DNA of 64,000 nt, taken from Nereocystis luetkeana. Its lineage: Eukaryota; Sar; Phaeophyceae; Laminariales; Laminariaceae. The notes under the pieces were generated by a model. The model saw nothing but the letters and a program-made list of their open reading frames with translations, had not been told where the DNA came from and did no database searches. Made by a program: the position numbers and the translations under genes. Shown piece by piece: positions 1-64,000 of this stretch. The stretch is from contig JARUPZ010000009.1 in the NCBI GenBank assembly GCA_031213475.1, forward strand, positions 3,435,001 to 3,499,000, written 5' to 3'. Numbering within the stretch: position 1 is the first letter of the stretch; each line of letters opens with the position of its first letter.

Positions 1-235
1 ATTCGGGCATAAAACTACTCTACTAACCATGTTGTTTCCCGATACAGAAACCCACATCAGAAATATATATGAAACTACTCACCTAACCGCTTGTTTGTTC
101 GATTGTTTGTTTTTCGTTTAGTTTAGTTTTTTCCCATACCAAATCACAAGCCATATTATCTAGAATGAAACAACTCAACTAACCAGTTTTATTTCCCTTA
201 TCCGAACCCAAATCAGACATAAACGTGAAAGAGGT
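1..235 (+). repeat. Degenerate tandem repeat at the window edge
   Basis: A phrase close to GAAACTACTCAACTAACC occurs near 7, 70 and 166. Each occurrence is followed by a T-rich stretch ending in TTTCCC and by a phrase close to CAAATCAGACATAAA. Spacing is about 60 and then 96 bp, so this looks like three worn tandem units. The array may continue to the left of the window. No coding potential is visible. Confidence 0.45.
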
Positions 236-1100
236 ATAAAGTTTTTCCCGTATCATAGTACTGGTAGAAAAGACATAGAAAAAAGAGCAAAAACCTAGCA
301 TGAAGATGGACCGCCTTACATGCACACACATAGATACAGCATGGTCACCCCAACATGTTCAATTCACATACATGAAGGTTGGGTCTCGTGGTAAGATACC
401 CGTAAAACATTACAGATTTCTATTGGGCGGTGGAAGTCTGGTCTGACTTAGTCCTAAAATCCCCGACATTTGGTGCACATACCAAGCGATAAACGAAGGG
501 GAGGGGTGGATGATGCATGGCATTAAGTCAAGACCTATTATACTCATGAAACAAACACCTTGCATTTGACCGACCACACGACAAAAGAGAAGGAGCACCA
601 AGCGGTACGTAGATATCTTGATATCTTGAAGGATAGGAGCCGGTACAAAGTGTGGGGGTATTGTTGGCTAAGCTTTCGGCAGTGAAGATCTACTCGGGAG
701 CATTAGTGGGGCAGTTATCCATGGTGAAACATACATATAACAGAGAAAGAGACGTACGGGGCATCCCAATGTGTGAGTAAGATTTTGTGTTATGCAAGCC
801 GTCGTTGAACCTTGCATGATAAAACTGACCTCCCCGGAGGCGGAGGAAAGTAACCAGTACAGCAACGGGCAAGAAGATAGAATATATAATCGTGGGACGC
901 CAGGATGGTTACCATGCAGATCCCCTGACACAAACGTGGGGTACTTGTGTTAAGGGTGTTGAACTTGGCTCCAGGCTACGAGCCCGTGTTGGAGACAATA
1001 TTTAGTGTGGTGCGCCGGGAAAGAACTGAAAGACACCAGATCCCCAGCACGTACTAGGATTGGGAAATACCAGTAACTTGCACGTTTCCCACCTACATTG
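236..1100. other. No recognisable feature
   Basis: Mixed-composition DNA with only short, shadow-like open frames. I see no motif, repeat or RNA gene. From about 1,080 onward the + strand becomes strongly purine rich, which marks the approach of the LINE that follows. Confidence 0.5.
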
Positions 1101-1200
1101 AGAATACAAAACGCCAGAGATCTTCTCGGAAGAGATTAGGAAAAAGACGGTGAGGCAGGGTGGGTAGCGCAAGAAAGACTGGTAGGGTAAAGTACTAATA

Positions 1201-1410
1201 GTGCTGATATTTGGAGTTCCTAGAGACGTGACGAAAATTGAGTTCAGGAGGAAGAAGTGCGAAGAAGTAGGACTCTACTGCTTTGCAATCGGAAACGTAG
1301 AACGAGAGGGAGAACACTTTCGAATAATTACGCTAAAGCGCAAAGCGAGCATGGAGTGGCAGAGGATAGAGACAGAAAACGTGTTGGCATGGGTTAGAAG
1401 ACTGGGATGA
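1201..1410 (+). pseudogene. Possible LINE ORF1 or N-terminal fragment
   Basis: A 69-residue open frame begins MLIFGVPRDVTKIEF and continues with FRIITLKRKAS. The pattern of hydrophobic strands and basic residues looks like a fragment of an RNA-binding LINE ORF1, but no diagnostic motif is complete. It lies 250 bp upstream of the endonuclease on the same strand, where ORF1 would be expected. It could instead be the N-terminus of a single long ORF. The functional call is weak. Confidence 0.35.
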
Positions 1411-1656
1411 AGAGTATGTATAGCTAATAATGGAATAACGAAACTAAGACGTAGTTCTAGGGTTAACGAAGGTAAGGAGAGGCAGGAAAAAGCAAGTGGT
1501 CCAAAGAGAATGTGGGAGAAACATAGGTGCGTAGAACAAGAAGACAAAAATAGAAACGGAACTTGAAAGAATGCTAAACTAAGAGAGGGCAAACTTACTC
1601 GCAGCGACAACGGAGAAGGGACAGGTAAGACTAGAGAGGATAGCAAAACGAAAAAG

Positions 1657-2301
1657 AGGCTGAGAATAGGATCATGGAACGTATGTGGGTTTGCCACGGA
1701 AGAACGAAAAAGGATCGCAATTGTCGAACAAGTAAGTAAGCGCGACCTAGACATAGTGGGAATTCAAAAGGCATAGGATAAAGAGGGGGGGGGAATAGCA
1801 TGCCAAGTTGGAGAGCACGCATGGACAGGGATGAAGAGGAAGGGACAGAATAGCAAGAACAGGGGGCGGGGGACGTGGGGTTTCTAGTCAGAGAATACTT
1901 GTGTGACATAATAGAGGTGATGAAAGACACTAAATTCGACGCAAGCATATGGATTAAGATACCAGGGGAGCGGGGAGCGAAATATTACTCTTTGGGAAAC
2001 ATCTATATGCCCCCAGAGTCGAAGAATACGATTAATTAAATACAGAGGAAGCTCGGAGAAGTAGCAGTAGATGTACAGAAGGAGTATAAGAGGGGTCGGA
2101 GAAGTAGTACTACTGGGAGATTTTAATTCAAGAATTGGGAAGGCAAGCAAACTGAATGAGAACATTGGACAGTATGGGAAAGAAACAAAAAGTATGAATG
2201 GGGAAGAGATTTCCCTCAAACACAACGAGATGAAGACGTTGAACCGGAATGGACTAGACAGTGCATACAAAAAAGAGAAAGCTCTATCCTTGACTCTATA
2301 G
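1657..2301 (+). pseudogene. LINE endonuclease domain (broken)
   Basis: Three pieces of an endonuclease/exonuclease/phosphatase-fold domain can be read in order. At 1,657-1,776 a frame contains IGSWNVCGF and later DLDIVGIQK, the usual first strand and Gln/Glu region, and ends at a TAG. At about 1,906-2,037 another frame contains NIYMPPES. At 2,095-2,200 a third contains LLGDFNSRIG, the GDFN catalytic motif. In LINEs this domain nicks target DNA to prime reverse transcription. At least two frame changes and several stops separate the pieces, so no intact enzyme could be made. Confidence 0.75.
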
Positions 2302-2495
2302 TAGGAGAAAACGGAAGTGGGAAGGAAACCTAACTACATGTATGCGCAGCGGGTGTAGGAACTACGGATCACTGTCTAACACGGACAGACAGTCGACAGA
2401 CAAGAGGTATCAAACAAAGACGAGGTAGGAAATCAAACATATGGAGAATAGCTAAACTAGAAGTAGCAGAGAAACGCGAAGCGTTCCAAGAAGAG

Positions 2496-3095
2496 ATGGC
2501 CAAACGTGCGGAGCAATTTTCCGAGCTATTGAACATAATAGGTACAACAAGGAACGATCTAGAGAGGGATTATGCAGGAGGTAGTATAATAGAAGGATGG
2601 GAGAAGATGGTCAAGACCACAGCAAGAAAAGTAATAGGGAAAAAGTGGATAGTATGCAACAGAGCAGTAAAATGGTGGGAGGAAGAAGTAAAAGAGGCTA
2701 CAACAGTAAGGAGAAAGGCACACACAAGGTATACATCGAGCCGAACTACGACAGGATGGGAGGAATATTATATGGCTAGAAAGAAAGTGAAAGAGAGGGT
2801 AGAGAAGAAGAAAAAAGCGATATGGGAAGACGTAGTAAATAAAACGAATGAAGACTTTAAGGGCGGGATGAAGCAGATGCGAACAGGGATTAAAGGGATA
2901 CTGGCCAAACAAGCAGGAGAGGCTGACACGGGAATAGCTACCCTAAGAGCACGGAACGGCAAAATATTTGGTAGCTCGAAGGGAAAAGGCAAGTACTTGT
3001 CGAGCATTACTGTAAGCGAGGAACACCCACAGCCAACGAAACGTTCGACGCAGAATTCGAGACGGAAATCAACGCGTGGGCAGAAGCAAACGTAG
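2496..3095 (+). pseudogene. LINE linker between endonuclease and RT
   Basis: A 199-residue open frame is rich in Lys, Glu and Arg and contains a coiled-coil-like stretch (ARKKVKERVEKKKKAIWEDV). In LINEs the segment between endonuclease and RT commonly has this charged helical character. It ends where the RT N-terminal region begins in another frame. No enzyme motif is visible. It is assigned to the element from position, strand and purine bias. Confidence 0.55.
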
Positions 3096-3099
3096 AGGC

Positions 3100-4098
3100 A
3101 TCAGAAAGGGAAGATAGTGGTTCGGAAGGGTCACAGAAAGAGTTCACAAATGAACAGGTAAAACAATGTGTAGCTAAACGTAAGAATACAAAAGCAGCGG
3201 GGGCAGACCAAATAGTGAATGAACCTATGAAGTACGGGGGTGAAGGAATGCTTACCATGCTCATTACGTTGTATAACCGGATATGGAAAAACGAGTACTC
3301 ACCCAGGAGGTGGAGATAAGTAGTTTTAGTAAACTTATTCAAGAAACGAGATAAGGCTCACCTGGGGACCTATGGAGGGATAACGCTACTGATCACAGTA
3401 GTAGGCAAAACATTTTGTAATATTTTGAACGATAGAATGGGAACGATGATGGAGAAGGAAGACAAACTAAGCGAAGGGCAAGCAGGGTTTAGGCCAAACC
3501 GTAGGTGCGTAGACCATGTGTACACTCTAGGTAAGATAATCCAAGGTAGGAAAGACGCGGGACTACCACCGTACTGTTTCTTTCTAGATGTACAGAAGGC
3601 CTACAACACAGTATGGAGAAATGTATTGCGGAAAACACTATTGGAAATAGGAATCAAAGGAAAGATGTGGAGAATGATGAAAAACATGACGGTATGTGCA
3701 AGAAGTGCTGTAATGCTGGACGGGGAAATATCGAAGTATGTTACAAGGAGTTGCACTGTACGCTGTCAACCAACCTAGTCAATAAATATATTACCGACCA
3801 GATAGGAGCAGTTGTTGAAGCAGCAAGGCAGGGAGTGACGGTAGGGTAAGATACAGTGTCGAGATTGATGTTTGCAGTTGACTTCGTGGGGATATCAGGA
3901 ACAACTGAAGGATTGCAGAAACAAAAAGATAGGGCGCTAGAATACACTAGGAAATGGAGGGTGACGGCGAACGTCGAGAAATGCGCAGTAGTTGTTTGTA
4001 ACGAAGATAAGGTGAGCCCGATAAATTTCAGTTGGAAGCGGGGAGAAGATGAATTGCCGATCGTAAACCAGTATACGTACTTTGGCGTAGGGATCTAA
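3100..4098 (+). pseudogene. LINE reverse transcriptase (broken)
   Basis: RT landmarks occur in order. KAAGADQI near 3,196 precedes the fingers region. EGQAGFRPNRR near 3,475 is the QAGFR motif. FFLDVQKAYNTVWRN near 3,580 is motif A with its catalytic Asp. The motif B region near 3,750 is scrambled. LMFAVDFVGIS near 3,868 is motif C, where the usual F/Y-A-D-D has become FAVD, so a catalytic Asp is lost. The pieces lie in separate frames with stops between them. This copy could not reverse-transcribe. Confidence 0.8.
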
Positions 4099-4441
4099 AA
4101 AAACTGCTCTTGGGATACACATATATATAGCAAAAGCAATAGGAAAGGGTAACCCACACATAGGCAAGATAGATGCGATCCTAACAGACTCGCACCTTGA
4201 CACCAGGACTAAGAAATGTATCCTGATGAATCTGATAGTGTTAAAGCTAGAATATATATTATGCAGGAGAAGTATGGGAAGGGAATGCGAAACTCGTAAA
4301 ACATTTGGAAACAGTACAGATGACAGCAGCTGAAAAAGATCGAAGATGCTCAAGTACCACTAGTAATAGAGTATTAGGAGCAGAACTGGGAATGCACCCA
4401 CTCAAGACAAACAGAGATATGAGAAAGTTGAAATGACAATA

Positions 4442-5187
4442 TCAAGCAAGGAACATGCTAAAAAAGAGGTTGCCGGCCATAGTTGATAGAGCTGTATGAG
4501 AGAAAGTTACAAAAGGACGAGCTGGAATAAGGTGGGATAGAGTAGTTGAGAAAGGAGGGAAGGATAGAGGGGGAAACCAAGAAGAGATGATGTTCGCCGG
4601 GAAGTTTGGGAAGGAGAAGGCAGAAGTAGAAGAAAGGATAGAAAGAAGAGAAAGGCTAGCGCTACGAAAAAAGGTAAACTCGGGAAAACACATACCTCGT
4701 AGAGATATACGGGAGATTGAGGGAAGGAATAGGAATGAAAACGTATCTGCACGGCCCAATGGACTTCGCCAAAACGCTGGAGCTGCGTTTTCGTGTAGGT
4801 GATCTGGACTTGCCAGAAAGAAGTAAGAAGTTTACCAGTAGTCGGGAGGAGGAGGAAAAAGATACACAGATGTGCCCCTGTGGCAATGCGATAGAGAGTA
4901 GAACTCACAAAGTGGGAGAATGTGAAATATGCAAGTAGGAACGGGATGTGTTAGAAGAGGAGATGAGAGAAATAGACAAATGTGACATGGAGGAGTTTGA
5001 CACACTAGATAGCAGCGAGACAACGATCGCTTTCCTAGAAGATAGATGGCGGCCACAGGCGGCCCAACAGGAAGGGGATAAGATTAGCGAAACGTTTGTG
5101 TGTAATATATGGAAACAACGTAATGAGCGCCCAATTGTTGAAGGTGTCTCTATTATTAGTAGACACGGTGCTTTGTCTCGAAAGTGA
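4442..5187 (+). pseudogene. LINE C-terminal region with Cys/His motif
   Basis: Charged open frames at 4,587-4,802, 4,717-4,938 and 4,948-5,187 continue the element. The middle one ends with CPCGNAIESRTHKVGECEIC, a C-x-C-x8-H-x3-C arrangement typical of the zinc-binding tail found after RT in some LINE clades. The last frame has DRWRPQAAQ and ends about 45 bp before the poly-C tract. The role is inferred from position; the residues are directly readable. Confidence 0.6.
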
Positions 5188-5232
5188 TGCGTGGTCAATG
5201 GTCAAATAACTAAGGCAAGCAACAAATAAGTA

Positions 5233-5262
5233 CGCCCCCCCCCCCCCCCCTCCCTCCCTGCC
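5233..5262 (+). repeat. C-rich tract at the LINE 3' end
   Basis: About 18 consecutive C residues are followed by CCCT words. The same order, a conserved phrase then a C/T-rich tract, is seen at the related 3' end near 55,075. It may be part of the 3' UTR or tail of this LINE family. Confidence 0.5.
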
Positions 5263-5408
5263 ATAAGCCCCCCGATCTCTGCTTTGTTGTACCCTCCCTC
5301 GTACCTGGCACCTGGAAGGTATCTTGACCTGTCAATCAACAGTACGGTCGTCAAGAGAGTATCAAACAATGGTCCACTCTGAACATTTTGTAACGTAAAA
5401 AATTCCTC

Positions 5409-5665
5409 TAGTGGTACACTCGTGATCTCTCAAACGGTTCGCACACACCTTGTCGGTCAGTCTGTTCAATCGGGATGACGGTTTCGCCACCATCGGACCA
5501 GACTCGTTCGACACGGCCACGCTGATGGCGCACATATCAGGTCAAAACCCTCGAGGAGGCGAAGTCATTACGAAACCCATCGGTTTTCGTGTGCCCTGTG
5601 TTTTGAGTTATCAGAGTGGACTTCCAGCATCCCAATCGGGGTGATGGTGTCGAACCGTGCTCTGA
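5409..5665 (+). repeat. Dispersed repeat A, copy 1
   Basis: This segment aligns by eye with 16,645-16,925 over about 270 bp. Shared landmarks are GTGGTACACTCGTGATCTCT at the left, a CATATCAGGTC/CGCATCAGGTC block in the middle, and TATCAGAGTGGACTTCCAGC followed by ATCCCA-TCGGGGT at the right. No intact reading frame spans both copies. The family is not recognised. The 144 bp before it (5,263-5,408) show nothing I recognise. Confidence 0.65.
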
Positions 5666-5726
5666 CAGATCAGCGGCACAGCACTGGCGAAAGCTACTCT
5701 CAATCATATCCTTCATTCCCGTTTCT

Positions 5727-6388
5727 CTCCCTCCCTCCCTGCCTCCCTCCCTCCCTCCCTCCCTCCCTCCCTCCCTCCCTCCCTCCCTCCCACCCTCCCT
5801 CCCTCCCTCCCTCCCTCCCTCCCTCCCTCCCTCCCTCCCTCCCTCCCTCCCTCCCTCCCTCCCTCCCTCCCTCCCTCCCTCCCTCCCTCCCTCCCTCCCT
5901 CCCTCCCTCCCTCCCTCCCTCCCTCCCTCCCTCCCTCCCTCCCTCCCTCCCTCCCTCCCTCCCTCCCTCCCTCCCTCCCTCCCTCCCTCCCTCCCTCCCT
6001 CCCTCCCTCCCTCCCTCCCTCCCTCCCTCCCTCCCTCCCTCCCTCCCTCCCTCCCTCCCTCCCTCCCTCCCTCCCTCCCTCCCTCCCTCCCTCCCTCCCT
6101 CCCTCCCTCCCTCCCTCCCTCCCTCCCTCCCTCCCTCCCTCCCTCCCTCCCTCCCTCCCTCCCTCCCTCCCTCCCTCCCTCCCTCCCTCCCTCCCTCCCT
6201 CCCTCCCTCCCTCCCACCCTCCCTCCCTCCCTCCCTCCCTCCCTCCCTCCCTCCCTCCCTCCCTCCCTCCCTCCCTCCCTCCCTCCCTCCCTCCCTCCCT
6301 CCCTCCCTCCCTCCCTCCCTCCCTCCCTCCCTCCCTCCCTCCCTCCCTCCCTCCCTCCCTCCTTCCCTCCCTCCCTCCCTCCCTCCCT
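5727..6388 (+). repeat. (CCCT)n microsatellite, about 660 bp
   Basis: An almost perfect CCCT tandem array with a few substitutions (a G near 5,740, CCCACCCT near 5,790 and 6,213, and a T near 6,363). Because 4 and 3 share no factor, all six frames stay open and give long Ser-Leu-Pro-Pro or Gly-Arg-Glu-Gly repeats. Those open frames are artefacts. The opposite strand is (GGGA)n, which can form G-quadruplexes. Array length in the assembly may not equal true length. Confidence 0.97.
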
Positions 6389-6419
6389 GTCTTTTTCAAT
6401 ACCTCCCGCTCTTCCTGGC

Positions 6420-6500
6420 GGCGATCGACATGGTCCTAACAAAACACGGGTGCCTTGTTTGTGGAGTTATCAAAGTTGACGTCCAGCATCCCGAAGGGGG
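6420..6500 (+). repeat. Dispersed repeat A, partial copy
   Basis: Just right of the CCCT array, the phrase TTATCAAAGTTGACGTCCAG followed by CATCCCGAAGGGGG matches the right end of repeat A (5,606-5,645). So the microsatellite is flanked on both sides by repeat A sequence in the same orientation. Confidence 0.55.
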
Positions 6501-6573
6501 TAAAAGATCGCCCGAGGCCTGCCAGAATGTTTTTTGTTTTTGTTTAAAAACTCAAGCCCTTTGCGGCCGCAGG

Positions 6574-6893
6574 CCTGATTTCGGAATACAGTACCTGGAA
6601 ATGTAGTTTTTTGTCTCGAAAACGAAACTGCTGTCCTACGATCTCCAGCAATGATTATTCGCCGAGTTTATACTCGTAAAACACCGCAGTCCTGTTTTGG
6701 GGACAAAGCACCTCGAATTTTAGTTGTTTGTCCCTTAACCGGGACTACTGTGCTATGATCGTAAGAACTGTTTTTTCGCCGAGATTATACTCGTAAAAGA
6801 AGTATACCCCTTCGGAACCGGCGTCCTATTTTGGAGACAAACTGCTTGAAATATAACTTGTCCTCAAAACGGTACTACTGTTGAGAGTGCGTT
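6574..6893 (+). repeat. Degenerate tandem repeat, period about 117-134 bp
   Basis: Three related units begin at about 6,574, 6,691 and 6,825. Each starts with CCT followed by TTTTGG/TTTCGG and GACAAA-like words. Each has a CTCGAAAACG/CCTTAACCGG block followed by ACTACTGT. The first two end with CGCCGAG and TATACTCGTAAAA. The last unit is shorter. No coding function is evident. Confidence 0.6.
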
Positions 6894-7249
6894 CGGGCCG
6901 CAAGGTTCCCGTCTTCAGTATTCGTTTAGTGTGGTCTCTTTTAAAGGTTCATGACACGTAACGTGAATGCATCCTTTTGAAGTATCATAAACGCTTTCGG
7001 TCGTTATTCCGCCTGTTTTCCAGTAAGGCGAGGGCCCCACTCAACCCTGTTAGGACTGCAGTCACGTTTTCTCATCGAAAATACTTGATAGTGCGGTAAT
7101 TTTGAGTGCTGGGCCTTGCGAAATATGCTCGGTGGAAACATCGAAACAAAAATGCATCCCACTTAAGTTTGGCTGCCGCACTCAAGTGGAAGAAGTGCTG
7201 TGCAGGAGCGACTGCCGCACTGTGGATGCACCAGCCCCGCTCTAGCCGT
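6894..7249. other. No recognisable feature
   Basis: About 350 bp with GC near 50%. A 69-residue frame at 7,106-7,315 runs into a poly-G tract and has no motif. Nothing else is seen. Confidence 0.5.
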
Positions 7250-7622
7250 TACCTGGTACCCAGGGGGGAGAGGGGGGGGGGGGGGGGGGTGCTCATCAAA
7301 CTGACGCCTGGGTGAAGGTATCATCGTCCTGATGCGTTTCCTTCTCTGAGGCCCAAGTAGCTAGCATGGCGCCACTCGGGCAACTTCGAGTGTATGTATG
7401 CAAACGTGCCTGCCTTTCGTAATATATTTCCCCGCCGTCCCGTTTTATCATGTTTTTCTCCCTTTTCTTTCTATTCTCTTTTTCTTTTTTCCCGTTCGCC
7501 TCTCTCTGTGTCTCTGTCCGTATCTTCGTTTTGTGTTTTGCTATCGGCGTTTTCTTTCGGTGTTGCTTGGTCGTATTCCTTGCAGTGTTTCATCTTTCGT
7601 TACGTATGCAGTGAGCACAGTT
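7250..7622 (+). mobile_element. 5'-truncated LINE copy: 3' UTR only
   Basis: This segment matches the 3' UTR of the LINE at 17,957-19,634. Both have a G-rich tract and then a phrase ending GCCTGG followed by TCATCGTC-TGATGC. Both then have CCCAAGTAGCTAGCATGGCG (first copy) or its close variant, a T-rich stretch and TTTTGCTATC. The coding part is absent, as is normal for 5'-truncated LINE insertions. The copia element at 7,648 begins 25 bp downstream. Confidence 0.7.
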
Positions 7623-7642
7623 GACAATGTAGTAATATGTTT

Positions 7643-7647
7643 CATTC
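7643..7647. repeat. Target-site duplication, left copy (CATTC)
   Basis: The five bases CATTC lie immediately before the left LTR and are repeated exactly at 15,168-15,172, immediately after the right LTR. A 5-bp duplication is normal for Ty1/copia integrase. Confidence 0.85.
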
Positions 7648-8085
7648 TGTTATTGGTATTGTGTGGCTATACCCTGGCAATGTAGGCGAAGGCTGTGTCC
7701 TCAGGGTAAGCCGAGTGATGACACCGGTCACGCAGTGACCAGGAGTGCGATACTCCGGTGTGGTAGTGAGAAAAAGACGTGATAACACGTAAACACTGGC
7801 GCTTAGTTGGCCAGAATTCCACAGAGAATGCAGGAGTCCAGATGACGGCGGCTTCCAGCGATGAACAGGCAGCTAGGTTACCATCACGATTCGTCGAGAT
7901 CAACACGAGAGAGTGAGGTACTCGGTCCTACCAGCTCGGTCCTACCAGCAGATATAATACGAATGCTATTCCTCCGCATAATATACGTTACATGCCGAAA
8001 CAGTACATAGACTACGATCTACGATACAGTGCAGTGCTACTGAACATTGACTCATACATGGTCATGTGCTAACATTTCCATAACA
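7648..8085 (-). repeat. Copia 3' LTR (left end)
   Basis: 438 bp, bounded by TGTTAT and ATAACA. It aligns with 14,718-15,167 without interruption except for three substitutions and a 12-bp ACAC-rich stretch present only in the right copy. It contains a short internal duplication of CTCGGTCCTACCAG near 7,920-7,948. Confidence 0.95.
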
Positions 8086-8094
8086 CTCCCCTTC
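8086..8094 (-). promoter_or_regulatory. Polypurine tract of the copia element
   Basis: On the minus strand the nine bases GAAGGGGAG directly precede the 3' LTR. This is the expected position and composition for the plus-strand primer, and it fixes the element's orientation as minus. Confidence 0.8.
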
Positions 8095-8479
8095 AATGAA
8101 AATTGCCCTGAATTGTATCAAACTATAATTTTGACAAACAAACCTAGAAAACGAATCCAATTCGATGTTGAATCAATATAGTCCAGAAAACAATCAAGTC
8201 GGTGATAATAGAAGTAGTTCAAGAGACCACTCCATTCGATGCAATTAAGCAGTTCATTCGATGCTTTACCCAGTAAAAATTGTAACGATGTTTCGTGCCC
8301 TATGTGCATACATTTATGTGCTTGCAAAAGTACTGCTATTGTATCTTGCACAAACCAAATTTACCATAGCCTTCAATCCTACATGGCTCGTTCAACCAGT
8401 GATAGTGCGAGGCCGAATGTTGACTATTGAAATAGCAAACTGATTCACACAAATAACAGTTTCACAAAACAACCACACA

Positions 8480-8621
8480 AACACAAAACACAGATGTTGA
8501 TGACACAAACATATAACACACGATGTTGACAACGACTTTTACATCAGAAGTTGCGGATGATGTCCAGAGCTGCTGGAAACGCGGCTTGGCAAAATGCTTG
8601 GTCCCTATGTCGGCGGGGTTG
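8480..8621 (-). pseudogene. Copia RNase H C-terminal end, cut off from the rest
   Basis: The minus strand reads DDNPADIGTKHFAKPRFQQL, the conserved C-terminal signature of copia RNase H, followed by a short tail. The body of the domain ends with KISTHYIPT near 10,208. The 1.59 kb between them is the inverted 5'UTR-gag segment, so one domain has been split by an insertion in opposite orientation. The junction lies close to 8,622. The stretch 8,095-8,479 between here and the purine tract is 3' untranslated sequence with no motif. Confidence 0.85.
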
Positions 8622-10207
8622 TCGTCTGAGCAGTGCATCTGACCCGTGTGCCTGCAGGACGTGGCCGGAGTTGACGCCTCCGACGCCACACACCGCAGCT
8701 TAGTCAACTGTGGTAGGTTGTACCTGTGTCTCGCGGAGCACAGAAGTCTGGGCGGATACTGGAGAGTGTCCGGAAGACGTGGATTGTGAGCTTCAGGGCT
8801 GCAATCCTGCAAAGCCTACATCCGGGTAGCAAATTAACACCCTGCACTGTCCCTTGCGCGTCGAGCTCACTCCGGTACTCGGGGCGTTATACGTGTGGGT
8901 AAAGCCTGCGCGCCTTGCGCGTAGCACCGGTCCCTGGTTAGGGTCGGGAAGCGATGGCGGAATCGTCGTTCAACGCGTTAAAACGCACCCTTGAATCCGT
9001 GGACCTTTGCAAAGAGCAACGGGATTCCAGGGAATGGCAGGCGAAGTTTCGCCAGGCAGTGGGGTTCCATTCACAGGAATTTCTCAAGATCCTCGACAAG
9101 GAGCCGTGCCCCTTGGGTACGGACACTGATGCTGTTGCAGCAACGGCGACATGGAAAGCCCGCAACAACCAGCTATACTCGCTGGTTTACTTCTCCACTA
9201 CCAGGTCGGCAAACATCACCACCAGACCTTTCCAAGCGAAGTCTGGGGGTGAGATGGGTGACGGGGCAGCGGCGTGGGCGGCCCTCAAGGCGCGTTTCGA
9301 CGGCAACACAAAGGAATCCCGTCGGGTCTGCAAGACACAGCTCCACGCCGCGAAGCTCCGGCCTGGCCAGAACGTCATCGACTTCCTGGCTAACATGGGC
9401 GACCTCAAGCTTCGCCTCGACGACATGGGGGAGCCCACCACCAATGAATCTTACGAGGATTTGGTGCTTAGTGCACTTACGCACTCCTCGGAGTACCGAT
9501 TCCTCCAGGACATGCACTACCGGAGCCCGTTTCCGGACGTGGAGGCGTTGAAGAAGACGGCTACAAGCTACTTCATCGACGCGCAGTCGAGGAAATCGTC
9601 GGGTCCTGCGGTGGTCGGCCGCGGAGCGGCGATGGCTGCAACAAGTACGGATCAGTGCCACAACTGCAAGGCTTACGGTCACTTCCAGCGAGACTGCCCT
9701 GCCCCGGCCAAGAAAATTAGGCCGAAGACAGGAAAGTCGTCGTGGAAAAAGAAGGGCAAGAAGGGTAGCGGCAGCGACCCTTCTCCAAAATGGAGCTCCT
9801 CCCACAAGACCGTCACGCACAGCGACAACGAGTGCAAGGCGCAAAAGGAGATCCAGTCGCTATCTGCGGGCCTGGCGCTTCTGCAGACACCGGGCCATGG
9901 TGGTTTCGCTCCCGTCGGGAGCGCACACCTGGCTGCAGCCCCTCAACAACCGGTGAGCGACGCTAGCTTCGCTCACGTCGGGAGCGCCCACATGGCCCCA
10001 CTTTCTTCTCCGGCACAGAACACTTTCGGGTACTCGTTCCACGCGGTGTCAGCGGCGGCCGCGCCGCCCCCCTGTACTGGGGTGATCACCGCGGGGCTCG
10101 CCGTCGCGCCGGCGGCGCCTGCGTCTGCTCCGGCGGAGTCACCGACCAAGCACCGTCTGTCGGAAGGGATCTTCCGAGCGCTCATGGTGACCACTCCCGA
10201 CCTGTAT
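8622..10207 (+). mobile_element. Inverted 5'UTR-gag segment inside the copia element
   Basis: Bases 8,622-9,292 are the reverse complement, with about ten mismatches, of 13,489-14,157. That region is the element's own 5' UTR and first 112 Gag codons. The copy continues past this into the rest of Gag, which the minus-strand body has lost. The left junction interrupts RNase H after its IPT residues, and the right junction resumes at DDNPADIG. The segment is therefore a 5' part of a sister element inserted backwards near the 3' end. Template switching during reverse transcription would explain this; recombination after insertion is an alternative. Confidence 0.85.
8954..10207 (+). pseudogene. 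gag: Copia Gag (in the inverted segment)
   Basis: The frame starts MAESSFNALKRTLESVDL at 8,954. It is the most complete Gag here, about 418 residues before it runs into inverted RNase H. Residues 70-180 carry the hydrophobic pattern of the copia Gag capsid domain (WKARNNQLYSLVYF, then WAALKARF and KLRLDDMG). A zinc knuckle, CHNCKAYGHFQRDC (C-x2-C-x4-H-x4-C), lies at 9,656-9,697 and is followed by a Lys-rich stretch and an Ala/Pro-rich tail. Gag would package element RNA. The frame continues to 10,690 only because the antisense of RNase H happens to be open. It is oriented opposite to pol, so no normal Gag-Pol could be made from this copy. Confidence 0.85.
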
Positions 10208-10790
10208 GGTGGGGATGTAGTGCGTCGAAATCTTCCCCTCGGTGACCAGCTCGCGGATGTAGAAGTAGCGGAGAGCAATGTGCTTGGTGCGAGAGCTGAA
10301 CAATCGGTTCCCGAGTGCAGGCAGAGTTGCAGTGTTGTCGCAGTGAAGTGGCACTTGAACGAACTGCTCCCCAAACCCAAGCTCCGTCATCATGTTCATG
10401 CAAAACACGGCTTCTTTCATCGCGAGTGCCGATGCCACCAGCTCAGCCTCCATGGTGGACATGGCAGTCAGGCTTTGAAGGCCCGACTTGAAGCTAATTG
10501 GTGCTCTGGCCAACATCATGATGTAACACGACGTCGACTTGCCGTTGTCCGGGTTGTTAGCCCAGGTAGCGTCCGAAAAGGCTGTGAGCTTAAAACCTCC
10601 CTTCTTGTACACTATGGTGAAGCTGGTGGACCCCGCCAGGTACCTCAGAATGTGCTTGGCCGCGACCATGTGCACCTTCGACGGTTTTGACATAGCACGA
10701 GAGAGCTGGCTCGAGCTGTACATTAGCAGTGTCTCCTCCGGCTGCTTAGTGGAGAGCTCGGGTCCGTAACCAGGGGTCAGCGTTGGCTTG
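10208..10790 (-). pseudogene. pol: Copia RNase H (body)
   Basis: The minus frame contains SQLSRAMSKPS, then TAFSDATWANN (first catalytic Asp), MSTMEAELVA (Glu) and LHCDNTATL (Asp), and ends KISTHYIPT. These are the copia RNase H landmarks in order. Upstream, the usual linker between RT and RNase H is shortened: a Glu-Glu-Thr-Leu segment runs straight into MYSSSQLSR. The C-terminal end is displaced to 8,480-8,621 by the inverted insertion. RNase H would remove template RNA during cDNA synthesis. Confidence 0.88.
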
Positions 10791-11640
10791 CAGTTCGCGA
10801 AGCCGAACCGCTACAAGGCGGACTTGGTGTATTCCTCCTGGTCTATTGTGAGTGTCTTCTCCGCCCGGTTCCGGGTGACCTGTAGCCCAAGTACACGCGA
10901 CACATAGCCCATGTCGGTCATCTTGAACCGGTCCATTAGTTGTGTCTTGATCTTCTCGATCACTTCGATGTTACCACCAATCACGAGTAGATCGTCCACG
11001 TAAAGTGTGAGGGTGATGGTGACACCGTTGTGCTTGTAAATGTATACGCACGTGTCAGATTTCAGCGGGACGAAACCGATGATCTTGAGGACGGGGTGAC
11101 GGGGTCAATGGCGTGAAACCAGTTCCCGGGGGTTTGTGCTAGCCCGTAGAGGCTTTTCTCCAGCCACATGACTAAAGGACCTCCATCCTTGTCCTTGGTC
11201 TCATATCCAGGGGGTTGCGCGACGAACACTTCCTCTTTAATGTCCGCATACAGGAAAGCTGTCTTGACATCAAGCTGAATGACTTCCCAGTCCATTTCCA
11301 CAGCTATAGCAAGCACCATCCGAACACTCTGCAGCCTGCAAACCGGAGCGAACGTGTTGCCGCAGTCTAGCCCATGTACTTGGTTCCAGCCTTGCGCGAC
11401 CACCCGCGCCTTGTAGGAATTATCGGCCTTACGCTTCAGAACCCACTTTGAGTTGATGATCTTCTGTCCCGGAGGAACAGTAGAGCGCGGAACGAGCTTG
11501 TAGACCTTGAGTTCATGCAGGCTGTCCATCTCCTTTTCCGCAGCAGCGCGCCAAAATGAAGCTTCCGGTGTTTTCATGGCGTCGTAGAACGATTTAGGGA
11601 TTCCCGGCTGCATAGTCTGCACAGCATATGCGTACTCTGC
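10791..11640 (-). pseudogene. pol: Copia reverse transcriptase (broken)
   Basis: Reading leftward, the RT starts with NSKWVLKRKADNSYKARVVA near 11,450. It continues with FAPVCRLQSVRMVLAIA and VIQLDVKTAFLYADI (motif A) and has SLYGLAQTPGNW near 11,130. Motif C, YVDDLLVIGG, is intact near 10,990 but in another frame. The break lies near 11,096-11,105, where ACGGGGTG is duplicated. A TAG lies near 10,815 in SAL-stop-RFGF. Catalytic residues survive, but frameshift and stop disable the copy. Confidence 0.88.
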
Positions 11641-11689
11641 GAACCGAGGCATGTCGTCCTTGTGGGCGACGTCCTGATACTCCCCCATC

Positions 11690-12879
11690 GTGGAGTATGC
11701 GAAATTTAGGCGTCGGAGTTCGCTGACAGTCCTGGCGTTAGGTGTATTAGCAGTAGCTCTGGTAACAGCCGGGGTAATCGCGCGGCTTCCGCGCGACGCA
11801 GACCCACCTCGCGAAGAACCACCACGCGAAGCAGATCCGGAAAGCAAAGATCCCGATGGCGAAGCACCCGATGGCGAAGCACCCGATGGCGAAACACCGG
11901 ATGGCGAAGCACCGGATGGGGAAGCACCGGATGGCGGAGGACCCTGCTCGGCAGGGCTTACTCCCCCAGGCGGAATAGATGGAGTAGTGGCTGCAGTATC
12001 AATGCCAATGTCGCGGTTGGTGACATCATGGATTTGCTCTATAAGTGTAGTTACTGACGGATATGCAGCGTCTATGTTAGGAGAAGGCCCATGGATGTCT
12101 ATGTTAGACGTGTGGTCGCGCACATCCCTTACCAGGTCGTCTCCTTCGTCATACGTAAACTCTCCGTCGTCAAAGCCACCGACCTCCAGGCGAGGCAGTG
12201 CTGAGGGCGTCTCAATCAAGACGACGTTTCGACTCTCCCTCACACGCTTCGTCGCCGGGTTGTAGATCCGGTAAGACTTGCTGTCCGTGCTGTACCCAAC
12301 CAGGCGTCCTTCCCAAGCACCCGACTCCAATTTCTTGGCGTGGGTTTCTACATGCACAAACGACCTAGCCCCGATCACCCGAAGGTTCCCGAGGTTAGCA
12401 TCCTTGCCGTAGAGTGCCTTGTAGGGCGTACCGTTGCTCAACGCCGCATGTGGGACCCGGTTGCTTAGGTAGACTGCCGCCTGCATCAACTCCCCCCAGA
12501 GAAAACTCGGGAGACCCGAATCAGTAAGCAGACAGCGCACGATGCCAGCAAGCGTCCGACCTGCCCGCTCGTTCGCGCCGATCTGCTGTGGGGTGTTGGT
12601 AGACGCAAACTCCAACTGGATTCCAATGTCGAGACAGTACTGGCGGAACTCCGAACTCGTAAACTCTGTACCTTTGTCCCCCTTCAGCCGGACCAAGCGC
12701 TCTTTGGACGGAATCACAACGGCCTTGTTGAACAGCTCGAGGGAGTCAACGGTGTTTGTCTTGCTCCTGATGAGGAATATCTCCTTCCACTTCGTCAGTT
12801 GGTCAACAAACTTGGTGACGAAAGCGTAACCGCCCAGTGCTAGAGGGCTGATAGGCCCCATGGTGTCTACGGTGACAAG
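11690..12879 (-). pseudogene. pol: Copia integrase and linker
   Basis: The minus frame reads VDTMGPISPLALGG near 12,870 (first catalytic Asp), GDKGTEFTSSEF (second Asp) and NTPQQIGANERAGRT (Glu), which gives a complete D,D-35-E set. SYRIYNPATKRVRESR follows in the C-terminal region. A linker then leads to RT, including a pentapeptide repeat coded near 11,860-11,945. A TAG near 12,880 interrupts the phrase just before VTVDTMG, between the zinc region and the catalytic core. Integrase would insert the cDNA into the genome. Confidence 0.9.
11855..11946 (-). repeat. 15-bp coding tandem repeat in the copia linker
   Basis: On the + strand the words CCGATGGCGAAGCAC and close variants repeat about six times. 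On the minus strand they encode consecutive Pro-Ser-Gly-Ala-Ser units between integrase and RT. Ser/Gly-rich linkers here are usual, but a near-perfect 15-bp array suggests recent slippage. Confidence 0.75.
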
Positions 12880-13489
12880 CTAAAAAGGTCGCTCCACGTC
12901 ATATAATGCTCGCTTCGGGTGGGGTTGTTGCTCACTTTTGCCGAAGGGGCAGACGTCGCACGGCGTCAGGTCACCTTTATAGTCAACGCCGCTGCACGGC
13001 GTCTGCCGCAGAACATTCATGCTGTTGCGATTGGCATGCCCCATCCGACGGTGCCACAGGTCGACCGATACCACCTTCAAGGCAGCACCGCCCTTAGGCT
13101 TCACGGAGACCCCTGCACGGCCCTCCAGCTCAACTTCGATGGAGCACATGGTCTTCCTGGTCGCTTCGTCAACACCCAGGTTCTTCATCGGCAGGACAAG
13201 GTCGTCTTTCTCCAACCGCGGGTTGTCCGGGTAGAACAGCGAAGCCATTCCTCCCAGCATTGCCTGAGAGACGGAAAAGAGGTTCGTCCCCAGCCCAGGC
13301 ACGACGATTGCTCGGAAGGAGAAATCCCGCTTGTTCCCACCGTCATCGGCAATGGCGCCGTTGATAGTGCCGGCAGCTACCCCGTGCAGGATGTGCTGGC
13401 CAGCCGCGACGATTTCGTGGGGAACCTGAAGAGATTCGTAGTCTCGCATCAAGGCAAGCAGTCCTGGAGTAAGCTCCGGGTCTACGAAG
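12880..13489 (-). pseudogene. pol: Copia protease remnant and integrase zinc region
   Basis: From 13,489 leftward the frame reads GFVDPELTPGLLALMRDYES, then GTNLFSVSQAMLGGMA, a typical C-terminal protease phrase of copia elements. Next come DLWHRRMGHANRNSM and CDVCPFGKSEQQ, the His-His-Cys-Cys pre-integrase region. The catalytic Asp-Ser/Thr-Gly of protease is not present, because the junction with the Gag N-terminus near 13,490 removes it. The frame ends at the TAG near 12,880. Confidence 0.85.
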
Positions 13490-13826
13490 CCTTGAGGGCC
13501 GCCCACGCCGCTGCCCCGTCACCCATCTCACCCCCAGACTTCGCTTGGAAAGGCCTGGTGGTGATGTTTGCCGACCCGGTAGTGGAGAAGTAAACCAGCG
13601 AGTATAGCTGGTTGTTGCGGGCTTTCCATGTCGCCGTTGCTGCAACAGCATCAGTGTCCGTACCCACGGGGCACGGCTCCCCGTCGAGGATATTGAGAAA
13701 TTCCTGTGAATGGAACCCCACTGCCTGGCGAAACTTCGCCTGCCATTCCCTGTAATCCCGTTGCTCTTTGCAAAGGCCCACGGATTCAAGGGTGCGTTTT
13801 AACGCGTTGAACGACGATTCCGCCAT
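13490..13826 (-). pseudogene. gag: Copia Gag N-terminal fragment
   Basis: The minus frame starts MAESSFNALKRTLESVGL at 13,826 and matches the + strand Gag at 8,954 with few changes. It runs for about 112 residues to WAALKA, then joins protease-region sequence directly. So Gag from the capsid through the zinc knuckle, and the start of protease, are deleted at this place. The residue differences from the inverted copy (for example LDGEPCPVG against LDKEPCPLG) show that the two come from slightly different element copies. Confidence 0.88.
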
Positions 13827-14699
13827 CGCTTCCCGACCCTAACCAGGGACCGGGGCTACGCGCAAGGCGCGCAGGCTTTACCCACACGTATAACGCCCCG
13901 AGTACCGGAGTGAGCTCGACGCGCAAGGGACAGTGCAGGGTGTTAATTTGCTACCCGGATGTAGGCTTTGCAGGATTGCAGCCCTGAAGCTCACAATCCA
14001 CGTCTTCCGGACACTCTCCAGTATCCGCCCAGACTTCTGTGCTCCGCGAGACACAGGTACAACCTACCACAGTTGACTAAGCTGCGGTGTGTGGCGTCGG
14101 AGGCGTCAACTCCGGCCACGTCCTGCAGGCACACGGGTCAGATGCACTGCTCAGACTTGTCGAATCCTCAATCTTACACACGCACCGCGAACCGGTACGA
14201 GAAAAATGGTCTCGGATGTAGACAGCACCTCGCGTGACGCCGCACGCGCAGGTAACGTGATGCGATTCACGTTGTATGGGACTGCCGCACCGGATGCAAA
14301 CAGCCCAGTCAGATCCTCACCCTTAACACACGCTACCAAGTCGGCACTCAGCAGGTGGAAGGTGTCTTGGACAGAGTACGCCTCGCGATACGACACGCGC
14401 AGGCGATTTAGGGAAATCGATTTGAACACACGCGGAACACCAGAGCGGTGCTCTGCACGCGCAAACCAACAACCCTGCACAACTCTATTCGCCGACCGGA
14501 ATCAACGCCTAGATGTTATGCTCCCGAATGCTTTACACACAGCAGTATCGTACCGAATGTGCAGCCGAGAACCCAGGTGATCAATCCGGATCCAAACAGC
14601 AGCCGGGTTGACTCAGTGTAGACCTCCAACAGGAAGCAGACTCCAGCAGAAGAAGAGACCTTCGCGAAAAAAATGTGTATGCACACTACTCGCCACGCT
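13827..14699 (-). other. Copia 5' untranslated region
   Basis: This lies between the primer-binding site and the Gag start codon on the minus strand. Bases 13,827-14,157 are repeated in reverse complement at 8,622-8,953. The remainder, 14,158-14,699, has no counterpart elsewhere in the window and no clear open frame. Confidence 0.7.
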
Positions 14700-14717
14700 C
14701 ACGAGGCTATCATAACC
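14700..14717 (-). promoter_or_regulatory. Probable primer-binding site of the copia element
   Basis: On the minus strand, GGTTATGATAGCC follows the 5' LTR directly. It partly resembles the initiator-tRNA-Met primer site used by many copia elements, but the match is imperfect, so the tRNA is not assigned. Position is the main support. Confidence 0.5.
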
Positions 14718-15167
14718 TGTTATTGGTATTGTGTGGCTATACCCTGGCAATGTAGGCGAAGGCTGTGTCCTCAGGGTAAGCCGAGTGATGACACCGGTCA
14801 CGCAGTGACCAGGAGTGCGATACTCCGGTGTGGTAGTGAGAAAAAGACGTGATAACACGTAAACACTGGCGCTTAGTTGGCCAACACACACAGATGAATT
14901 CCACAGAGAATGCAGGAGTCCAGATGACGGCAGCTTCCAGAGATGAACAGGCAGCTAGGTTACCATCACGATTCGTCGAGATCAACACGAGAGAGTGAGG
15001 TACTCGGTCCTACCAGCTCGGTCCTACCAGCAGATATAATACGAATGCTATTCCTCCGCATAATATACGTTACATGCCGAAACGGTACATAGACTACGAT
15101 CTACGATACAGTGCAGTGCTACTGAACATTGACTCATACATGGTCATGTGCTAACATTTCCATAACA
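14718..15167 (-). repeat. Copia 5' LTR (right end)
   Basis: 450 bp, bounded by TGTTAT and ATAACA. It equals the left LTR apart from three substitutions and a 12-bp insertion rich in AC near 14,882-14,895. The exact CATTC duplication follows at 15,168. Confidence 0.95.
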
Positions 15168-15172
15168 CATTC
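15168..15172. repeat. Target-site duplication, right copy (CATTC)
   Basis: Exact repeat of 7,643-7,647, directly outside the right LTR. Confidence 0.85.
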
Positions 15173-16644
15173 TACTGGATATGATAGGCACGACATAAGG
15201 ATTGTTCGGAAGAGACAAAAAAAGCAAGAATCGGGAACAAACACACAAGAGGATACACACATGGATGAACAAGAACGAGATGGTAAATAAATGGAGTCGG
15301 CTCGTGTGTAGGCAGAGAAAGTCGGCAACGGTGATGAGAATAGCAACACACATCGGGTACTGGCAGTACATACACGTACGTGTCTGACACAATCTGAAGT
15401 ACACTCCAACATAGCCGAGGCAAGGAAATTGTAGTACTGAACGCGGATAGGAGGTCGAGACACGTGACACATCACACCCAAGATCCACACCACACGCTCC
15501 GAGAAAGACATAACAACAGCTCAACCGTGTAACCACACATTGTTCAAAAGTCGTAGACACCGGGGCTAGGAGCCACGTGACTCGCCCCCGTATATACGGA
15601 GTCAATGAATGATGCCATGATATCAACTCAGCCGATTCCGAGTGAACGCCTACCGAAAAAGCATCACAAACTATTATCGGCTGCCTCGTGGGGACTCAGA
15701 ACAGCAGCCGCGATGGGCGCAGAGGACTTGTGGCCACACGGAGCTATTGATAGCCTTACCCTTCTTGTGACACCACCCTTTTTTAATAGTTAGTTACTGA
15801 ACGCGTGATTGCTAGATGCGGACCTTACACGCGTTTTAGGGACGTGTTAATACCCCTCCCTTTTTACCACGCAAATTCGTGGATATTCGAATATTGTTTG
15901 GGTTAGGGTTACTCTTAACGTTACTGGTGGTCGTTGTGGCGTTGCGTGAGACGAAAATGCTTTCCCGGAATTCGTGACCACCCTATGCATAGGGAGTTGA
16001 ATCGAGGGGGTGGTGTTTGTTGAGGGTTGGGTTGCTACGTGTATTGTAAAGGTAATCTTGTGGTAGCTTATATCGGGTGTTGCCCTCCAAAATGTCGAAC
16101 CGGTCCGGCGGTAGCCTCACGAGTTTTACGTACCTGCTACAGAACAGCAGTACCAGCAGGCAGCTGTTGCAGCCACCGCTAAATTGAGGTGACATACCAC
16201 CCCCTTCGTACCAACTTGAACCTAATTACTTCCTGGTACTTACTATTCGAACGTCTCGAAATGAAAAAAAATACCGATAATTATTTCAAATTCTCGGCTT
16301 GCATGTGGCGACAAAAGTTATCTGGCGTACAGCTTCAACCATGCATCACTCTACGACAGGATTCAAACAATTGGACGTCGAAATTACGAAATCGAAATCG
16401 AAATCAAGAACACAAAAATGAAAGCGAGAGAAGAAAAAAGCAATAACCAGGAAAGAAAACACACTAGGGAAAGACGCAGAGTTTCCCAGATTTTCAACAC
16501 GAGCGGGGGTTGAACAAAAACTGAAAGATAGCGGTGTTACAATTATTGATACAAAAAACCTGACCAACTACATCACATGGCTATGCGTACACACACTTGC
16601 GGAATGCGCACGCCAACCCCGCGCCATGGCCGTGCAATTTTACA
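15173..16644. other. No recognisable gene
   Basis: A 160-residue minus frame (15,144-15,626) is Cys/Leu-rich and overlaps the LTR end; it has no motif and is probably chance. Near 15,896 there is one short GGGTTAGGGTTA. Around 16,385 an AATCGAA word is repeated. I see no repeat family or RNA gene. Confidence 0.5.
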
Positions 16645-16925
16645 AGTAAGTGGTACACTTGTGATCTCTTCAAACGGTCTGAGAAAGCTTGTCTATCTGT
16701 CTGTCTGTCCGATGAGGGTCACTTTATGGTCACGTACGGACAGTTTGCTTTCGAAACGACTATGCCCATGCCACACGCATCAGGTCGAAGCCCTCGCGGT
16801 GGCAACCGTCAAGGTCCAAACGACACCTAATCGGGTGCTCTGCGTGTGGACGTATCAGAGTTGTCCTTCAGCATCCCAGTCGGGGTCAGTGAACGTGAAC
16901 TCACCCCAGTCAGATGGAAAAAACA
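16645..16925 (+). repeat. Dispersed repeat A, copy 2
   Basis: Aligns with 5,409-5,665. It begins AGTGGTACACTTGTGATCTC, has CGCATCAGGTCGAAGCCCTC in the middle, and has TATCAGAGTTGTCCTTCAGC before ATCCCAGTCGGGGT. A TCTG microsatellite sits near 16,694-16,709. Repeat B follows almost directly, so A and B may be parts of one longer unit. Confidence 0.65.
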
Positions 16926-17285
16926 ATTCGACGTCAAAATATTTGTCGCAACCTACATACACATCGTGACAAAGCAGTGACGCAGAGGCAGAGCTACAGG
17001 TCCAAAGTGTGATACATACCAGGGTACTAGTTTTGAGTTGACGTTGTCGTATGAGAGCAAGTCGCCCGAGACCGAGGCTTACGCGGCTTTTACTGCACGA
17101 AAGACCCATGCTGCTTTGGTTGCTGCGCAAGCACAAGCGAAGGTAAATGCTCATGCTGCAGTGGCTCCTGACCAAGCGGGGGTCGACGCACGCGGTGTAA
17201 ATAATGGATACACAACTTCGTAAGCTGGTCTCGTTTACGATACCCCATCTTTCACTCGATTTTGCAACTTTAGGTCGTGAGCGCG
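16926..17285 (+). repeat. Dispersed repeat B, copy 1
   Basis: Aligns with 20,065-20,440 over about 340 bp. Shared landmarks are CGCAACCTACA, CAGAGGCAG, GAGCAAGTCGCC, CAGGCGAAGGTAAATGCT (here CAAGCGAAGGTAAATGCT) and CTCGTTTACGAT. In both copies one frame encodes an Ala- and Glu-rich helical peptide with AKVNA. Here that frame, at 17,051-17,208, reads SPETEAYAAFTARKTHAAL. Confidence 0.65.
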
Positions 17286-17955
17286 CATTATATACGTATG
17301 TAATTCCTTGTGAAACCTTTCAGTACCGCAGTCCCGTTATGAAAACAATATATCTTACCTGGTCGAAAATTACCGCTTCCAGGCTCAAACAACTCCGAAG
17401 TGGAAGAGCACCTTACTCGGCCAAAATCAAAGGGCTGCGGCCACATTCCGGTGTACCTGGTTGGTTTGGTTCAAAATCAGGGAATACTAAAACTAATTGA
17501 AAACGCGCGCCACGAGCGGTGGTTTGTCCGTAAGAAATCATTCTTTTCAAAAGTGCTCCTCAACATTAATCGTTTGGCCTCCAAAATCTGAATTGGACAT
17601 ATTTTCTCTGGCTTCCTCCCCCCGGATAACAGCTCTGAAGCTCCTCGACCATTCTCGCGGAGCCGCGTCGACACGAAATTATCTTGCCACACCAAACCAG
17701 AGACTACCTTCACTCGGGGGGTGGTGCAGATGAAAGGTCATGTGTGGTGTGGGTCTATGGTGCTGTATATAACTCCTGTAACCGTAGAAAACAACAACAG
17801 AGAACACATCACAGAAATTAACTGGAGCAAGTCGCTCACCCTGAGAAAGAAATAGTGAAATAAACCTACTGGGCATGTTAGTGGACATACGTACGTTATT
17901 ATATACGTGCGAGATAAGAACTAACACACAACAGTTTTAACCGAGGGCCCACAGT
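17286..17955. other. No recognisable gene
   Basis: Short frames only. Some words (CCGCAGTCCCGTTATG near 17,326) faintly recall the tandem repeat at 6,574-6,893, but I could not align them. Nothing else is seen. Confidence 0.45.
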
Positions 17956-17956
17956 C

Positions 17957-19634
17957 ACATGTTGCGGAGAAACGTTTCGCTGCTGATAAAGCCATCACGG
18001 ACAGCTTGGTGCAACTCCAACAAAAGCAGGAGAAGGATAAAACGAAGAGGGGGAAGGCACGGGTCGGGCACGCCGACGGACAGGGGAATGATAAAGAGGC
18101 CTAGGCACTGTGGGCAATGCTCTATGCTGACGATGCAGGCATAGTATCGAGATCACCCAACGGCCTGGAGAGGATGATGACGGTGATCGTGTCTGCATGT
18201 GCCGCTTTCGGCCTGACGGTCTCGGAGGCCAAGACGGAGATAATGTGTCTGCAAACGAAAGATGGGGGGAACGTGCCGTTCACCCTCACCGCCGCCGCCC
18301 AAGTGAACAAACAAACCACCGAGTTTGTGTATCTGGGCGGGGCTATCAGCGCAGATTGGACAGGCAGAAGTGTCGAGGTAACGCGTCGATTCCGGAGGGC
18401 ATGGGTATGCTTCGGACGGTATAAGATGGAAATTTATGACCGCCCGCGTGTGCGCCTACGCCTGAAGGTGCGAATACTGAGAGCCGAGGTGATCGAAACG
18501 TTGCTCTACGGTTGCGTTACTTTAGCCCGAGCAAGACTGATTACGGTAGGCTACGGGAGGTCCACCACAAGATGCTCCTCCGATGCATCGGGTGGCGAAT
18601 ACGAAAGCGCGAAGACCACATTCTTTCCTATGCTAGCGCGCTTCTCAGGACAAAATCTGAAAGCGTTGAGACGACGGTACGCAGACGTAGGCTATTGTTT
18701 GCGGGCTTTGTGACACGAATGGGAGAGGAGCGTCTGCCGAAGAGGGTGATGTTTGGGGAGATGGTTCGGGGTAAGGGTTACTCCGGAGGACAGGAGTGGG
18801 ACTGGATGAGGTACCTTGAGGAGGACCTCAAGGAGTTCGGCATCAAGCTCGAAGGGTGGCGCGAGGCAGCACAGAAAGCCGGCAGATGGTTCCGACGGGT
18901 CGAGGAAGGGGCGGAGGCCTTCATGCGGAAATGGCATACAGATGAGAAGGAGGTATCGGCAGAACGGCATAGAATAGCTGCAACAACGACCACAGCCGTT
19001 GACGCCAACGCGAGTGTGCAGAATGGCAGGGAAAAGGGGGGGGGCGAAAGGGGGACGAGGGGGAGTGGCGGGGGGGGGGAGGGGAGGCGGTCTGCCCAAC
19101 AGACTGAAGCCTGGTTATGGTCATCATCGTCATGATGCACTCCATTCTTTGGGACCCAAGTAACTAGCATGGTGCCATCTGGGCAAATTTGCGTGTCTGT
19201 ATGCTCCAGTGCCTGACTTTCGTATGTTCTTTCCCCCCCGCCCGTGATTATCGCTTTTTTGTCCCTTCATTTTGTTTTTTCATTTTTTTTTCATTCCCGT
19301 TTGTACCTCTTTGTGTCTTTGTTAGTATGGTCCGTTTGGCCTTTTTTTTTGCGTTTTGCTATCTGCGTCTGTTTTTTTTTTGTTTTGTTTTGTGTTTTTT
19401 GCTCAGCGTCATCTTCTTTTTCAGGTTTTGGTCTGCTTTAAATAGTCTCCTTTCTTTTTGTTTACCTGGTGTCCGCAGTGGTGGAGGGCGTATGCTTGTT
19501 TTTTGTTTTTGCCTCTGGTTTTACATGAATAATGAGGTATTTCTTCCACTCCAGAGTTATTGGAGCCTGTCCTGGGACCACGGACTGCATTGAATTGTGA
19601 GTTAATGTGAGGACAACAACAACAACAACAACAT
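17957..19634 (+). mobile_element. 5'-truncated LINE with a CAA tail
   Basis: The C-terminal half of a LINE reverse transcriptase (18,108-19,135) is followed by a 500-bp 3' UTR. The copy ends in (CAA)n/(ACA)n at 19,613-19,634, a usual LINE tail. The 5' half of RT and the endonuclease are missing, as in typical 5'-truncated insertions. The left edge is approximate. Part of the 3' UTR is repeated at 7,250-7,622. Its protein is clearly different from that of the LINE at 1.1-5.2 kb. Confidence 0.85.
18108..19135 (+). pseudogene. LINE reverse transcriptase, C-terminal half
   Basis: Motif C is intact: AMLYADDAGIVSRSPNG at 18,117, with the catalytic Asp-Asp at 18,129-18,134. It is followed by GLTVSEAKTEIMCLQTK and FVYLGGAISADW (the thumb region). 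A one-base change near 18,525 shifts the frame; the protein then continues at 18,534 with SPSKTDYGRLREVHHKMLLR and LLFAGFVTRMGEERLPKRVM. It ends in a Gly/Arg-rich tail at a G-rich tract. RT would copy LINE RNA at the nicked target. The frameshift and missing N-terminal half make it inactive. Confidence 0.88.
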
Positions 19635-19639
19635 ACGCA

Positions 19640-20064
19640 GAGAAACATTATTGTTCGTACGCATGGCTTCTCTGATTGATTCCAAGTTGGCCAGAATCAG
19701 GTCAAAGTTAATAAAAGACAGGGGAGACAAGCCAGGTATGCCTTCGCCTTTTCGAGCGGAAATAATTTATGATGTGAGGCTAGCCAATAGCAGGGCTCCT
19801 GGCGTGTGTACTGTACTTGTTTCAAGTATGTCACTGGTTTTGGCCTAAACGTGGGCGGGTATACCTGACTTAGCAAAACCCAAATACAAAATACCTGATA
19901 GGTAAAGAATAGTACTCATGAAAACTGAAGCACATATATAATGCACACCCCAGACAAATATAAAAAGTGAGGTCCGTAGACGAACGTATCAGGTACATGC
20001 AGTACGCATCACAAATCCCCACAGAAACCAAGAAGACCACACTATACCAAGAAAAAACGAACAA
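19640..20064. other. No recognisable feature
   Basis: About 420 bp downstream of the LINE tail with short frames only and no motif. Confidence 0.45.
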
Positions 20065-20440
20065 AAAACAGAGAACCACTCGACGTCGACAATTACCCGC
20101 AACCTACACGTCGTGAACGCGGAGTGAAGCAGAGGCAGCTACACAGGCCCAAGGTGTGATACCGAGTAGTCTTGAGTTCAGGATCCCGATAAGAGCAAAT
20201 CGCCGGAGGCCGAGGCTAACTCGGCGACCGCCGCACGAGAAACACATGCCGCTTTGATTGCTGCGGAAGAACAGGCGAAGGTAAATGCTAATCCTGTTGT
20301 AGCTGCCGCGCAAGCGGAAGTCGACGAATGCCATCTAAATAGATGATACTCCACTTTGCAAGCAGGGTACTCCTAATACGCCTCGTTTACGATTCTACCC
20401 CATTGGTCACTGAATTTCACGAGTTGTAAGCCGTTCGCGT
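20065..20440 (+). repeat. Dispersed repeat B, copy 2
   Basis: Aligns with 16,926-17,285. The open frame at about 20,127-20,345 encodes an Ala/Glu-rich helix-like peptide (SPEAEANSATAARETHAALI, then EEQAKVNAN) ending in TGA. Conservation of this frame between copies that differ at many bases hints at past coding. Repeat A does not precede this copy. Confidence 0.65.
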
Positions 20441-22084
20441 AGAGTATGCTTCTAGTATGTACAAGGCGCTTCGCTCCGCGGGCGGCCCACGCAGCCCGCT
20501 ACGCTCGCTCAGGAAAGAAAAGTACGCGAAGCAGACAGAAGGTCGATGATTGAATATATATTTGATGAATCTTGTAGTTGCAAATGGGCGACTTCATAAT
20601 GCCAAGAGTGACATCCCGTGCGTACGCACATACGTATATACCCCAGGTAGGGTACTGAGTTGTTTCTTTTGATATGTTGTATGACCTGGCTATGCTGGTA
20701 CTTGTATGTACGAACGAGAAATCACACAGCATAGCACAGCAGCAGCACCGCAAAAAGAATGAAAATGAAACCGAAAAAATGAAAATTCGAAAAGAGAAAA
20801 AACTCCCCGTCCCCTCTCATGTAATAATTGTCTGCCCCTGAAACACCTTGCACCAGTCCAAGAATAAAAATATATATATATGAACAGCAGAGCTTGTCTC
20901 TCAGCCCCGTATGCTGCCCGCCCCTCTCTCGACCACCTCGCCACCGATTCGGTCCGCGTAAAGCTTTCCCCCCTCTCTGTCACAGTGATCCCCGTCGCCC
21001 GCCACGCGTGAAGCCCGGTGCGCACCGTGACCCTTGTTGCCAGCTCGACGATGTCCATGGTCAGACGGGCGTTCATCTCTTTGTATAGTTCAGCGTGGTC
21101 GCAAAAATAAGCACCGCTTAAATTTTAGCTTGCAATCCCGAACGTCCCTTATGGGCTCGTACATAGAAAGTATAATTTTTCAGATGGAGGCAGAACAGAG
21201 CCCATTCATGCTTCCCTCGTGTCTCGAGGGAAGCACGACGCCTAGCCACGAAAACCGCGACCGCCCTTCTTGCAACCCCCCCTCTACCCACCAGCATCCG
21301 CCGACAACCGCGACGGCGCCGGACTCGCTAGCGTCGCCGTGCTCCGATTACACACACGCACACGAAACGGAAAAATAAAAAAGGGAAAATAAACTGAAAG
21401 TGCGAAAGAAATTTCAACCAGCCGGTGCAAAAAAATCGAAAGAGAGCCTCCCAAACCGCTGAAAATACAAAATCGACTTTTTTTTTCTCCGATATTTGTT
21501 TTCTATTGTTCCGGGAAAAGACGTGTGGCACGTGAAGCAAGCACGCGAAGAAAGCAAATATCGTAGAATCGACAAACAATCGTGGGAGACTCGCTGAGCG
21601 TGTGGCAGGTACTTATAACCAAGTGATTTTAGGAAAAGGGTAACTGTAAGTATGTGTACCAGGTATGTATGCAAATTGTCCCTAACTCTACGTATTAGTA
21701 TCGCAGTTTTAAAACAACGTATAGGGTCGTCAATTTCCATTTGTTTCCGAGGTTTTCTTCTTCCGGGAAATTTTTGAGTGATCAATGTTGGCACATTAAA
21801 GTGTTTCGGAAAAGAAAAAGAAGAAAAAAAAGAAAAGCGCTCAGGATTATTGTTGCTCAGGGGTTGTCGAAGTCTCGCCGCATAAAAGACGTCGACGGCT
21901 TTTTTTTCTCCGGAGCTATTGTTTTTTTCCCAGGTGGTCAGGGCTAGCCACCTCAAATCAGTCCCTTGCCCTGAGCACCAAGTTGCGGTTCAGCTGTTCA
22001 GGGCAGAGGGCTAGCAGAGGGCTTCGTGTACAGGAACCCTACTGTTAAAGCTATGGCACAGACGTCGGTGCACAAGGAGGGCCG
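20441..22084. other. No recognisable gene
   Basis: Near 20,467-20,530 there is a GC-rich patch with inverted words (CGCTTCGC and GCGAAG). Minus frames of 128 and 180 residues (20,690-21,076 and 21,414-21,956) have biased composition and no motif. The rest shows A-rich stretches and nothing I recognise. Confidence 0.45.
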
Positions 22085-24832
22085 ATGGAATCCATGAAGG
22101 TACGCGATGCCGAGGCCGATGCTGAACTTGGGGCTGCAAAGCCCACCACCACAATCAACCAATCGTTCAGCGCTGCCTTCGCGGCGGAGCGGTCGGAGCA
22201 GGCGGAGTGCGACCTCACGCTCAGCACACCAGGGAAGGAGAAAGCACAACCAGGGAGCGGGCAGTGTGGGATGGATGGTGCAATCGACGTGGACAAGGAC
22301 TCCGCCGACGCTAGGAAGACACGAAAGCCGCCCGCTGCCACAGGACGTTGGCCCGTCAGCTCCAAGCTCGCGGCCGTACGACTTGGTGAGAGGCTCCTCA
22401 CAACACCACTTTCGTTTCTCTCTTGTTCGTGTGATCTACCTGGTATACGCTAGAGACGCTCGTTTTGCACCATTCATCTTGGTTGTGTGTTGGATGCTTG
22501 GCACGCGCCTCGTTTGTACGTCGGATGAACAAAGCAGCAGCGCAAATTTATTGCCTACAACAGCGGAAGTTCTGGATTGTTGGCCTTGCTGTAGAATTGT
22601 ACAACTACTGCTGTGCAGCATCGTTTTTCAAGGAGATGGGTTAGTGTGTCACTGAGCGCCGCTAAAGACTGTCTACTATCAATAATAGTTTACGATTTTT
22701 TACACAAAAGCTGCCCGATACGTAGTCGAGGTCATCGCTTCACGCGTCGGTGGTTGCGCCTTTCCACAAGTAGAGAACCTTTCGTTTTTACGAGCTCACC
22801 CCCCACTAACAGGTTGCGCACGAATGTTTGAAATGGAACTGCTGTAGTCGGCTTGGCTGCTTGCTGGCGATCCACCCGCTGCACATTCGGATTAGAATCG
22901 TGAGCCTTACCTTGTAGTCTGGCTGTATACTCGTACTCGTCTAAACATATACCTGGTATATGTATTCAGCCGTGCAGCCACACAAGCAGCAGTCGAGGTA
23001 ATTGCAGCGACACAAGGATCCGTCGAGGTACGCAAAGTCAACAGTTTAGGGCAATACAGCAGTGCCGCCACTCAAGAACTAAAATCCAGCAGTACAATAA
23101 ACATCCGGTGTGAACAGCAGTCGATGGACACCGCAAGACTTACCCGCAGCTCGTGGCTTGCTTGCATCGATCTCACCCAGTATTTTCCTTTGTTCACTGC
23201 TGTGCGACCGTACCCCATGCAATGTGACGCCATGGCACCTACAGGAAGGTCGGGGACAAGAACAACGCCCTCGGAAGGGGGTGGGTTTGCTTGTATGCAG
23301 AGTCCCGGAAACCACCGCTGAGCTCCCTCTTTGCGGGGCGAGCCGACACTTAAATCATTAGCCATATCGAGGAGCTGTTGAGGAGCAAGCGAAAATCGAA
23401 CGCCCAGACAGCCTTGCAGTCGGGCGTCTCAACCCCCCAGCTGGACAGTGAGGAAGCTTTCCTGGTGAGAGACCTAGCTCATTTTTGCCTGAAGGGTATG
23501 ACGGACACAGCATCCTACGCGTAGCCTACGCGGAAAATCGATCAGATAGATATACGGCGTAGAAAATGACGTACTCTTGAGGAATATGATAGCGTCACCT
23601 TGGGAGTCGCTGTTTTGTTGGATTGAGTGATGTGCACGTGCTGTGGTTGCGTCCATCCCGCCACTCGCTACGCGTACCATCTATACATGGTAGTCTAAAG
23701 TGCATGATACCATCTACCTGCTACATAGCTTTGTTGGGCACGTTTATGTTGTACCAAAACGCCTCTACCCGTAGCGGAGAATTAGGACCGCCGCTTGCTG
23801 AATAGCTCTGTTTGTTTAGTGGTATCTTGATGCGACTCGTGCCTGGGCATTTGTTGTTTTCGCGGCCAACTTTGACTGATGCTATAGCACCATGCCTGTC
23901 GTATCGTCCGCTTGATCCGCCTCGACCGTTGACAGGACAAGGAGGTTGGAAACCTCGTCGACGCCGTTGCCGCGGAATCACTCGAAATCGCGAAACGCCT
24001 GTCGCTCGACAAGGAGACGGCTGAAGCCGAAGAAGCCCGTACGCACAGGGCTCGTTGTCACGGACTAACTAGCTGTCGTCCGGGGTCAAATGAGACCCCC
24101 TTCCCGGTCCCTGATGGATCCCAGTCAGAATCTACTGGGGTCGGTGATCCAGGTGGTATCGGCGGCAGCGGGATTGTACCGACCAAACAATCTTACATCC
24201 ATTCACCCGGACCGGGAACTCGCCCCGTCTGGCACACATCCGGCCGAAGCAGCGGTGGCAGCGGCAGTGGTGGCGGCGGAGGTATCGGCGGCAGGGGTGG
24301 CGGCGGTGGGGGTTGTAGCAGCGGTAGCGGCAGGGGTGGCGGCGGCAGTTGCAGCGGCAGCGACAGGGGTGTTGGCAGCTTCCTCGGCGGCCGCGGTGAG
24401 AACGAAGGCAGTGTCAGCCACAACAGTGGACTCTACGGTGGCGGCGGTGGAGGGGGCAGCGGTAGTGGCAGTGGCGGTGGCCGCAAGAGCAACAGGGGTG
24501 GTCGCGGCGGTAGCAGAAGCGGCAGGAGTTGTCTCAGCGTTAGTATAGGCGGCCGCAGCGGGGGCGACGGGGGTCGTGGTAGCGGCGACAGAGGTGGCGA
24601 TGACAGCGACAGACCCAGCGGACGAAGCGGCGGTAGAAATGGAGGGGGCGGCGGGCAGAGGGGGACGAAAAGCAAGATGAGATCGTGGATGGCATGTTTC
24701 GCCCTCGTGGCTCATCCCCGGACTCCCTGTGGCCGAGCGATATACCCCCGTTCTATGCGGAGTTTGAGGAGCTTCCGGGAGGCCTAGACGGGGACCACCT
24801 CCAATTTACCTACGAGGAGATAAAACTGTTTT
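22085..24832 (+). CDS. Candidate spliced host gene (hypothetical)
   Basis: Three + strand pieces look like exons. Piece 1 (22,085-22,395) starts MESMKVRDAEADAELGAAKP and ends at a good donor, CTTG/GTGAGA. Piece 2 (23,364-23,465) carries IEELLRSKRKSNAQ and ends TTCCTG/GTGAGA. Piece 3 follows TTGACAG at 23,936, begins DKEVGNLVDAVAAESLEIAK and stays open into a Gly/Ser-rich region to 24,786. Pieces 2 and 3 join in phase 0; piece 1 does not join piece 2 cleanly. A frame at 24,636-24,832 with PPFYAEFEELPGGLDG may be another exon. Introns at 22,397-23,363 and 23,466-23,936 show no features. No domain is recognised. It could be unrelated open frames. Confidence 0.3.
24235..24665 (+). repeat. GGN-rich low-complexity region
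   Basis: About 430 bp dominated by GGC, GGT, GCA and AGC triplets. One + frame reads as Gly/Ser-rich, another as Ala/Val-rich, and the minus frame as Ala/Thr-rich. If the candidate gene is real, the Gly/Ser frame is the one continuous with its upstream exon. Confidence 0.8.
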
Positions 24833-24835
24833 AGT

Positions 24836-25629
24836 ACGATGGCTACCGCAGCGAGACACTCGAGGCTGGCATGTCAGCGACTCTGATGTTGGCCGCCCTC
24901 TATCAGTGGAGCGGCGTGCCTCCAGGTGGCACCCAAGGCGCACCTTCTGGCATAATATCTGTGGTGCACATATTAATCATGGTCCAATCGCTGCTGGTAC
25001 CCCATGCGGCTTGCGGCTTGGTATTGTATATTGGCTTCTCGCGGCTTGGTGTTTTCAACCGGTTCATCACTATCCCACTATACTCCCCACATCCCGCACA
25101 CATGAAACACAACAAGCAAAAATCGTTACATCAAGGGAGCATATAAACATATACCAGTCATCCATACATCTGCATGAGGGTGCCTGGGCACAGCTGGTGT
25201 TTGTGGTCGTAGAGCAGGGAAGATGGGCGCATAAATGGGTTTCCGAGGGATTTCTAGGGATATAATCAGGCGTTATTTGAGCGGGATCCAAAAGATTGAG
25301 ATTGAATGATTGAATGAACCAAATATTCGATTCTCAATCTATATTGAAAGATCGGCCGTGAAAACCGCCAATTCAATATCGAGATTTTCCAAAAGATTTC
25401 GATATTTTCAGGGCAATTCAATCCCAATATTCAACCCTGATAATATTAGTTTATAGCGTGAACTGCGAAGGAAGGGACTTCCCGAAAGTTCCGATAAAGA
25501 GCAACAGCTGGTCATTTCTTTACTGGAATACATGATCGATGTAGACCCGCGCAATTAAGCAAAGAGGTAAATTATATTTATCAATCAATACGTAATACAA
25601 TGCTGTGACCCGTTCTACGACAGAGATAG
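24836..25629. other. No gene; AT-rich ATTGAA words
   Basis: Short frames only. Between 25,290 and 25,450 the words GATTGAATGATTGAATG and repeated ATTCAATAT/TCGATATT make a small AT-rich patch with inverted parts. I see no recognised element. Confidence 0.4.
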
Positions 25630-25858
25630 CGCATTTCCGCTCTAATTGTTTCTGAAAGACGGGGTTCTTTTACCCCGAATCGTCGGAATGCCAATCTTGA
25701 TGTCGAAAATAACGTTTCGTAGACTCGGGCCATATAATTATTCGCCGCGATGAAATTTGATATTTATTTGCTGAAGTCAGTTTTCGGGTGGTGTATGGAG
25801 CTCCTTAAATGAGGAGCCTCAGAAAAATTGGGGTGAACCTCTATCGTAGACGCGTTCC
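25630..25858 (+). repeat. Dispersed repeat F, copy 1
   Basis: Aligns with 57,670-57,890. Shared phrases are AATCGTCGGAATGC, GAAAATAACGTTT/GAAAATGACGTTT, GGGCCAT, GATGAAAT, GTCAGTTTTCGGG, GAGGAGCCTCAGAAA and GGGTGAA followed by CATCGTAGA or CTATCGTAGA. Both copies are on the + strand and lie on the 3' side of a member of the same unknown protein family. Confidence 0.7.
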
Positions 25859-25926
25859 TGTGTAGATTACCACACCATAAGCACCAACACCAACAACGAC
25901 GCCAAAACCACCACAGGACCGATTTC

Positions 25927-26580
25927 TCACCTGCCATCTATATAATGAGCCGCAACGATGTTTGGCGCACGGCGCGATGTGGGCATCCAGAGCAGTGACG
26001 TTGAAAACCTTCGTGAACAGGCCGGTGGAGATTTCTCTGTCTTGGAAGCGATGCCACTGACCGTCTTCCTCGAAAAAGGAACAGACCCGCGCATTTCACG
26101 ACAATTCAGGGAAAACGGGACTTTGGTCGCTTGAGTGGCTCCTCGCGGCTCCAAGCGGTGGTCTCTCGTCAGAAAGTACACCCCGTCTCTCTCCTTGTCA
26201 CGGGCATCCTCTTGCCTCGTGGGCCCGACCTTTCTCTCGATGTTGCTGCTACCGTTGAGGTAACGCGTCATAGATCCGACAAGCCGCTCCGCGTGAGCCC
26301 CCTTATCTAATGCTGTGATGTACTTGTCTTCTTCGATGACCCAGTAGGAGACTCGGTAGGAACTCCGGTTGCCGAATATTACTCGCGGCTCTGTCTCTCG
26401 ATACACGGCGTTGTGGTCATCGGGCCGCGTCAACCCAGCCGAGCCGCCGCTGTCTCCGATACATACACGGCGCGGGCGTCGGGTGGGCTTACGCGCAGCA
26501 CACGTATCCGTACCGTTCTCTGGTTCGAGGTCTCCTTGCAAGTCTAGATCTCGTCGTCCTCTGCTTTCAGAGACTCTCAT
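25927..26580 (-). pseudogene. Unknown protein family, copy 1 (frameshifted)
   Basis: A 218-residue minus frame shares a conserved core with the gene at 59,749-60,300. The core reads ETEPRVIFGNRSSYRVSYWV, SMTRYLNGS, YFLTRDHRLEPRG and TQATKVPF. Near 26,092 an extra CG dinucleotide shifts the frame. In the next frame the match resumes with RVCSFFEEDGQWHRF and TALDAHIAPC, so the gene is complete but broken. A CAG/GTGAGA donor-like site lies just past the homology, so a further exon is possible. The N-terminal 60 residues, with Arg/Asp-rich stretches, are not shared. No signal peptide or membrane segment is visible and I do not recognise the family. Confidence 0.6.
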
Positions 26581-27627
26581 GTCAAGTACTTAGTCAGAAA
26601 CGGAATTTTATCAAGTCTAATACGCGCTCCTCCGACTTTTTACTACTTATATTTGCTACTGCTCCGTACGCTATTCTGACTGCTTTTTGTAGTCTGGCTG
26701 TTGTTGTGGGTTGTCTGTGTCGGCGATTATTCAACGAGCTGCGGGGTTATTGACGGCGGGGTCGGGATATATTCACATGCACAGTTCTCCGCTCAAAAAA
26801 GAAAGATTCACATCTTCCCGCGATGACTCCATAATCGACCCAAAGGGACATATATTGCAATTTTCTGCTTCCAATCAGTGTACATGGATGTCGAATACGC
26901 ATACGGGCATTATTCCTGGAAGCTCGCGGAGACAGCAGTAACGTTGTCGAAGCTTCGACAGAAATCAGTCATTAAGTCTGCGATCTCTAGAAGTTCGTCA
27001 GTGGTATAGAAGGTGCTGCTATTCTAAATTAGTTTATATGCTCAACGGGGTCGGCCACAAAGACAGGCGCGAGATACAGTTTTGTTGCAAAATAACCACA
27101 CCGAACGAAAATAGGAAAGCGACGGGAAGAGGGTAGCAAGGCACTGGAGTAAGGGTATGTCTTCACCTCCCCCAAGAGAGCATTGAAACGAGGGGAACGG
27201 AACGAGGCTGTTCGTGGTCAGTCGTTACGTTCCTATGTAAAATAACGTGTTTGAGTCCAAGCAGAGTAGAGTTGGATATCGGAACGATAAAGGTTTCGGT
27301 ACGATAAGGCCGAAATAAAATCGATAACAATAACGATAACGATGATTTTCGTTACCGTACCCAAAAACCCAAAAACCCAAAAAGTCGATTAAGATAACGA
27401 TAACGATAATGTAGGCAAAAACCGGCACACAAAGCCAGCCAAACACGCCGGCCCATTTCACTTGTTGTTGTCGCGTTATCCACACGAGACCCTGCATGAT
27501 TAACGTCTCAAGCCTCACAGCGTCTCTACCTCGAGGTGCATAAGTCCTGCCGCTCTGAACCGCACACGTCGATGGGTGCCGTGTTATGATACCATCCAGC
27601 TAAAGAGCTGATAAAAAGCGGTAGATC
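26581..27627. other. No gene; GATAAC-rich patch
   Basis: Nothing is recognised except a low-complexity patch at 27,285-27,410 made of GATAAC words and three AAACCC words. A phrase near 27,270 (GTTGGATATCG, then CGGTACGAT) is partly echoed in inverse orientation near 30,020, where TATCG words also cluster. Confidence 0.45.
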
Positions 27628-27701
27628 GCCCCGGTGGCTCAAGTGTTTAACCTCAAATTCTACTTGTGTTTGAGTCCTGGGTTCGAGCCCCAGGTGGGTC
27701 G
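27628..27701 (+). ncRNA. tRNA-like sequence (pseudogene or SINE head)
   Basis: An A-box-like TGGCTCAAGTG (27,635) and a near-consensus B box, GGGTTCGAGCCCC (27,680), are spaced as in a tRNA. The T arm pairs fully (CTGGG/CCCAG). Five of seven acceptor positions pair. A CTCAAA/TTTGAG stem stands where the anticodon stem should be, but its loop is too long and the D arm does not close. So it has Pol III promoter elements but is not a functional tRNA. Confidence 0.55.
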
Positions 27702-28957
27702 GAATTTTGACATTAATTATTTGCAAAAATAAAGATAAAAAGGATTCAATTGTTGAGAGCGCCTTGCAGCGTGGGTAGGCGCAATTCGATGCGAGTCGGC
27801 GAGGGAAGAAAAGGCTGGAATCTTCTCGCGATAAAAATGAAGCCACGTACCGTAGCGGGAAGGGGGGAGAAGAGCCTGCTACACCGGATCTGAGTTACGA
27901 GTTGGAAGCAAAGAGAGAAGAAGATGGCGAAGATAATAATGGGATGAGCAAAAAAAAATAAACGATTGGCCACGCCTCGCTCAATACTACCTTGTGTGCA
28001 ATACCATTGGGATGCGCTTTTTTCACGGTGTTGATCATCCCCCAACCCACAAGTGGAAACCAACCGTGTTTTTTTGATCGAGAGATATATGACCGATACA
28101 AATATCTGGAAAAACATAAAAAAATGTGACCATAACTCGTCTGAAAAAACAAATAGGCTCGTTTTTCGTTTGTCTGCATAATATTATACCACCAGGGTAT
28201 GCAAATTACGAGGTTAAATTTGCAGATCGAAACAAAATATTGAGCGCACAAAAAACAGCATTAAATTGTTGTATAAACTTGTTTTACGTCCGTATGGAAA
28301 ATGCATTTCGGCGATATCACTTGATGGGTGGTGAACTGTGGGCAATGAAAGTCGTATGTCGGCCTTCTCGTAGGGTCTTCGGCAAAGTCTTCGCCAATTT
28401 ACGTCCTGATCGGGATGGACGATTCCAATACGAATTTCGTGTTGAACAGTTGGTAGTTTTGAGTTTTCGCCGATATCTTGCCGAGATCTCGTCGAATAAC
28501 AAACTCGTCATTTTTTTTATACTCTTGTTTGGCACATACATGCAGTGTGTTGTGAGAGTTAGTGCCTCCAAATTTCAAGCCCTAATTCGCAGTGGGGCTC
28601 ACTAGACACGTCTTTCGGAAGTGGTACCCATTATTCAAATGGTCCAGCTCGTACACGTACGTCCTGCTTCCTCTGTTGTAGCCGTTTTCCCTCTCCACCC
28701 TTGGCCGTGTAACAATTTACACTTACTTACATATATATGATGACACCGCTGTCCCCTATCGCAATATTGTTATATTTCATTTGGTATCCAACGTAACTCA
28801 CAATAAATAAGAAAGAGGAAAGCTGGCTTAGGATTGATTAATTCAATGAGAACGGACGCGTTATACTCATTATTTCAGTGTAGGGTAACGAATCCCGAAT
28901 TTAAATGTTTCTTGTTAATCACAGCCTGCCATTCATTGTCGTTGCTTGTTTTCTTAG
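27702..28957. other. No recognised gene; one 159-residue frame
   Basis: The frame at 28,126-28,605 (+) includes LWAMKVVCRPSRRVFGKVFA and a Leu/Ile/Phe-rich stretch near its end that could be a membrane helix. I recognise no family and there is no paralogue in the window, so it may be chance. Other frames are shorter. Confidence 0.35.
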
Positions 28958-28964
28958 TATAGTG

Positions 28965-29035
28965 TGAAGGTGTTACCTACTGAGCTATAGGGGCAAAAAA
29001 TCGAAAGATTACCCAGCCCAGGGTAGTCCTTACAA
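28965..29035 (-). ncRNA. SINE-like tRNA-derived unit, copy 1 (partial)
   Basis: On the minus strand a good A box, TATAGCTCAGTAGG, is followed by TAACACCTTCACA and preceded by CCCTGGGCTGGGTAATC. The same order occurs at 29,195-29,305. The B box is missing here. Because the sequence upstream of the tRNA part is also shared, these are copies of one mobile unit rather than independent tRNA genes. Confidence 0.5.
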
Positions 29036-29194
29036 CACTCTCCCCACCTCTACACTACGGGATATGTGGCGCGTCGGAACCGTATACGTCCGTACGCTTG
29101 CCTACCCGCTTCGTTTCATTACCTACCTGAGGAACCAGGGAAATGTGTGTTTTACGTGTACACGCGCAAGCGTCTCTGTAAAAGAAAACATTCG

Positions 29195-29305
29195 AATTAA
29201 GGTTCGAACCCGTGATCAGGACGACGTAAACTGTGAAGGTGTTACTTACTGAGCTATAGGGGTAAAATACAGATCGATTACCCAGCCCAGGGTAATCCTT
29301 ATAAC
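29195..29305 (-). ncRNA. SINE-like tRNA-derived unit, copy 2
   Basis: The minus strand has the A box TATAGCTCAGTAAG (near 29,257) and the B box CGGGTTCGAACC (29,201-29,212), correctly ordered about 45 bp apart. CTGGGCTGGGTAATC lies upstream, as in copy 1. The tRNA cloverleaf does not close. No poly-A or other tail was identified. Confidence 0.55.
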
Positions 29306-29543
29306 CATAGGCATCTTGAACTGCTGTATTACTACTATTAAACGTATGTGTACATTAGGTATAGCTCGGAGCTGTTTGTAACATTCTATGTATATACTGC
29401 AAAAAATACATGCAAGCCGGTAAATACAAACAACAACACCAGGACTTAATATATTAGTAGTTTTTTTACCAGAATCAACGTACCATATTGGCTGCTAGAG
29501 GCATAATAAGAAGCAAGGAACCTGGCCCAGGCTGAATTTCCTG

Positions 29544-29700
29544 CTCGAGAAAAGGGGCGCGTTGCCCACTAATTCCAGTAAAAAGACTCCCTAATTTTCT
29601 ACCAGGGTATTTTATATCCTACCAGGTACTCGAGAAGGGGGGGGCGCGTTATCCACCAATCCCAGTAAAAATATTCCCGAACTTAATATTTTCCTATCAA
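29544..29700 (+). repeat. Tandem duplication, period 85 bp
   Basis: CTCGAGAAAAGGGGCGCGTT at 29,544 and CTCGAGAAGGGGGGGGCGCG at 29,629 start two units. Both continue with CCACTAATTCCAGTAAAAA or CCACCAATCCCAGTAAAAA and an ATTTTC-TA ending. Confidence 0.75.
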
Positions 29701-30449
29701 TCTCAGCCTTCCCTTCCTAGGGCTCGTTTCCTTATTATTGCGTACCAGGTACATACACCTGGACACACACCTGAATCAATGATGCTGAATACTTCATCCA
29801 AGTAATATGATGGTTTTATACCCATGGCCTGATATTATACGTGTATACAACTGGGTGTAGTGCTGTTGGTTGCCGTATTCCCTATCGCCCTTCCAAGCGT
29901 TCGGCCTTTTTTCGTTTTATCGTATCGTTATCGTTTATCGAATTATCGAAATACCGAGAAGTTTTTTCAGTTCGATAATTGTATTTTTTTGCGAATGATA
30001 TATATATCGAAAGTCTCGGTACGATATCCAACAGTAATAATGCAGAATCCTGGGCCCCGCCAGCCGAATCGGCACGACCGGCATATTTTCCAAACGACTC
30101 AGCAACTTGATGTCCACGTCCATCTATCTTCGGTTGTGTCCATCTACATACAAAAATCAGATATTTGTTCCGGTTCAGTCGGGCCGTTCGGTTCTTCAAA
30201 CTCCCAAACAAGATAAAGGGGTGCAACACTTCTTTTTTCTCTTCCTAGATAATATATATACTGCTTTTCTCGGGCTGCACTGAATATTTTCGTTTCCCAC
30301 AAACAATCAACACCAATTCATGCGGCAAAATAATATTTCATTCGGTTCGTTCCAACAATGCTCTCTGGGTGGGGTTGAGACACACCCTAAGATGTCCATC
30401 TTACGCGTGTCGCCAACAACTGCTTCACAGCTGTGTCGACCGTTATTTT
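29701..30449. other. No recognised gene
   Basis: Short frames only. TATCG-rich low-complexity sequence lies at 29,915-30,025. Nothing else is recognised. Confidence 0.4.
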
Positions 30450-30680
30450 CGCAACTGAGCAATTTCCTGGTTCGATGCAAACGCGGTGCAGCCGGGTTTA
30501 TGGCGAGTTTTGCCCCGTTTTAGCTGCGATTTGTGGTCAGGGTTATGGTTAGGGTTAGGGTTAGAGGCGGGATTTGGGTTGGGTCTTCGCCCGTACCTTG
30601 ATCCCAACAGGAATTAAAACGCCTGAACAGCCTACGAACCTAAAGATCCCTTCTCCCAGTCTGTTCTAGGTCCTCCCTCG
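30450..30680 (+). repeat. Telomere-motif repeat C, copy 1
   Basis: Shares AATTTCCTGGTTCGATGCAA, TTTATGGCGAGTTTTG, GGGTTGGGTCTTCGCCCGT, CTTGATCCCAACAGGAA and GATCCCTTCTCCCAG with 63,290-63,530. A GGTTAGGGTTAGGGTTAGAG block is embedded near 30,548. The left end of the unit is missing here. Confidence 0.75.
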
Positions 30681-30744
30681 GTGTCTTGATACGTATCTCA
30701 AAAAGTTTCACAATGTCAGAACTTATTGGAACAAATAACTCCGA

Positions 30745-30960
30745 AAATGGGTCATTCTTATCGGATAGCGTTTTTCCATGATTTAAAAAATAACATCGCG
30801 CACCTGTTTTACCTTCTTCATGCTTTCCGTGGGTACATTTACAAGCGTATTTGTGGAACCTCGTTTTCTTGTCAGTGGACAATTACACGAAACGTGACAG
30901 AACCCCTCCGTGTCTTGATACGCCTCGAAATATTTTTTAACTTTGGAAGGTCAGGAAAAA
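30745..30960 (-). repeat. Dispersed repeat D, copy in inverse orientation
   Basis: On the minus strand, GAGGGGTTCTGTCACGTTTC near 30,905 corresponds to GAGGCGTTCTGTCACCATTC at 50,442. The phrase CATTCTTATCGGATAGCGTT (+, 30,751) recurs at 50,371. The short phrase GTGTCTTGATACG occurs twice, near 30,680 and 30,912. Confidence 0.45.
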
Positions 30961-31333
30961 TAACCTCCCGATAAGAAAGCGTATAAAATGAGATTGTGCT
31001 CTGTATGTTACAAATTATCTGTCGTATTGTGTTTGTTATGTCGTCGAGCATCTTGTCGAGGACACAGGAGCAATAGTAACTCTTCACTCTTCCAACAGTA
31101 GAGTTTCCTACAGCAGTAGTGTATATCATATATCCATATTCCCTGTGAAACGACCAGGCAGGGAAGAAAGGGCTTGAAGTGTTCTTGCGATGAAAAATGA
31201 GAAAATACGAACTGAAGTAGGTAAGGGGGCTGTTTTGTGAACCCGCATATGACGTTCGACTCGAAGGTAAGAAGTGAGATGTACAAACGAAGGAAGTGGA
31301 AACAAATAGGAACATCCGTCAGGATGTTTGCGT
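30961..31333. other. No recognised feature
   Basis: Mixed DNA up to the gypsy target site; short frames only. Confidence 0.4.
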
Positions 31334-31337
31334 GTTG
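31334..31337. repeat. Probable target-site duplication, left (GTTG)
   Basis: GTTG directly before the left gypsy LTR is repeated at 45,124-45,127 after the right one. A 4- to 6-bp duplication is normal for Ty3/gypsy. Confidence 0.6.
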
Positions 31338-31616
31338 TGTTATGATACTGCTTGGTATGATGAGGTTGAAAGCCCGGTAATTTCCTGGGTTCTGGCACTG
31401 GGGTCGTATTTGTAGCACTTGGAAGTTGTATCTTAGGTGAAAAACCGGGGGTTCTCCAGAGAGGCACGAGCGTGGTCTCAGTCTCCGTCGTGCACGAAAG
31501 GAATAAAGTGGCTCTTCTATCTCTAAGCGAATATCAACGTGAGTACCAACGAGTGCCGGCTTAATAGGCAGACCTGTCCAGGGATACAAAGTGTCCCGCA
31601 GTCCGTGATCTTAACA
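31338..31616 (+). repeat. Gypsy 5' LTR
   Basis: 279 bp, TGTTA to TAACA. It aligns with 44,849-45,123 through phrases such as GGTTCTCCAGAGAGGCACGA, CGTCGTGCACGAAAGGA and GTGTCCCGCAGTCCGTGATC. There are many substitutions, so the element is old. Confidence 0.92.
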
Positions 31617-31618
31617 AG

Positions 31619-31636
31619 TGGTGTCTTCGGCTTAGG
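31619..31636 (+). promoter_or_regulatory. Gypsy primer-binding site
   Basis: TGGTGTCTTCGGCTTAGG starts two bases after the 5' LTR. TGG pairs with the CCA end of a tRNA, and both position and spacing fit. The tRNA was not identified. It confirms + orientation for the element as a whole. Confidence 0.7.
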
Positions 31637-32037
31637 ACGTTTGCCTTTCTGCCGATAGAAGTTTTCTTTCACTCTGTTTTTGCTTTCGTTTAGCTTTTTT
31701 TTTCGAGTCAGTCTGCGCCACTGCACGAAGGAGACTCACGAGGAGGGGGGTTCTTGCTTCCCCTCGTGGTGGACGAGACACTGAGGTACAGAGGCACCCA
31801 GTGCCCCACTGCCCAAGGCTCGTCGATGAAGATCGATCGCCTTGTACAAAATACCACCAAGCGGAACGCGTGTCTCGGCAGAAGCCCCGTGAGGACGACG
31901 TGGATGTCGCGCCTTGTACAACACGACCGCCCGACAACCCAGGGCGAATCTCGAGCAGCTTCCAGCAGACGGGCCTCGTTCAAGACCTTTTCCGAGCCTT
32001 TCCGAGCCTTCTCGCTCGCCGAGACGAGCTCTGTTGT

Positions 32038-32252
32038 ACAAGCCACCTGGCTCCGCGGAGAGCGTTGAGCCAGCTTCTTCCTCTCTGGGCCGGAGAGCAA
32101 CGGACCTATCGGAGCGCGTGGCGCGCGTAATCAGCCAGGCCTTGGGTTTTTCATTTTTGACTCCCCACTCGTACCCTCTGCCGTCCAAGCCACCTGGCTC
32201 CGCTGAGAGCGTGGAACCAGCTGCTTTTGCTCTGGGCCGGAAAGCGTCGGAC
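32038..32252 (+). repeat. Duplicated 65-bp segment in the gypsy 5' region
   Basis: CAAGCCACCTGGCTCCGCGG at 32,039 and CAAGCCACCTGGCTCCGCTG at 32,188 begin two similar stretches that end in CTCTGGGCCGGA-AGC. In one + frame both encode PPGSAESVEPA. The rest of 31,640-32,476 has no recognised motif. Confidence 0.7.
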
Positions 32253-32476
32253 AAACCCGGACGTTGTGTTTTTCACGCCACCCAACTGCGCTCTTCGTCA
32301 TCGGATCTACCTGCTCCTGGACCAGATGAGAGAGTGATTGAGACTGTTTTTCCGCCTCGCACGATTCCACTGCTGCCCGACCTCGCTCGTACGAGTAGGA
32401 TTACCGCGAGCGTTGCTGCCTCTCGTGATTTGTTCCCGCAACGCGAGCGCACGATGCGATTTTTTCCGTGCCTGAA

Positions 32477-33300
32477 CCACACGATGACACACTGGATTTC
32501 AGTATTGAGCCCGCTTCCCTCACTGCTGTAGCTGCAAACGACGATTCCGCGTGGAAATTCCGTGCTGCTGCGAGTTTAAATACTGCTGTTAGAGGGGGGA
32601 ATGCGGCCGCTCGTGAGTGTTTTCCCGCGCCTCGCCCACAAGACGGCCCACAGGATTTCAGTATTGAGTCTACGTCCTTAGCGGTCGCTAGTGAAGATTC
32701 TCCCTCGCCTCGGTCACATGACGGCACACTGGATTTCGGTATTGCGCCTGCCTTGCCCGCTGCTGTGCCCGCCTGCGCCGTTTTTGCTGAACAATCCAGT
32801 ACGGCTGCGAGTTTTGATGATGGTGTTACAAGGAGCGACATGGTCGCTCGTGACTTATCTCCCACGCCTCGCCCACAAGACGGCACACTGGATTTCGGTA
32901 TTGCGCGTGCGTTGCCTGCTGCTGTGCCCACCCGCGCCGTTTCTGCTGCAAATTCCAGTACGGCCGCGTTTTTTTAATGCTGCTGTTAGAGGGAGCGATA
33001 TTGCCGCTCGTGAAATTTGTCCGAGGCCTCGCCCACAACACGGCGCACTACATTTCAGTGGTGCACCTGCCTTTTCCTCTGCCGTTGCCACCCACGGCAG
33101 TTCTTCTGAAACCTACAGTACTGCTCAAGTTTTGAGACTGCTGCCAGAGGGAGCGCGACGGCCGCTCGTGTAATTTTTCCTGCGCCCCGCCCACAAGACG
33201 GCATCGTGGAGTTCAGTATAGCGCCTACCATGCCCGCTGCTGTAGTGACCCGCGACGATTCTGCTGGAAAATGTGCTGAGAAAAAAAATAATACTGCTGT
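32477..33300 (+). repeat. 159-bp coding minisatellite, six units
   Basis: Units start CCACA-GACGGC-CACTGGATTT or close variants at about 32,477, 32,636, 32,714, 32,873, 33,033 and 33,191. Spacing is 159, 78, 159, 160 and 158 bp, so one unit is halved. 159 is a multiple of three. The units encode a roughly 53-residue peptide repeat (QDGTLDFGIAPALPAAVP, then SSTAAS and SDMVARDLSPTPR). The last two units are shifted in frame. This is probably the repetitive N-terminal part of the element's first protein; it has no known fold. Confidence 0.85.
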
Positions 33301-36235
33301 TGGAAGGGACGATGCTCATGATAGCCCCCCCAGTACCGGCGACGTACCTGCACCAAACACACTTGATGTGGGTACACATACACCCTGTGACGACCGCATA
33401 TCAATCGCGCCACCTCCTCGGGCCGATGCTGACTCTCCAAGTGCTCGTATTGCGCGCCGAACTGCTCACCATACCCTCATCACCGCTAGACAAGTTGCTG
33501 CAACACGAGCCACGATTTTTGCCGCCGCAGCTCCTTCGTTACACGACCCAGAGTTCCGCCGAATGCCGCCCCACCCGGCCCCGGTGTCCCCCCCTGCCCC
33601 GGCACCTCCCCCTTCCCCGATCCCGTTCCCTGCCCCGATGTGTTCCGCCCGTCCCCGACTCAGCATGCCGCGGACACCAAAGGCAAAAGAGGGGTTCCCC
33701 AGCCCCGCCATGTCTACCAGCGGTCTGAGGACTTACGGCTCCTCTCCCTCGTCGGGAGAGCGGACACCCCAGCGCCCGAGCCGAGCGGATTTGGACGACG
33801 CGGTGGACTACGAGGCCCGCAGTTCCGAGGACGAAGAGGGCTCGACAAAGCAAGGCGCCGCTAGGGAGACAGCGATGGCCGGGGATCAAGCCCCGCCCCC
33901 CCAACTACCAGAGGCCTGGACCTCCCTGTCGGCCGCAGCTCAGGCAGCCCTCATCCGGCGGTGGTCGGACGTGCCGGGGCCTCGGCGGGGGGACCACGGC
34001 GCAATGCTCGACCCCAGCTCGGGCTGATGCTGCCGCAGCCGAGCGGCCTCTTGCTGCAGCCGACGGTCACTCCGATGTCGCAGTGGCCGAACGGGCCTTG
34101 ACAGCTGCCGAGACCTTCGTGGCGACTTTGGCGGAAACCGCCCGCCGCCGGACGCGGGCTCTCACGGTGGCCGACACTTTGGCATCAGCGGCCGCTCGCA
34201 TCGCCGTCGACGCTACCACTGCTTCTGAGGCCGCAAGCAGCGATTCGAAGGAGGACGCCGTGGCCTCGGAGGACGCCGCACGCTCCACCTCCTGCGCCCA
34301 GGACTCCATATCCCGCGCCAGGTAAGCTCTGCGTGCGGCGCGGGCGGACAGCAGCACCAAGCCCCGTCGTGTTGTCGAGACAAAACACTCAGGGGAGCGC
34401 CTCTCACTCGCCGAGGCCGCGACATCCGCCATTCAAGCCCCCGGTTTTGACTCCTCCGCCACGCCCCCTCCTAGCGTCATTGCGGTCGATGCCCGGACCA
34501 GGCGGGGATCTGGATTTCTTCCAGGGGAGTGTCGCCTGCATGGCCGCCACCCCAAGTTTATGTTTCCCTGTGGAGGCGACTTCGAGGGTTGTCTCTGCCG
34601 CTCACGAGCTCCGTCTGCACATGCCCGAGGACGACCTCTCCGTTCACGACGCTTGACTTGTCATGGCGGGTGACAGCTGGAAGGCCACGCAACGCCGGGA
34701 GCGCACCATGGCTCTCGTGAAAATCCTGCAGCAGGCGCACGACTTGTGTTCCGCCACTGTTGTTTAACCGACCCCGGTGGAGTATGGGCGCCATTACAAG
34801 CGCCGGGCCGACCTCGGCGCCCAGGAACAACGGCTCCCGGACGTCGGACAGGGCTCGTATCAGGCCCAAGCCCCCTCCAACCACCTCTCGGACGGCAGGA
34901 CTCACCGAACCCTGGGGCACCAAAACCGGGGAGTCCTCGACGTATGTGGGGCCCGTGACCACCCCTACCGCCGGGATGACGCCCGGGGCCGGCGGCGTCC
35001 ACGCACGGGGGGAGCCTCGACAGGCCAAGACGGCAAGACCCGCCGCGGACAGGGTTCAGACCATGGCAGGAGCACGGTTCCGCGAAACGGGGCTAGTCGG
35101 CGGTGGAACCGGGGCCAGCGGAAGGACAGCTCGAGCGACGGGCGAAATTAGAGCTACCGTCCGCGGGGAAACGGGTCTCAGGCCAACTCTTCTTAGGTCC
35201 TCCACGGACGGCAGCCGCGAAATCCCCGTTCTCTAAGTCACCACCGGCTCCAAAAGGCAAGTGGTTCCCTCGCTGACGGAACTTGCTTCCTCCGACGCGC
35301 TTCTTGGTCGCCTGACCATGTCCGAGAACCGCGTCATGCCCGTGTCGTCTAACCTTTCCCACGCTCGCACGGCAGCGTTCGACTCTGCCGCCGCCGCCGC
35401 CGCGAAAAAGCACACCGCAGACGTTCAACTGGCGTACAAACACCTGGGACTGAAGGATATTTCACGTATTTCTGTTCTTCCTTTTCCCTCCTCGATCAAC
35501 CCTTCTGACGCCGCGCAGCAACTAACTCGTTCGGTTAAGGCCTCCACGTCTGATTTACTCATCATGTGCAACGATCGCAGCCACGAAGGCCTCAGTTCTA
35601 CCGATTGGATCCCCGGTTGGGAGTAACCCCTCAAGAAATCCTTCGCGCGCGCCATCGCACCTGACAGGCCCACGACCGGCCCCCTCACTACCTTGATGAA
35701 TGAGTTTTTTGGGCAGGTGTCGCGCGCCCTCGCCGCTGCATCGACGGGACCGGAAGCGTTCACGCTCTTCCTGAGGCTGCAGAGCAACCATCGCATCGAC
35801 ACGGGGGCCAGCTGCACCAAGTTGCATAATTTTGGTGTACGTAACGGGACCCCAATTTGGTATTTTTGCCGTGCTTGTCGTGGAGTGGTGTCGGCAGCGA
35901 CGGGGACTGAGCGTGGTTTGGCTCCGGGGGTGGAGGTTGTTTTGAAGGTTGTTCGGATGGCAGCGAAAGAGAAGTGCCCGAGCTTGATGCCCACGCTGTA
36001 CCCGGGAGTTTTGGCTACAGTGTCGAGGCCGTTTGGTACTTTGGACACCATATTGCTGGCTTTTGAGACTTTCGCGAATAAAAAGACATCTGCCCTCAAC
36101 GGCAAAATGCTTTTGTTCGCCTTCGCCTGCTTCTTCGACGAGTGTGCGGTCATCCGCCCCGTCGGGGCCCCGGCCCGCCGGTAATGGTCGCGGCCAGGGC
36201 CTGACGCTCCCCCAGTCGCCTGTTTAGCAGACGGG
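33206..36235 (+). pseudogene. gag: Gypsy Gag region (degenerate)
   Basis: Several + frames follow one another. 33,206-34,027 is Pro/Ala-rich. 34,027-34,324 is an Ala/Glu/Thr-rich helical stretch (AERALTAAETFVATLAETAR). 34,333-35,236 is Arg-rich and broken. 35,261-35,626 is Ala/Ser-rich with SRISVLPFPSSINPSDAAQQ, and 35,693-36,184 contains MNEFFGQVSRALAAASTG. The Gag call rests on position between primer site and zinc knuckle, strand and composition, because capsid folds are hard to recognise by eye. At 35,825-36,090 the + strand changes from C-rich to G/T-rich and the minus strand becomes the more gene-like one, which may mark a second small inversion. Confidence 0.5.
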
Positions 36236-36447
36236 GTCGCGCAATAATTCGCTTATCATGAACGCCCACAAATCCATCCCTGACTGCCTCGACCCGTGGC
36301 TTGACACCGCTTCCAACTGCTGGCCTCTAGAAGAACACCACTTTGGTGAAGTTCACGCTGTTTGAATGTCCAGTCAGACCGAGGATCCCCCTCTCTAGAG
36401 CGGTCTACTTTCATCGTCCGCCCGCGCGGCCGGCCTCAGCGAAACCC

Positions 36448-36512
36448 GAGGCCGCTGTTTGAACTACCACGAAGACTCACACTCCCTCACACAGTGTAGG
36501 CATCTCTTTAAA
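36448..36512 (+). pseudogene. gag: Gypsy nucleocapsid zinc knuckle, one Cys lost
   Basis: A + frame reads CLNYHEDSHSLTQC. This fits the C-x2-C-x4-H-x4-C retroviral-type knuckle except that the second Cys is Tyr. The following frame (36,459-36,662) ends in a Lys/Arg/Asn-rich basic tail, as is usual after a nucleocapsid. It would bind element RNA. The stretch 36,236-36,447 before it has stops and no motif. Confidence 0.65.
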
Positions 36513-36662
36513 AACCTCAGCGGTATTCTCAACCCCGACCTCGGAACTAGCGGCAACGACGGAGCGGCGTTCCGTCGTCGGCAGGAACGCATGACCCGGC
36601 ACCGCCGGAAAAATAACTCACAGCCGAACAAGAACAACCACAAAAAAACAAGGCGACGTTGA

Positions 36663-37876
36663 GGCCATTCGAGTCGGCAGCATCACGGCCAGGGCCACAG
36701 CCAAGGTGATTGCTACAACACACACGCGAGACGAGGGCACCAACAGACTAACTCCGGCTACCACGGTGGTGGCTCGACCACCTCTGCCTCTACCACCGGG
36801 TCTCCCGCGTCGGGGGTTCGCTACGGGGCCTCGCATATTTCGGACGGTACCCCCAACGGACGCAATCCAGGCACTTTCCGCGTCGGTAACTGACGGCTCG
36901 ACGGCGCTTCGGTTCCTCCTTCCCGCCCGCCGCCAGCGTTGCCGGGAGAAAATACATTGATTTCACAAGATACACGCGTCTCAGGCTCGCTCAGCACTCA
37001 GCGTCGCCCTATATCGCCCCCCTCCCGCGCGTTACTCCGCTCTTCGGACCGACGCAGCGACTCAGCTCCACCGGTTCTACCGGGGAGCCCGCCCCTGGAA
37101 AGCCGCTCCCCTCACCCTGGGCACGAGAGCAGGCGAGATAAACGTTCCTCTCCCGAACCACGCACCGCGCGGCATCACGCGTGTCTCGCCGTCGCGTCGT
37201 TCTTTTCAGCGAGGGTGTCCCCCTCTTTCACCTCCCGGCCATGCGCTGGCGGCCGGATTGAGGTGCGGGAAGGAAAACACTCAAACCCCGGAATCTCGTT
37301 TGAAGCTCGACTCGGTGTTTCCTCGCAATACCGGTGGCCGTTAAACCTTTTTTCCTGTTAAGGAAGAGAGGGCAAGATTAGCTACCTCGTCCCCCGTCCC
37401 CACCAGATCTACCGGACGGAAGCCCTCTCCGGTGGACCCTTTGTTGCCCCCCACCGGAGCACCGTTCTTGAAGTAGTTTACAGGATCTGCAGGCCCTCTT
37501 TCGACTTCGCGCACGCTACTCCACGTGCGCCGCGCTCCTTCGGCTCCAGTGGAACAGGAAAACCTGGTACTGCCCTTCGAGCCAGTGGTGACTCCACAGC
37601 CTCCGGTCAGATCAACCGGACAGCATACCCTTTAAATTCGGAAGAATCGCAGCTCTCGTCAAGCAGAACGGGCTCAGAGCCCCCTGCCCCCTTTGATCCA
37701 GGACAGAGATCATCGGGCGCAGTAAGGGAACCTCCTGGCGATTTGTTTCCTACGGGAAATGGTGACACTGAGCCAGTATACGTGAAACCGGACTCGCGTC
37801 GTGCACCAGGGGCTCAGTGTTCTCAGAGAAGCACACTCTCCCAATAACACACCGCAACGGCGGCCACCGACGACTC
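36663..37876 (+). pseudogene. Gypsy linker between nucleocapsid and NADAR domain
   Basis: About 1.2 kb in which + frames are rich in Pro, Ser, Arg and Thr (for example 36,939-37,361) and broken by stops. No domain is recognised. It appears to be a disordered spacer of the polyprotein. Confidence 0.5.
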
Positions 37877-38275
37877 GACATCTTCGTCTTTGACCCTACG
37901 CTCGAATATTCAACGGAGCGGGTGGTACGTTTCTGGCAGCCCCCCTTCTATTTTTCGCAGTGGTCCCCCTCGTCTTTGTTGTCATTGGCGGAGTGACATA
38001 TTCCTGCGCGGAGCAGTATATGATGGCTGAAAAGGCTCCCCTTTTTCTGGACCACGACACAGCGGAGCGGATTATGGGCTCGCCAGACCCTCGTGAGAAG
38101 AAACGCCTCGTTCGAGGTGTGCATAACTTCCACTGCGCTATCTGGGACCACGTTCGGGGAGACGCCGTCCTTGCTGGCTTCTTTGCAAATGCACGCAGAA
38201 CCCGGTCATGAAGCAGCACCTATTGAGCACTGGCCACAAATGTTTGTCTGAAGCCAGCCCTTTTGACTCCGTGTG
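37877..38275 (+). pseudogene. NADAR (YbiA-like) domain, N-terminal half, inside gypsy Pol
   Basis: The frame begins DIFVFDPTLEYSTERVVRFW, continues FYFSQWSPSS, then shifts frame to GGVTYSCAEQYMMAEKAPLF. AERIMGSPDPREKK follows, then FHCAIWDHVRGDAVLAGFFA. A last frame has KQHLLSTGHKCLSEASPFDS. This order (F-S-x-W near the start, S/C-x-E-x-Y-x-x-x-x-K-A, SPDP, W-x5-R, LLSTG) matches the NADAR family. Its members, such as YbiA, act as N-glycosidases on ADP-ribose-type or riboflavin-pathway substrates. The domain stops at 38,275, the inversion breakpoint; its C-terminal half is on the minus strand at 40,770-40,898. At least two frameshifts also break it. Its role in the element is unknown. Confidence 0.82.
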
Positions 38276-38741
38276 AGGAACACGAGCCACCGCTGAACTC
38301 GCGCGTTGTGATCCCCTACTTTGCCGATGCTCTCAAGTGCCTTGTGGCCCCAAAAGATACGAAACTGTGTCCACTAAAGCTAGCCGCGCAGTCGCTTGAT
38401 AGCCCAGAAATGCTGCCCGCTTCGGGGTCCAACGGGATCAAGTGATAAGCAATCGGCCGTACCGAGCCGTCCAGTTATTCTTGTTCAAGCGCCACACCAA
38501 AACCGTCGATGCAGGCGTCACAGTAAACGCGAAAGGGGCGGGAGCCGTCGGCGACAGCGTCCCAGTCCGGGAAGACCAAATTTGGCGTGGCAGCGAGCTC
38601 GGCGAGGATCTGGCGAACGACCACTTCCATGACCGGCGTAAAGACGTACTTAACCCCCTTCCGGAGGAGGGCAGTGAGAGGCCGGATCCTTTTAGACAGG
38701 TCAGGCAGGAATTCGCGATAATATCCCACACCGCTCATCAA
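38276..38741 (-). pseudogene. pol: Gypsy RNase H and RT connection
   Basis: The minus frame reads MSGVGYYREFLPDLSKRIRP (RT connection). PFRVYCDACIDGFGVALEQE (first catalytic Asp region) follows. After a stop, other frames have LDPEAGSI, WAIKRLRG and HKALESIGKVGDHNARVQRW. These are the standard gypsy RNase H landmarks in order. The domain ends at the inversion breakpoint and its last residues lie on the + strand from 40,899. Confidence 0.88.
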
Positions 38742-39455
38742 TGCTCGGACCTACTTGACGTTCTTGGGCATGGGTATTTCCAACAAAGCCGAGACCTTTT
38801 CCGCATTGGGGCGTATACCCGCGGGCGAAAACACGTGGCCCAGAAAATTAGCGTCCGTGGCGCCGAAGCGAGCACTCGAGGGGGAAAGCTTGAAATTGTG
38901 TTTGCGCAGGCGTTCGAAAAGGGCTCGTATCGTCTTGACGTGGGCCGTCAGATCACAGTCGACGACGATCACATCCTCGAGGTAGGCCGCCACCTGTGCC
39001 AGGCCTTTGATGACTTCGTTAATCACTTTGACGAACCAGCCAAGCGAAGCACTGCAGCCTTGGGACATGACGAGCCACTCGTAGAGTCCCGCAAGAGTGC
39101 AAAATGCTGTGAGGGGGACGGTGTCTTTGTGCGAGGTAATATGGTGGAACGAGGAGACCACATAAAAAAGAGAATACACACGTCCCTTCCCCAGAAAATC
39201 GATAACTTGATCCACGCGATGAACAGGTAGCTGGCTGAGGTTGTTCATTGGCTTGAGTGTCTTGTAGTTCACTGTGATCCCAAGGCTTCCCGACTTCTTC
39301 AGGATGACCACCAGCGGGCTCGAGTACGGGGAGGTCGAGTGCTGAATCAGACCCGCCGCTAGATACTGATCCAAGGCCAGGATGGGGTTGATGCTGACCG
39401 GCCTGGACGTGACAGAAGGGCTTCCTTCCGGGACCGAAATCACGAAAGGCATCAA
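38742..39455 (-). pseudogene. pol: Gypsy reverse transcriptase
   Basis: The 234-residue minus frame contains AAGLIQHSTSPYSSPLVVIL, ITVNYKTLKPMNNLSQLPV and VYSLFYVVSSFHHITSHKDT. In the last of these, motif A has lost its catalytic Asp (Phe-Tyr where Phe-Asp is usual). Motif C is AAYLEDVIVVD, where the first Asp of YLDD has become Glu. HNFKLSPSSARFGATDANFL then follows. The order is that of Ty3/gypsy RT. Both catalytic changes indicate a dead enzyme. Confidence 0.9.
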
Positions 39456-39557
39456 CGAGCAGGAACCAAAATCAGATTTGGACTTCGAGAATACGTCCGG
39501 TAAATCGCAGAGAACATCCCCCAGTTGTTCGCTGGTCTCAGGGGTCCAGACCGTGCG

Positions 39558-40770
39558 TTAAAGGTTTACAGCCACCTCCCGCAGATGCAGCGGCAAACCT
39601 TCCCAGACGCCAAGGAACGAAACGCGCTGTTCTAGGCTCAAACGCTCAAGCAGTGCTGGCGAAGGCGAGGTTGGAGCTGCGACGGGGGAAGTTAAAACTG
39701 GCGAGACCGGAGCCACCTCAGAGAGCCCTGACGGAGGGCTGGGGGCTCGGTTGTCCTGATGCAAAACGTCCAGTGGCACGCTCAGCAGTGGGGCGTGGGC
39801 GACGCCGAGGATATCTCCAGGCTCGAGGGCCGCCACTCCAACGAGGGGAAGAACCTGTCACCCGGAGGCGACGAAGTGCTCCTGAACCGAGGGCAGGTCG
39901 GACAGGGGTATCAAGTCGACCAAGTAGTGCCCAGTGAGTGCCGGGGAGCCATCGCTTCGAACCAAACTAACCGCGAGGAGTTGAGAATCGTCAGACAAGG
40001 TAACGCCTGCCGGGCCCTCGTAGCGGAGGTGGTAACCTCTTCCCCAAGTGACGAGGTCGATGGCGCACAAGGACATGCCTGTCGGGGTGTGGTAAAGTAA
40101 CTCCAACTCGCCAAAAACGCGATTGTCTGACGGCCGAGGTGGGAGAGAGCGGTAGGAGCGGCTATTAAAACGCATCCAGCTGTCACGTCCCAGCAGTACA
40201 GCATGCTGCATCACTGAGGGGGGGACCACGCAGGCTCAAACTGCGAGGGACAACGTAGGGTCAATTTCTCGAAACAATTGGACGCTCAGGCGTACTCTCG
40301 TCGATGTCTTTAGAGGGGTCAATTCGCCAACCCCCTCCTAGGAACAAGGGGCGCATTGCTCCTGGCACGCGATGGATTCTGCACCAACCGTGAGCACGCG
40401 ATCCAAACCATCTTGCCGAATGAAGGTATGTGGGGAGCCAGTGCAAGAAGAGCAACGAAGCCAAAAGGTGCAAGAACGCCATCTCCGCTGTGGATTGTCA
40501 TTTTGGTTGTAAAAGAGGCGTAATCGAGAGTAACGGTAACCTCGACGCGGCAGGAGTCGTGTCCCGGCAGCGCGAGGGAGGAGTCGACACCAGTTGCGAC
40601 AGCCAAACCTCGGGACTGTGATCAGCCGGCGCGTCAGAGAAAAAGGTCGAAACCTCCAAGGGATGACCTAGGCAAGCGCGGGCCGCGGCCAAAGGGCCAG
40701 GCGGGGCTGGCGATATCTCATGTATTCCGTCAGTCATTGTTGGAGTATAAAATCGACGAGAAAAGGCGGG
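39558..40770 (-). pseudogene. pol: Gypsy protease region and linkers
   Basis: From right to left on the minus strand: a Pro/Ala-rich linker after the NADAR half; frames at 40,319-40,606 with LPGHDSCRVEVTVTLDY; and a frame at 39,858-40,229 containing SVMQHAVLLGRDSWMRF, a phrase like the C-terminal part of retropepsins (LLG-D). Finally a linker (39,558-39,836) has LSLEQRVSFLGVWEGLPLHL, leading to RT. I could not find the catalytic Asp-Thr/Ser-Gly, so protease activity is unproven. The assignment relies on position. Confidence 0.55.
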
Positions 40771-40898
40771 GGGTGCCAACCCGGCCTCATTTGAGCGGAG
40801 GCTGTCGCGAACGGCGGAAAGATATTTCCCGAGCAAATGTTTGCCACGCCACCGAGAGGGGTCTTGAGCCTCGGGGTCATCTGCCCGGAGACCGATGC
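40770..40898 (-). pseudogene. NADAR domain, C-terminal half (inverted)
   Basis: The minus strand reads IGLRADDPEAQDPSRWRGK followed by HLLGKYLSAVRDSLRS. W/IG-x-G-x5-D and the G-K-x-L-L-G-x-x-L-x-x-V-R pattern are the C-terminal signature of NADAR/YbiA proteins. It completes the half at 37,877-38,275 and is separated from it only by the inversion. Reading further along the minus strand leads into the protease region, so in the uninverted element the NADAR domain sat between Gag and protease. Confidence 0.82.
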
Positions 40899-41299
40899 AG
40901 GACAGCGCCAACGGCAATGCCTTTTTTCTCTCTCGCTTGCCAGAGCCGGCCACGGAACACGACCGCAGTGGATCTAGCAGCCTCACACCCGTAGAGGACG
41001 GGGGTATTTTTCTCGTCCAGTCGTGCGGGTTTCGCACTCGCTCTTCCCCGACCCCCGGTGTCGGTTTGAGTGGTCGGGTGCCCCGCATCGAATGTGCAGT
41101 TTTGGGTGGGCTGCCTTTCACCTCTTCGGGGTTTCGCGATTTTCGCACACACGGGCCACCTATGAGGATTGACGACCTCTCTGCTCCTTCAGGGACCTTC
41201 GTCGCTCGTGCCTCTGCTTCCGTCGCCTCCGTCGATCGCCGTCCTGGCTTGAGAGTTTGTTCACCTGCCGCCAACACCGCTTAGGCTTCTGTTTTCGTC
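40899..41299 (+). pseudogene. pol: Gypsy RNase H tail and spacer
   Basis: The + frame begins DSANGNAFFLSRLPEPATEH. G-S-A-N-x-N-A-D-x-L-S-R is the usual end of gypsy RNase H, with the Asp here changed to Phe. A Ser/Pro/Gly-rich spacer follows. It lies directly after the right breakpoint of the inversion. Confidence 0.75.
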
Positions 41300-41690
41300 G
41301 TACCCTCCGGGGGCGACCAGGGCTCTGCAGACGCCCCCGCTCCAGCGACGATTGTCTCCCATCACGCTCCTACCCCGACGAGCATTATACAGGGAGAAGA
41401 TTCCGCCGTGAGTACTGCTCCAGCCGCGTCTGTCCCTTCAGGCCAAGGCAATGCAGATGCCCCCGCTGCAGCAACGACTGTCGCCCAGCGCCCTCCTCCT
41501 CCGACAAGCACTTTACAGGGACAAGATTCCGCCGTGAGCACTGCTCCGGCCGCGTCTGCCCCTCCAGGCCTGGGCAATACAAAAGCCCCCGCTGCATCGA
41601 CGATTGTCACCCAGCGACCTCCTCCCCCGACGATTGTCCAGGGAGGCGATTCCGCAGTGATCACTCAAACGGCCGCGTTTACCCCATTGC
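41300..41690 (+). repeat. 126- to 131-bp coding tandem repeat in the RNase H-integrase spacer
   Basis: Units start near 41,300, 41,431 and 41,555 with GTACCCTCCGG/TGTCCCTTCAGG/TGCCCCTCCAGG, and each runs to a GATTCCGC-GTGA phrase. A partial fourth follows near 41,660. In frame they encode Pro/Ala-rich units with QG-DSAVSTAPAASVPSG and TVAQRPPPPT. The spacer continues to about 42,045 without further motifs. Confidence 0.75.
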
Positions 41691-42045
41691 CGCCTGGCAC
41701 CCCGGCACCCCCGAACGGTTCGCCGTCTACCGGCTGCATCTCCACTCGGACGCGCCGACGAACAGCTGCCGCCGCTGGCTCCGCTCCGCCTGCTGTTGAT
41801 TATGGCTTCGCGACCGGCGGGACCCCTAGACCACCCGCCCGGTGTGCTATCACCCCGCCCCGAGCCCCACGGCCGCGACCGACCGTGCCAGGCGTTTTGA
41901 CGCCGGCTCCTGCCGCTTCAGTGGTCCCGACGGCACCCATCCGGTCCGAACGCGACCGCGCTGAGCCCGTGGGAGCCCCTCTTTTACGGCTTCCGCTGCC
42001 AACTGACGCACCGCCCGTCCCCATAAATGACTTCGACCCTCTCTG

Positions 42046-43460
42046 CGTAGCTGCCGAATTTCAATTTGGTGATTCTACAGCGCGCTATTCAAACACCGAT
42101 TGGGCACGGGAACAACAGGCCGAGCCCACGTGCAACGCCGCCATGCGTTACATAGCCCTTGGCCGGAGGTAAATTATTTCAGCCGACTTTCGGTCGTGTT
42201 TCCCTTCCCACCAGCGCTCTCCTTTTTCGGGGGTTCAAGAGCTGGCTACCAAAGACCGTTTACACACTACCGACGCGGGCATCGTTTTACTCATCCGGCA
42301 GCTGTCCCCCTCCCCTGCGTCTGGCACGCAACGCCCATTGGGTCGTGCGGCCTGTTAATTGAATGACGAGCCTATTCGCATTTATGCGCCGCTCCTTATG
42401 CGCCCCTGGGTCATGCAGGCTTGCCATCTTACGGCTTCCTGACACATAGGAACTGCGCGCACCCCACGTATGCTCAAACGTTGCTACTGGTGAATCGGTA
42501 TCAGCATTTGCACCCGGCGGTGGCTAAGGAACTGCTTGATGCGCCAAGCACGGAAAACGTCGCGGCAGAACGTTCGGTGGCCCATCATCACATTTATATT
42601 GCCAGAAGGGCCCGGCATCGCCGTCAGCATCGATAATTTCGGCCCCCTCCCGGTGACGCCTCGAGGAAATACCTACATCTTGCTTTTCACGTATCGTTTC
42701 AGCCGACAAGCCGACATTTACGCCCTCACTGCGGCAGAGTTCATCGCTGAGGGCACGGCTAACATTCTTATCAACCGGTATATTCCGCTCTGGGGGTGCC
42801 CGCGCAGCATCCTCTCGCACAAGGGCCTCCAGTTCTGCTCCAAGCTGTTTTCGGGGTTCGAAAAATTGCCACCAGCTTCAACCACCCAAACGGCAACGGT
42901 GAGGTGGAACGTGTGAACCACACGATAGCCCAGATGCTGGCAATGGTCGTCAACGAGATCCAGAACAACTTGGATGAACAGCTCCCTCATGTCGAATTTG
43001 CGTACAACAATTTATTCAGTGCCGCCATGGGCTTGGCTCCCAACGAGGTACATACGGGCCGGCTTTGACGCCTCCCCCTCGCGATGTTTGAGCGTGCTGG
43101 AGTCGCCGGCAGCCAACATTTGACCCACGTCCACCTGGCCTATTCCGACTTGGCAATGAACCACCAGCAGTGCGGGTACGATATCGTTCGCGAACACCAC
43201 GCCCTCACTGTTGCCCGTGTGAACCACCGCAACTCCGCCCTCGCCGACGCTCTGCGTCCGGTGCCCAGATTTGACGTTGGCGGCTGGGCGTGGGTGTACA
43301 ATACGGCGGCCAACATCCGCCAGGGGGCAAAACCCGACACGGACGCCAAGGTCCTCAAGGCCAAACTCTTACTCAACTGGACAGGCCCCTACTAAGTTCT
43401 CGCAGTTGGCCCCTGCTCCGCAGCGGACACCCTGAACGGGTCTCTTCTTGGGGCAAAGCT
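42046..43460 (+). pseudogene. pol: Gypsy integrase
   Basis: In shifting + frames: TDWAREQQAEPTCNAAMRYI; then the zinc region (QACHLT, later a frame with QARKTSRQNVRWPI, where one zinc Cys is lost); then GIAVSIDNFGPLPVTPRGNT (first catalytic Asp) and NRYIPLWGCPRSILSHKGLQ. In the last, the second Asp of the usual SDNG has become His-Lys. HPNGNGEVERVNHTIAQMLA then carries the Glu, and HVEFAYNNLFSAAMGLAPNE follows. The loss of one catalytic Asp plus frameshifts makes it inactive. Integrase would insert the element's cDNA. Confidence 0.9.
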
Positions 43461-43469
43461 CCTGTATTT

Positions 43470-43830
43470 GGGTCTTCCTTCGATATGCCCGGCGTGGATG
43501 CTCGTCGGCGCGTTTAAAGTTCAAAGCCACACGCCCTGTGCCAACCCCCCCCGACCGTGTAGAGCTGCCGAAGTATTTGCCAGCGGGATTGAGGCAGTAC
43601 GTGCTCAACAAGTTCTCCAAGAATTTCCCCCCGTACCACGTCACCCAGGACGACGTCTCGACACCTCTTCACCGACTCGAAGTGGAAAAGATTACCGGAC
43701 ACCAATCAGTTCGAGGTCGAGGTGGCGTCATCGCAGTGATGTACGAGACGCACTAAACTGGACTTTCCCGTCCATCCTGGGAACGGGAAATGGACCTTCA
43801 GCTTTCTCGACACGCCTGTTTGCGCTACTG
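43470..43830 (+). pseudogene. pol: Chromodomain-like C-terminal region of integrase
   Basis: A + frame has LHRLEVEKITGHQSVRGRGG then VMYETH, a stop, and TGLSRPSWEREMDLQLSRH. The spacing E-V-E-K-I ... W-x-G-x6-W-E is that of a chromodomain, in which the stop replaces the expected Trp. Chromodomains on gypsy integrases can direct insertion to chosen chromatin. Assignment is by pattern only. Confidence 0.55.
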
Positions 43831-43859
43831 AGCCGGCACCCCGAACCAGCATCGTCAAA

Positions 43860-44270
43860 ACAACAGTCTGTACCGCCGAATGACAATCGGCGCGGCACAA
43901 CGGGAACTCTCTCGGAATAACGGCCAGCGGTTTCTGGCGTCCGGCTATGGCTGCGTCTCGCACGCCGACTGGCTCCGCCGATACTGCAACACCGTGCTTC
44001 ACAACAGGGCCCATTTTGGGCACAAGGGCGACGACGTGCTGTGGTGGCTCGGGAAAATCAGCGCGACTACGCCGACGGATGGAGTATATTTAGTTCGAGT
44101 TTTGGACGACCCGGGACCGATCAAGCATCCTCTTTCTCCGGCGCACTACACGACTTCGACGAGAGCTGTACGTGGCTCGTGGTGTCTACAAATTCACTTG
44201 GCTAGCTCGTTTGCACGGGGGGTCCAGCGTAACGTAGACGAATCTCGAGGTGCCGCCGTGGATAGCTGAT
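43860..44270 (+). pseudogene. Extra C-terminal domain after the chromodomain
   Basis: A + frame of 129 residues contains VLWWLGKISATTPTDGVYLV followed by RVLDDPGPIKHPLSP. The W-L-G-K-I ... Y-L-V-R-x-L-D-D pattern resembles small barrel (Tudor- or SH3-like) domains. This is a guess from pattern. It ends at TGA near 44,267. From 44,271 to 44,848 there is T-rich 3' UTR with no motif and only a weak purine stretch before the LTR. Confidence 0.4.
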
Positions 44271-44848
44271 TTCCGCTTCCCGGCTGCGCTCGATTTGTTT
44301 TTCTTGACGTTTTCCTGGATTTTGGGCGGTGGTCTTTTTAGTTGTTGACGTCTTCCGCGTTTTCAGGTTGCGATATTTTTTTTTTTTTCTGGCAGGTGTG
44401 TTCCTGGGTTGTTTGTTTGAGTGTTTTCTTGAGCTTGGTTGGGGATATGTTTTGCGCATTCTGTCCTGCGTACCCCCCCGCTCTGTGTCGCGACTGGTTT
44501 GGGTAATCGTGCTACTCATTTATGGCACAAGACACGTTTCCCGAGTAGTAGGTTGGGATTTTGATGTCTCTTGACATCTTCCGTGATATTTTTCTCCTCG
44601 TCTTCTTTTAAGTTCCCTCTTCACTTTCCTTGCATCTTCCTCGCCCCTCCCTGTCGCGGGTGACATGGAGATGGTTTTCGTTGACGATTCCATCCTGGCT
44701 CTTAAGGCTACGCTTTCCTTCCATTTTTTTTACGTACTTTGACGGCCTCGTTGCCTTGCCGCATCTTCGACTCATGTACTAGTTGTGGAATCGGGGTTTC
44801 CATGAATTTCCCATAATTCTGCATATACGGCTCATCAGAGTGGGCTAG

Positions 44849-45123
44849 TGTTTCGATACTACTCTGTATGAGGTTGAAATCCCAGTAATTACCTGAGTCT
44901 GGCACTGGGATCGTATTTGGAGTACTTGGAAGGCGTATCTTAGGTTGAAAACCAGGGGTTCTCCAGAGAGGCACGAGCGTGGTCTCAGCCTCCGTCGTGC
45001 ACGAAAGGATTAAAGTGGCTATTCCATCTTTAAGCGAACATCAACGTGAGTACCAACGATCGCCGGCTTAATAAGCAGACCTGTCCAAGGATACAAAGTG
45101 TCCCGCAGTCCGTGATCTTAAGA
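44849..45123 (+). repeat. Gypsy 3' LTR
   Basis: 275 bp, TGTTT to TTAAGA, aligned with the 5' LTR along its length. The last bases differ from the expected TAACA. The GTTG duplication follows at 45,124. Confidence 0.9.
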
Positions 45124-45127
45124 GTTG

Positions 45128-45390
45128 AACATACAGCAGGACGGCTGCTGCTGAGTGTGTGTTCTTCGTACTATAAAAATATTTCCACCCGTTGACACCC
45201 CGCACAACAAGTGCCCGTGCTGATTATTGTGTCCTTTAGAGATGCAAGCTATCTCTGTGCACCCAAAGTTACGCCAAGGAGATACTGAGCTTTGTAAATA
45301 AAATAATTTTCTCGAGGAAATTTCCACTGCGACAATTAATATCAATAGCCCCTAAAACCGAGAAGGGGGTTGGGGTGTGGGGGTGGAAGG
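45128..45390. other. No recognised feature
   Basis: Short flank of the gypsy element; no motif. Confidence 0.4.
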
Positions 45391-45506
45391 GGGATATAGC
45401 TCGGAGGTCTATGGCGCCCAGCACCATGAAAGCTCGGTGGTCTATGGTTCCCAGCACCATGATTTCGATGGTGGGTTCAATTCCCGGGTTGCGCCGGTTT
45501 TTTTTT
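45391..45506 (+). ncRNA. tRNA-like Pol III unit with duplicated A box
   Basis: GGGATATAGCTCGGAGG starts a tRNA-like 5' end. A 33-bp stretch (AGCTCGG-GGTCTATGG, then CCAGCACCATGA) is present twice in tandem at 45,398 and 45,431. A B-box-like GGGTTCAATTCCC lies at 45,473 and a run of nine T at 45,498-45,506, a strong Pol III terminator. A CACCAT/ATGGTG stem lies where an anticodon stem would be. Acceptor and T arms do not pair fully, so it is a tRNA-derived unit and not a working tRNA. Confidence 0.6.
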
Positions 45507-45808
45507 ATCCGACGCGGTTTTCGACCGTTCGACTAGTTATCACCGTTCGCGGTTGGCGCTTCGCGCTCACGGCCTCCCGCGGGTCCTGCGGAGAGCTCAT
45601 TGCGTGTCTGCACCCTGTGCGTGGTCTGCACCTTGTGGGTGGGAAGAGGGTGCCAAATGGAATCATATCCGGGTTGGATCGGGTCCGAGTTGGATCAGGA
45701 GAGCCAAGCATGGTCATGTTTTGTTTTCCCGCTGTATTGGGAATTATTCCGAGGAATTTGTTTTCCACCATAAATATGGAGGACTCTACTACTAGAACCA
45801 GTATGTCC
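45507..45808. other. No recognised feature
   Basis: About 300 bp between the tRNA-like unit and the second copia element; a tandem GGTTGGATCGGGT-like phrase near 45,672-45,698 only. Confidence 0.4.
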
Positions 45809-46160
45809 TGTTTGTGATATGCGGTAGCTTGATACAGGTCTACGGATATTGGGGGTTTCATGTATTGTGGGGTTTCGTATAATGTATCGGGAGATTATTT
45901 AGTATGCCTCGTGGATGAAGGGATGGAGCTGATCCTCCGGGAGCAGTCGCTGATGATGATAATGATACGGCCCAGGCTTTGATGATAACGATACTGCCTG
46001 TCTATATGTGAGTGGTGCAGTCGATGACAATCTTGGTGTGGCTTACCCCCTGTGTGTGGTGTTTGTGGTGAGGTCTCTGACAGATCGGTATTGATCCAAC
46101 CTGGTGTGTGTTGTGTTTGGTTTATTGTAACTAGTATTTCATTTGCTCTTCCTCAACGAT
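45809..46160 (+). repeat. Copia 2 left LTR
   Basis: Aligns with 48,613-48,970. Shared phrases are GGTAGCTTGATACAG, TGTGGGGTTTCGTAT, GATGATAACGATACTGCCTG followed by TCTATATGTGAGTG, and CAACCTGGTGTGTGTTGTGT. It starts TGTTTGTG; the right edge is approximate. Confidence 0.85.
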
Positions 46161-47081
46161 CATGAGGTCGACCACGCGTGTATCACGTGCACGCGGACGA
46201 CAGCTCCTATGTTCAAACACGATATCGCTATGGTCATCGCCGATCAGCCTCCGCCGCACATGCCGGCCCCTGAACTGCCTTCATGCCCTGCGAGTGAGTT
46301 GGTAACGCCCGACTCATATCGTGAAGCGTGCGAGGATGAACACGGAAACGTGTGGTTCCATGCCATGGACACCGAATTCGACGTTCTGTACCGCGCGAAG
46401 ACGTTCGGTGCTGAGGGGGATGAGAAAGATAGAGGCACATAGCAACGAAACGGAATCAACGTGATCTCTGCTAAGTGGGCTTATTCTTGGAAGGTTAACG
46501 AATTTGTCAAAGTAATGCGGGCAAAGGTCAGGTTAGTAGCGAGGGGCTTTGGACAGCGTGCAGGAGTTGACTATTTCGAGACTTATTCCGTTGCGAGCAG
46601 TTGTTTGCTCGCTGCCGTCGCGTGTGGGATGGGATTGGATTTGTGCCATTTTGATGCAGAGCAGGCGTTTGTCCAGTCACAGTTGAGCGAGGACGTCTCC
46701 ATGCGCCTCCGCAAGGGGTGCGGGCCGATGTCCGCTAAAGTGGTCAAGTTATGTCGCAGCCTGTATGGTTTGAAGCAGGCATCGCGGCAATGGCATCATC
46801 ACTTTGTACGTGGTATGAGGGGTCTTGGTTTTGAGCAGTGTGAGGCTGATGCGTGTGTCATGCGTTTGGTGGAGGCGGGGGCCGTTTCTATCGTAGTAGT
46901 GGTGCATGTGGATGACATATTTGCGATGGGGCTTAATAGTAGGTCTTACCAGTTTTGTGAGGACCTGAACCAGTTCGTTCTTATCAACAACCTGGGGGAG
47001 TTGCGATGGTACGCAGGTTGCCGATTCTCTCGAGACAGGGATGCAGGATTTATTGACGATATCACAGCGGGTTTTCGCTGA
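46143..47081 (+). pseudogene. pol: Copia 2 reverse transcriptase
   Basis: A frame (46,143-46,442) with YREACEDEHGNVWFHAMDTE is the copia pre-RT linker. It ends at a TAG, after which RT begins: ISAKWAYSWKVNEFVKVMRA, ARGFGQRAGVDYFETYSVAS and LCHFDAEQAFVQSQL (motif A). SLYGLKQASRQWHHHF follows, then VVVHVDDIFAMG (motif C, both Asp present). Near 47,045 a small insertion shifts the frame; the protein resumes with LTISQRVFAESTVAKFGV. The core active-site residues survive but the ORF does not. Confidence 0.9.
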
Positions 47082-47856
47082 AAGCACCGTAGCGAAGTTC
47101 GGTGTCACCCGCGGCAAGTGCATTGCTGCGGTGGTTGACCTAAGGCTTGACGTATTTGATAAGGATGAACCAGACGTTGATGAGCCTTTTTGGTCGTTAG
47201 TAGGTCATTTGATGTGGCTGGCGAATCAGACCCGCCCGGAAATCCTTATGGCGGTTCGGGCGGTGGCAAGATACACTGCAGCACCAAAGGTATTGCATTG
47301 GCAGGCATCGTTGCACATCCTTATGTACATCAAATCTACGAGTACGTACGGTATTACGTTTCAGAGGGGTCTGAGTAATAGAGTTCAGTTAGAGTTGTAC
47401 ATGGATGCGGACTACGCGCACGAGGCCAATGACCGGAGGTCTGTCTCTAGTGGAGTTATCATGTGCGCTGGTGCCTGTGTATCGTTCTACTCTAGGACGC
47501 AGAAATCCATTACCCTCTCGTCCACGGAGGTAGAGTATGTGGCGATGGCCACCGGTTTCCGTGATGCGATTATCATGCGTTATCTCTGGAGTTTTATTTT
47601 CCCGGACCGCGATGTTGGATGTACCACGGTGAAGGAAGATAACCAGGGGGCGATGCATTTGGCGAAAAACCCTGTGACCACTCCGAACAGTAAGCACATT
47701 GATGTCCGCCATCACTTCCTTCGGGAACGTGTTGCTAATGGGGAGTTCGAGATTGTCCGCGTATCGTCGGCATTGCAGCATGCTGACTTCCTCACGAAGC
47801 CTTTGCCCACGGAAGCGTTCCGCTTTCATCGCAACTTTGTGATGAATTTGGGGTGA
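47044..47856 (+). pseudogene. pol: Copia 2 RNase H
   Basis: The 271-residue + frame overlaps the end of RT across the frameshift. It contains FWSLVGHLMWLANQTRPEIL, LYMDADYAHEANDRRSVSSG (first Asp), LSSTEVEYVAMATGFRDAI (Glu) and VKEDNQGAMHLAKNP (Asp). HIDVRHHFLRERV and HADFLTKPLP follow. The domain itself is uninterrupted and complete to its stop at 47,854. It is the best-preserved enzyme domain in the window. Confidence 0.92.
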
Positions 47857-48420
47857 TTTTTTTTCAGGTAGTTCTTGGTTTCGGATATTTTCGGGTATTA
47901 TTGGGTGATGGGAACGGGGAAGAGTGATTTTTAGGGAATTGGAAAACAGATTGGGATAGACTAATACGTTGATGTTAAAACGACAAAAGGGTATGTCGAT
48001 GGTCTTGATGAATTGTGCCGTACCCGTTGGCTATTGGTTAAGTATGTACAACGTACTGGTGACCCAAACCTACTAGTATGCATAGTACCTTTTGGATTCA
48101 GATGCATTATGTTGTTGACTTTTGCATACTCCCGGGGTGAACACCCATTAATAGCAGGGGGTCTATTATAGTTCGATTTAATATGTCCTACATTAGAGAC
48201 GTTCTGTTGTTCTGCTCTTCCAGAGTGCAAAATAGGGGGGCCGATGCTATCTGGCGGTACGATATCTATCTGAAGGCGGTGTCATTGATTTGGTTTGTTT
48301 GATAGTTTTACCAACATACTTGCGTTTGTTGGATTTTTTCCCTTCTTAGAGTTTATGTCTTGATATATTTAGTGGGTCTCCGCTGGGATCGAGATTGAGA
48401 GATTTGGTATAGGGATTGAG
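47857..48420 (+). other. Copia 2 3' untranslated region
   Basis: About 560 bp with no open frame of interest. An AAAATAGGGGGGCC stretch at 48,228 looks like a second purine tract. Confidence 0.5.
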
Positions 48421-48560
48421 GTTTTACATTGGCGATTGTGAAGTGTGGATTTTCGATTGCCGTTTTACTTTGGCAACGATGAAGGATGGGATTTGGGGTC
48501 GCCGCTTTATCTTGGCAATGACCTCTTCATGGAATTTGGGGCTTGCCGTTTTACCTGACA
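48421..48560 (+). repeat. 42-bp tandem repeat before the copia 2 purine tract
   Basis: GTTTTACATTGG, GTTTTACTTTGGCAA, GCTTTATCTTGGCAA and GTTTTACCTGACAA start units at 48,421, 48,462, 48,504 and 48,548 (spacing 41, 42 and 44 bp). Each ends with GATTT-GGG-TTGCC-like sequence. It lies in the 3' UTR of the element. Confidence 0.7.
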
Positions 48561-48599
48561 ACTGGTGATAAGATATTCGAGACCTATCGTATCGTGCAC

Positions 48600-48612
48600 G
48601 GAATAGGGGGGC
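48600..48612 (+). promoter_or_regulatory. Probable polypurine tract of copia 2
   Basis: GGAATAGGGGGGC lies directly before the right LTR, the correct position for the plus-strand primer of a + oriented element. Confidence 0.6.
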
Positions 48613-48970
48613 TGTTAGTGGTAAACGGTAGCTTGATACAGATCTACGGATATTGGAGGTTTCCTATATTGTGGGGTTTCGTATTATGTATCGGGGCATT
48701 ATTTAGTTTGCCTCGTGGATGGAGGGATGGAGCTGCTCTTCCGGGAACAGTCGCTGATGTGAATGATACGGCTCAGGCATCGATGATAACGATACTGCCT
48801 GTCTATATGTGAGTGCTGCAGTCGGTGACAATCTTGGTGCGGCTTACCTCCTGTTACTGTGTATGGTTTACGTGGTGGGGTCTCGGACTGGACGGTATTG
48901 ACCCAACCTGGTGTGTGTTGTGTTTGGCCTATTAATTATTGTATAAGTATTTCATTTTCTCTCCTCGACC
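48613..48970 (+). repeat. Copia 2 right LTR
   Basis: Direct repeat of 45,809-46,160, starting TGTTAGTG, with numerous substitutions and small indels. The outer edge is approximate. Confidence 0.85.
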
Positions 48971-49879
48971 TACGCCATAGGGGCACGCCGCGTGGTTACA
49001 TAGGCCACGTTATACAGCAAGCGTATTCAAACATGTCCTTAACTCATCTCTATGGCAATTTGGCAAACCGGTTTCGGGTCCTGGAAATCGAGGTTTCAGC
49101 ACCTTCGCAGGCGTATTTGAACAGGGAAACGAACCAATCGGGCCCACTTTTGTTGAAGTCCCATCCTTCATTGTGCGAGAGGCATGCAACGCCGTTTCCG
49201 TTTTTTCAGGATTGATTGCATTTTCAACAATAATATATTGTCGATACGCTCCGGTTTCCTCTATTCAGTTTCGGACGCGACATATCTGAGAAAGAGGCAA
49301 TTTTTTCTGCTAATACGTAGATCTATATCTGAAAATAAATGCCTTGTTGTTTTTTTTGTCCTGAAAGTGACAAAATCGTAAAAATATCGAACGACACCCC
49401 TGAAGAAAAGGAAATTGGGTCTAGATACCTCTCCCTAAAAGACTGCAAGTGTTCTGATAGAAGCGAGCCTGATTCCGTTGGACTCCCTGTCTAAAATACG
49501 TGAAAGCACGTATAAAGCACAGTTTCGGGTACGTTTTCGGTTTTCAAAACCCTCCCACAAGAGATGGCTTTATGTCGTTGAGCATTAAGCGGCGTAGACT
49601 ATGCAGTGAGAAATCATCGTACAGACGCGTCAGGAACGACACACACACATTACATAAGAGAGAGAAAATGAGTCTAAAATGATACACAGGAGTAAAACAC
49701 AATCGAAAGCAAAATCAAACAACAATGTATACATAGAGAAGCGTGTAATGAACAAAGAAGGCACACTAGCAACAACAGGCCAAACCATTCCAGGTAGCCC
49801 ACCAAAAAAAAGATCACAAAATCGTCCAGGTGGCGGCAGCAATTTGTGGCACGGCTATAGCAAAGGCCGGTTGTACCGG
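48971..49879. other. No recognised gene
   Basis: About 900 bp with frames under 70 residues. Nothing is recognised. Confidence 0.4.
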
Positions 49880-50195
49880 TAAATATTCCATCACAGTAGT
49901 TACTACTGAGCAGCCTTCGAATGAGCTGTCGCTCAGGCTGGAAGTCCGCGGCATCGCCGCGGTAGCCAGCATCTAGATAAATCACAATAGAGCCAGGGTA
50001 TATCGCTTTTTGCGCCCACCCGAAGGCACGATACGGAGCATGACTGTTCTGACGAGCTCCTCTCACAGGGCTGGCCAAGGCGTTTCGCAGGATCATTTTG
50101 GTTCTCTGATACACCACATGGTTCTGGACATACGGCTTGGTTCTCATTTAGGCTTCGTTCCCATTTTTCCGATTTATCTGTTACTGTAGAAGTCG
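49880..50195 (-). repeat. Inverted-pair repeat E, left arm (with conserved frame)
   Basis: Reverse complement of 51,440-51,745 at about 85-90% by eye. The minus strand carries an open frame (part of 49,674-50,147) with RTKPYVQNHVVYQ, NSHAPYRAFGWAQKAIYPGS and DAGYRGDAADFQPERQLIRR. The right arm encodes almost the same peptide. Most changes are silent or conservative, as expected of a sequence that was once selected as protein. The family is not recognised. The frame extends beyond the homology as a hydrophobic Cys/Leu tail. Confidence 0.7.
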
Positions 50196-50367
50196 ATCTG
50201 GCACTTCCCTTCCTGCGTTCGTCAACCACGCATAATATCCATTACGAAAGGGATGCGTCAGACAAGAAACAACAAAAACTACACTGCCGGCTCGTCATAC
50301 ACCGACGTAAAACAACAAGAGTTATTTCTGTTGTTTTTCAATAAAAAGGACAAGAGGGAACATTAAG

Positions 50368-50945
50368 GTTCATTCTTATCGGATGGCGTTTTTTCCGCAA
50401 TTTCCAAAGTTAGAAAATAGTTGGAGATAGGTATCAATATACTGAGGCGTTCTGTCACCATTCGTGAAATTCTCCTCCACCAAAAATATCAAGTTCGTTA
50501 ACACTCCAATATTTGGAATAAAAACCCAGGAAAATATGGAAGATATAATATTGCGCGAAAAAAATATCGTAGATTTGCAAAAAAAGCTCTCCGTCTCCGA
50601 TAAAAATGACCCTAAGAGAGATAAAAAAGAAGAATAGAATCGCGGAGGATCAAAATGTCAAGAAAAAAATGAAAATTCCGGAGGGCAGACCACGCTACCC
50701 ATTTTTTAAGTAAAAACATCGCTCAAGACCCCTTCTGCTAGATTGCTATACCTACTCCACCGAGGCGTTCTGTCATAATTCGCTAGTTAATGTCTTCCGA
50801 AGGAAAAAATTAAGAAAGCTAGATTTTAAATATATATATGTTTGGGAATACAAAATGAGGGAAATGTGGAAGATAGAATAAAAGAAATACATGTAGAAAT
50901 AGTGAGAAATGTATTTCTCCAACAAGAATGAACCGGTCTTTATCG
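50368..50945 (+). repeat. Repeat D, tandem pair with period about 320 bp
   Basis: GAGGCGTTCTGTCACCATTC at 50,442 and GAGGCGTTCTGTCATAATTC at 50,761 head two similar AT-rich units. Each runs through GGAAAATATGGAAGATATAA or GGAAATGTGGAAGATAGAA. A related sequence lies in inverse orientation near 30,745-30,960. This pair sits between the two arms of repeat E. Confidence 0.6.
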
Positions 50946-51439
50946 CACCCTAATTTTTGGAAACATTCGTACGACACATAGAATACGTCGAAATCAGTAT
51001 CATTGACTGAAGGAATAATAATGCTTGTGTGGAGGCTCTGTCTATGTGAAGAGAGATGGCAGAGGTGGCACTGAAGTGTCAGTGAAGATCACCCGTGATG
51101 AAGGAATATGATGGTTTGAAATTGGGGCTTAAGTGGCCATTATAAAAGGAATCTTGATCTCAGAGATCAAGAGAAGAGGAAAGAAGATGGAGTGCAGGAG
51201 CGGGGAAGAGTGGAGGAGAGGAGTGGAGGAGTGGAGAAGAGCGAGGAGAGTGGAGGAGTGATCGTGTGTAATATGAAATTAGTTCGCTTCTAAATAGTGG
51301 CCATTTCATAGTACCACTTACTCGTGAAGTCGCAATTGCGTTGACCTTGTTTGCTACCTGGTAGAGTTTATGCCGGTCACTCATGATGATTGGTGAAACT
51401 ATACATTTTAAGCCAGAACCTCGAATGAGCTTTGCCCGA
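50946..51439. other. No gene; GGAGGAG-rich patch
   Basis: At 51,170-51,262 there is purine-rich low-complexity sequence of GAGTGGAGGA words. Nothing else is recognised. Confidence 0.5.
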
Positions 51440-51745
51440 CATAGGACAAATCGGAAAAATGGTAACGAAGCCTAAAACGAGAACCAAGCCGTATCTCCAG
51501 AACCATGTGGTATATCAGATAACCAAAATGATCCTGCGAAACCCCTTGCCCAGCCCTGTGAGAGGGGCTCGTCAGAACGGTCATGCTCCATCTCGTGCCT
51601 TCGGGTGGGCGCAAAAAGCGATATACGCTGGCTCTATTGTGATTTCTCTAAATGCTGGCTACCGCGGCGATGCCGCGGACTTCCAGCCTGAGCGACAGCT
51701 CATTCGAAGGCTGCTGTACAGCCCCACAGGACTGTCAACCTTTTT
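51440..51745 (+). repeat. Inverted-pair repeat E, right arm (with conserved frame)
   Basis: The + strand frame at 51,432-51,779 reads RTKPYLQNHVVYQ, RNPLPSPVRGARQNGHAPSR, FGWAQKAIYAGS and GYRGDAADFQPERQLIRRLL. It matches the left arm residue for residue with few changes. It opens with MPDIGQIGKMVTKPK. No signal peptide or known motif is visible. Confidence 0.7.
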
Positions 51746-51795
51746 TCTTGGAGTTGTACACAATTGGTTTGCTTTCTAAAATAACCCGTCCGTTC

Positions 51796-51838
51796 TCATT
51801 TTTTGCTTCGTTCCCATTTTTGCGTTTTGTCTGTTAAC
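51796..51838 (-). repeat. Extra copy of the repeat E terminus
   Basis: TTCTCATTTTTTGCTTCGTT (51,798) with CCCATTTTTGCGTTTTGTCT after it matches the outer end of the left arm (50,150-50,193). It is the reverse complement of the start of the right arm (51,450-51,487). The right arm is therefore bracketed by short inverted termini of about 40 bp, like a small transposable unit. Confidence 0.5.
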
Positions 51839-51845
51839 CTGGTGC

Positions 51846-52818
51846 GCCCCTCTGTCGGTTTGCACGTGGTGCCAAGAGGTGCACTCTTCATCGCTCGATG
51901 GGAGCTTTTCACCTGGCTCTGCGTTTGGTGAGCCTTTTGGCCAAATCATTTATATTTGCTGTATTCTTTCTGTACAGCTTTGGTGCATCCCATATTTGTT
52001 TTGGCACTACCCACAACAGGATTGGAGCGCGGTCGCCCCCCGCGGCCTTTCGCTTGCAGTGACTTCGTTTCGTCATCCTGCTGTTTCGTGTTTATTCCAG
52101 TCTTGGTGCCGTTAGGGTTTCACCATGGCCCAGACAGATAGCTGCCCTCCCCCCAACCCTTATTCATGTCGAGCTATCGTGGGTCCTCGTACTGACGGAC
52201 GGTGTAGAAACGTTCACGTAGGCAGTTGAAAAACAAATGGTTGATCAACATGCGAATCGATAGCAGATTGGTATCTACAGGTATATTCAGGTAATCACAA
52301 GTCTACTAAAAATCCAGCATCGGTCGCACAAACAAACGCTTCTTACCAAACCAAGTTCAGATCCTCGGCGGGGGGAGGCCTTCACAGGCGACTACCACAT
52401 CCCACGTTTGGAAGCGGCCATGAGCTCGCCACAATAGGTAATCGGTGGCCATAAACGAGCGTCTTCCTTGATCCTAATTATCATATTATACACACATCAT
52501 CGTAAGTATTGTGCATGAAATACTTGTCGTGCTTAACTCACCGCTCTTTGGTAGAAGCGTTCAAACTGTGTTTTCATGAGGTGATTTATACGAGATTGAT
52601 TACACGGAGGCTCGTACCATTATATTTTATATATCGAGTCTAGCGGATGGCATGCCCCCTTTCTTTGTGTATCAACTGCCCTACTCGCCCAATGAAAAAG
52701 TCTCCAGGCCCGGCGTTTTCGGTAACAATGAGTCACCTGCCCGTCACACAACTGAGCGGTGGGAGAGCATTCGAAAATATTGGTTTATCTACGAAGCCCG
52801 TACATGATATCTACATCA
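51846..52818. other. No recognised gene
   Basis: Frames below 80 residues, without motifs or repeats that I recognise. Confidence 0.4.
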
Positions 52819-52880
52819 CCCCCGTGGCGTTCTAGTGTTTAACACGCTGCCTCAGTTTGTGTCGCTCAAAATCCATCAAG
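52819..52880 (+). ncRNA. Weak tRNA-like sequence
   Basis: CCCCCGTGGCGTTCTAGTGT followed by TTAACACGC resembles the tRNA-like unit at 27,628 (shared TGGC and AGTGTTTAAC words and a later TTTGTGT). The B box is degenerate (AAAATCCATCAAGCC). Probably a worn copy of the same family. Confidence 0.3.
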
Positions 52881-52924
52881 CCCCACAGAACATTGAACCT
52901 TGTGGCAGCTGTGAATGGAGTTTA

Positions 52925-53045
52925 ACGACATGTTTATTATGCTGATCTGGCGTAGACGTTACCGGTGCACCCTGTATGTAGCCTGAAAAAACTGAGCTAC
53001 GCAGCAGTAGGGGTAAAAAACTGAAATTGATCACCCTACCAGTAT
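52925..53045 (-). ncRNA. Degenerate SINE-like unit, copy 3
   Basis: The minus strand has TAGGGTGATCAATTTCAG, TTTTTTACCCCTA and CGTAGCTCAG, which follows the order of the units at 28,965 and 29,195 (TACCCTGGGCTGGGTAATC, TTTTTGCCCCTATAGCTCAG). The tRNA part is otherwise worn. Confidence 0.35.
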
Positions 53046-54987
53046 AATAAACGGTTGAAGTCCCAATATATATGAATTTGAACCTATCCTTCGTTATATG
53101 CAATGAGCTCCTATGACTGTGATTCAGATCCACCAGTCAGTCTGCACTTCTTGAAGCCGGTTGATTCGTGAGAGCTCTTCGAAGATACGCATGTGCCATA
53201 TATACAGTATCACGAGTTCGGTAAGACAGCCAGGCGCTTGCATACGGGTGAGGCCTCACGAGAGTGTTTCTCTTGAGCCAGGGACTAGGCAAAACAAAAA
53301 CAATCACTCGTGCGCAAAATAAACTCGTTCGCGTCCAGGCTTCGTTGCATATGTGAACCTACGTTGCTAGCGATACCTTCGTCCACCACTCCTTTCTTGT
53401 TTCGGTGGGTTAAAAGCACCGCAGGGAGACAACAATACATGGCTCGCTACACAGCGTGCGGCGTCCGTGCCAATCGTACATTCCGAAATACGCTCTATTT
53501 TTACAGAGGAACGAAGTTGGGCCATAATCTGTCCGATCGAGCTCCGTAGTCAAATTATGTAGAACGTTTCATAACCCAGGTGCTTTATAACGTTTACATG
53601 ATAAATCGGTTTGCAGCCGTTTCGATACTTCATCGAGTTGCACGATCAGATCATCTCGAAAATTGTTTTTTGGGTGACTTGCTAACAGCATACCTCCTCG
53701 TGTCGTGTGCAGAACGCCGGTAAATGTGCGGTGCACCGTTATCGTAAATCTTTAATGAAGTATATGAGAGGCTCTTCGGCGGAGTTTCTGTCTATCTAAG
53801 CCAATACCTTAAACTCTTGTGCTAGTAACAGGACTTATATAGATCAATGTCCTCTGGTGTTGTTTCTGAGTAGTCTTTCTGTTCCGCACCACCCAGGGTC
53901 GAGGTGGTCTCAGGTTTAGCAATGGCACGATAGTAGTATTTTTGATATGGTGGTTTGATGACATCCTTTTACATAAGAGTCATAATATTCAATTTTTACT
54001 AGTAACTTGGAATACAATACGGCTTGCCCACGCTGAAGTGATAGGCAGACAGGGAAATATCAAAGATGTGCACAGTTTGTTCAGCATTATTTCGGGATCA
54101 CGATTATGTCGCCAGGACACGCATACGATAAAAGTGTAATTCCTCTCTGTTTTTATTGACAACTTGATGGGCTGATACCGTCCGTTCTCCGTTTTGTCGT
54201 AAAATCGATCATGCGCAATGAACGTCAGATGCCCCCCCTCCTGAACCGGGCACCGCGTGTACCGTGGTTAGATCGCGTGATTGAGTTCGAAGTACACCCT
54301 CGCTTTGATGACAATTTCCTTATTATTTTCCGTCGCGTTGCTGCAACAATATCATCAATATGTTTTGTCTCCGGCTTAGCCCCAGTTGGGATTTAGCCGA
54401 GGCCCTCGACAACTGCAGAGAGTCAACGCCGAACTAAGATGGCCCCAATCGTCAGGTGATTACGTTGAGGATGGAGGCAAGGACAGCAGGCCTCCTGCCG
54501 CCTAACACGATTAAGCGTGAAACATACATTTTGGTCTTGCCTTTCTCACTGTCAAGTGTTGCAGCCGAAGTTCAAATTACTCGGTATACCTTCGTGTCTG
54601 TTCGCTCGACAGTGAACGAGCCTGTACTCTCGTCCACACCACGACCGCCCCATCATCTAAGTGCATTCAAATTTACATATCAAAGACACGTTGCCCGGAT
54701 ATTCCATTATATTTACGTTCACACGAAAGAGTCAAGTGCGAGTATGGCGGTCGTTACAAACTACCCCTTGTGCCCGTACGACGTCTAGGCGGCGTTCCTT
54801 GGGTGCAACCTACACCCGTCGGAATCAAACAAAGACATCTACTACATCTTTGGCAACCTTTGTCGTTCCCTTGCTGCCGATGTCTGACATGGCCTCAAGT
54901 GGCATGCCCCTAGTCCTCCTAAATTGTTCAGTAAGCGCGACGCCGCCGAGACATTTTTTCAGCATCTTCGACGATACATCATAACCC
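53046..54987. other. No recognised gene
   Basis: About 1.9 kb with frames up to 110 residues, none with a motif. No repeat seen elsewhere in the window aligns here. Confidence 0.4.
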
Positions 54988-55135
54988 CCCCACTCCCCCT
55001 CCCCGGGCCGTCTCGAACGGGATGCGTGGTCCATGATGAATGACTAAGGCAAGCAACAAACGAGTACCCCCCTCTTCCCTCCCACCAAGTATCAAGCCTC
55101 CATCGTGTTGCTGTCCGTTCCCTCCTAGCCAAGCA
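54988..55135 (+). mobile_element. LINE 3' tail fragment
   Basis: GTCTCGAACGGGATGCGTGG, ACTAAGGCAAGCAACAAACG and AGTAC followed by C/T-rich sequence match 5,176-5,300, the 3' end of the LINE at 1.1-5.2 kb. Only the terminal ~150 bp are present, as for a strongly 5'-truncated insertion. Confidence 0.65.
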
Positions 55136-57669
55136 TGGTATAAAACATACTTCCGTTCGCCCTTTTGCCTGAGGATGAATCACTCGTACGGCACGTCTAG
55201 TGGCCCGATCAAGACTACTGTGTAGGGCCTGGACAATACCGGCCTACCTCTCGAAGTGGTTACTACGAGAGGAGGCCTGGAGTCCTCTCGCGACATGTAA
55301 CCTGTGAATGGTCTGTCTTACCGACCAGCTGCGAGATACAGTGAAATCTAACACCCCCAAAACAGGCCGCAGACCCTGACCGCAAACTTAGGTGCCTTTT
55401 TCGCTACAACCGGTCTGCCCAGAGGAACTAAAAAGTTCACATGGTCGAGAACGGCTAGAGACTTGAATATGTTTGACGACCTAGCTCATTAGTGAAACGC
55501 ACGTTTACATTTCAGGATTGCAGTTTCGGTTCAAGGGCGGGCTGCCTGAAATTTGCGGAGTTTGTCCCCAAAGAGAACTGCAGACCTTGAAGGGTTGGAG
55601 TAATCCATCGCTATCCTTCTCGTTGCTATTACCGAACATGCCGTATTCTGCCACCACTTCCAGCCGCCGGCCACGCACCACCCCTCCTCCCCGTTACAGT
55701 CGTCACGGCGCACGTCCTCCTTGTTAATGTGTCATTTCAAGTCGCACTTCCCTCTATAACACACGAGCACCCGCCCTCACAGCCGTTGGGAGGTTCACCC
55801 ACCGTTCGTGCCATGCTGATGCCTGGGGTTTCTCGGGTTGCGTTCGACCTACGTGCAAACTACCCTTGAACGTTGACCAACTCTGCTTCAAAAACAAACG
55901 AACAAGATTGTCGTTGGATCTGCATGTTCCGTCCTCGCTTACAGAGAGAGGGGGTGGCTAGGACCATATGACCATTGAGATCCCGCAGAGCGTAGGCAGT
56001 TAAGGTCCAGAAAGCCTGATATTCGCTTTGAGCATGACCTAGGGGCCTATACACCTCACCTATAGCCCTGAAAAAGCAAACTCTTTTACTTAGAGACGAA
56101 ACAAGGTGCGGAGACATCTAGCAAATACTTTGATGCCTTGGTGAGCAACCCCCCAGCACAGCCCGTTCAGGGCCGTCAAATTATCATTGCGCCCCAAACA
56201 AGGTGGTAGACTTGGTCCGATCGTAGTGGTGGCTATCAACAGTTGTTTCCTGCACCCTTGGGATTTCTGTAGTCGTTTCTGTTGCCGGCAACCGTGGAAT
56301 CCTCATTGTACGCTGAAGAAGGCAGGGGCATGGCATTCGCCTAGCCTCTTTGTATATATATATTTTTTTTTTGTAGGAGCAAGTCATCCAGGCCGCCCAC
56401 CACGTCGACGTGCCTGGGGTTGTAGCGGGATGTGCATTCACTCGTGGGTTTCCATGAAACGCTCGATCGTTTTGGACGGATGTCGCTCTCTCTTTGATCT
56501 GCTTGGGGTCGTTCGGCACCGTGGGTGTTTAGCGAGGATTCAAACATAAGTAACGGGTGAGATGCAAACGGGGTGGCCCTGATATGTGTCCGCACGGTAG
56601 GTAGCTTTCGGCCTGTCATTGTTGGACCCCAGGAACAAAGATAAGTGTTTCCCACGCGGGGTGGTTTCTTGGATCCAGGGACTATGTGCGCACGTTTTCA
56701 GTAGCCGTGGCATGCTGTTCAATGATGGTGAAAAATTCCAGTGTTGGGCGAGTACCTCTGACTTTTGAGTACAGGTTGAAATATGTTTACACAAAATATA
56801 TACCCCCAAACGACTAAGACTGGCTGGGAAGTATGACTCCGTTTCGACACGACTAGCAAACCTTGCATGTCGCCGAGTCAGAACAAAAGAGCAAGTTTCT
56901 ACGAGGGAGGGTCATAACCACGCCGGAACCTTGGCTTTGAATGGGCAAAAAACAATGGGCATTCCTAATAGCTGTATGCATTACGCCCGCATACCAAACA
57001 CGTCTATGGAAACAAACGTCGGCGACTCGTAGTTGATCCTCACACGTTTATATACTTTTTTTCAACCCCTAGATTTCGTCAAGACGCGTGCTCTACAGCA
57101 ACTAACCGTAGTAGAGTCGCATTCGTAGCGTGGTCTCCTGGGGGGCAACAACTTGCATTCCCTGGTTATTGAAGTTTGTTGAGGTAGCCGACAGTGTCCT
57201 GCACGATGTAGTGGAGTCGTTAGCCTAATGTCATATCTGGTATTACAGCACAAAGTGCATGAACACCGTTGCTGAGGTGCCGAAACAGAACGTCATAGGG
57301 TCCCCGCAACTAGAAGCCCTGCTGCTACGCTTTTTTTTGTATGCTTATGTAATAATTTGATACTATGTGCCAGAACTAAACCTAACACTGTAATTTATGT
57401 AAGTGTTTTCACCCGAGTCACACGTGACAGGTAATACACAATACGCGAACACATGCCATAGAAGGAGAGCGTCAGTATGTCTACTTACGAAGTATGTATG
57501 CTAGCATGCGTACTTACATGATATTTACACAATGTTGTCGACCATGTCCATTACCTAAAAGGTATTCACCACATACCTGGTATCAAATACTCTGAACTGC
57601 TTCTGAACCTGAAACCAAAGTGCAAAACTGTAGCACTGGCGACGCCTTTTACAGAAGAGGAAGCACATT
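55136..57669. other. No recognised gene
   Basis: About 2.5 kb. The longest frame is 120 residues (56,187-56,549) with no motif. A TATATATATTTTTTTTT tract lies near 56,352. ATGTATGCTAGCATGCGTAC near 57,495 is a small palindrome. No repeat family is recognised. Confidence 0.4.
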
Positions 57670-57892
57670 TTTTTATTTTGCGTTTAAATGCTTTCTGAAT
57701 AACGGGGCGCCTTAATCCAAAATCGTCGGAATGCTCATCTTACTTTGAAAATGACGTTTGGGTATACTTGGGCCATGGAATGTTACATCATGATGAAATT
57801 ATAGAGTTGCTCTAGTCAGTTTTCGGGAGAGGTATTGAGCTATTCAGGTGAGGAACCTCAGAAAGTTTAGGGTGAAACTGCATCGTAGAACG
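57670..57892 (+). repeat. Dispersed repeat F, copy 2
   Basis: Aligns with 25,630-25,858 through AATCGTCGGAATGC, AAAATGACGTTTGGG, TCAGTTTTCGGGAGAGGTAT and GAGGAACCTCAGAAAGTTTA. It lies about 1.86 kb on the 3' side of the second member of the unknown protein family. Confidence 0.7.
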
Positions 57893-58096
57893 CCTCCAGC
57901 CTGGCCACAACACATCAAATACCCACATGGACACTTGCCCAAAGGGCCACATTCCGCTAGCCCCCATGCCCCCCTAAAGACAAGATCCCAAGACACTTGC
58001 ATATTTTCCTCTCCCCAAAGCCGGATTATTGTTGTGCCGAACTGTTTGACTTCTCCACGTATCGGGTATGGTATCACAGGTAACATTGCAGTAGTA

Positions 58097-58290
58097 CCTC
58101 ACTGTACACTACCAGTACAATGTAGTACAGTACAGTGGACACCGTACACTGTACGATGTGCAATGTACACTGTACACTGTACACTGCACACTGCACACTG
58201 TACACTGTACACTGTAAGCTGTACACTGTACACTGTACACTGTAAACTGTACACTGTACACTGTACACTGTACCGTACTGAAGTACTGTA
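58097..58290. repeat. CTGTACA heptamer satellite
   Basis: Tandem CACTGTA (reverse complement TACAGTG) units with occasional variants (GCACACTG, TAAGCTG), about 25 copies. Because ACTGTACAGT-like words read nearly the same on both strands, the array can form hairpins. Open frames through it are artefacts of the 7-bp period. Confidence 0.9.
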
Positions 58291-58560
58291 TCGTTCTTTA
58301 CTGTGCTGTGTCAATCGGTGCAGTAGAGCAGAGTACGGTAGGGAACGGTACAGTACAATACGGTGCAGTCCATTACAGTACAAAACAGTATAGCGCAGTC
58401 CAGTACGGTCAAGTAAGTATTATCCAGTCCAGTGCAGTACAGCAGTGCAGTGTACCAAGACTGGACTGGAGTGGACTATACTGTACGATAAAATACACTA
58501 CAAATGAGGGCAGGACAAGACGGGACGGGACAGGACAGTAAATAACAGGAAAGCATTATA
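58291..58560. repeat. Degenerate GTAC/CAGTAC-rich flank
   Basis: The 270 bp to the right are built from CAGTAC, GTACAG and AGTACGG words in irregular order and then GGACA-rich sequence. This looks like a decayed extension of the satellite. Confidence 0.7.
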
Positions 58561-59748
58561 CTGTATTACAGCATCAGGGATGCGCCACTGGACGAAGAAT
58601 ACACGCCAGCATAGCACCTCTACGAAATTCGCCAAAACGCACGTGGAGTCAGCAACTTAGTTTCCGCACGTTGCTTCTACAGCAAAAGAACCACCGTAGA
58701 AACACAGAGTATTTGGTATTTGAACGCCCCCCACAGTATGAGGCTCTTCAACATTCCGGGGCGCATACCTATGTCCTGTACGTCCTCACTACATATCCAA
58801 GGGTCGTGCCCGTGCATGGCGTCAGAATAAGGTTCGGCGAGGGAGGACATGGCGACAGCGAAGGTAGAGATGTTCGGTCGGGGGGGCAAAATGAAAACCT
58901 GAAAAACACTCCTCGATAAGATCGACCCTTTACGCAGTGCAGGAAGCCAGACGTACTACTGAGGGTTATATGTCACTTCTTGGTGTACAGCATTGACTTT
59001 GTGCTGCGGTAGCCAAAGCGCGGGACTCGTTCGCAGCCTGAAGTTATTTTTTGCGAGATCTTTTGAACGCGCCGCTATGCATGTATGAATGTGTGTTCTA
59101 TACGTTCCCTGTTGAGTACGGCCTGGAGCGCTTGGCTTGTGATTCGCCACATTGATGGTTGATAAGGACGCTAGGGGTCGCCCTATGCTAGTTCACCAGG
59201 TATCCCAACGTACCCATGTTTTTTTTAGCACACACACACAATCAACCACGTTTTGCTCCAGGGAGCTACTGCTTGAGTGTGGGTGATTTTTTGACAAGTG
59301 CAAAGCAGTATATACAGGCTTCACTTTGGTGCAGCCAAGGTTTGCCAGATGCCATGCCGTCAAAAGAAACCGTTCAAGGAGATGACCACGACGCCGACAA
59401 CAATAATACGACGATAACGGCAACCCCAATAACCAAACGACCAAACGGAGACCAACACCACTGATTGCTCAATAAACTACAGCAGGAGCAGTAGAAATAT
59501 GCACCAGTTACACACGTCCATTTTGTACTGCTGTACAACAATAATAGTAGTACAATGCTTCGAACAATTTAGTACGAATATTGTTCCTCCTGGACCAGCA
59601 CTACAGCAGCATTGAACCTGCATCAAAGTAGGGGAAACAACTTAGTCAGCATCCGGTGCCGGGTAATAAATTTGTCCCATTTGCCCCTTCCTTGTTGATC
59701 GACATTCGGCGGTCGGTTCTGCTCTTACCCCAATGATGCCCACAGTTG
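58561..59748. other. No recognised gene
   Basis: Frames below 85 residues. One (59,216-59,464) ends in an Asp/Asn/Thr-rich stretch (DDHDADNNNTTITATPI) with no family match by eye. Confidence 0.4.
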
Positions 59749-60300
59749 TTACTTGTTTGCGAGGCTGTCGATGCACGGCGCTATGTGGGCATCCAACGCA
59801 GTGAAAGTGAAGGCCATCCTGAACAGCCCAATGGAGTACACTTTGTCCAGGAAGAGCTGCCATCGACCGCTCGCTTGGAAAAAGGCGCAGACGCGCATTG
59901 CTTCACCATCCACTGGAAACGTAATTTTCGTTGCTTGTGTGTAGCCCTTGGGCTCCATGCGGTGGTCCCGCGTAAGGAAGTATATCCCTTCTTCCTCCGA
60001 TCCGACTGTGTTGCCTTTCACTCCCCCGCTCACAGCCGAGGGCTGCGTTGTGTCAACGGGGTTGGCACCGTTTAGATGCTGAGTCATCGAGCTCACGAGT
60101 AGGTAGCGGCTTGATTTCGTTCTCGGGTGCTTCTTTTCTTCTTCGAACACCCAGTAGGAAATGCGGTAGCTACTCTGGTTGCCCAGAACAATGCGCGGCT
60201 CCGTGTCTCGAAATACGCCGGGGCAGCGGACCGGAGGTTGAGAGCAAGGCTCAACCTGTTGGCCGGGGCCTGGATGTTCTTTGCTCTCGGAAGAGCCCAT
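59749..60300 (-). CDS. Unknown protein family, copy 2 (intact 184-residue frame)
   Basis: Starts MGSSESKEHPGPGQQ (the Gly at position 2 with Ser following could allow N-myristoylation; inference). The core is shared with 25,927-26,580: DTEPRIVLGNQSSYRISYWV, SMTQHLNGA, YFLTRDHRMEPKGYTQATK, then MRVCAFFQASGRWQLFLDK and TALDAHIAPC before the stop. The alternation of polar and hydrophobic residues suggests a compact beta-rich fold. There is no signal peptide, membrane helix or known catalytic motif. The frame is uninterrupted, unlike its paralogue, so it may be a real single-exon host gene or a captured one. I do not recognise the family. Confidence 0.6.
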   Translation of the reverse strand: MGSSESKEHPGPGQQVEPCSQPPVRCPGVFRDTEPRIVLGNQSSYRISYWVFEEEKKHPRTKSSRYLLVSSMTQHLNGANPVDTTQPSAVSGGVKGNTVGSEEEGIYFLTRDHRMEPKGYTQATKITFPVDGEAMRVCAFFQASGRWQLFLDKVYSIGLFRMAFTFTALDAHIAPCIDSLANK

Positions 60301-61676
60301 CAGAATTCAAGCTGAAATCGAGCAGCAAATGACCTCTTCCTGCTGTTCCTTCGCAATAGCCTCCCAAATTGCCGTACTTTGTGGGTATTTTCAAACGTGT
60401 TTTGAATGTCCTGTGGCTGATTATACTGTGCGAAGGGGTATTTCTTTTGGGGCAGTATTTTTGAATATATTACTGAGCATGCATCATTATCTTGCTACTT
60501 CTGAGTAGAACTTTCCGGCCTGAAGTATTGTTTCGGTCAAGAAACGGCTCTAACTGGCCCTGGAACTGTTCTTAGTTGTCGTCGCTATGTTCCTGACCAG
60601 TGATGTCAGATTACGGCTGGAAATTCTCACGCTGGAAGTATAATGAAGCCATTTTCGAATATAGGAGACTGTTACGGCCAATTGCGGGAAAAACAAGGGA
60701 ACTAAAAGGCACATCCCAGCTGGATCTGCAGGCAAGCTCATGTACGCGGGAAATCTTCTTGTCGTTTCTGCTTTACTCTTTTTTCTTTTTTTTTTACCCT
60801 GTACACCAAGTATGGTATGTACTCTTTGGGATCCTGCTGTATGTAGCGCCGCGAACGTCTCGCTCACACCAGCTCAGTTGTACCTCTTCGCCACTCAAGA
60901 TGCCATTGCCATGGTCGACGTAGGTTGCAGGACCACCGCACAAGTTTGATCGTGGAAAAATGCATGGCAGGATCTGCCCATGGTAGCCAAAACACACCAG
61001 AGGTTTCTTCCGGAACTAACTGCATGGGGTTTTCTTTTAGAAATGCATGGCTTTTTATATGGGGCAGAGAGCCTACAGTAATTACCGCGGTCCATCCTTG
61101 TTACTTACCAAAATATCAGCCTCGATTCAAAGAGGCAATATATTGCGGTAATCCGACATCGTTGTTTCTGTGGGGCCGGTGGCCTATGGCCGTTGCCCAT
61201 ATTATTTTCCTTACCTAAAGAAAATACGGACTGTGTGACAAACATTCAATTATTCCTTGAATACAAGGTCCCCCTCCGGGATGTAGATAAGGTGAAATCC
61301 CGGGGGGTCGCAAGGCGAAACAGGAGTCACAGGTAACACACGTGTCGCTGTTTTTGGCTGAAACCTGAGCCATGGGTTAGCGTCTTGCTCAAGTGAAAGA
61401 GTAATATTACATATTTTAATTTAGAATAGTCAGCAGTAAGTAGCTGACCAATACTCTTTCTGGGGCCAATACCGCAATACATCCACGCGGTATCATTGGT
61501 TGACGACTATACTGTTACTTTTCAATGCTACCAGTACTACCCAGGTGTATAACAGGTAGAAGGGGTATGCATCCTACAAAATACTACCGGTACCTTGTGC
61601 AGTGAAAGTACTAGTACGAATACTGACAACTAACTATATTACATTAAAACATGATATTCGTGAAACCAAGATCAAA
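60301..61676. other. No recognised gene
   Basis: Frames up to 107 residues, no motif. No repeat is recognised. Confidence 0.4.
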
Positions 61677-61985
61677 AGAGGACCTTCAACAGTGTGGGAG
61701 AAGTGATATTTATGTTGGTAGGCTGTCCAGGTGCTTCGGTTACCCTAACCCTAACCCTAAATATCAAGGTACGGGCGAAGACCTTGCCCAACCCTTGACA
61801 CTAACCCTAACCCTAACCCTAACCCCAAACCGCAGCCAAATCGGGATAAAACTCGTCATTAACGCGGAACCAGGAATTTTACCAGTTAGTTGCGGACGAC
61901 GATTCCGAAGTGCAGACCACGATAGGCATTTTGCAAGATAAACACATCCCTAACGATCCCTTCTCCCAGATTGCAAGAACATACT
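61677..61985 (-). repeat. Telomere-motif repeat C, copy 2
   Basis: The reverse complement of the unit at 63,215-63,530. Both ends carry the inverted word GGGAGAAG-GAT (61,696) and GATCCCTTCTCCCAG (61,952). Inside are two blocks of CCCTAA, about 3 and 4 repeats, separated by GGTACGGGCGAAGACCTTGC. The + frame ends CGRRFRSADHDRHFAR, matched by the minus frame of copy 3. Confidence 0.8.
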
Positions 61986-63214
61986 CGAGAGATCAAAACC
62001 TGTCAAGAGCAAGATTTCCTCCATTGTAATCGATCGGATCTTGTATGATATCACATCACATGATATTATATGATATCGCACAGCAAAACGAATACTTTGG
62101 AACAACAACAGAAGAACAATATACCACATAATAAGACTCGCACGCTGTTTTTCGTGACATAGTGCAAGGTTGCGCTCTACCCTTAGCTCGGTTCGCTACG
62201 TCGCGCGTCAAGAAGCTTGTCCTCGCTCTCCGAAACACATTCTTCGCGAACCGGATTGTTTGGAGGCGCTCTCCACGCGTTCGTTTTGAGGGAGCGGATT
62301 GAGGTATCTCTGTCATCGTCTGGAGTATCTATCGTAAAGAATTGAGAAAATAATAAATAATAATTTGAACGCACAGCAACAAGCAGTAGCAGGAGCCATC
62401 TTCGTAGCTACGAGCAGCGAACACAGCAGCAGTAGTAGTCGTAACTCGTGAGTGACAGCAGCCGCAGTAGTAGCCAAAGACGGAGCAAGAGCAGCAGGGT
62501 GGGTAGTAGTATATATCAAGACGTGCGCCACTCTTTTACAATAATAGCTAGCGCACGGAAGTCCAACCTTTGATGGTCTGACTCTCTATGATACCTAATA
62601 TCTCCGTTCTGTCAAAGCTTGACATACACGCTCGTCCATGCACCCGACAAACGGGACTGGCCGTTGCTACATATTGTACGCCTCGAGTCAGGCAGATAGC
62701 TACCATAACAGCAGTTAGTAGTAGCAGTATCAGCAGCACTAGCAACAGCAGCACTACCATCACCACCAGCGGCGCGCGCGGAGGGTGGGTGGGAGTGGTA
62801 CTCAGCCTTTCGTATCATCGCCATTTACCTGTTCATAATCGATGTTTGCTTGACGATGACGGTGTCTACAGTACGACTGCGCCGAAGAGAGAGATCCTTC
62901 CAAACCGATTATAGGTAGCCGTACCGAAGGCCATGAAACAAGTCTGCGTGACAGACTCAGCCTTCAAATTACATAATCGATGAGAGCCACTGTTCTTTGA
63001 TGCAAGGTATGGCAGAGGCCTTTTTGCCATAGAAGTCACGAAATATATCGATTTTTCACCGGAAAGGTGTGAATCGATGTTACACAACCGCTACGATATA
63101 AAAAATTGATGTGAGATAACATGAAGAGTCCGCCAATACATCTGACTCCTCTCCTCTATAGAGCTCGTTCGTGCCCCCTTTTTCGGTCGCTTCTAGAGTA
63201 GGTTTAGCACTTAC
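61986..63214. other. No gene; AGC/AGT-rich patches
   Basis: At 62,370-62,500 and 62,695-62,775 the + strand is rich in CAG, AGC and AGT triplets. Open frames through them are biased in composition. ATGATATCACATCACATGAT near 62,046 is a small repeat of TGATAT words. Nothing else is recognised. Confidence 0.45.
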
Positions 63215-63530
63215 TTTGGGAGAAGGGATCTTTAGGGATTTTTTTTACTTGAAAAATGTGTAGCGTGGTCTGCACTTCGGAATCGTCGTCCGCATCTATC
63301 TATCTGAGAAATTTCCTGGTTCGATGCAAACTCGGCGTAGCCGCGTTTATGGCGAGTTTTGGCCCGTTTTGGCTGCGGTTTGGGGTCAGCGTTTGGGTTA
63401 GGGTTAGGGTTTGAGTCAGGGGTTGGGTTGGGTCTTCGCCCGTGCCTTGATCCCAACAGGAACCAAAACATCCGAACAGCCTACCAACCCCAAGATCCCT
63501 TCTCCCAGATTGTTAAAGGTCCTCCGCTTC
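63215..63530 (+). repeat. Telomere-motif repeat C, copy 3 (most complete)
   Basis: Bounded by inverted words TTTGGGAGAAGGGATC (63,215) and AAGATCCCTTCTCCCAG (63,492). Between them: TGCACTTCGGAATCGTCGTC, AAATTTCCTGGTTCGATGCA, GGTTTGGGGTCAGCG, a GGGTTAGGGTTAGGGTTT block at 63,395 and GGGTCTTCGCCCGT. The inverted ends give it the form of a small non-autonomous DNA element, but homology at the right runs about 15 bp beyond the inverted word and no target duplication was found. Confidence 0.8.
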
Positions 63531-64000
63531 TATGACCTGGAACTCTTGTTCTTCTTGAATGTTTTTGTTGTTATTTTCACGAATATCGTGTTATTAGGGC
63601 CGGTCTTATCGAGGGCAAAATAAACGAAAAAAAAAACAAAATGAAAAAACGAAAAACAGAACTCAAGAGTACCAGGTACGTGAGTTTTATTGGTAAAAAT
63701 GAAGTAAAATAGAAGTAGATATCCCGATACCTCCGTTTCCACATTTCGTTTTTTTAAGTACTTGAAAAAAAGCCGAAATGGGTGCCAAATAAACGAAATA
63801 TGGGATACCCAGGGTCGAAGAGGAACATAGGAGGAGCTCGAAGCATTGGGATGAAGTTCCGATAAAGTTTCTACGACCGGTTGGCAAGCCCACGATGGCC
63901 GAGATAGTGCTGTGGCCGCCACGCGGCTTGTCTGCTGACGGCGTGAGCACAAATGAGTAGGGAATCACCATGGGGTGCCCTCGCAAGAAATCGGGGCATC
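63531..64000. other. No recognised feature
   Basis: A-rich at 63,615-63,660; one GTACCAGGTAC at 63,669. A 140-residue minus frame (63,530-63,952) is Phe/Leu-rich with no motif. Confidence 0.4.

Follow-up and report, generated by a model that had tools for sequence, protein, structure and literature searches.

A NADAR domain is a regular part of the Pol polyprotein in two diverged families of Ty3/Gypsy LTR retrotransposons in the 465-Mb genome (1,987 contigs) that contains the window, the stretch of 64,000 nt analysed here (positions 3435001–3499000 of its contig). The arrangement is real and not new. A first-pass annotation had known of no NADAR-bearing gypsy layout, and the same arrangement was published in 2025 for the brown alga Ectocarpus, in which NADAR-carrying Gypsy elements such as Gypsy-12_Ec32 were reported (PMC12477816). 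New here are a second genome, evidence of constraint on the domain, two diverged families, and apparent RT-less derivatives. The Ectocarpus report is thus no single-genome oddity, as NADAR elements are abundant in a second, larger genome, where some copies are nearly identical and have a long open Pol. The use of an N-glycosidase or ADP-ribosyl hydrolase to a retrotransposon thereby becomes a testable question.

The Element in the Window

A Ty3/Gypsy LTR element occupies the middle of the window (Table 1). Its LTRs are 91% identical over a 255-base core and carry GTTG on both outer sides (31334–31337 and 45124–45127; a 4-base flank judged by eye). The LTRs flank the unit, including both NADAR pieces, as the first-pass annotation had held, and the components follow the Ty3/Gypsy order protease–RT–RNase H–integrase, with protease–RT–RNase H read in sister copies and the order in the window assigned by colinearity and similarity. 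Pfam matches are strong for RVT_1 and RNase H, weak for the protease, and weak for rve, which was matched in one family B copy (L176); the window's integrase and C-terminal region is 54–62% identical to the Pol 3′ end of that copy. No relevant Pfam match was obtained for the Gag, linker, and integrase pieces of the window, with neither Gag nor zinc-knuckle families matched, and an Rfam search of the window returned no match. The DTG motif of four ENA proteins (P0002, P0003, P0016, and P0021), which in these shares one ORF with the NADAR tail and the linker, is not intact in the window's protease region as judged by eye. The element is an old, disabled copy of family A, whose Pol has the order N-terminal region–NADAR–linker–protease–RT–RNase H–integrase.

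Table 1. Features of the NADAR-bearing Ty3/Gypsy element (window coordinates)
Feature	Position	Strand	Basis
5′ LTR (TGTT...AACA)	31338–31616	+	Repeat comparison; ends judged by eye
End of Gag (putative), ORF with zinc-knuckle-like motif	36399–36662	+	By eye
Pol N-terminal part (putative)	37057–37863	+	ENA relatives P0035, P0037, P0044, P0047
NADAR first part, through E125 and D130 (Phytophthora numbering)	37886–38275	+	Pfam, ENA relatives, sister DNA
Inverted internal segment (NADAR tail, linker, protease region, RT, RNase H region)	38276–40898	−	Sister alignments
RNase H region	38272–38750	−	Pfam below cut-off; colinearity with sisters
Reverse transcriptase (RVT_1, E 1.2e-12)	38751–39557	−	Pfam and RT search
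Linker and protease region, frameshifted	40188–40779	−	ENA relatives
NADAR C-terminal tail	about 40780–40898	−	Pfam (below cut-off), ENA relatives
Integrase and C-terminal region	42674–44284	+	Similarity to family B copy L176
3′ LTR	44849–45123	+	Repeat comparison; ends judged by eye

A NADAR Domain Split by Inversion

The first-pass annotation had assigned 37877–40898 to a NADAR domain with one half on each strand. The two halves do form one NADAR, located at the ends of that span; most of what lies between is the inverted protease–RT–RNase H block. Against the Pfam NADAR profile (PF08719), the plus-strand piece (37894–38211; profile positions 32–98) scores above the cut-off with E 2.8e-15, and the minus-strand piece (ORF 40498–41280; profile positions 131–163) scores below it (E 0.0013; 19.4 vs 35.1 bits), so the profile search proposed in the annotation supports the first half and falls short for the second. 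The minus piece is secured as NADAR because single ENA proteins and six sister DNA copies span both pieces; the proteins P0006, P0011, and P0027 map to plus-strand positions 38020–38279 and then to the minus strand from 40896. Chance similarity as the source of the NADAR call is ruled out by the Pfam match together with the sister alignments. In its present state the plus-strand part is spread over three frames (37886–37975, 37948–38190, and 38187–38279). It retains E43, K50, R79, W89, E125, and D130, has C at the D86 position, and lacks W133, which falls at the inversion junction. TIGR02464 scored below cut-off on the window NADAR piece, and a PDB sequence search with both pieces gave no matches.

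The halves lie on opposite strands because a 2.6-kb internal inversion cut the domain. Of the 13 copies of family A whose NADAR is open, six (L116, L118, L119, L120, L139, and L155) were compared with the window by alignment. All six are colinear: they match the plus strand up to 38275 and then the minus strand from 40898 downward. Four sisters match the minus strand as far as 38272, and the sequence fetched for the other two (L116 and L118) stops short of it; at the left junction the alignments overlap by 4 bases (38272–38275), and 2 bases of sister sequence are skipped. The segment 38276–40898 of the window copy is inverted relative to these sisters, none of which carries the inversion. An assembly artefact, with which the inverted piece of another LTR element nearby in the window would be compatible, is an improbable explanation, given that both junctions agree to the base in 6/6 sisters and that divergence from the sisters is much the same inside the segment as in its flanks (identity mostly 88–91%).

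A different inversion junction is seen in related elements, in which an ENA protein found on 5 contigs (P0032) has antisense RT joined straight to the NADAR start.

NADAR as a Regular Pol Domain in Two Families

At least 150 NADAR matches were found in the genome (those scored of 778 candidates, a lower bound), and 48 of the 150 listed lie in open frames of at least 2,000 aa. From these, 63 distinct copies, ranked by NADAR score, were fetched. Linker/protease sequence follows downstream on the same strand in 59 of them (39 in the same frame, 20 downstream), lies on the opposite strand in one, and is absent from three; RT follows on the same strand in 51 (25 in the same frame, 26 downstream) and is absent from 12. 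Where the upstream frame is longest, NADAR starts about 1.03–1.1 kb past the frame opening and therefore belongs to the N-terminal part of Pol. Among ENA proteins, the minus piece (NADAR tail and linker) is matched by 33 and the stretch immediately preceding NADAR by 21; in P0035, P0037, P0044, and P0047 this upstream stretch and the NADAR start share one ORF.

The linkage was also examined from the RT side, with 143 matches scored of 1,428 candidates. A listed NADAR lies 0.66–1.82 kb upstream on the same strand for 96 of the 143, comprising 79 of the 97 RT matches at 63–70% identity and 17 of the 46 at ≥72%. The other 47, the window's own inverted RT among them, have no NADAR among the matches listed. 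The sister comparison suggested by the first-pass annotation came out in favour of a regular domain with catalytic residues kept and a low pN/pS in family B (see below), attached to at least 96 of the 143 listed RTs. Two diverged families of this genome regularly carry NADAR in Pol. The annotation's placement of NADAR between Gag and protease of a Ty3/Gypsy element is supported, and so is its view that the element captured a NADAR gene: the domain is in frame in better-preserved sisters, with active-site positions kept and under constraint. That a host NADAR gene inserted only once, into a single element, the outcome that would have spoken against capture, has practically no chance of being correct: linker/protease and RT follow on the same strand in 59 and 51 of the 63 copies, upstream region and NADAR start share an ORF in ENA proteins, and this linkage rejects it for the present genome and the copies examined.

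The families were separated by RT identity to the window (A, ≥74%; B, 60–74%). Family A, the window's own, is decayed, and family B consists of near-identical copies, many with open frames of 2,000–2,428 aa, the upper figure being the longest Pol frame. Of the open NADARs, 54 in all, 13 are from A, 36 from B, and 5 from copies without usable RT. NADAR identity has a median of 91.5% within A and 98% within B, compared with 45–53% (median 49%) between the families. The C-terminus of a family B Pol (L176:903–1667) contains a chromodomain-like stretch recognized by eye, with no Pfam or PDB match and a single-sequence model of mean pLDDT 33; a C-terminal chromodomain on integrase is described for Gypsy-12_Ec32 (PMC12477816). 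A second, Tudor-like stretch lies beyond it in L176 (by eye; no Pfam match).

Eight of the 63 copies (L145, L152, L158, L164, L170, L171, L174, and L175) have no RT match, and their protease-to-RNase H distance is about 1.5 kb shorter than in L118; their structure suggests an RT-less derivative propagated in trans. Six copies (L141, L152, L170, L171, L173, and L174), four of them RT-less, are all interrupted by a stop at codon 12 of NADAR, which suggests descent from one broken source; NADAR is therefore not required in cis for every copy made.

Active Site, Fold, and Selection

Active-site positions were transferred from the Phytophthora NADAR via an alignment to 8bau and are numbered accordingly (PMC11543638). 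Eight of them, E43, K50, R79, W89, R93, E125, D130, and W133, are ADP-ribose contacts or catalytic positions according to that paper. They were scored in the 54 open domains, nine of the 63 copies having been left out (eight with internal stops, one too short). K50, W89, R93, and W133 are kept in all 54, and E43, R79, E125, and D130 in 53, conservation that is inflated by the choice of copies on NADAR score. K75 and F84 are kept in 52 of 54; at the D86 contact 38 domains have E, 15 have C, and one has Y. At the E125 position 53 have glutamate and one has lysine; the window copy also has glutamate. A PF08719 match and glutamate, not D or H, at this position speak for the YbiA subfamily. Among ENA relatives, 32 of 55 proteins, some of them broken copies, could be aligned to NADARs from prokaryotes or viral contigs, and the fractions kept among those covering each site are 4/5 (E43), 8/8 (K50), 7/8 (R79), 6/8 (W89), 20/25 (E125), 21/25 (D130), and 23/28 (W133).

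A structure model of P0032 (mean pLDDT 73; ≥90 for residues 71–160 and 201–210, 51–84 for residues 161–200, and <50 for the antisense N-terminus) matched best to 8bau, the Phytophthora NADAR with ADP-ribose (E 2.5e-5), followed by E. coli YbiA 2b3w (E 5.9e-3). TIGR02464 scored above its cut-off in one copy of each family (150–151 vs 73.7 bits) and in P0027.

Pooled pN/pS in 22 family B copies is 0.347 for NADAR (codon-bootstrap range 0.14–0.88), 0.476 for the protease region (0.17–1.45), 0.52 for RT (0.38–0.70), 1.05 for the spacer (0.62–1.9), and 1.34 for the linker (0.55–5.35), values drawn from close copies (pS 0.01–0.03) with 30 variable NADAR codons and overlapping pairs, and from a ranking on NADAR score that may lower the NADAR figure. 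The stretch upstream of NADAR has a pN/pS of 0.61 (11 copies). NADAR lies below the linker in 97.9% and below the spacer in 97.6% of bootstrap draws; it lies below RT in only 79.8% and below the protease in 68.5%, and is thus indistinguishable from these two. In young copies the NADAR protein changes less than the neighbouring spacers, and in the copies sampled the domain is constrained about as much as RT. Family B pairs at dS ≥0.02 give 0.325 for NADAR, and family A gives 0.56–0.57. Between A and B the median dN/dS is 0.18, at saturated dS (median 2.77).

Possible Functions of the Pol-Borne NADAR

The reading that we tentatively favour, at slightly less than an even chance, is that of a working hydrolase that would cleave an N-glycosidic bond and, within the particle of the element, would remain part of Pol or be freed from it. 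Its first-choice substrate would be base-linked ADP-ribose on the RNA or cDNA of the element, where this modification could otherwise block reverse transcription. Base-linked ADP-ribose is put first because NADARs remove it from guanosine: PMC11125620 describes hydrolysis of guanosine–ADP-ribose by every NADAR/YbiA protein tried in that assay, and PMC11543638 describes its removal by an oomycete NADAR. Counting against an eraser, NADARs outside DarT operons are reported to protect cells inefficiently against DarT1 (PMC11125620).

NADAR could instead be an RNA- or protein-binding or RNA-processing module acting on the element transcript, an unlikely reading. Processing of RNA intermediates was proposed by the authors of PMC12477816, and a Roniviridae NADAR is mentioned as associated with RNA repair in PMC11287256. 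Nematode SL1 trans-splicing requires SNA-3, a protein that has three NADAR domains and is impaired or inactivated when conserved NADAR residues are mutated; the authors of that work leave a catalytic role open (PMC9303266). The ADP-ribose pocket positions kept almost throughout argue instead for small-molecule or base-linked chemistry.

Slightly less credible is cleavage of free nucleotide-like metabolites (riboflavin-pathway intermediates or NAD-/ADP-ribose-derived compounds), for example to clean the particle's nucleotide pool. Such a substrate fits the TIGR02464 match (riboflavin-intermediate N-glycosidase), strong in one copy of each family, equally well; against it, a domain placed so regularly within Pol probably serves the particle. 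As an extension of the favoured base-linked hydrolase, and in line with a use suggested by the first-pass annotation, a particle-borne eraser might guard the element's RNA or cDNA against ADP-ribosylation by a host defence; we regard such a counterpart of DarT1–NADAR in a retroelement as doubtful.

Relation to Known Systems and Origin

The closest known system is the Ectocarpus NADAR-Gypsy lineage, which likewise holds NADAR within a Gypsy element, in a genome of about 197 Mb (our own division of 55.2 Mb by 28%, PMC12477816) as against 465 Mb here. Two families with about 49% NADAR identity, and an inverted and broken window copy, distinguish the present case from that lineage, which was compared by description only. 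YbiA-type NADARs (PF08719, TIGR02464) share the profile, fold, E125 glutamate, and pocket positions, whereas here the domain is embedded in a retrotransposon polyprotein. NADARs also occur in a retrotransposon in Crassostrea gigas, in ORF1 of Tx1 LINEs (PMC12477816), which are, however, non-LTR elements with divergent NADARs by description. The DarT1–NADAR (DarTG1) antitoxin, a known guanine–ADP-ribose hydrolase of the same superfamily, has aspartate at the E125 position (PMC11543638), in contrast to the glutamate found here. No further report of NADAR in a retrotransposon was found in the openly accessible literature, as judged by listing.

A quick tree was built from 68 rows. Of 107 prokaryote and viral-contig loci 103 were kept, the 27 viral-contig NADAR loci used serving as comparison only, and thinning reduced the 103 domains to 44; the remaining rows are 19 open copies (of 54) and 5 proteins from ENA. 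The Gypsy NADARs need two changes on this tree, and a single clade was not rejected by the AU test on the same rows (p 0.72). ENA domains are 39–64% identical to the best prokaryote or viral-contig NADARs over aligned parts; as eukaryote genomes are few or absent in these collections, no donor is named. An RT search of the viral contigs returned 7 stretches and no relative.

Other Repeats in the Window

A Copia element on the minus strand (7647–15168; repeats 7647–8086 and 14717–15168, 97%) is, like the NADAR-bearing one, an LTR element with an inverted piece inside it. It holds an inverted, 98.7% copy of part of itself (8624–9291 vs 14156–13489) and a gag ORF on the plus strand (8942–10690). 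Positions 45808–48966, where direct repeats (45808–46154 and 48612–48966, 86%) surround a Copia-type RT (RVT_2, ORF 46443–47081), are probably a third LTR element. A long tandem array with an 8-base period, open in several frames, occupies 5724–6388.
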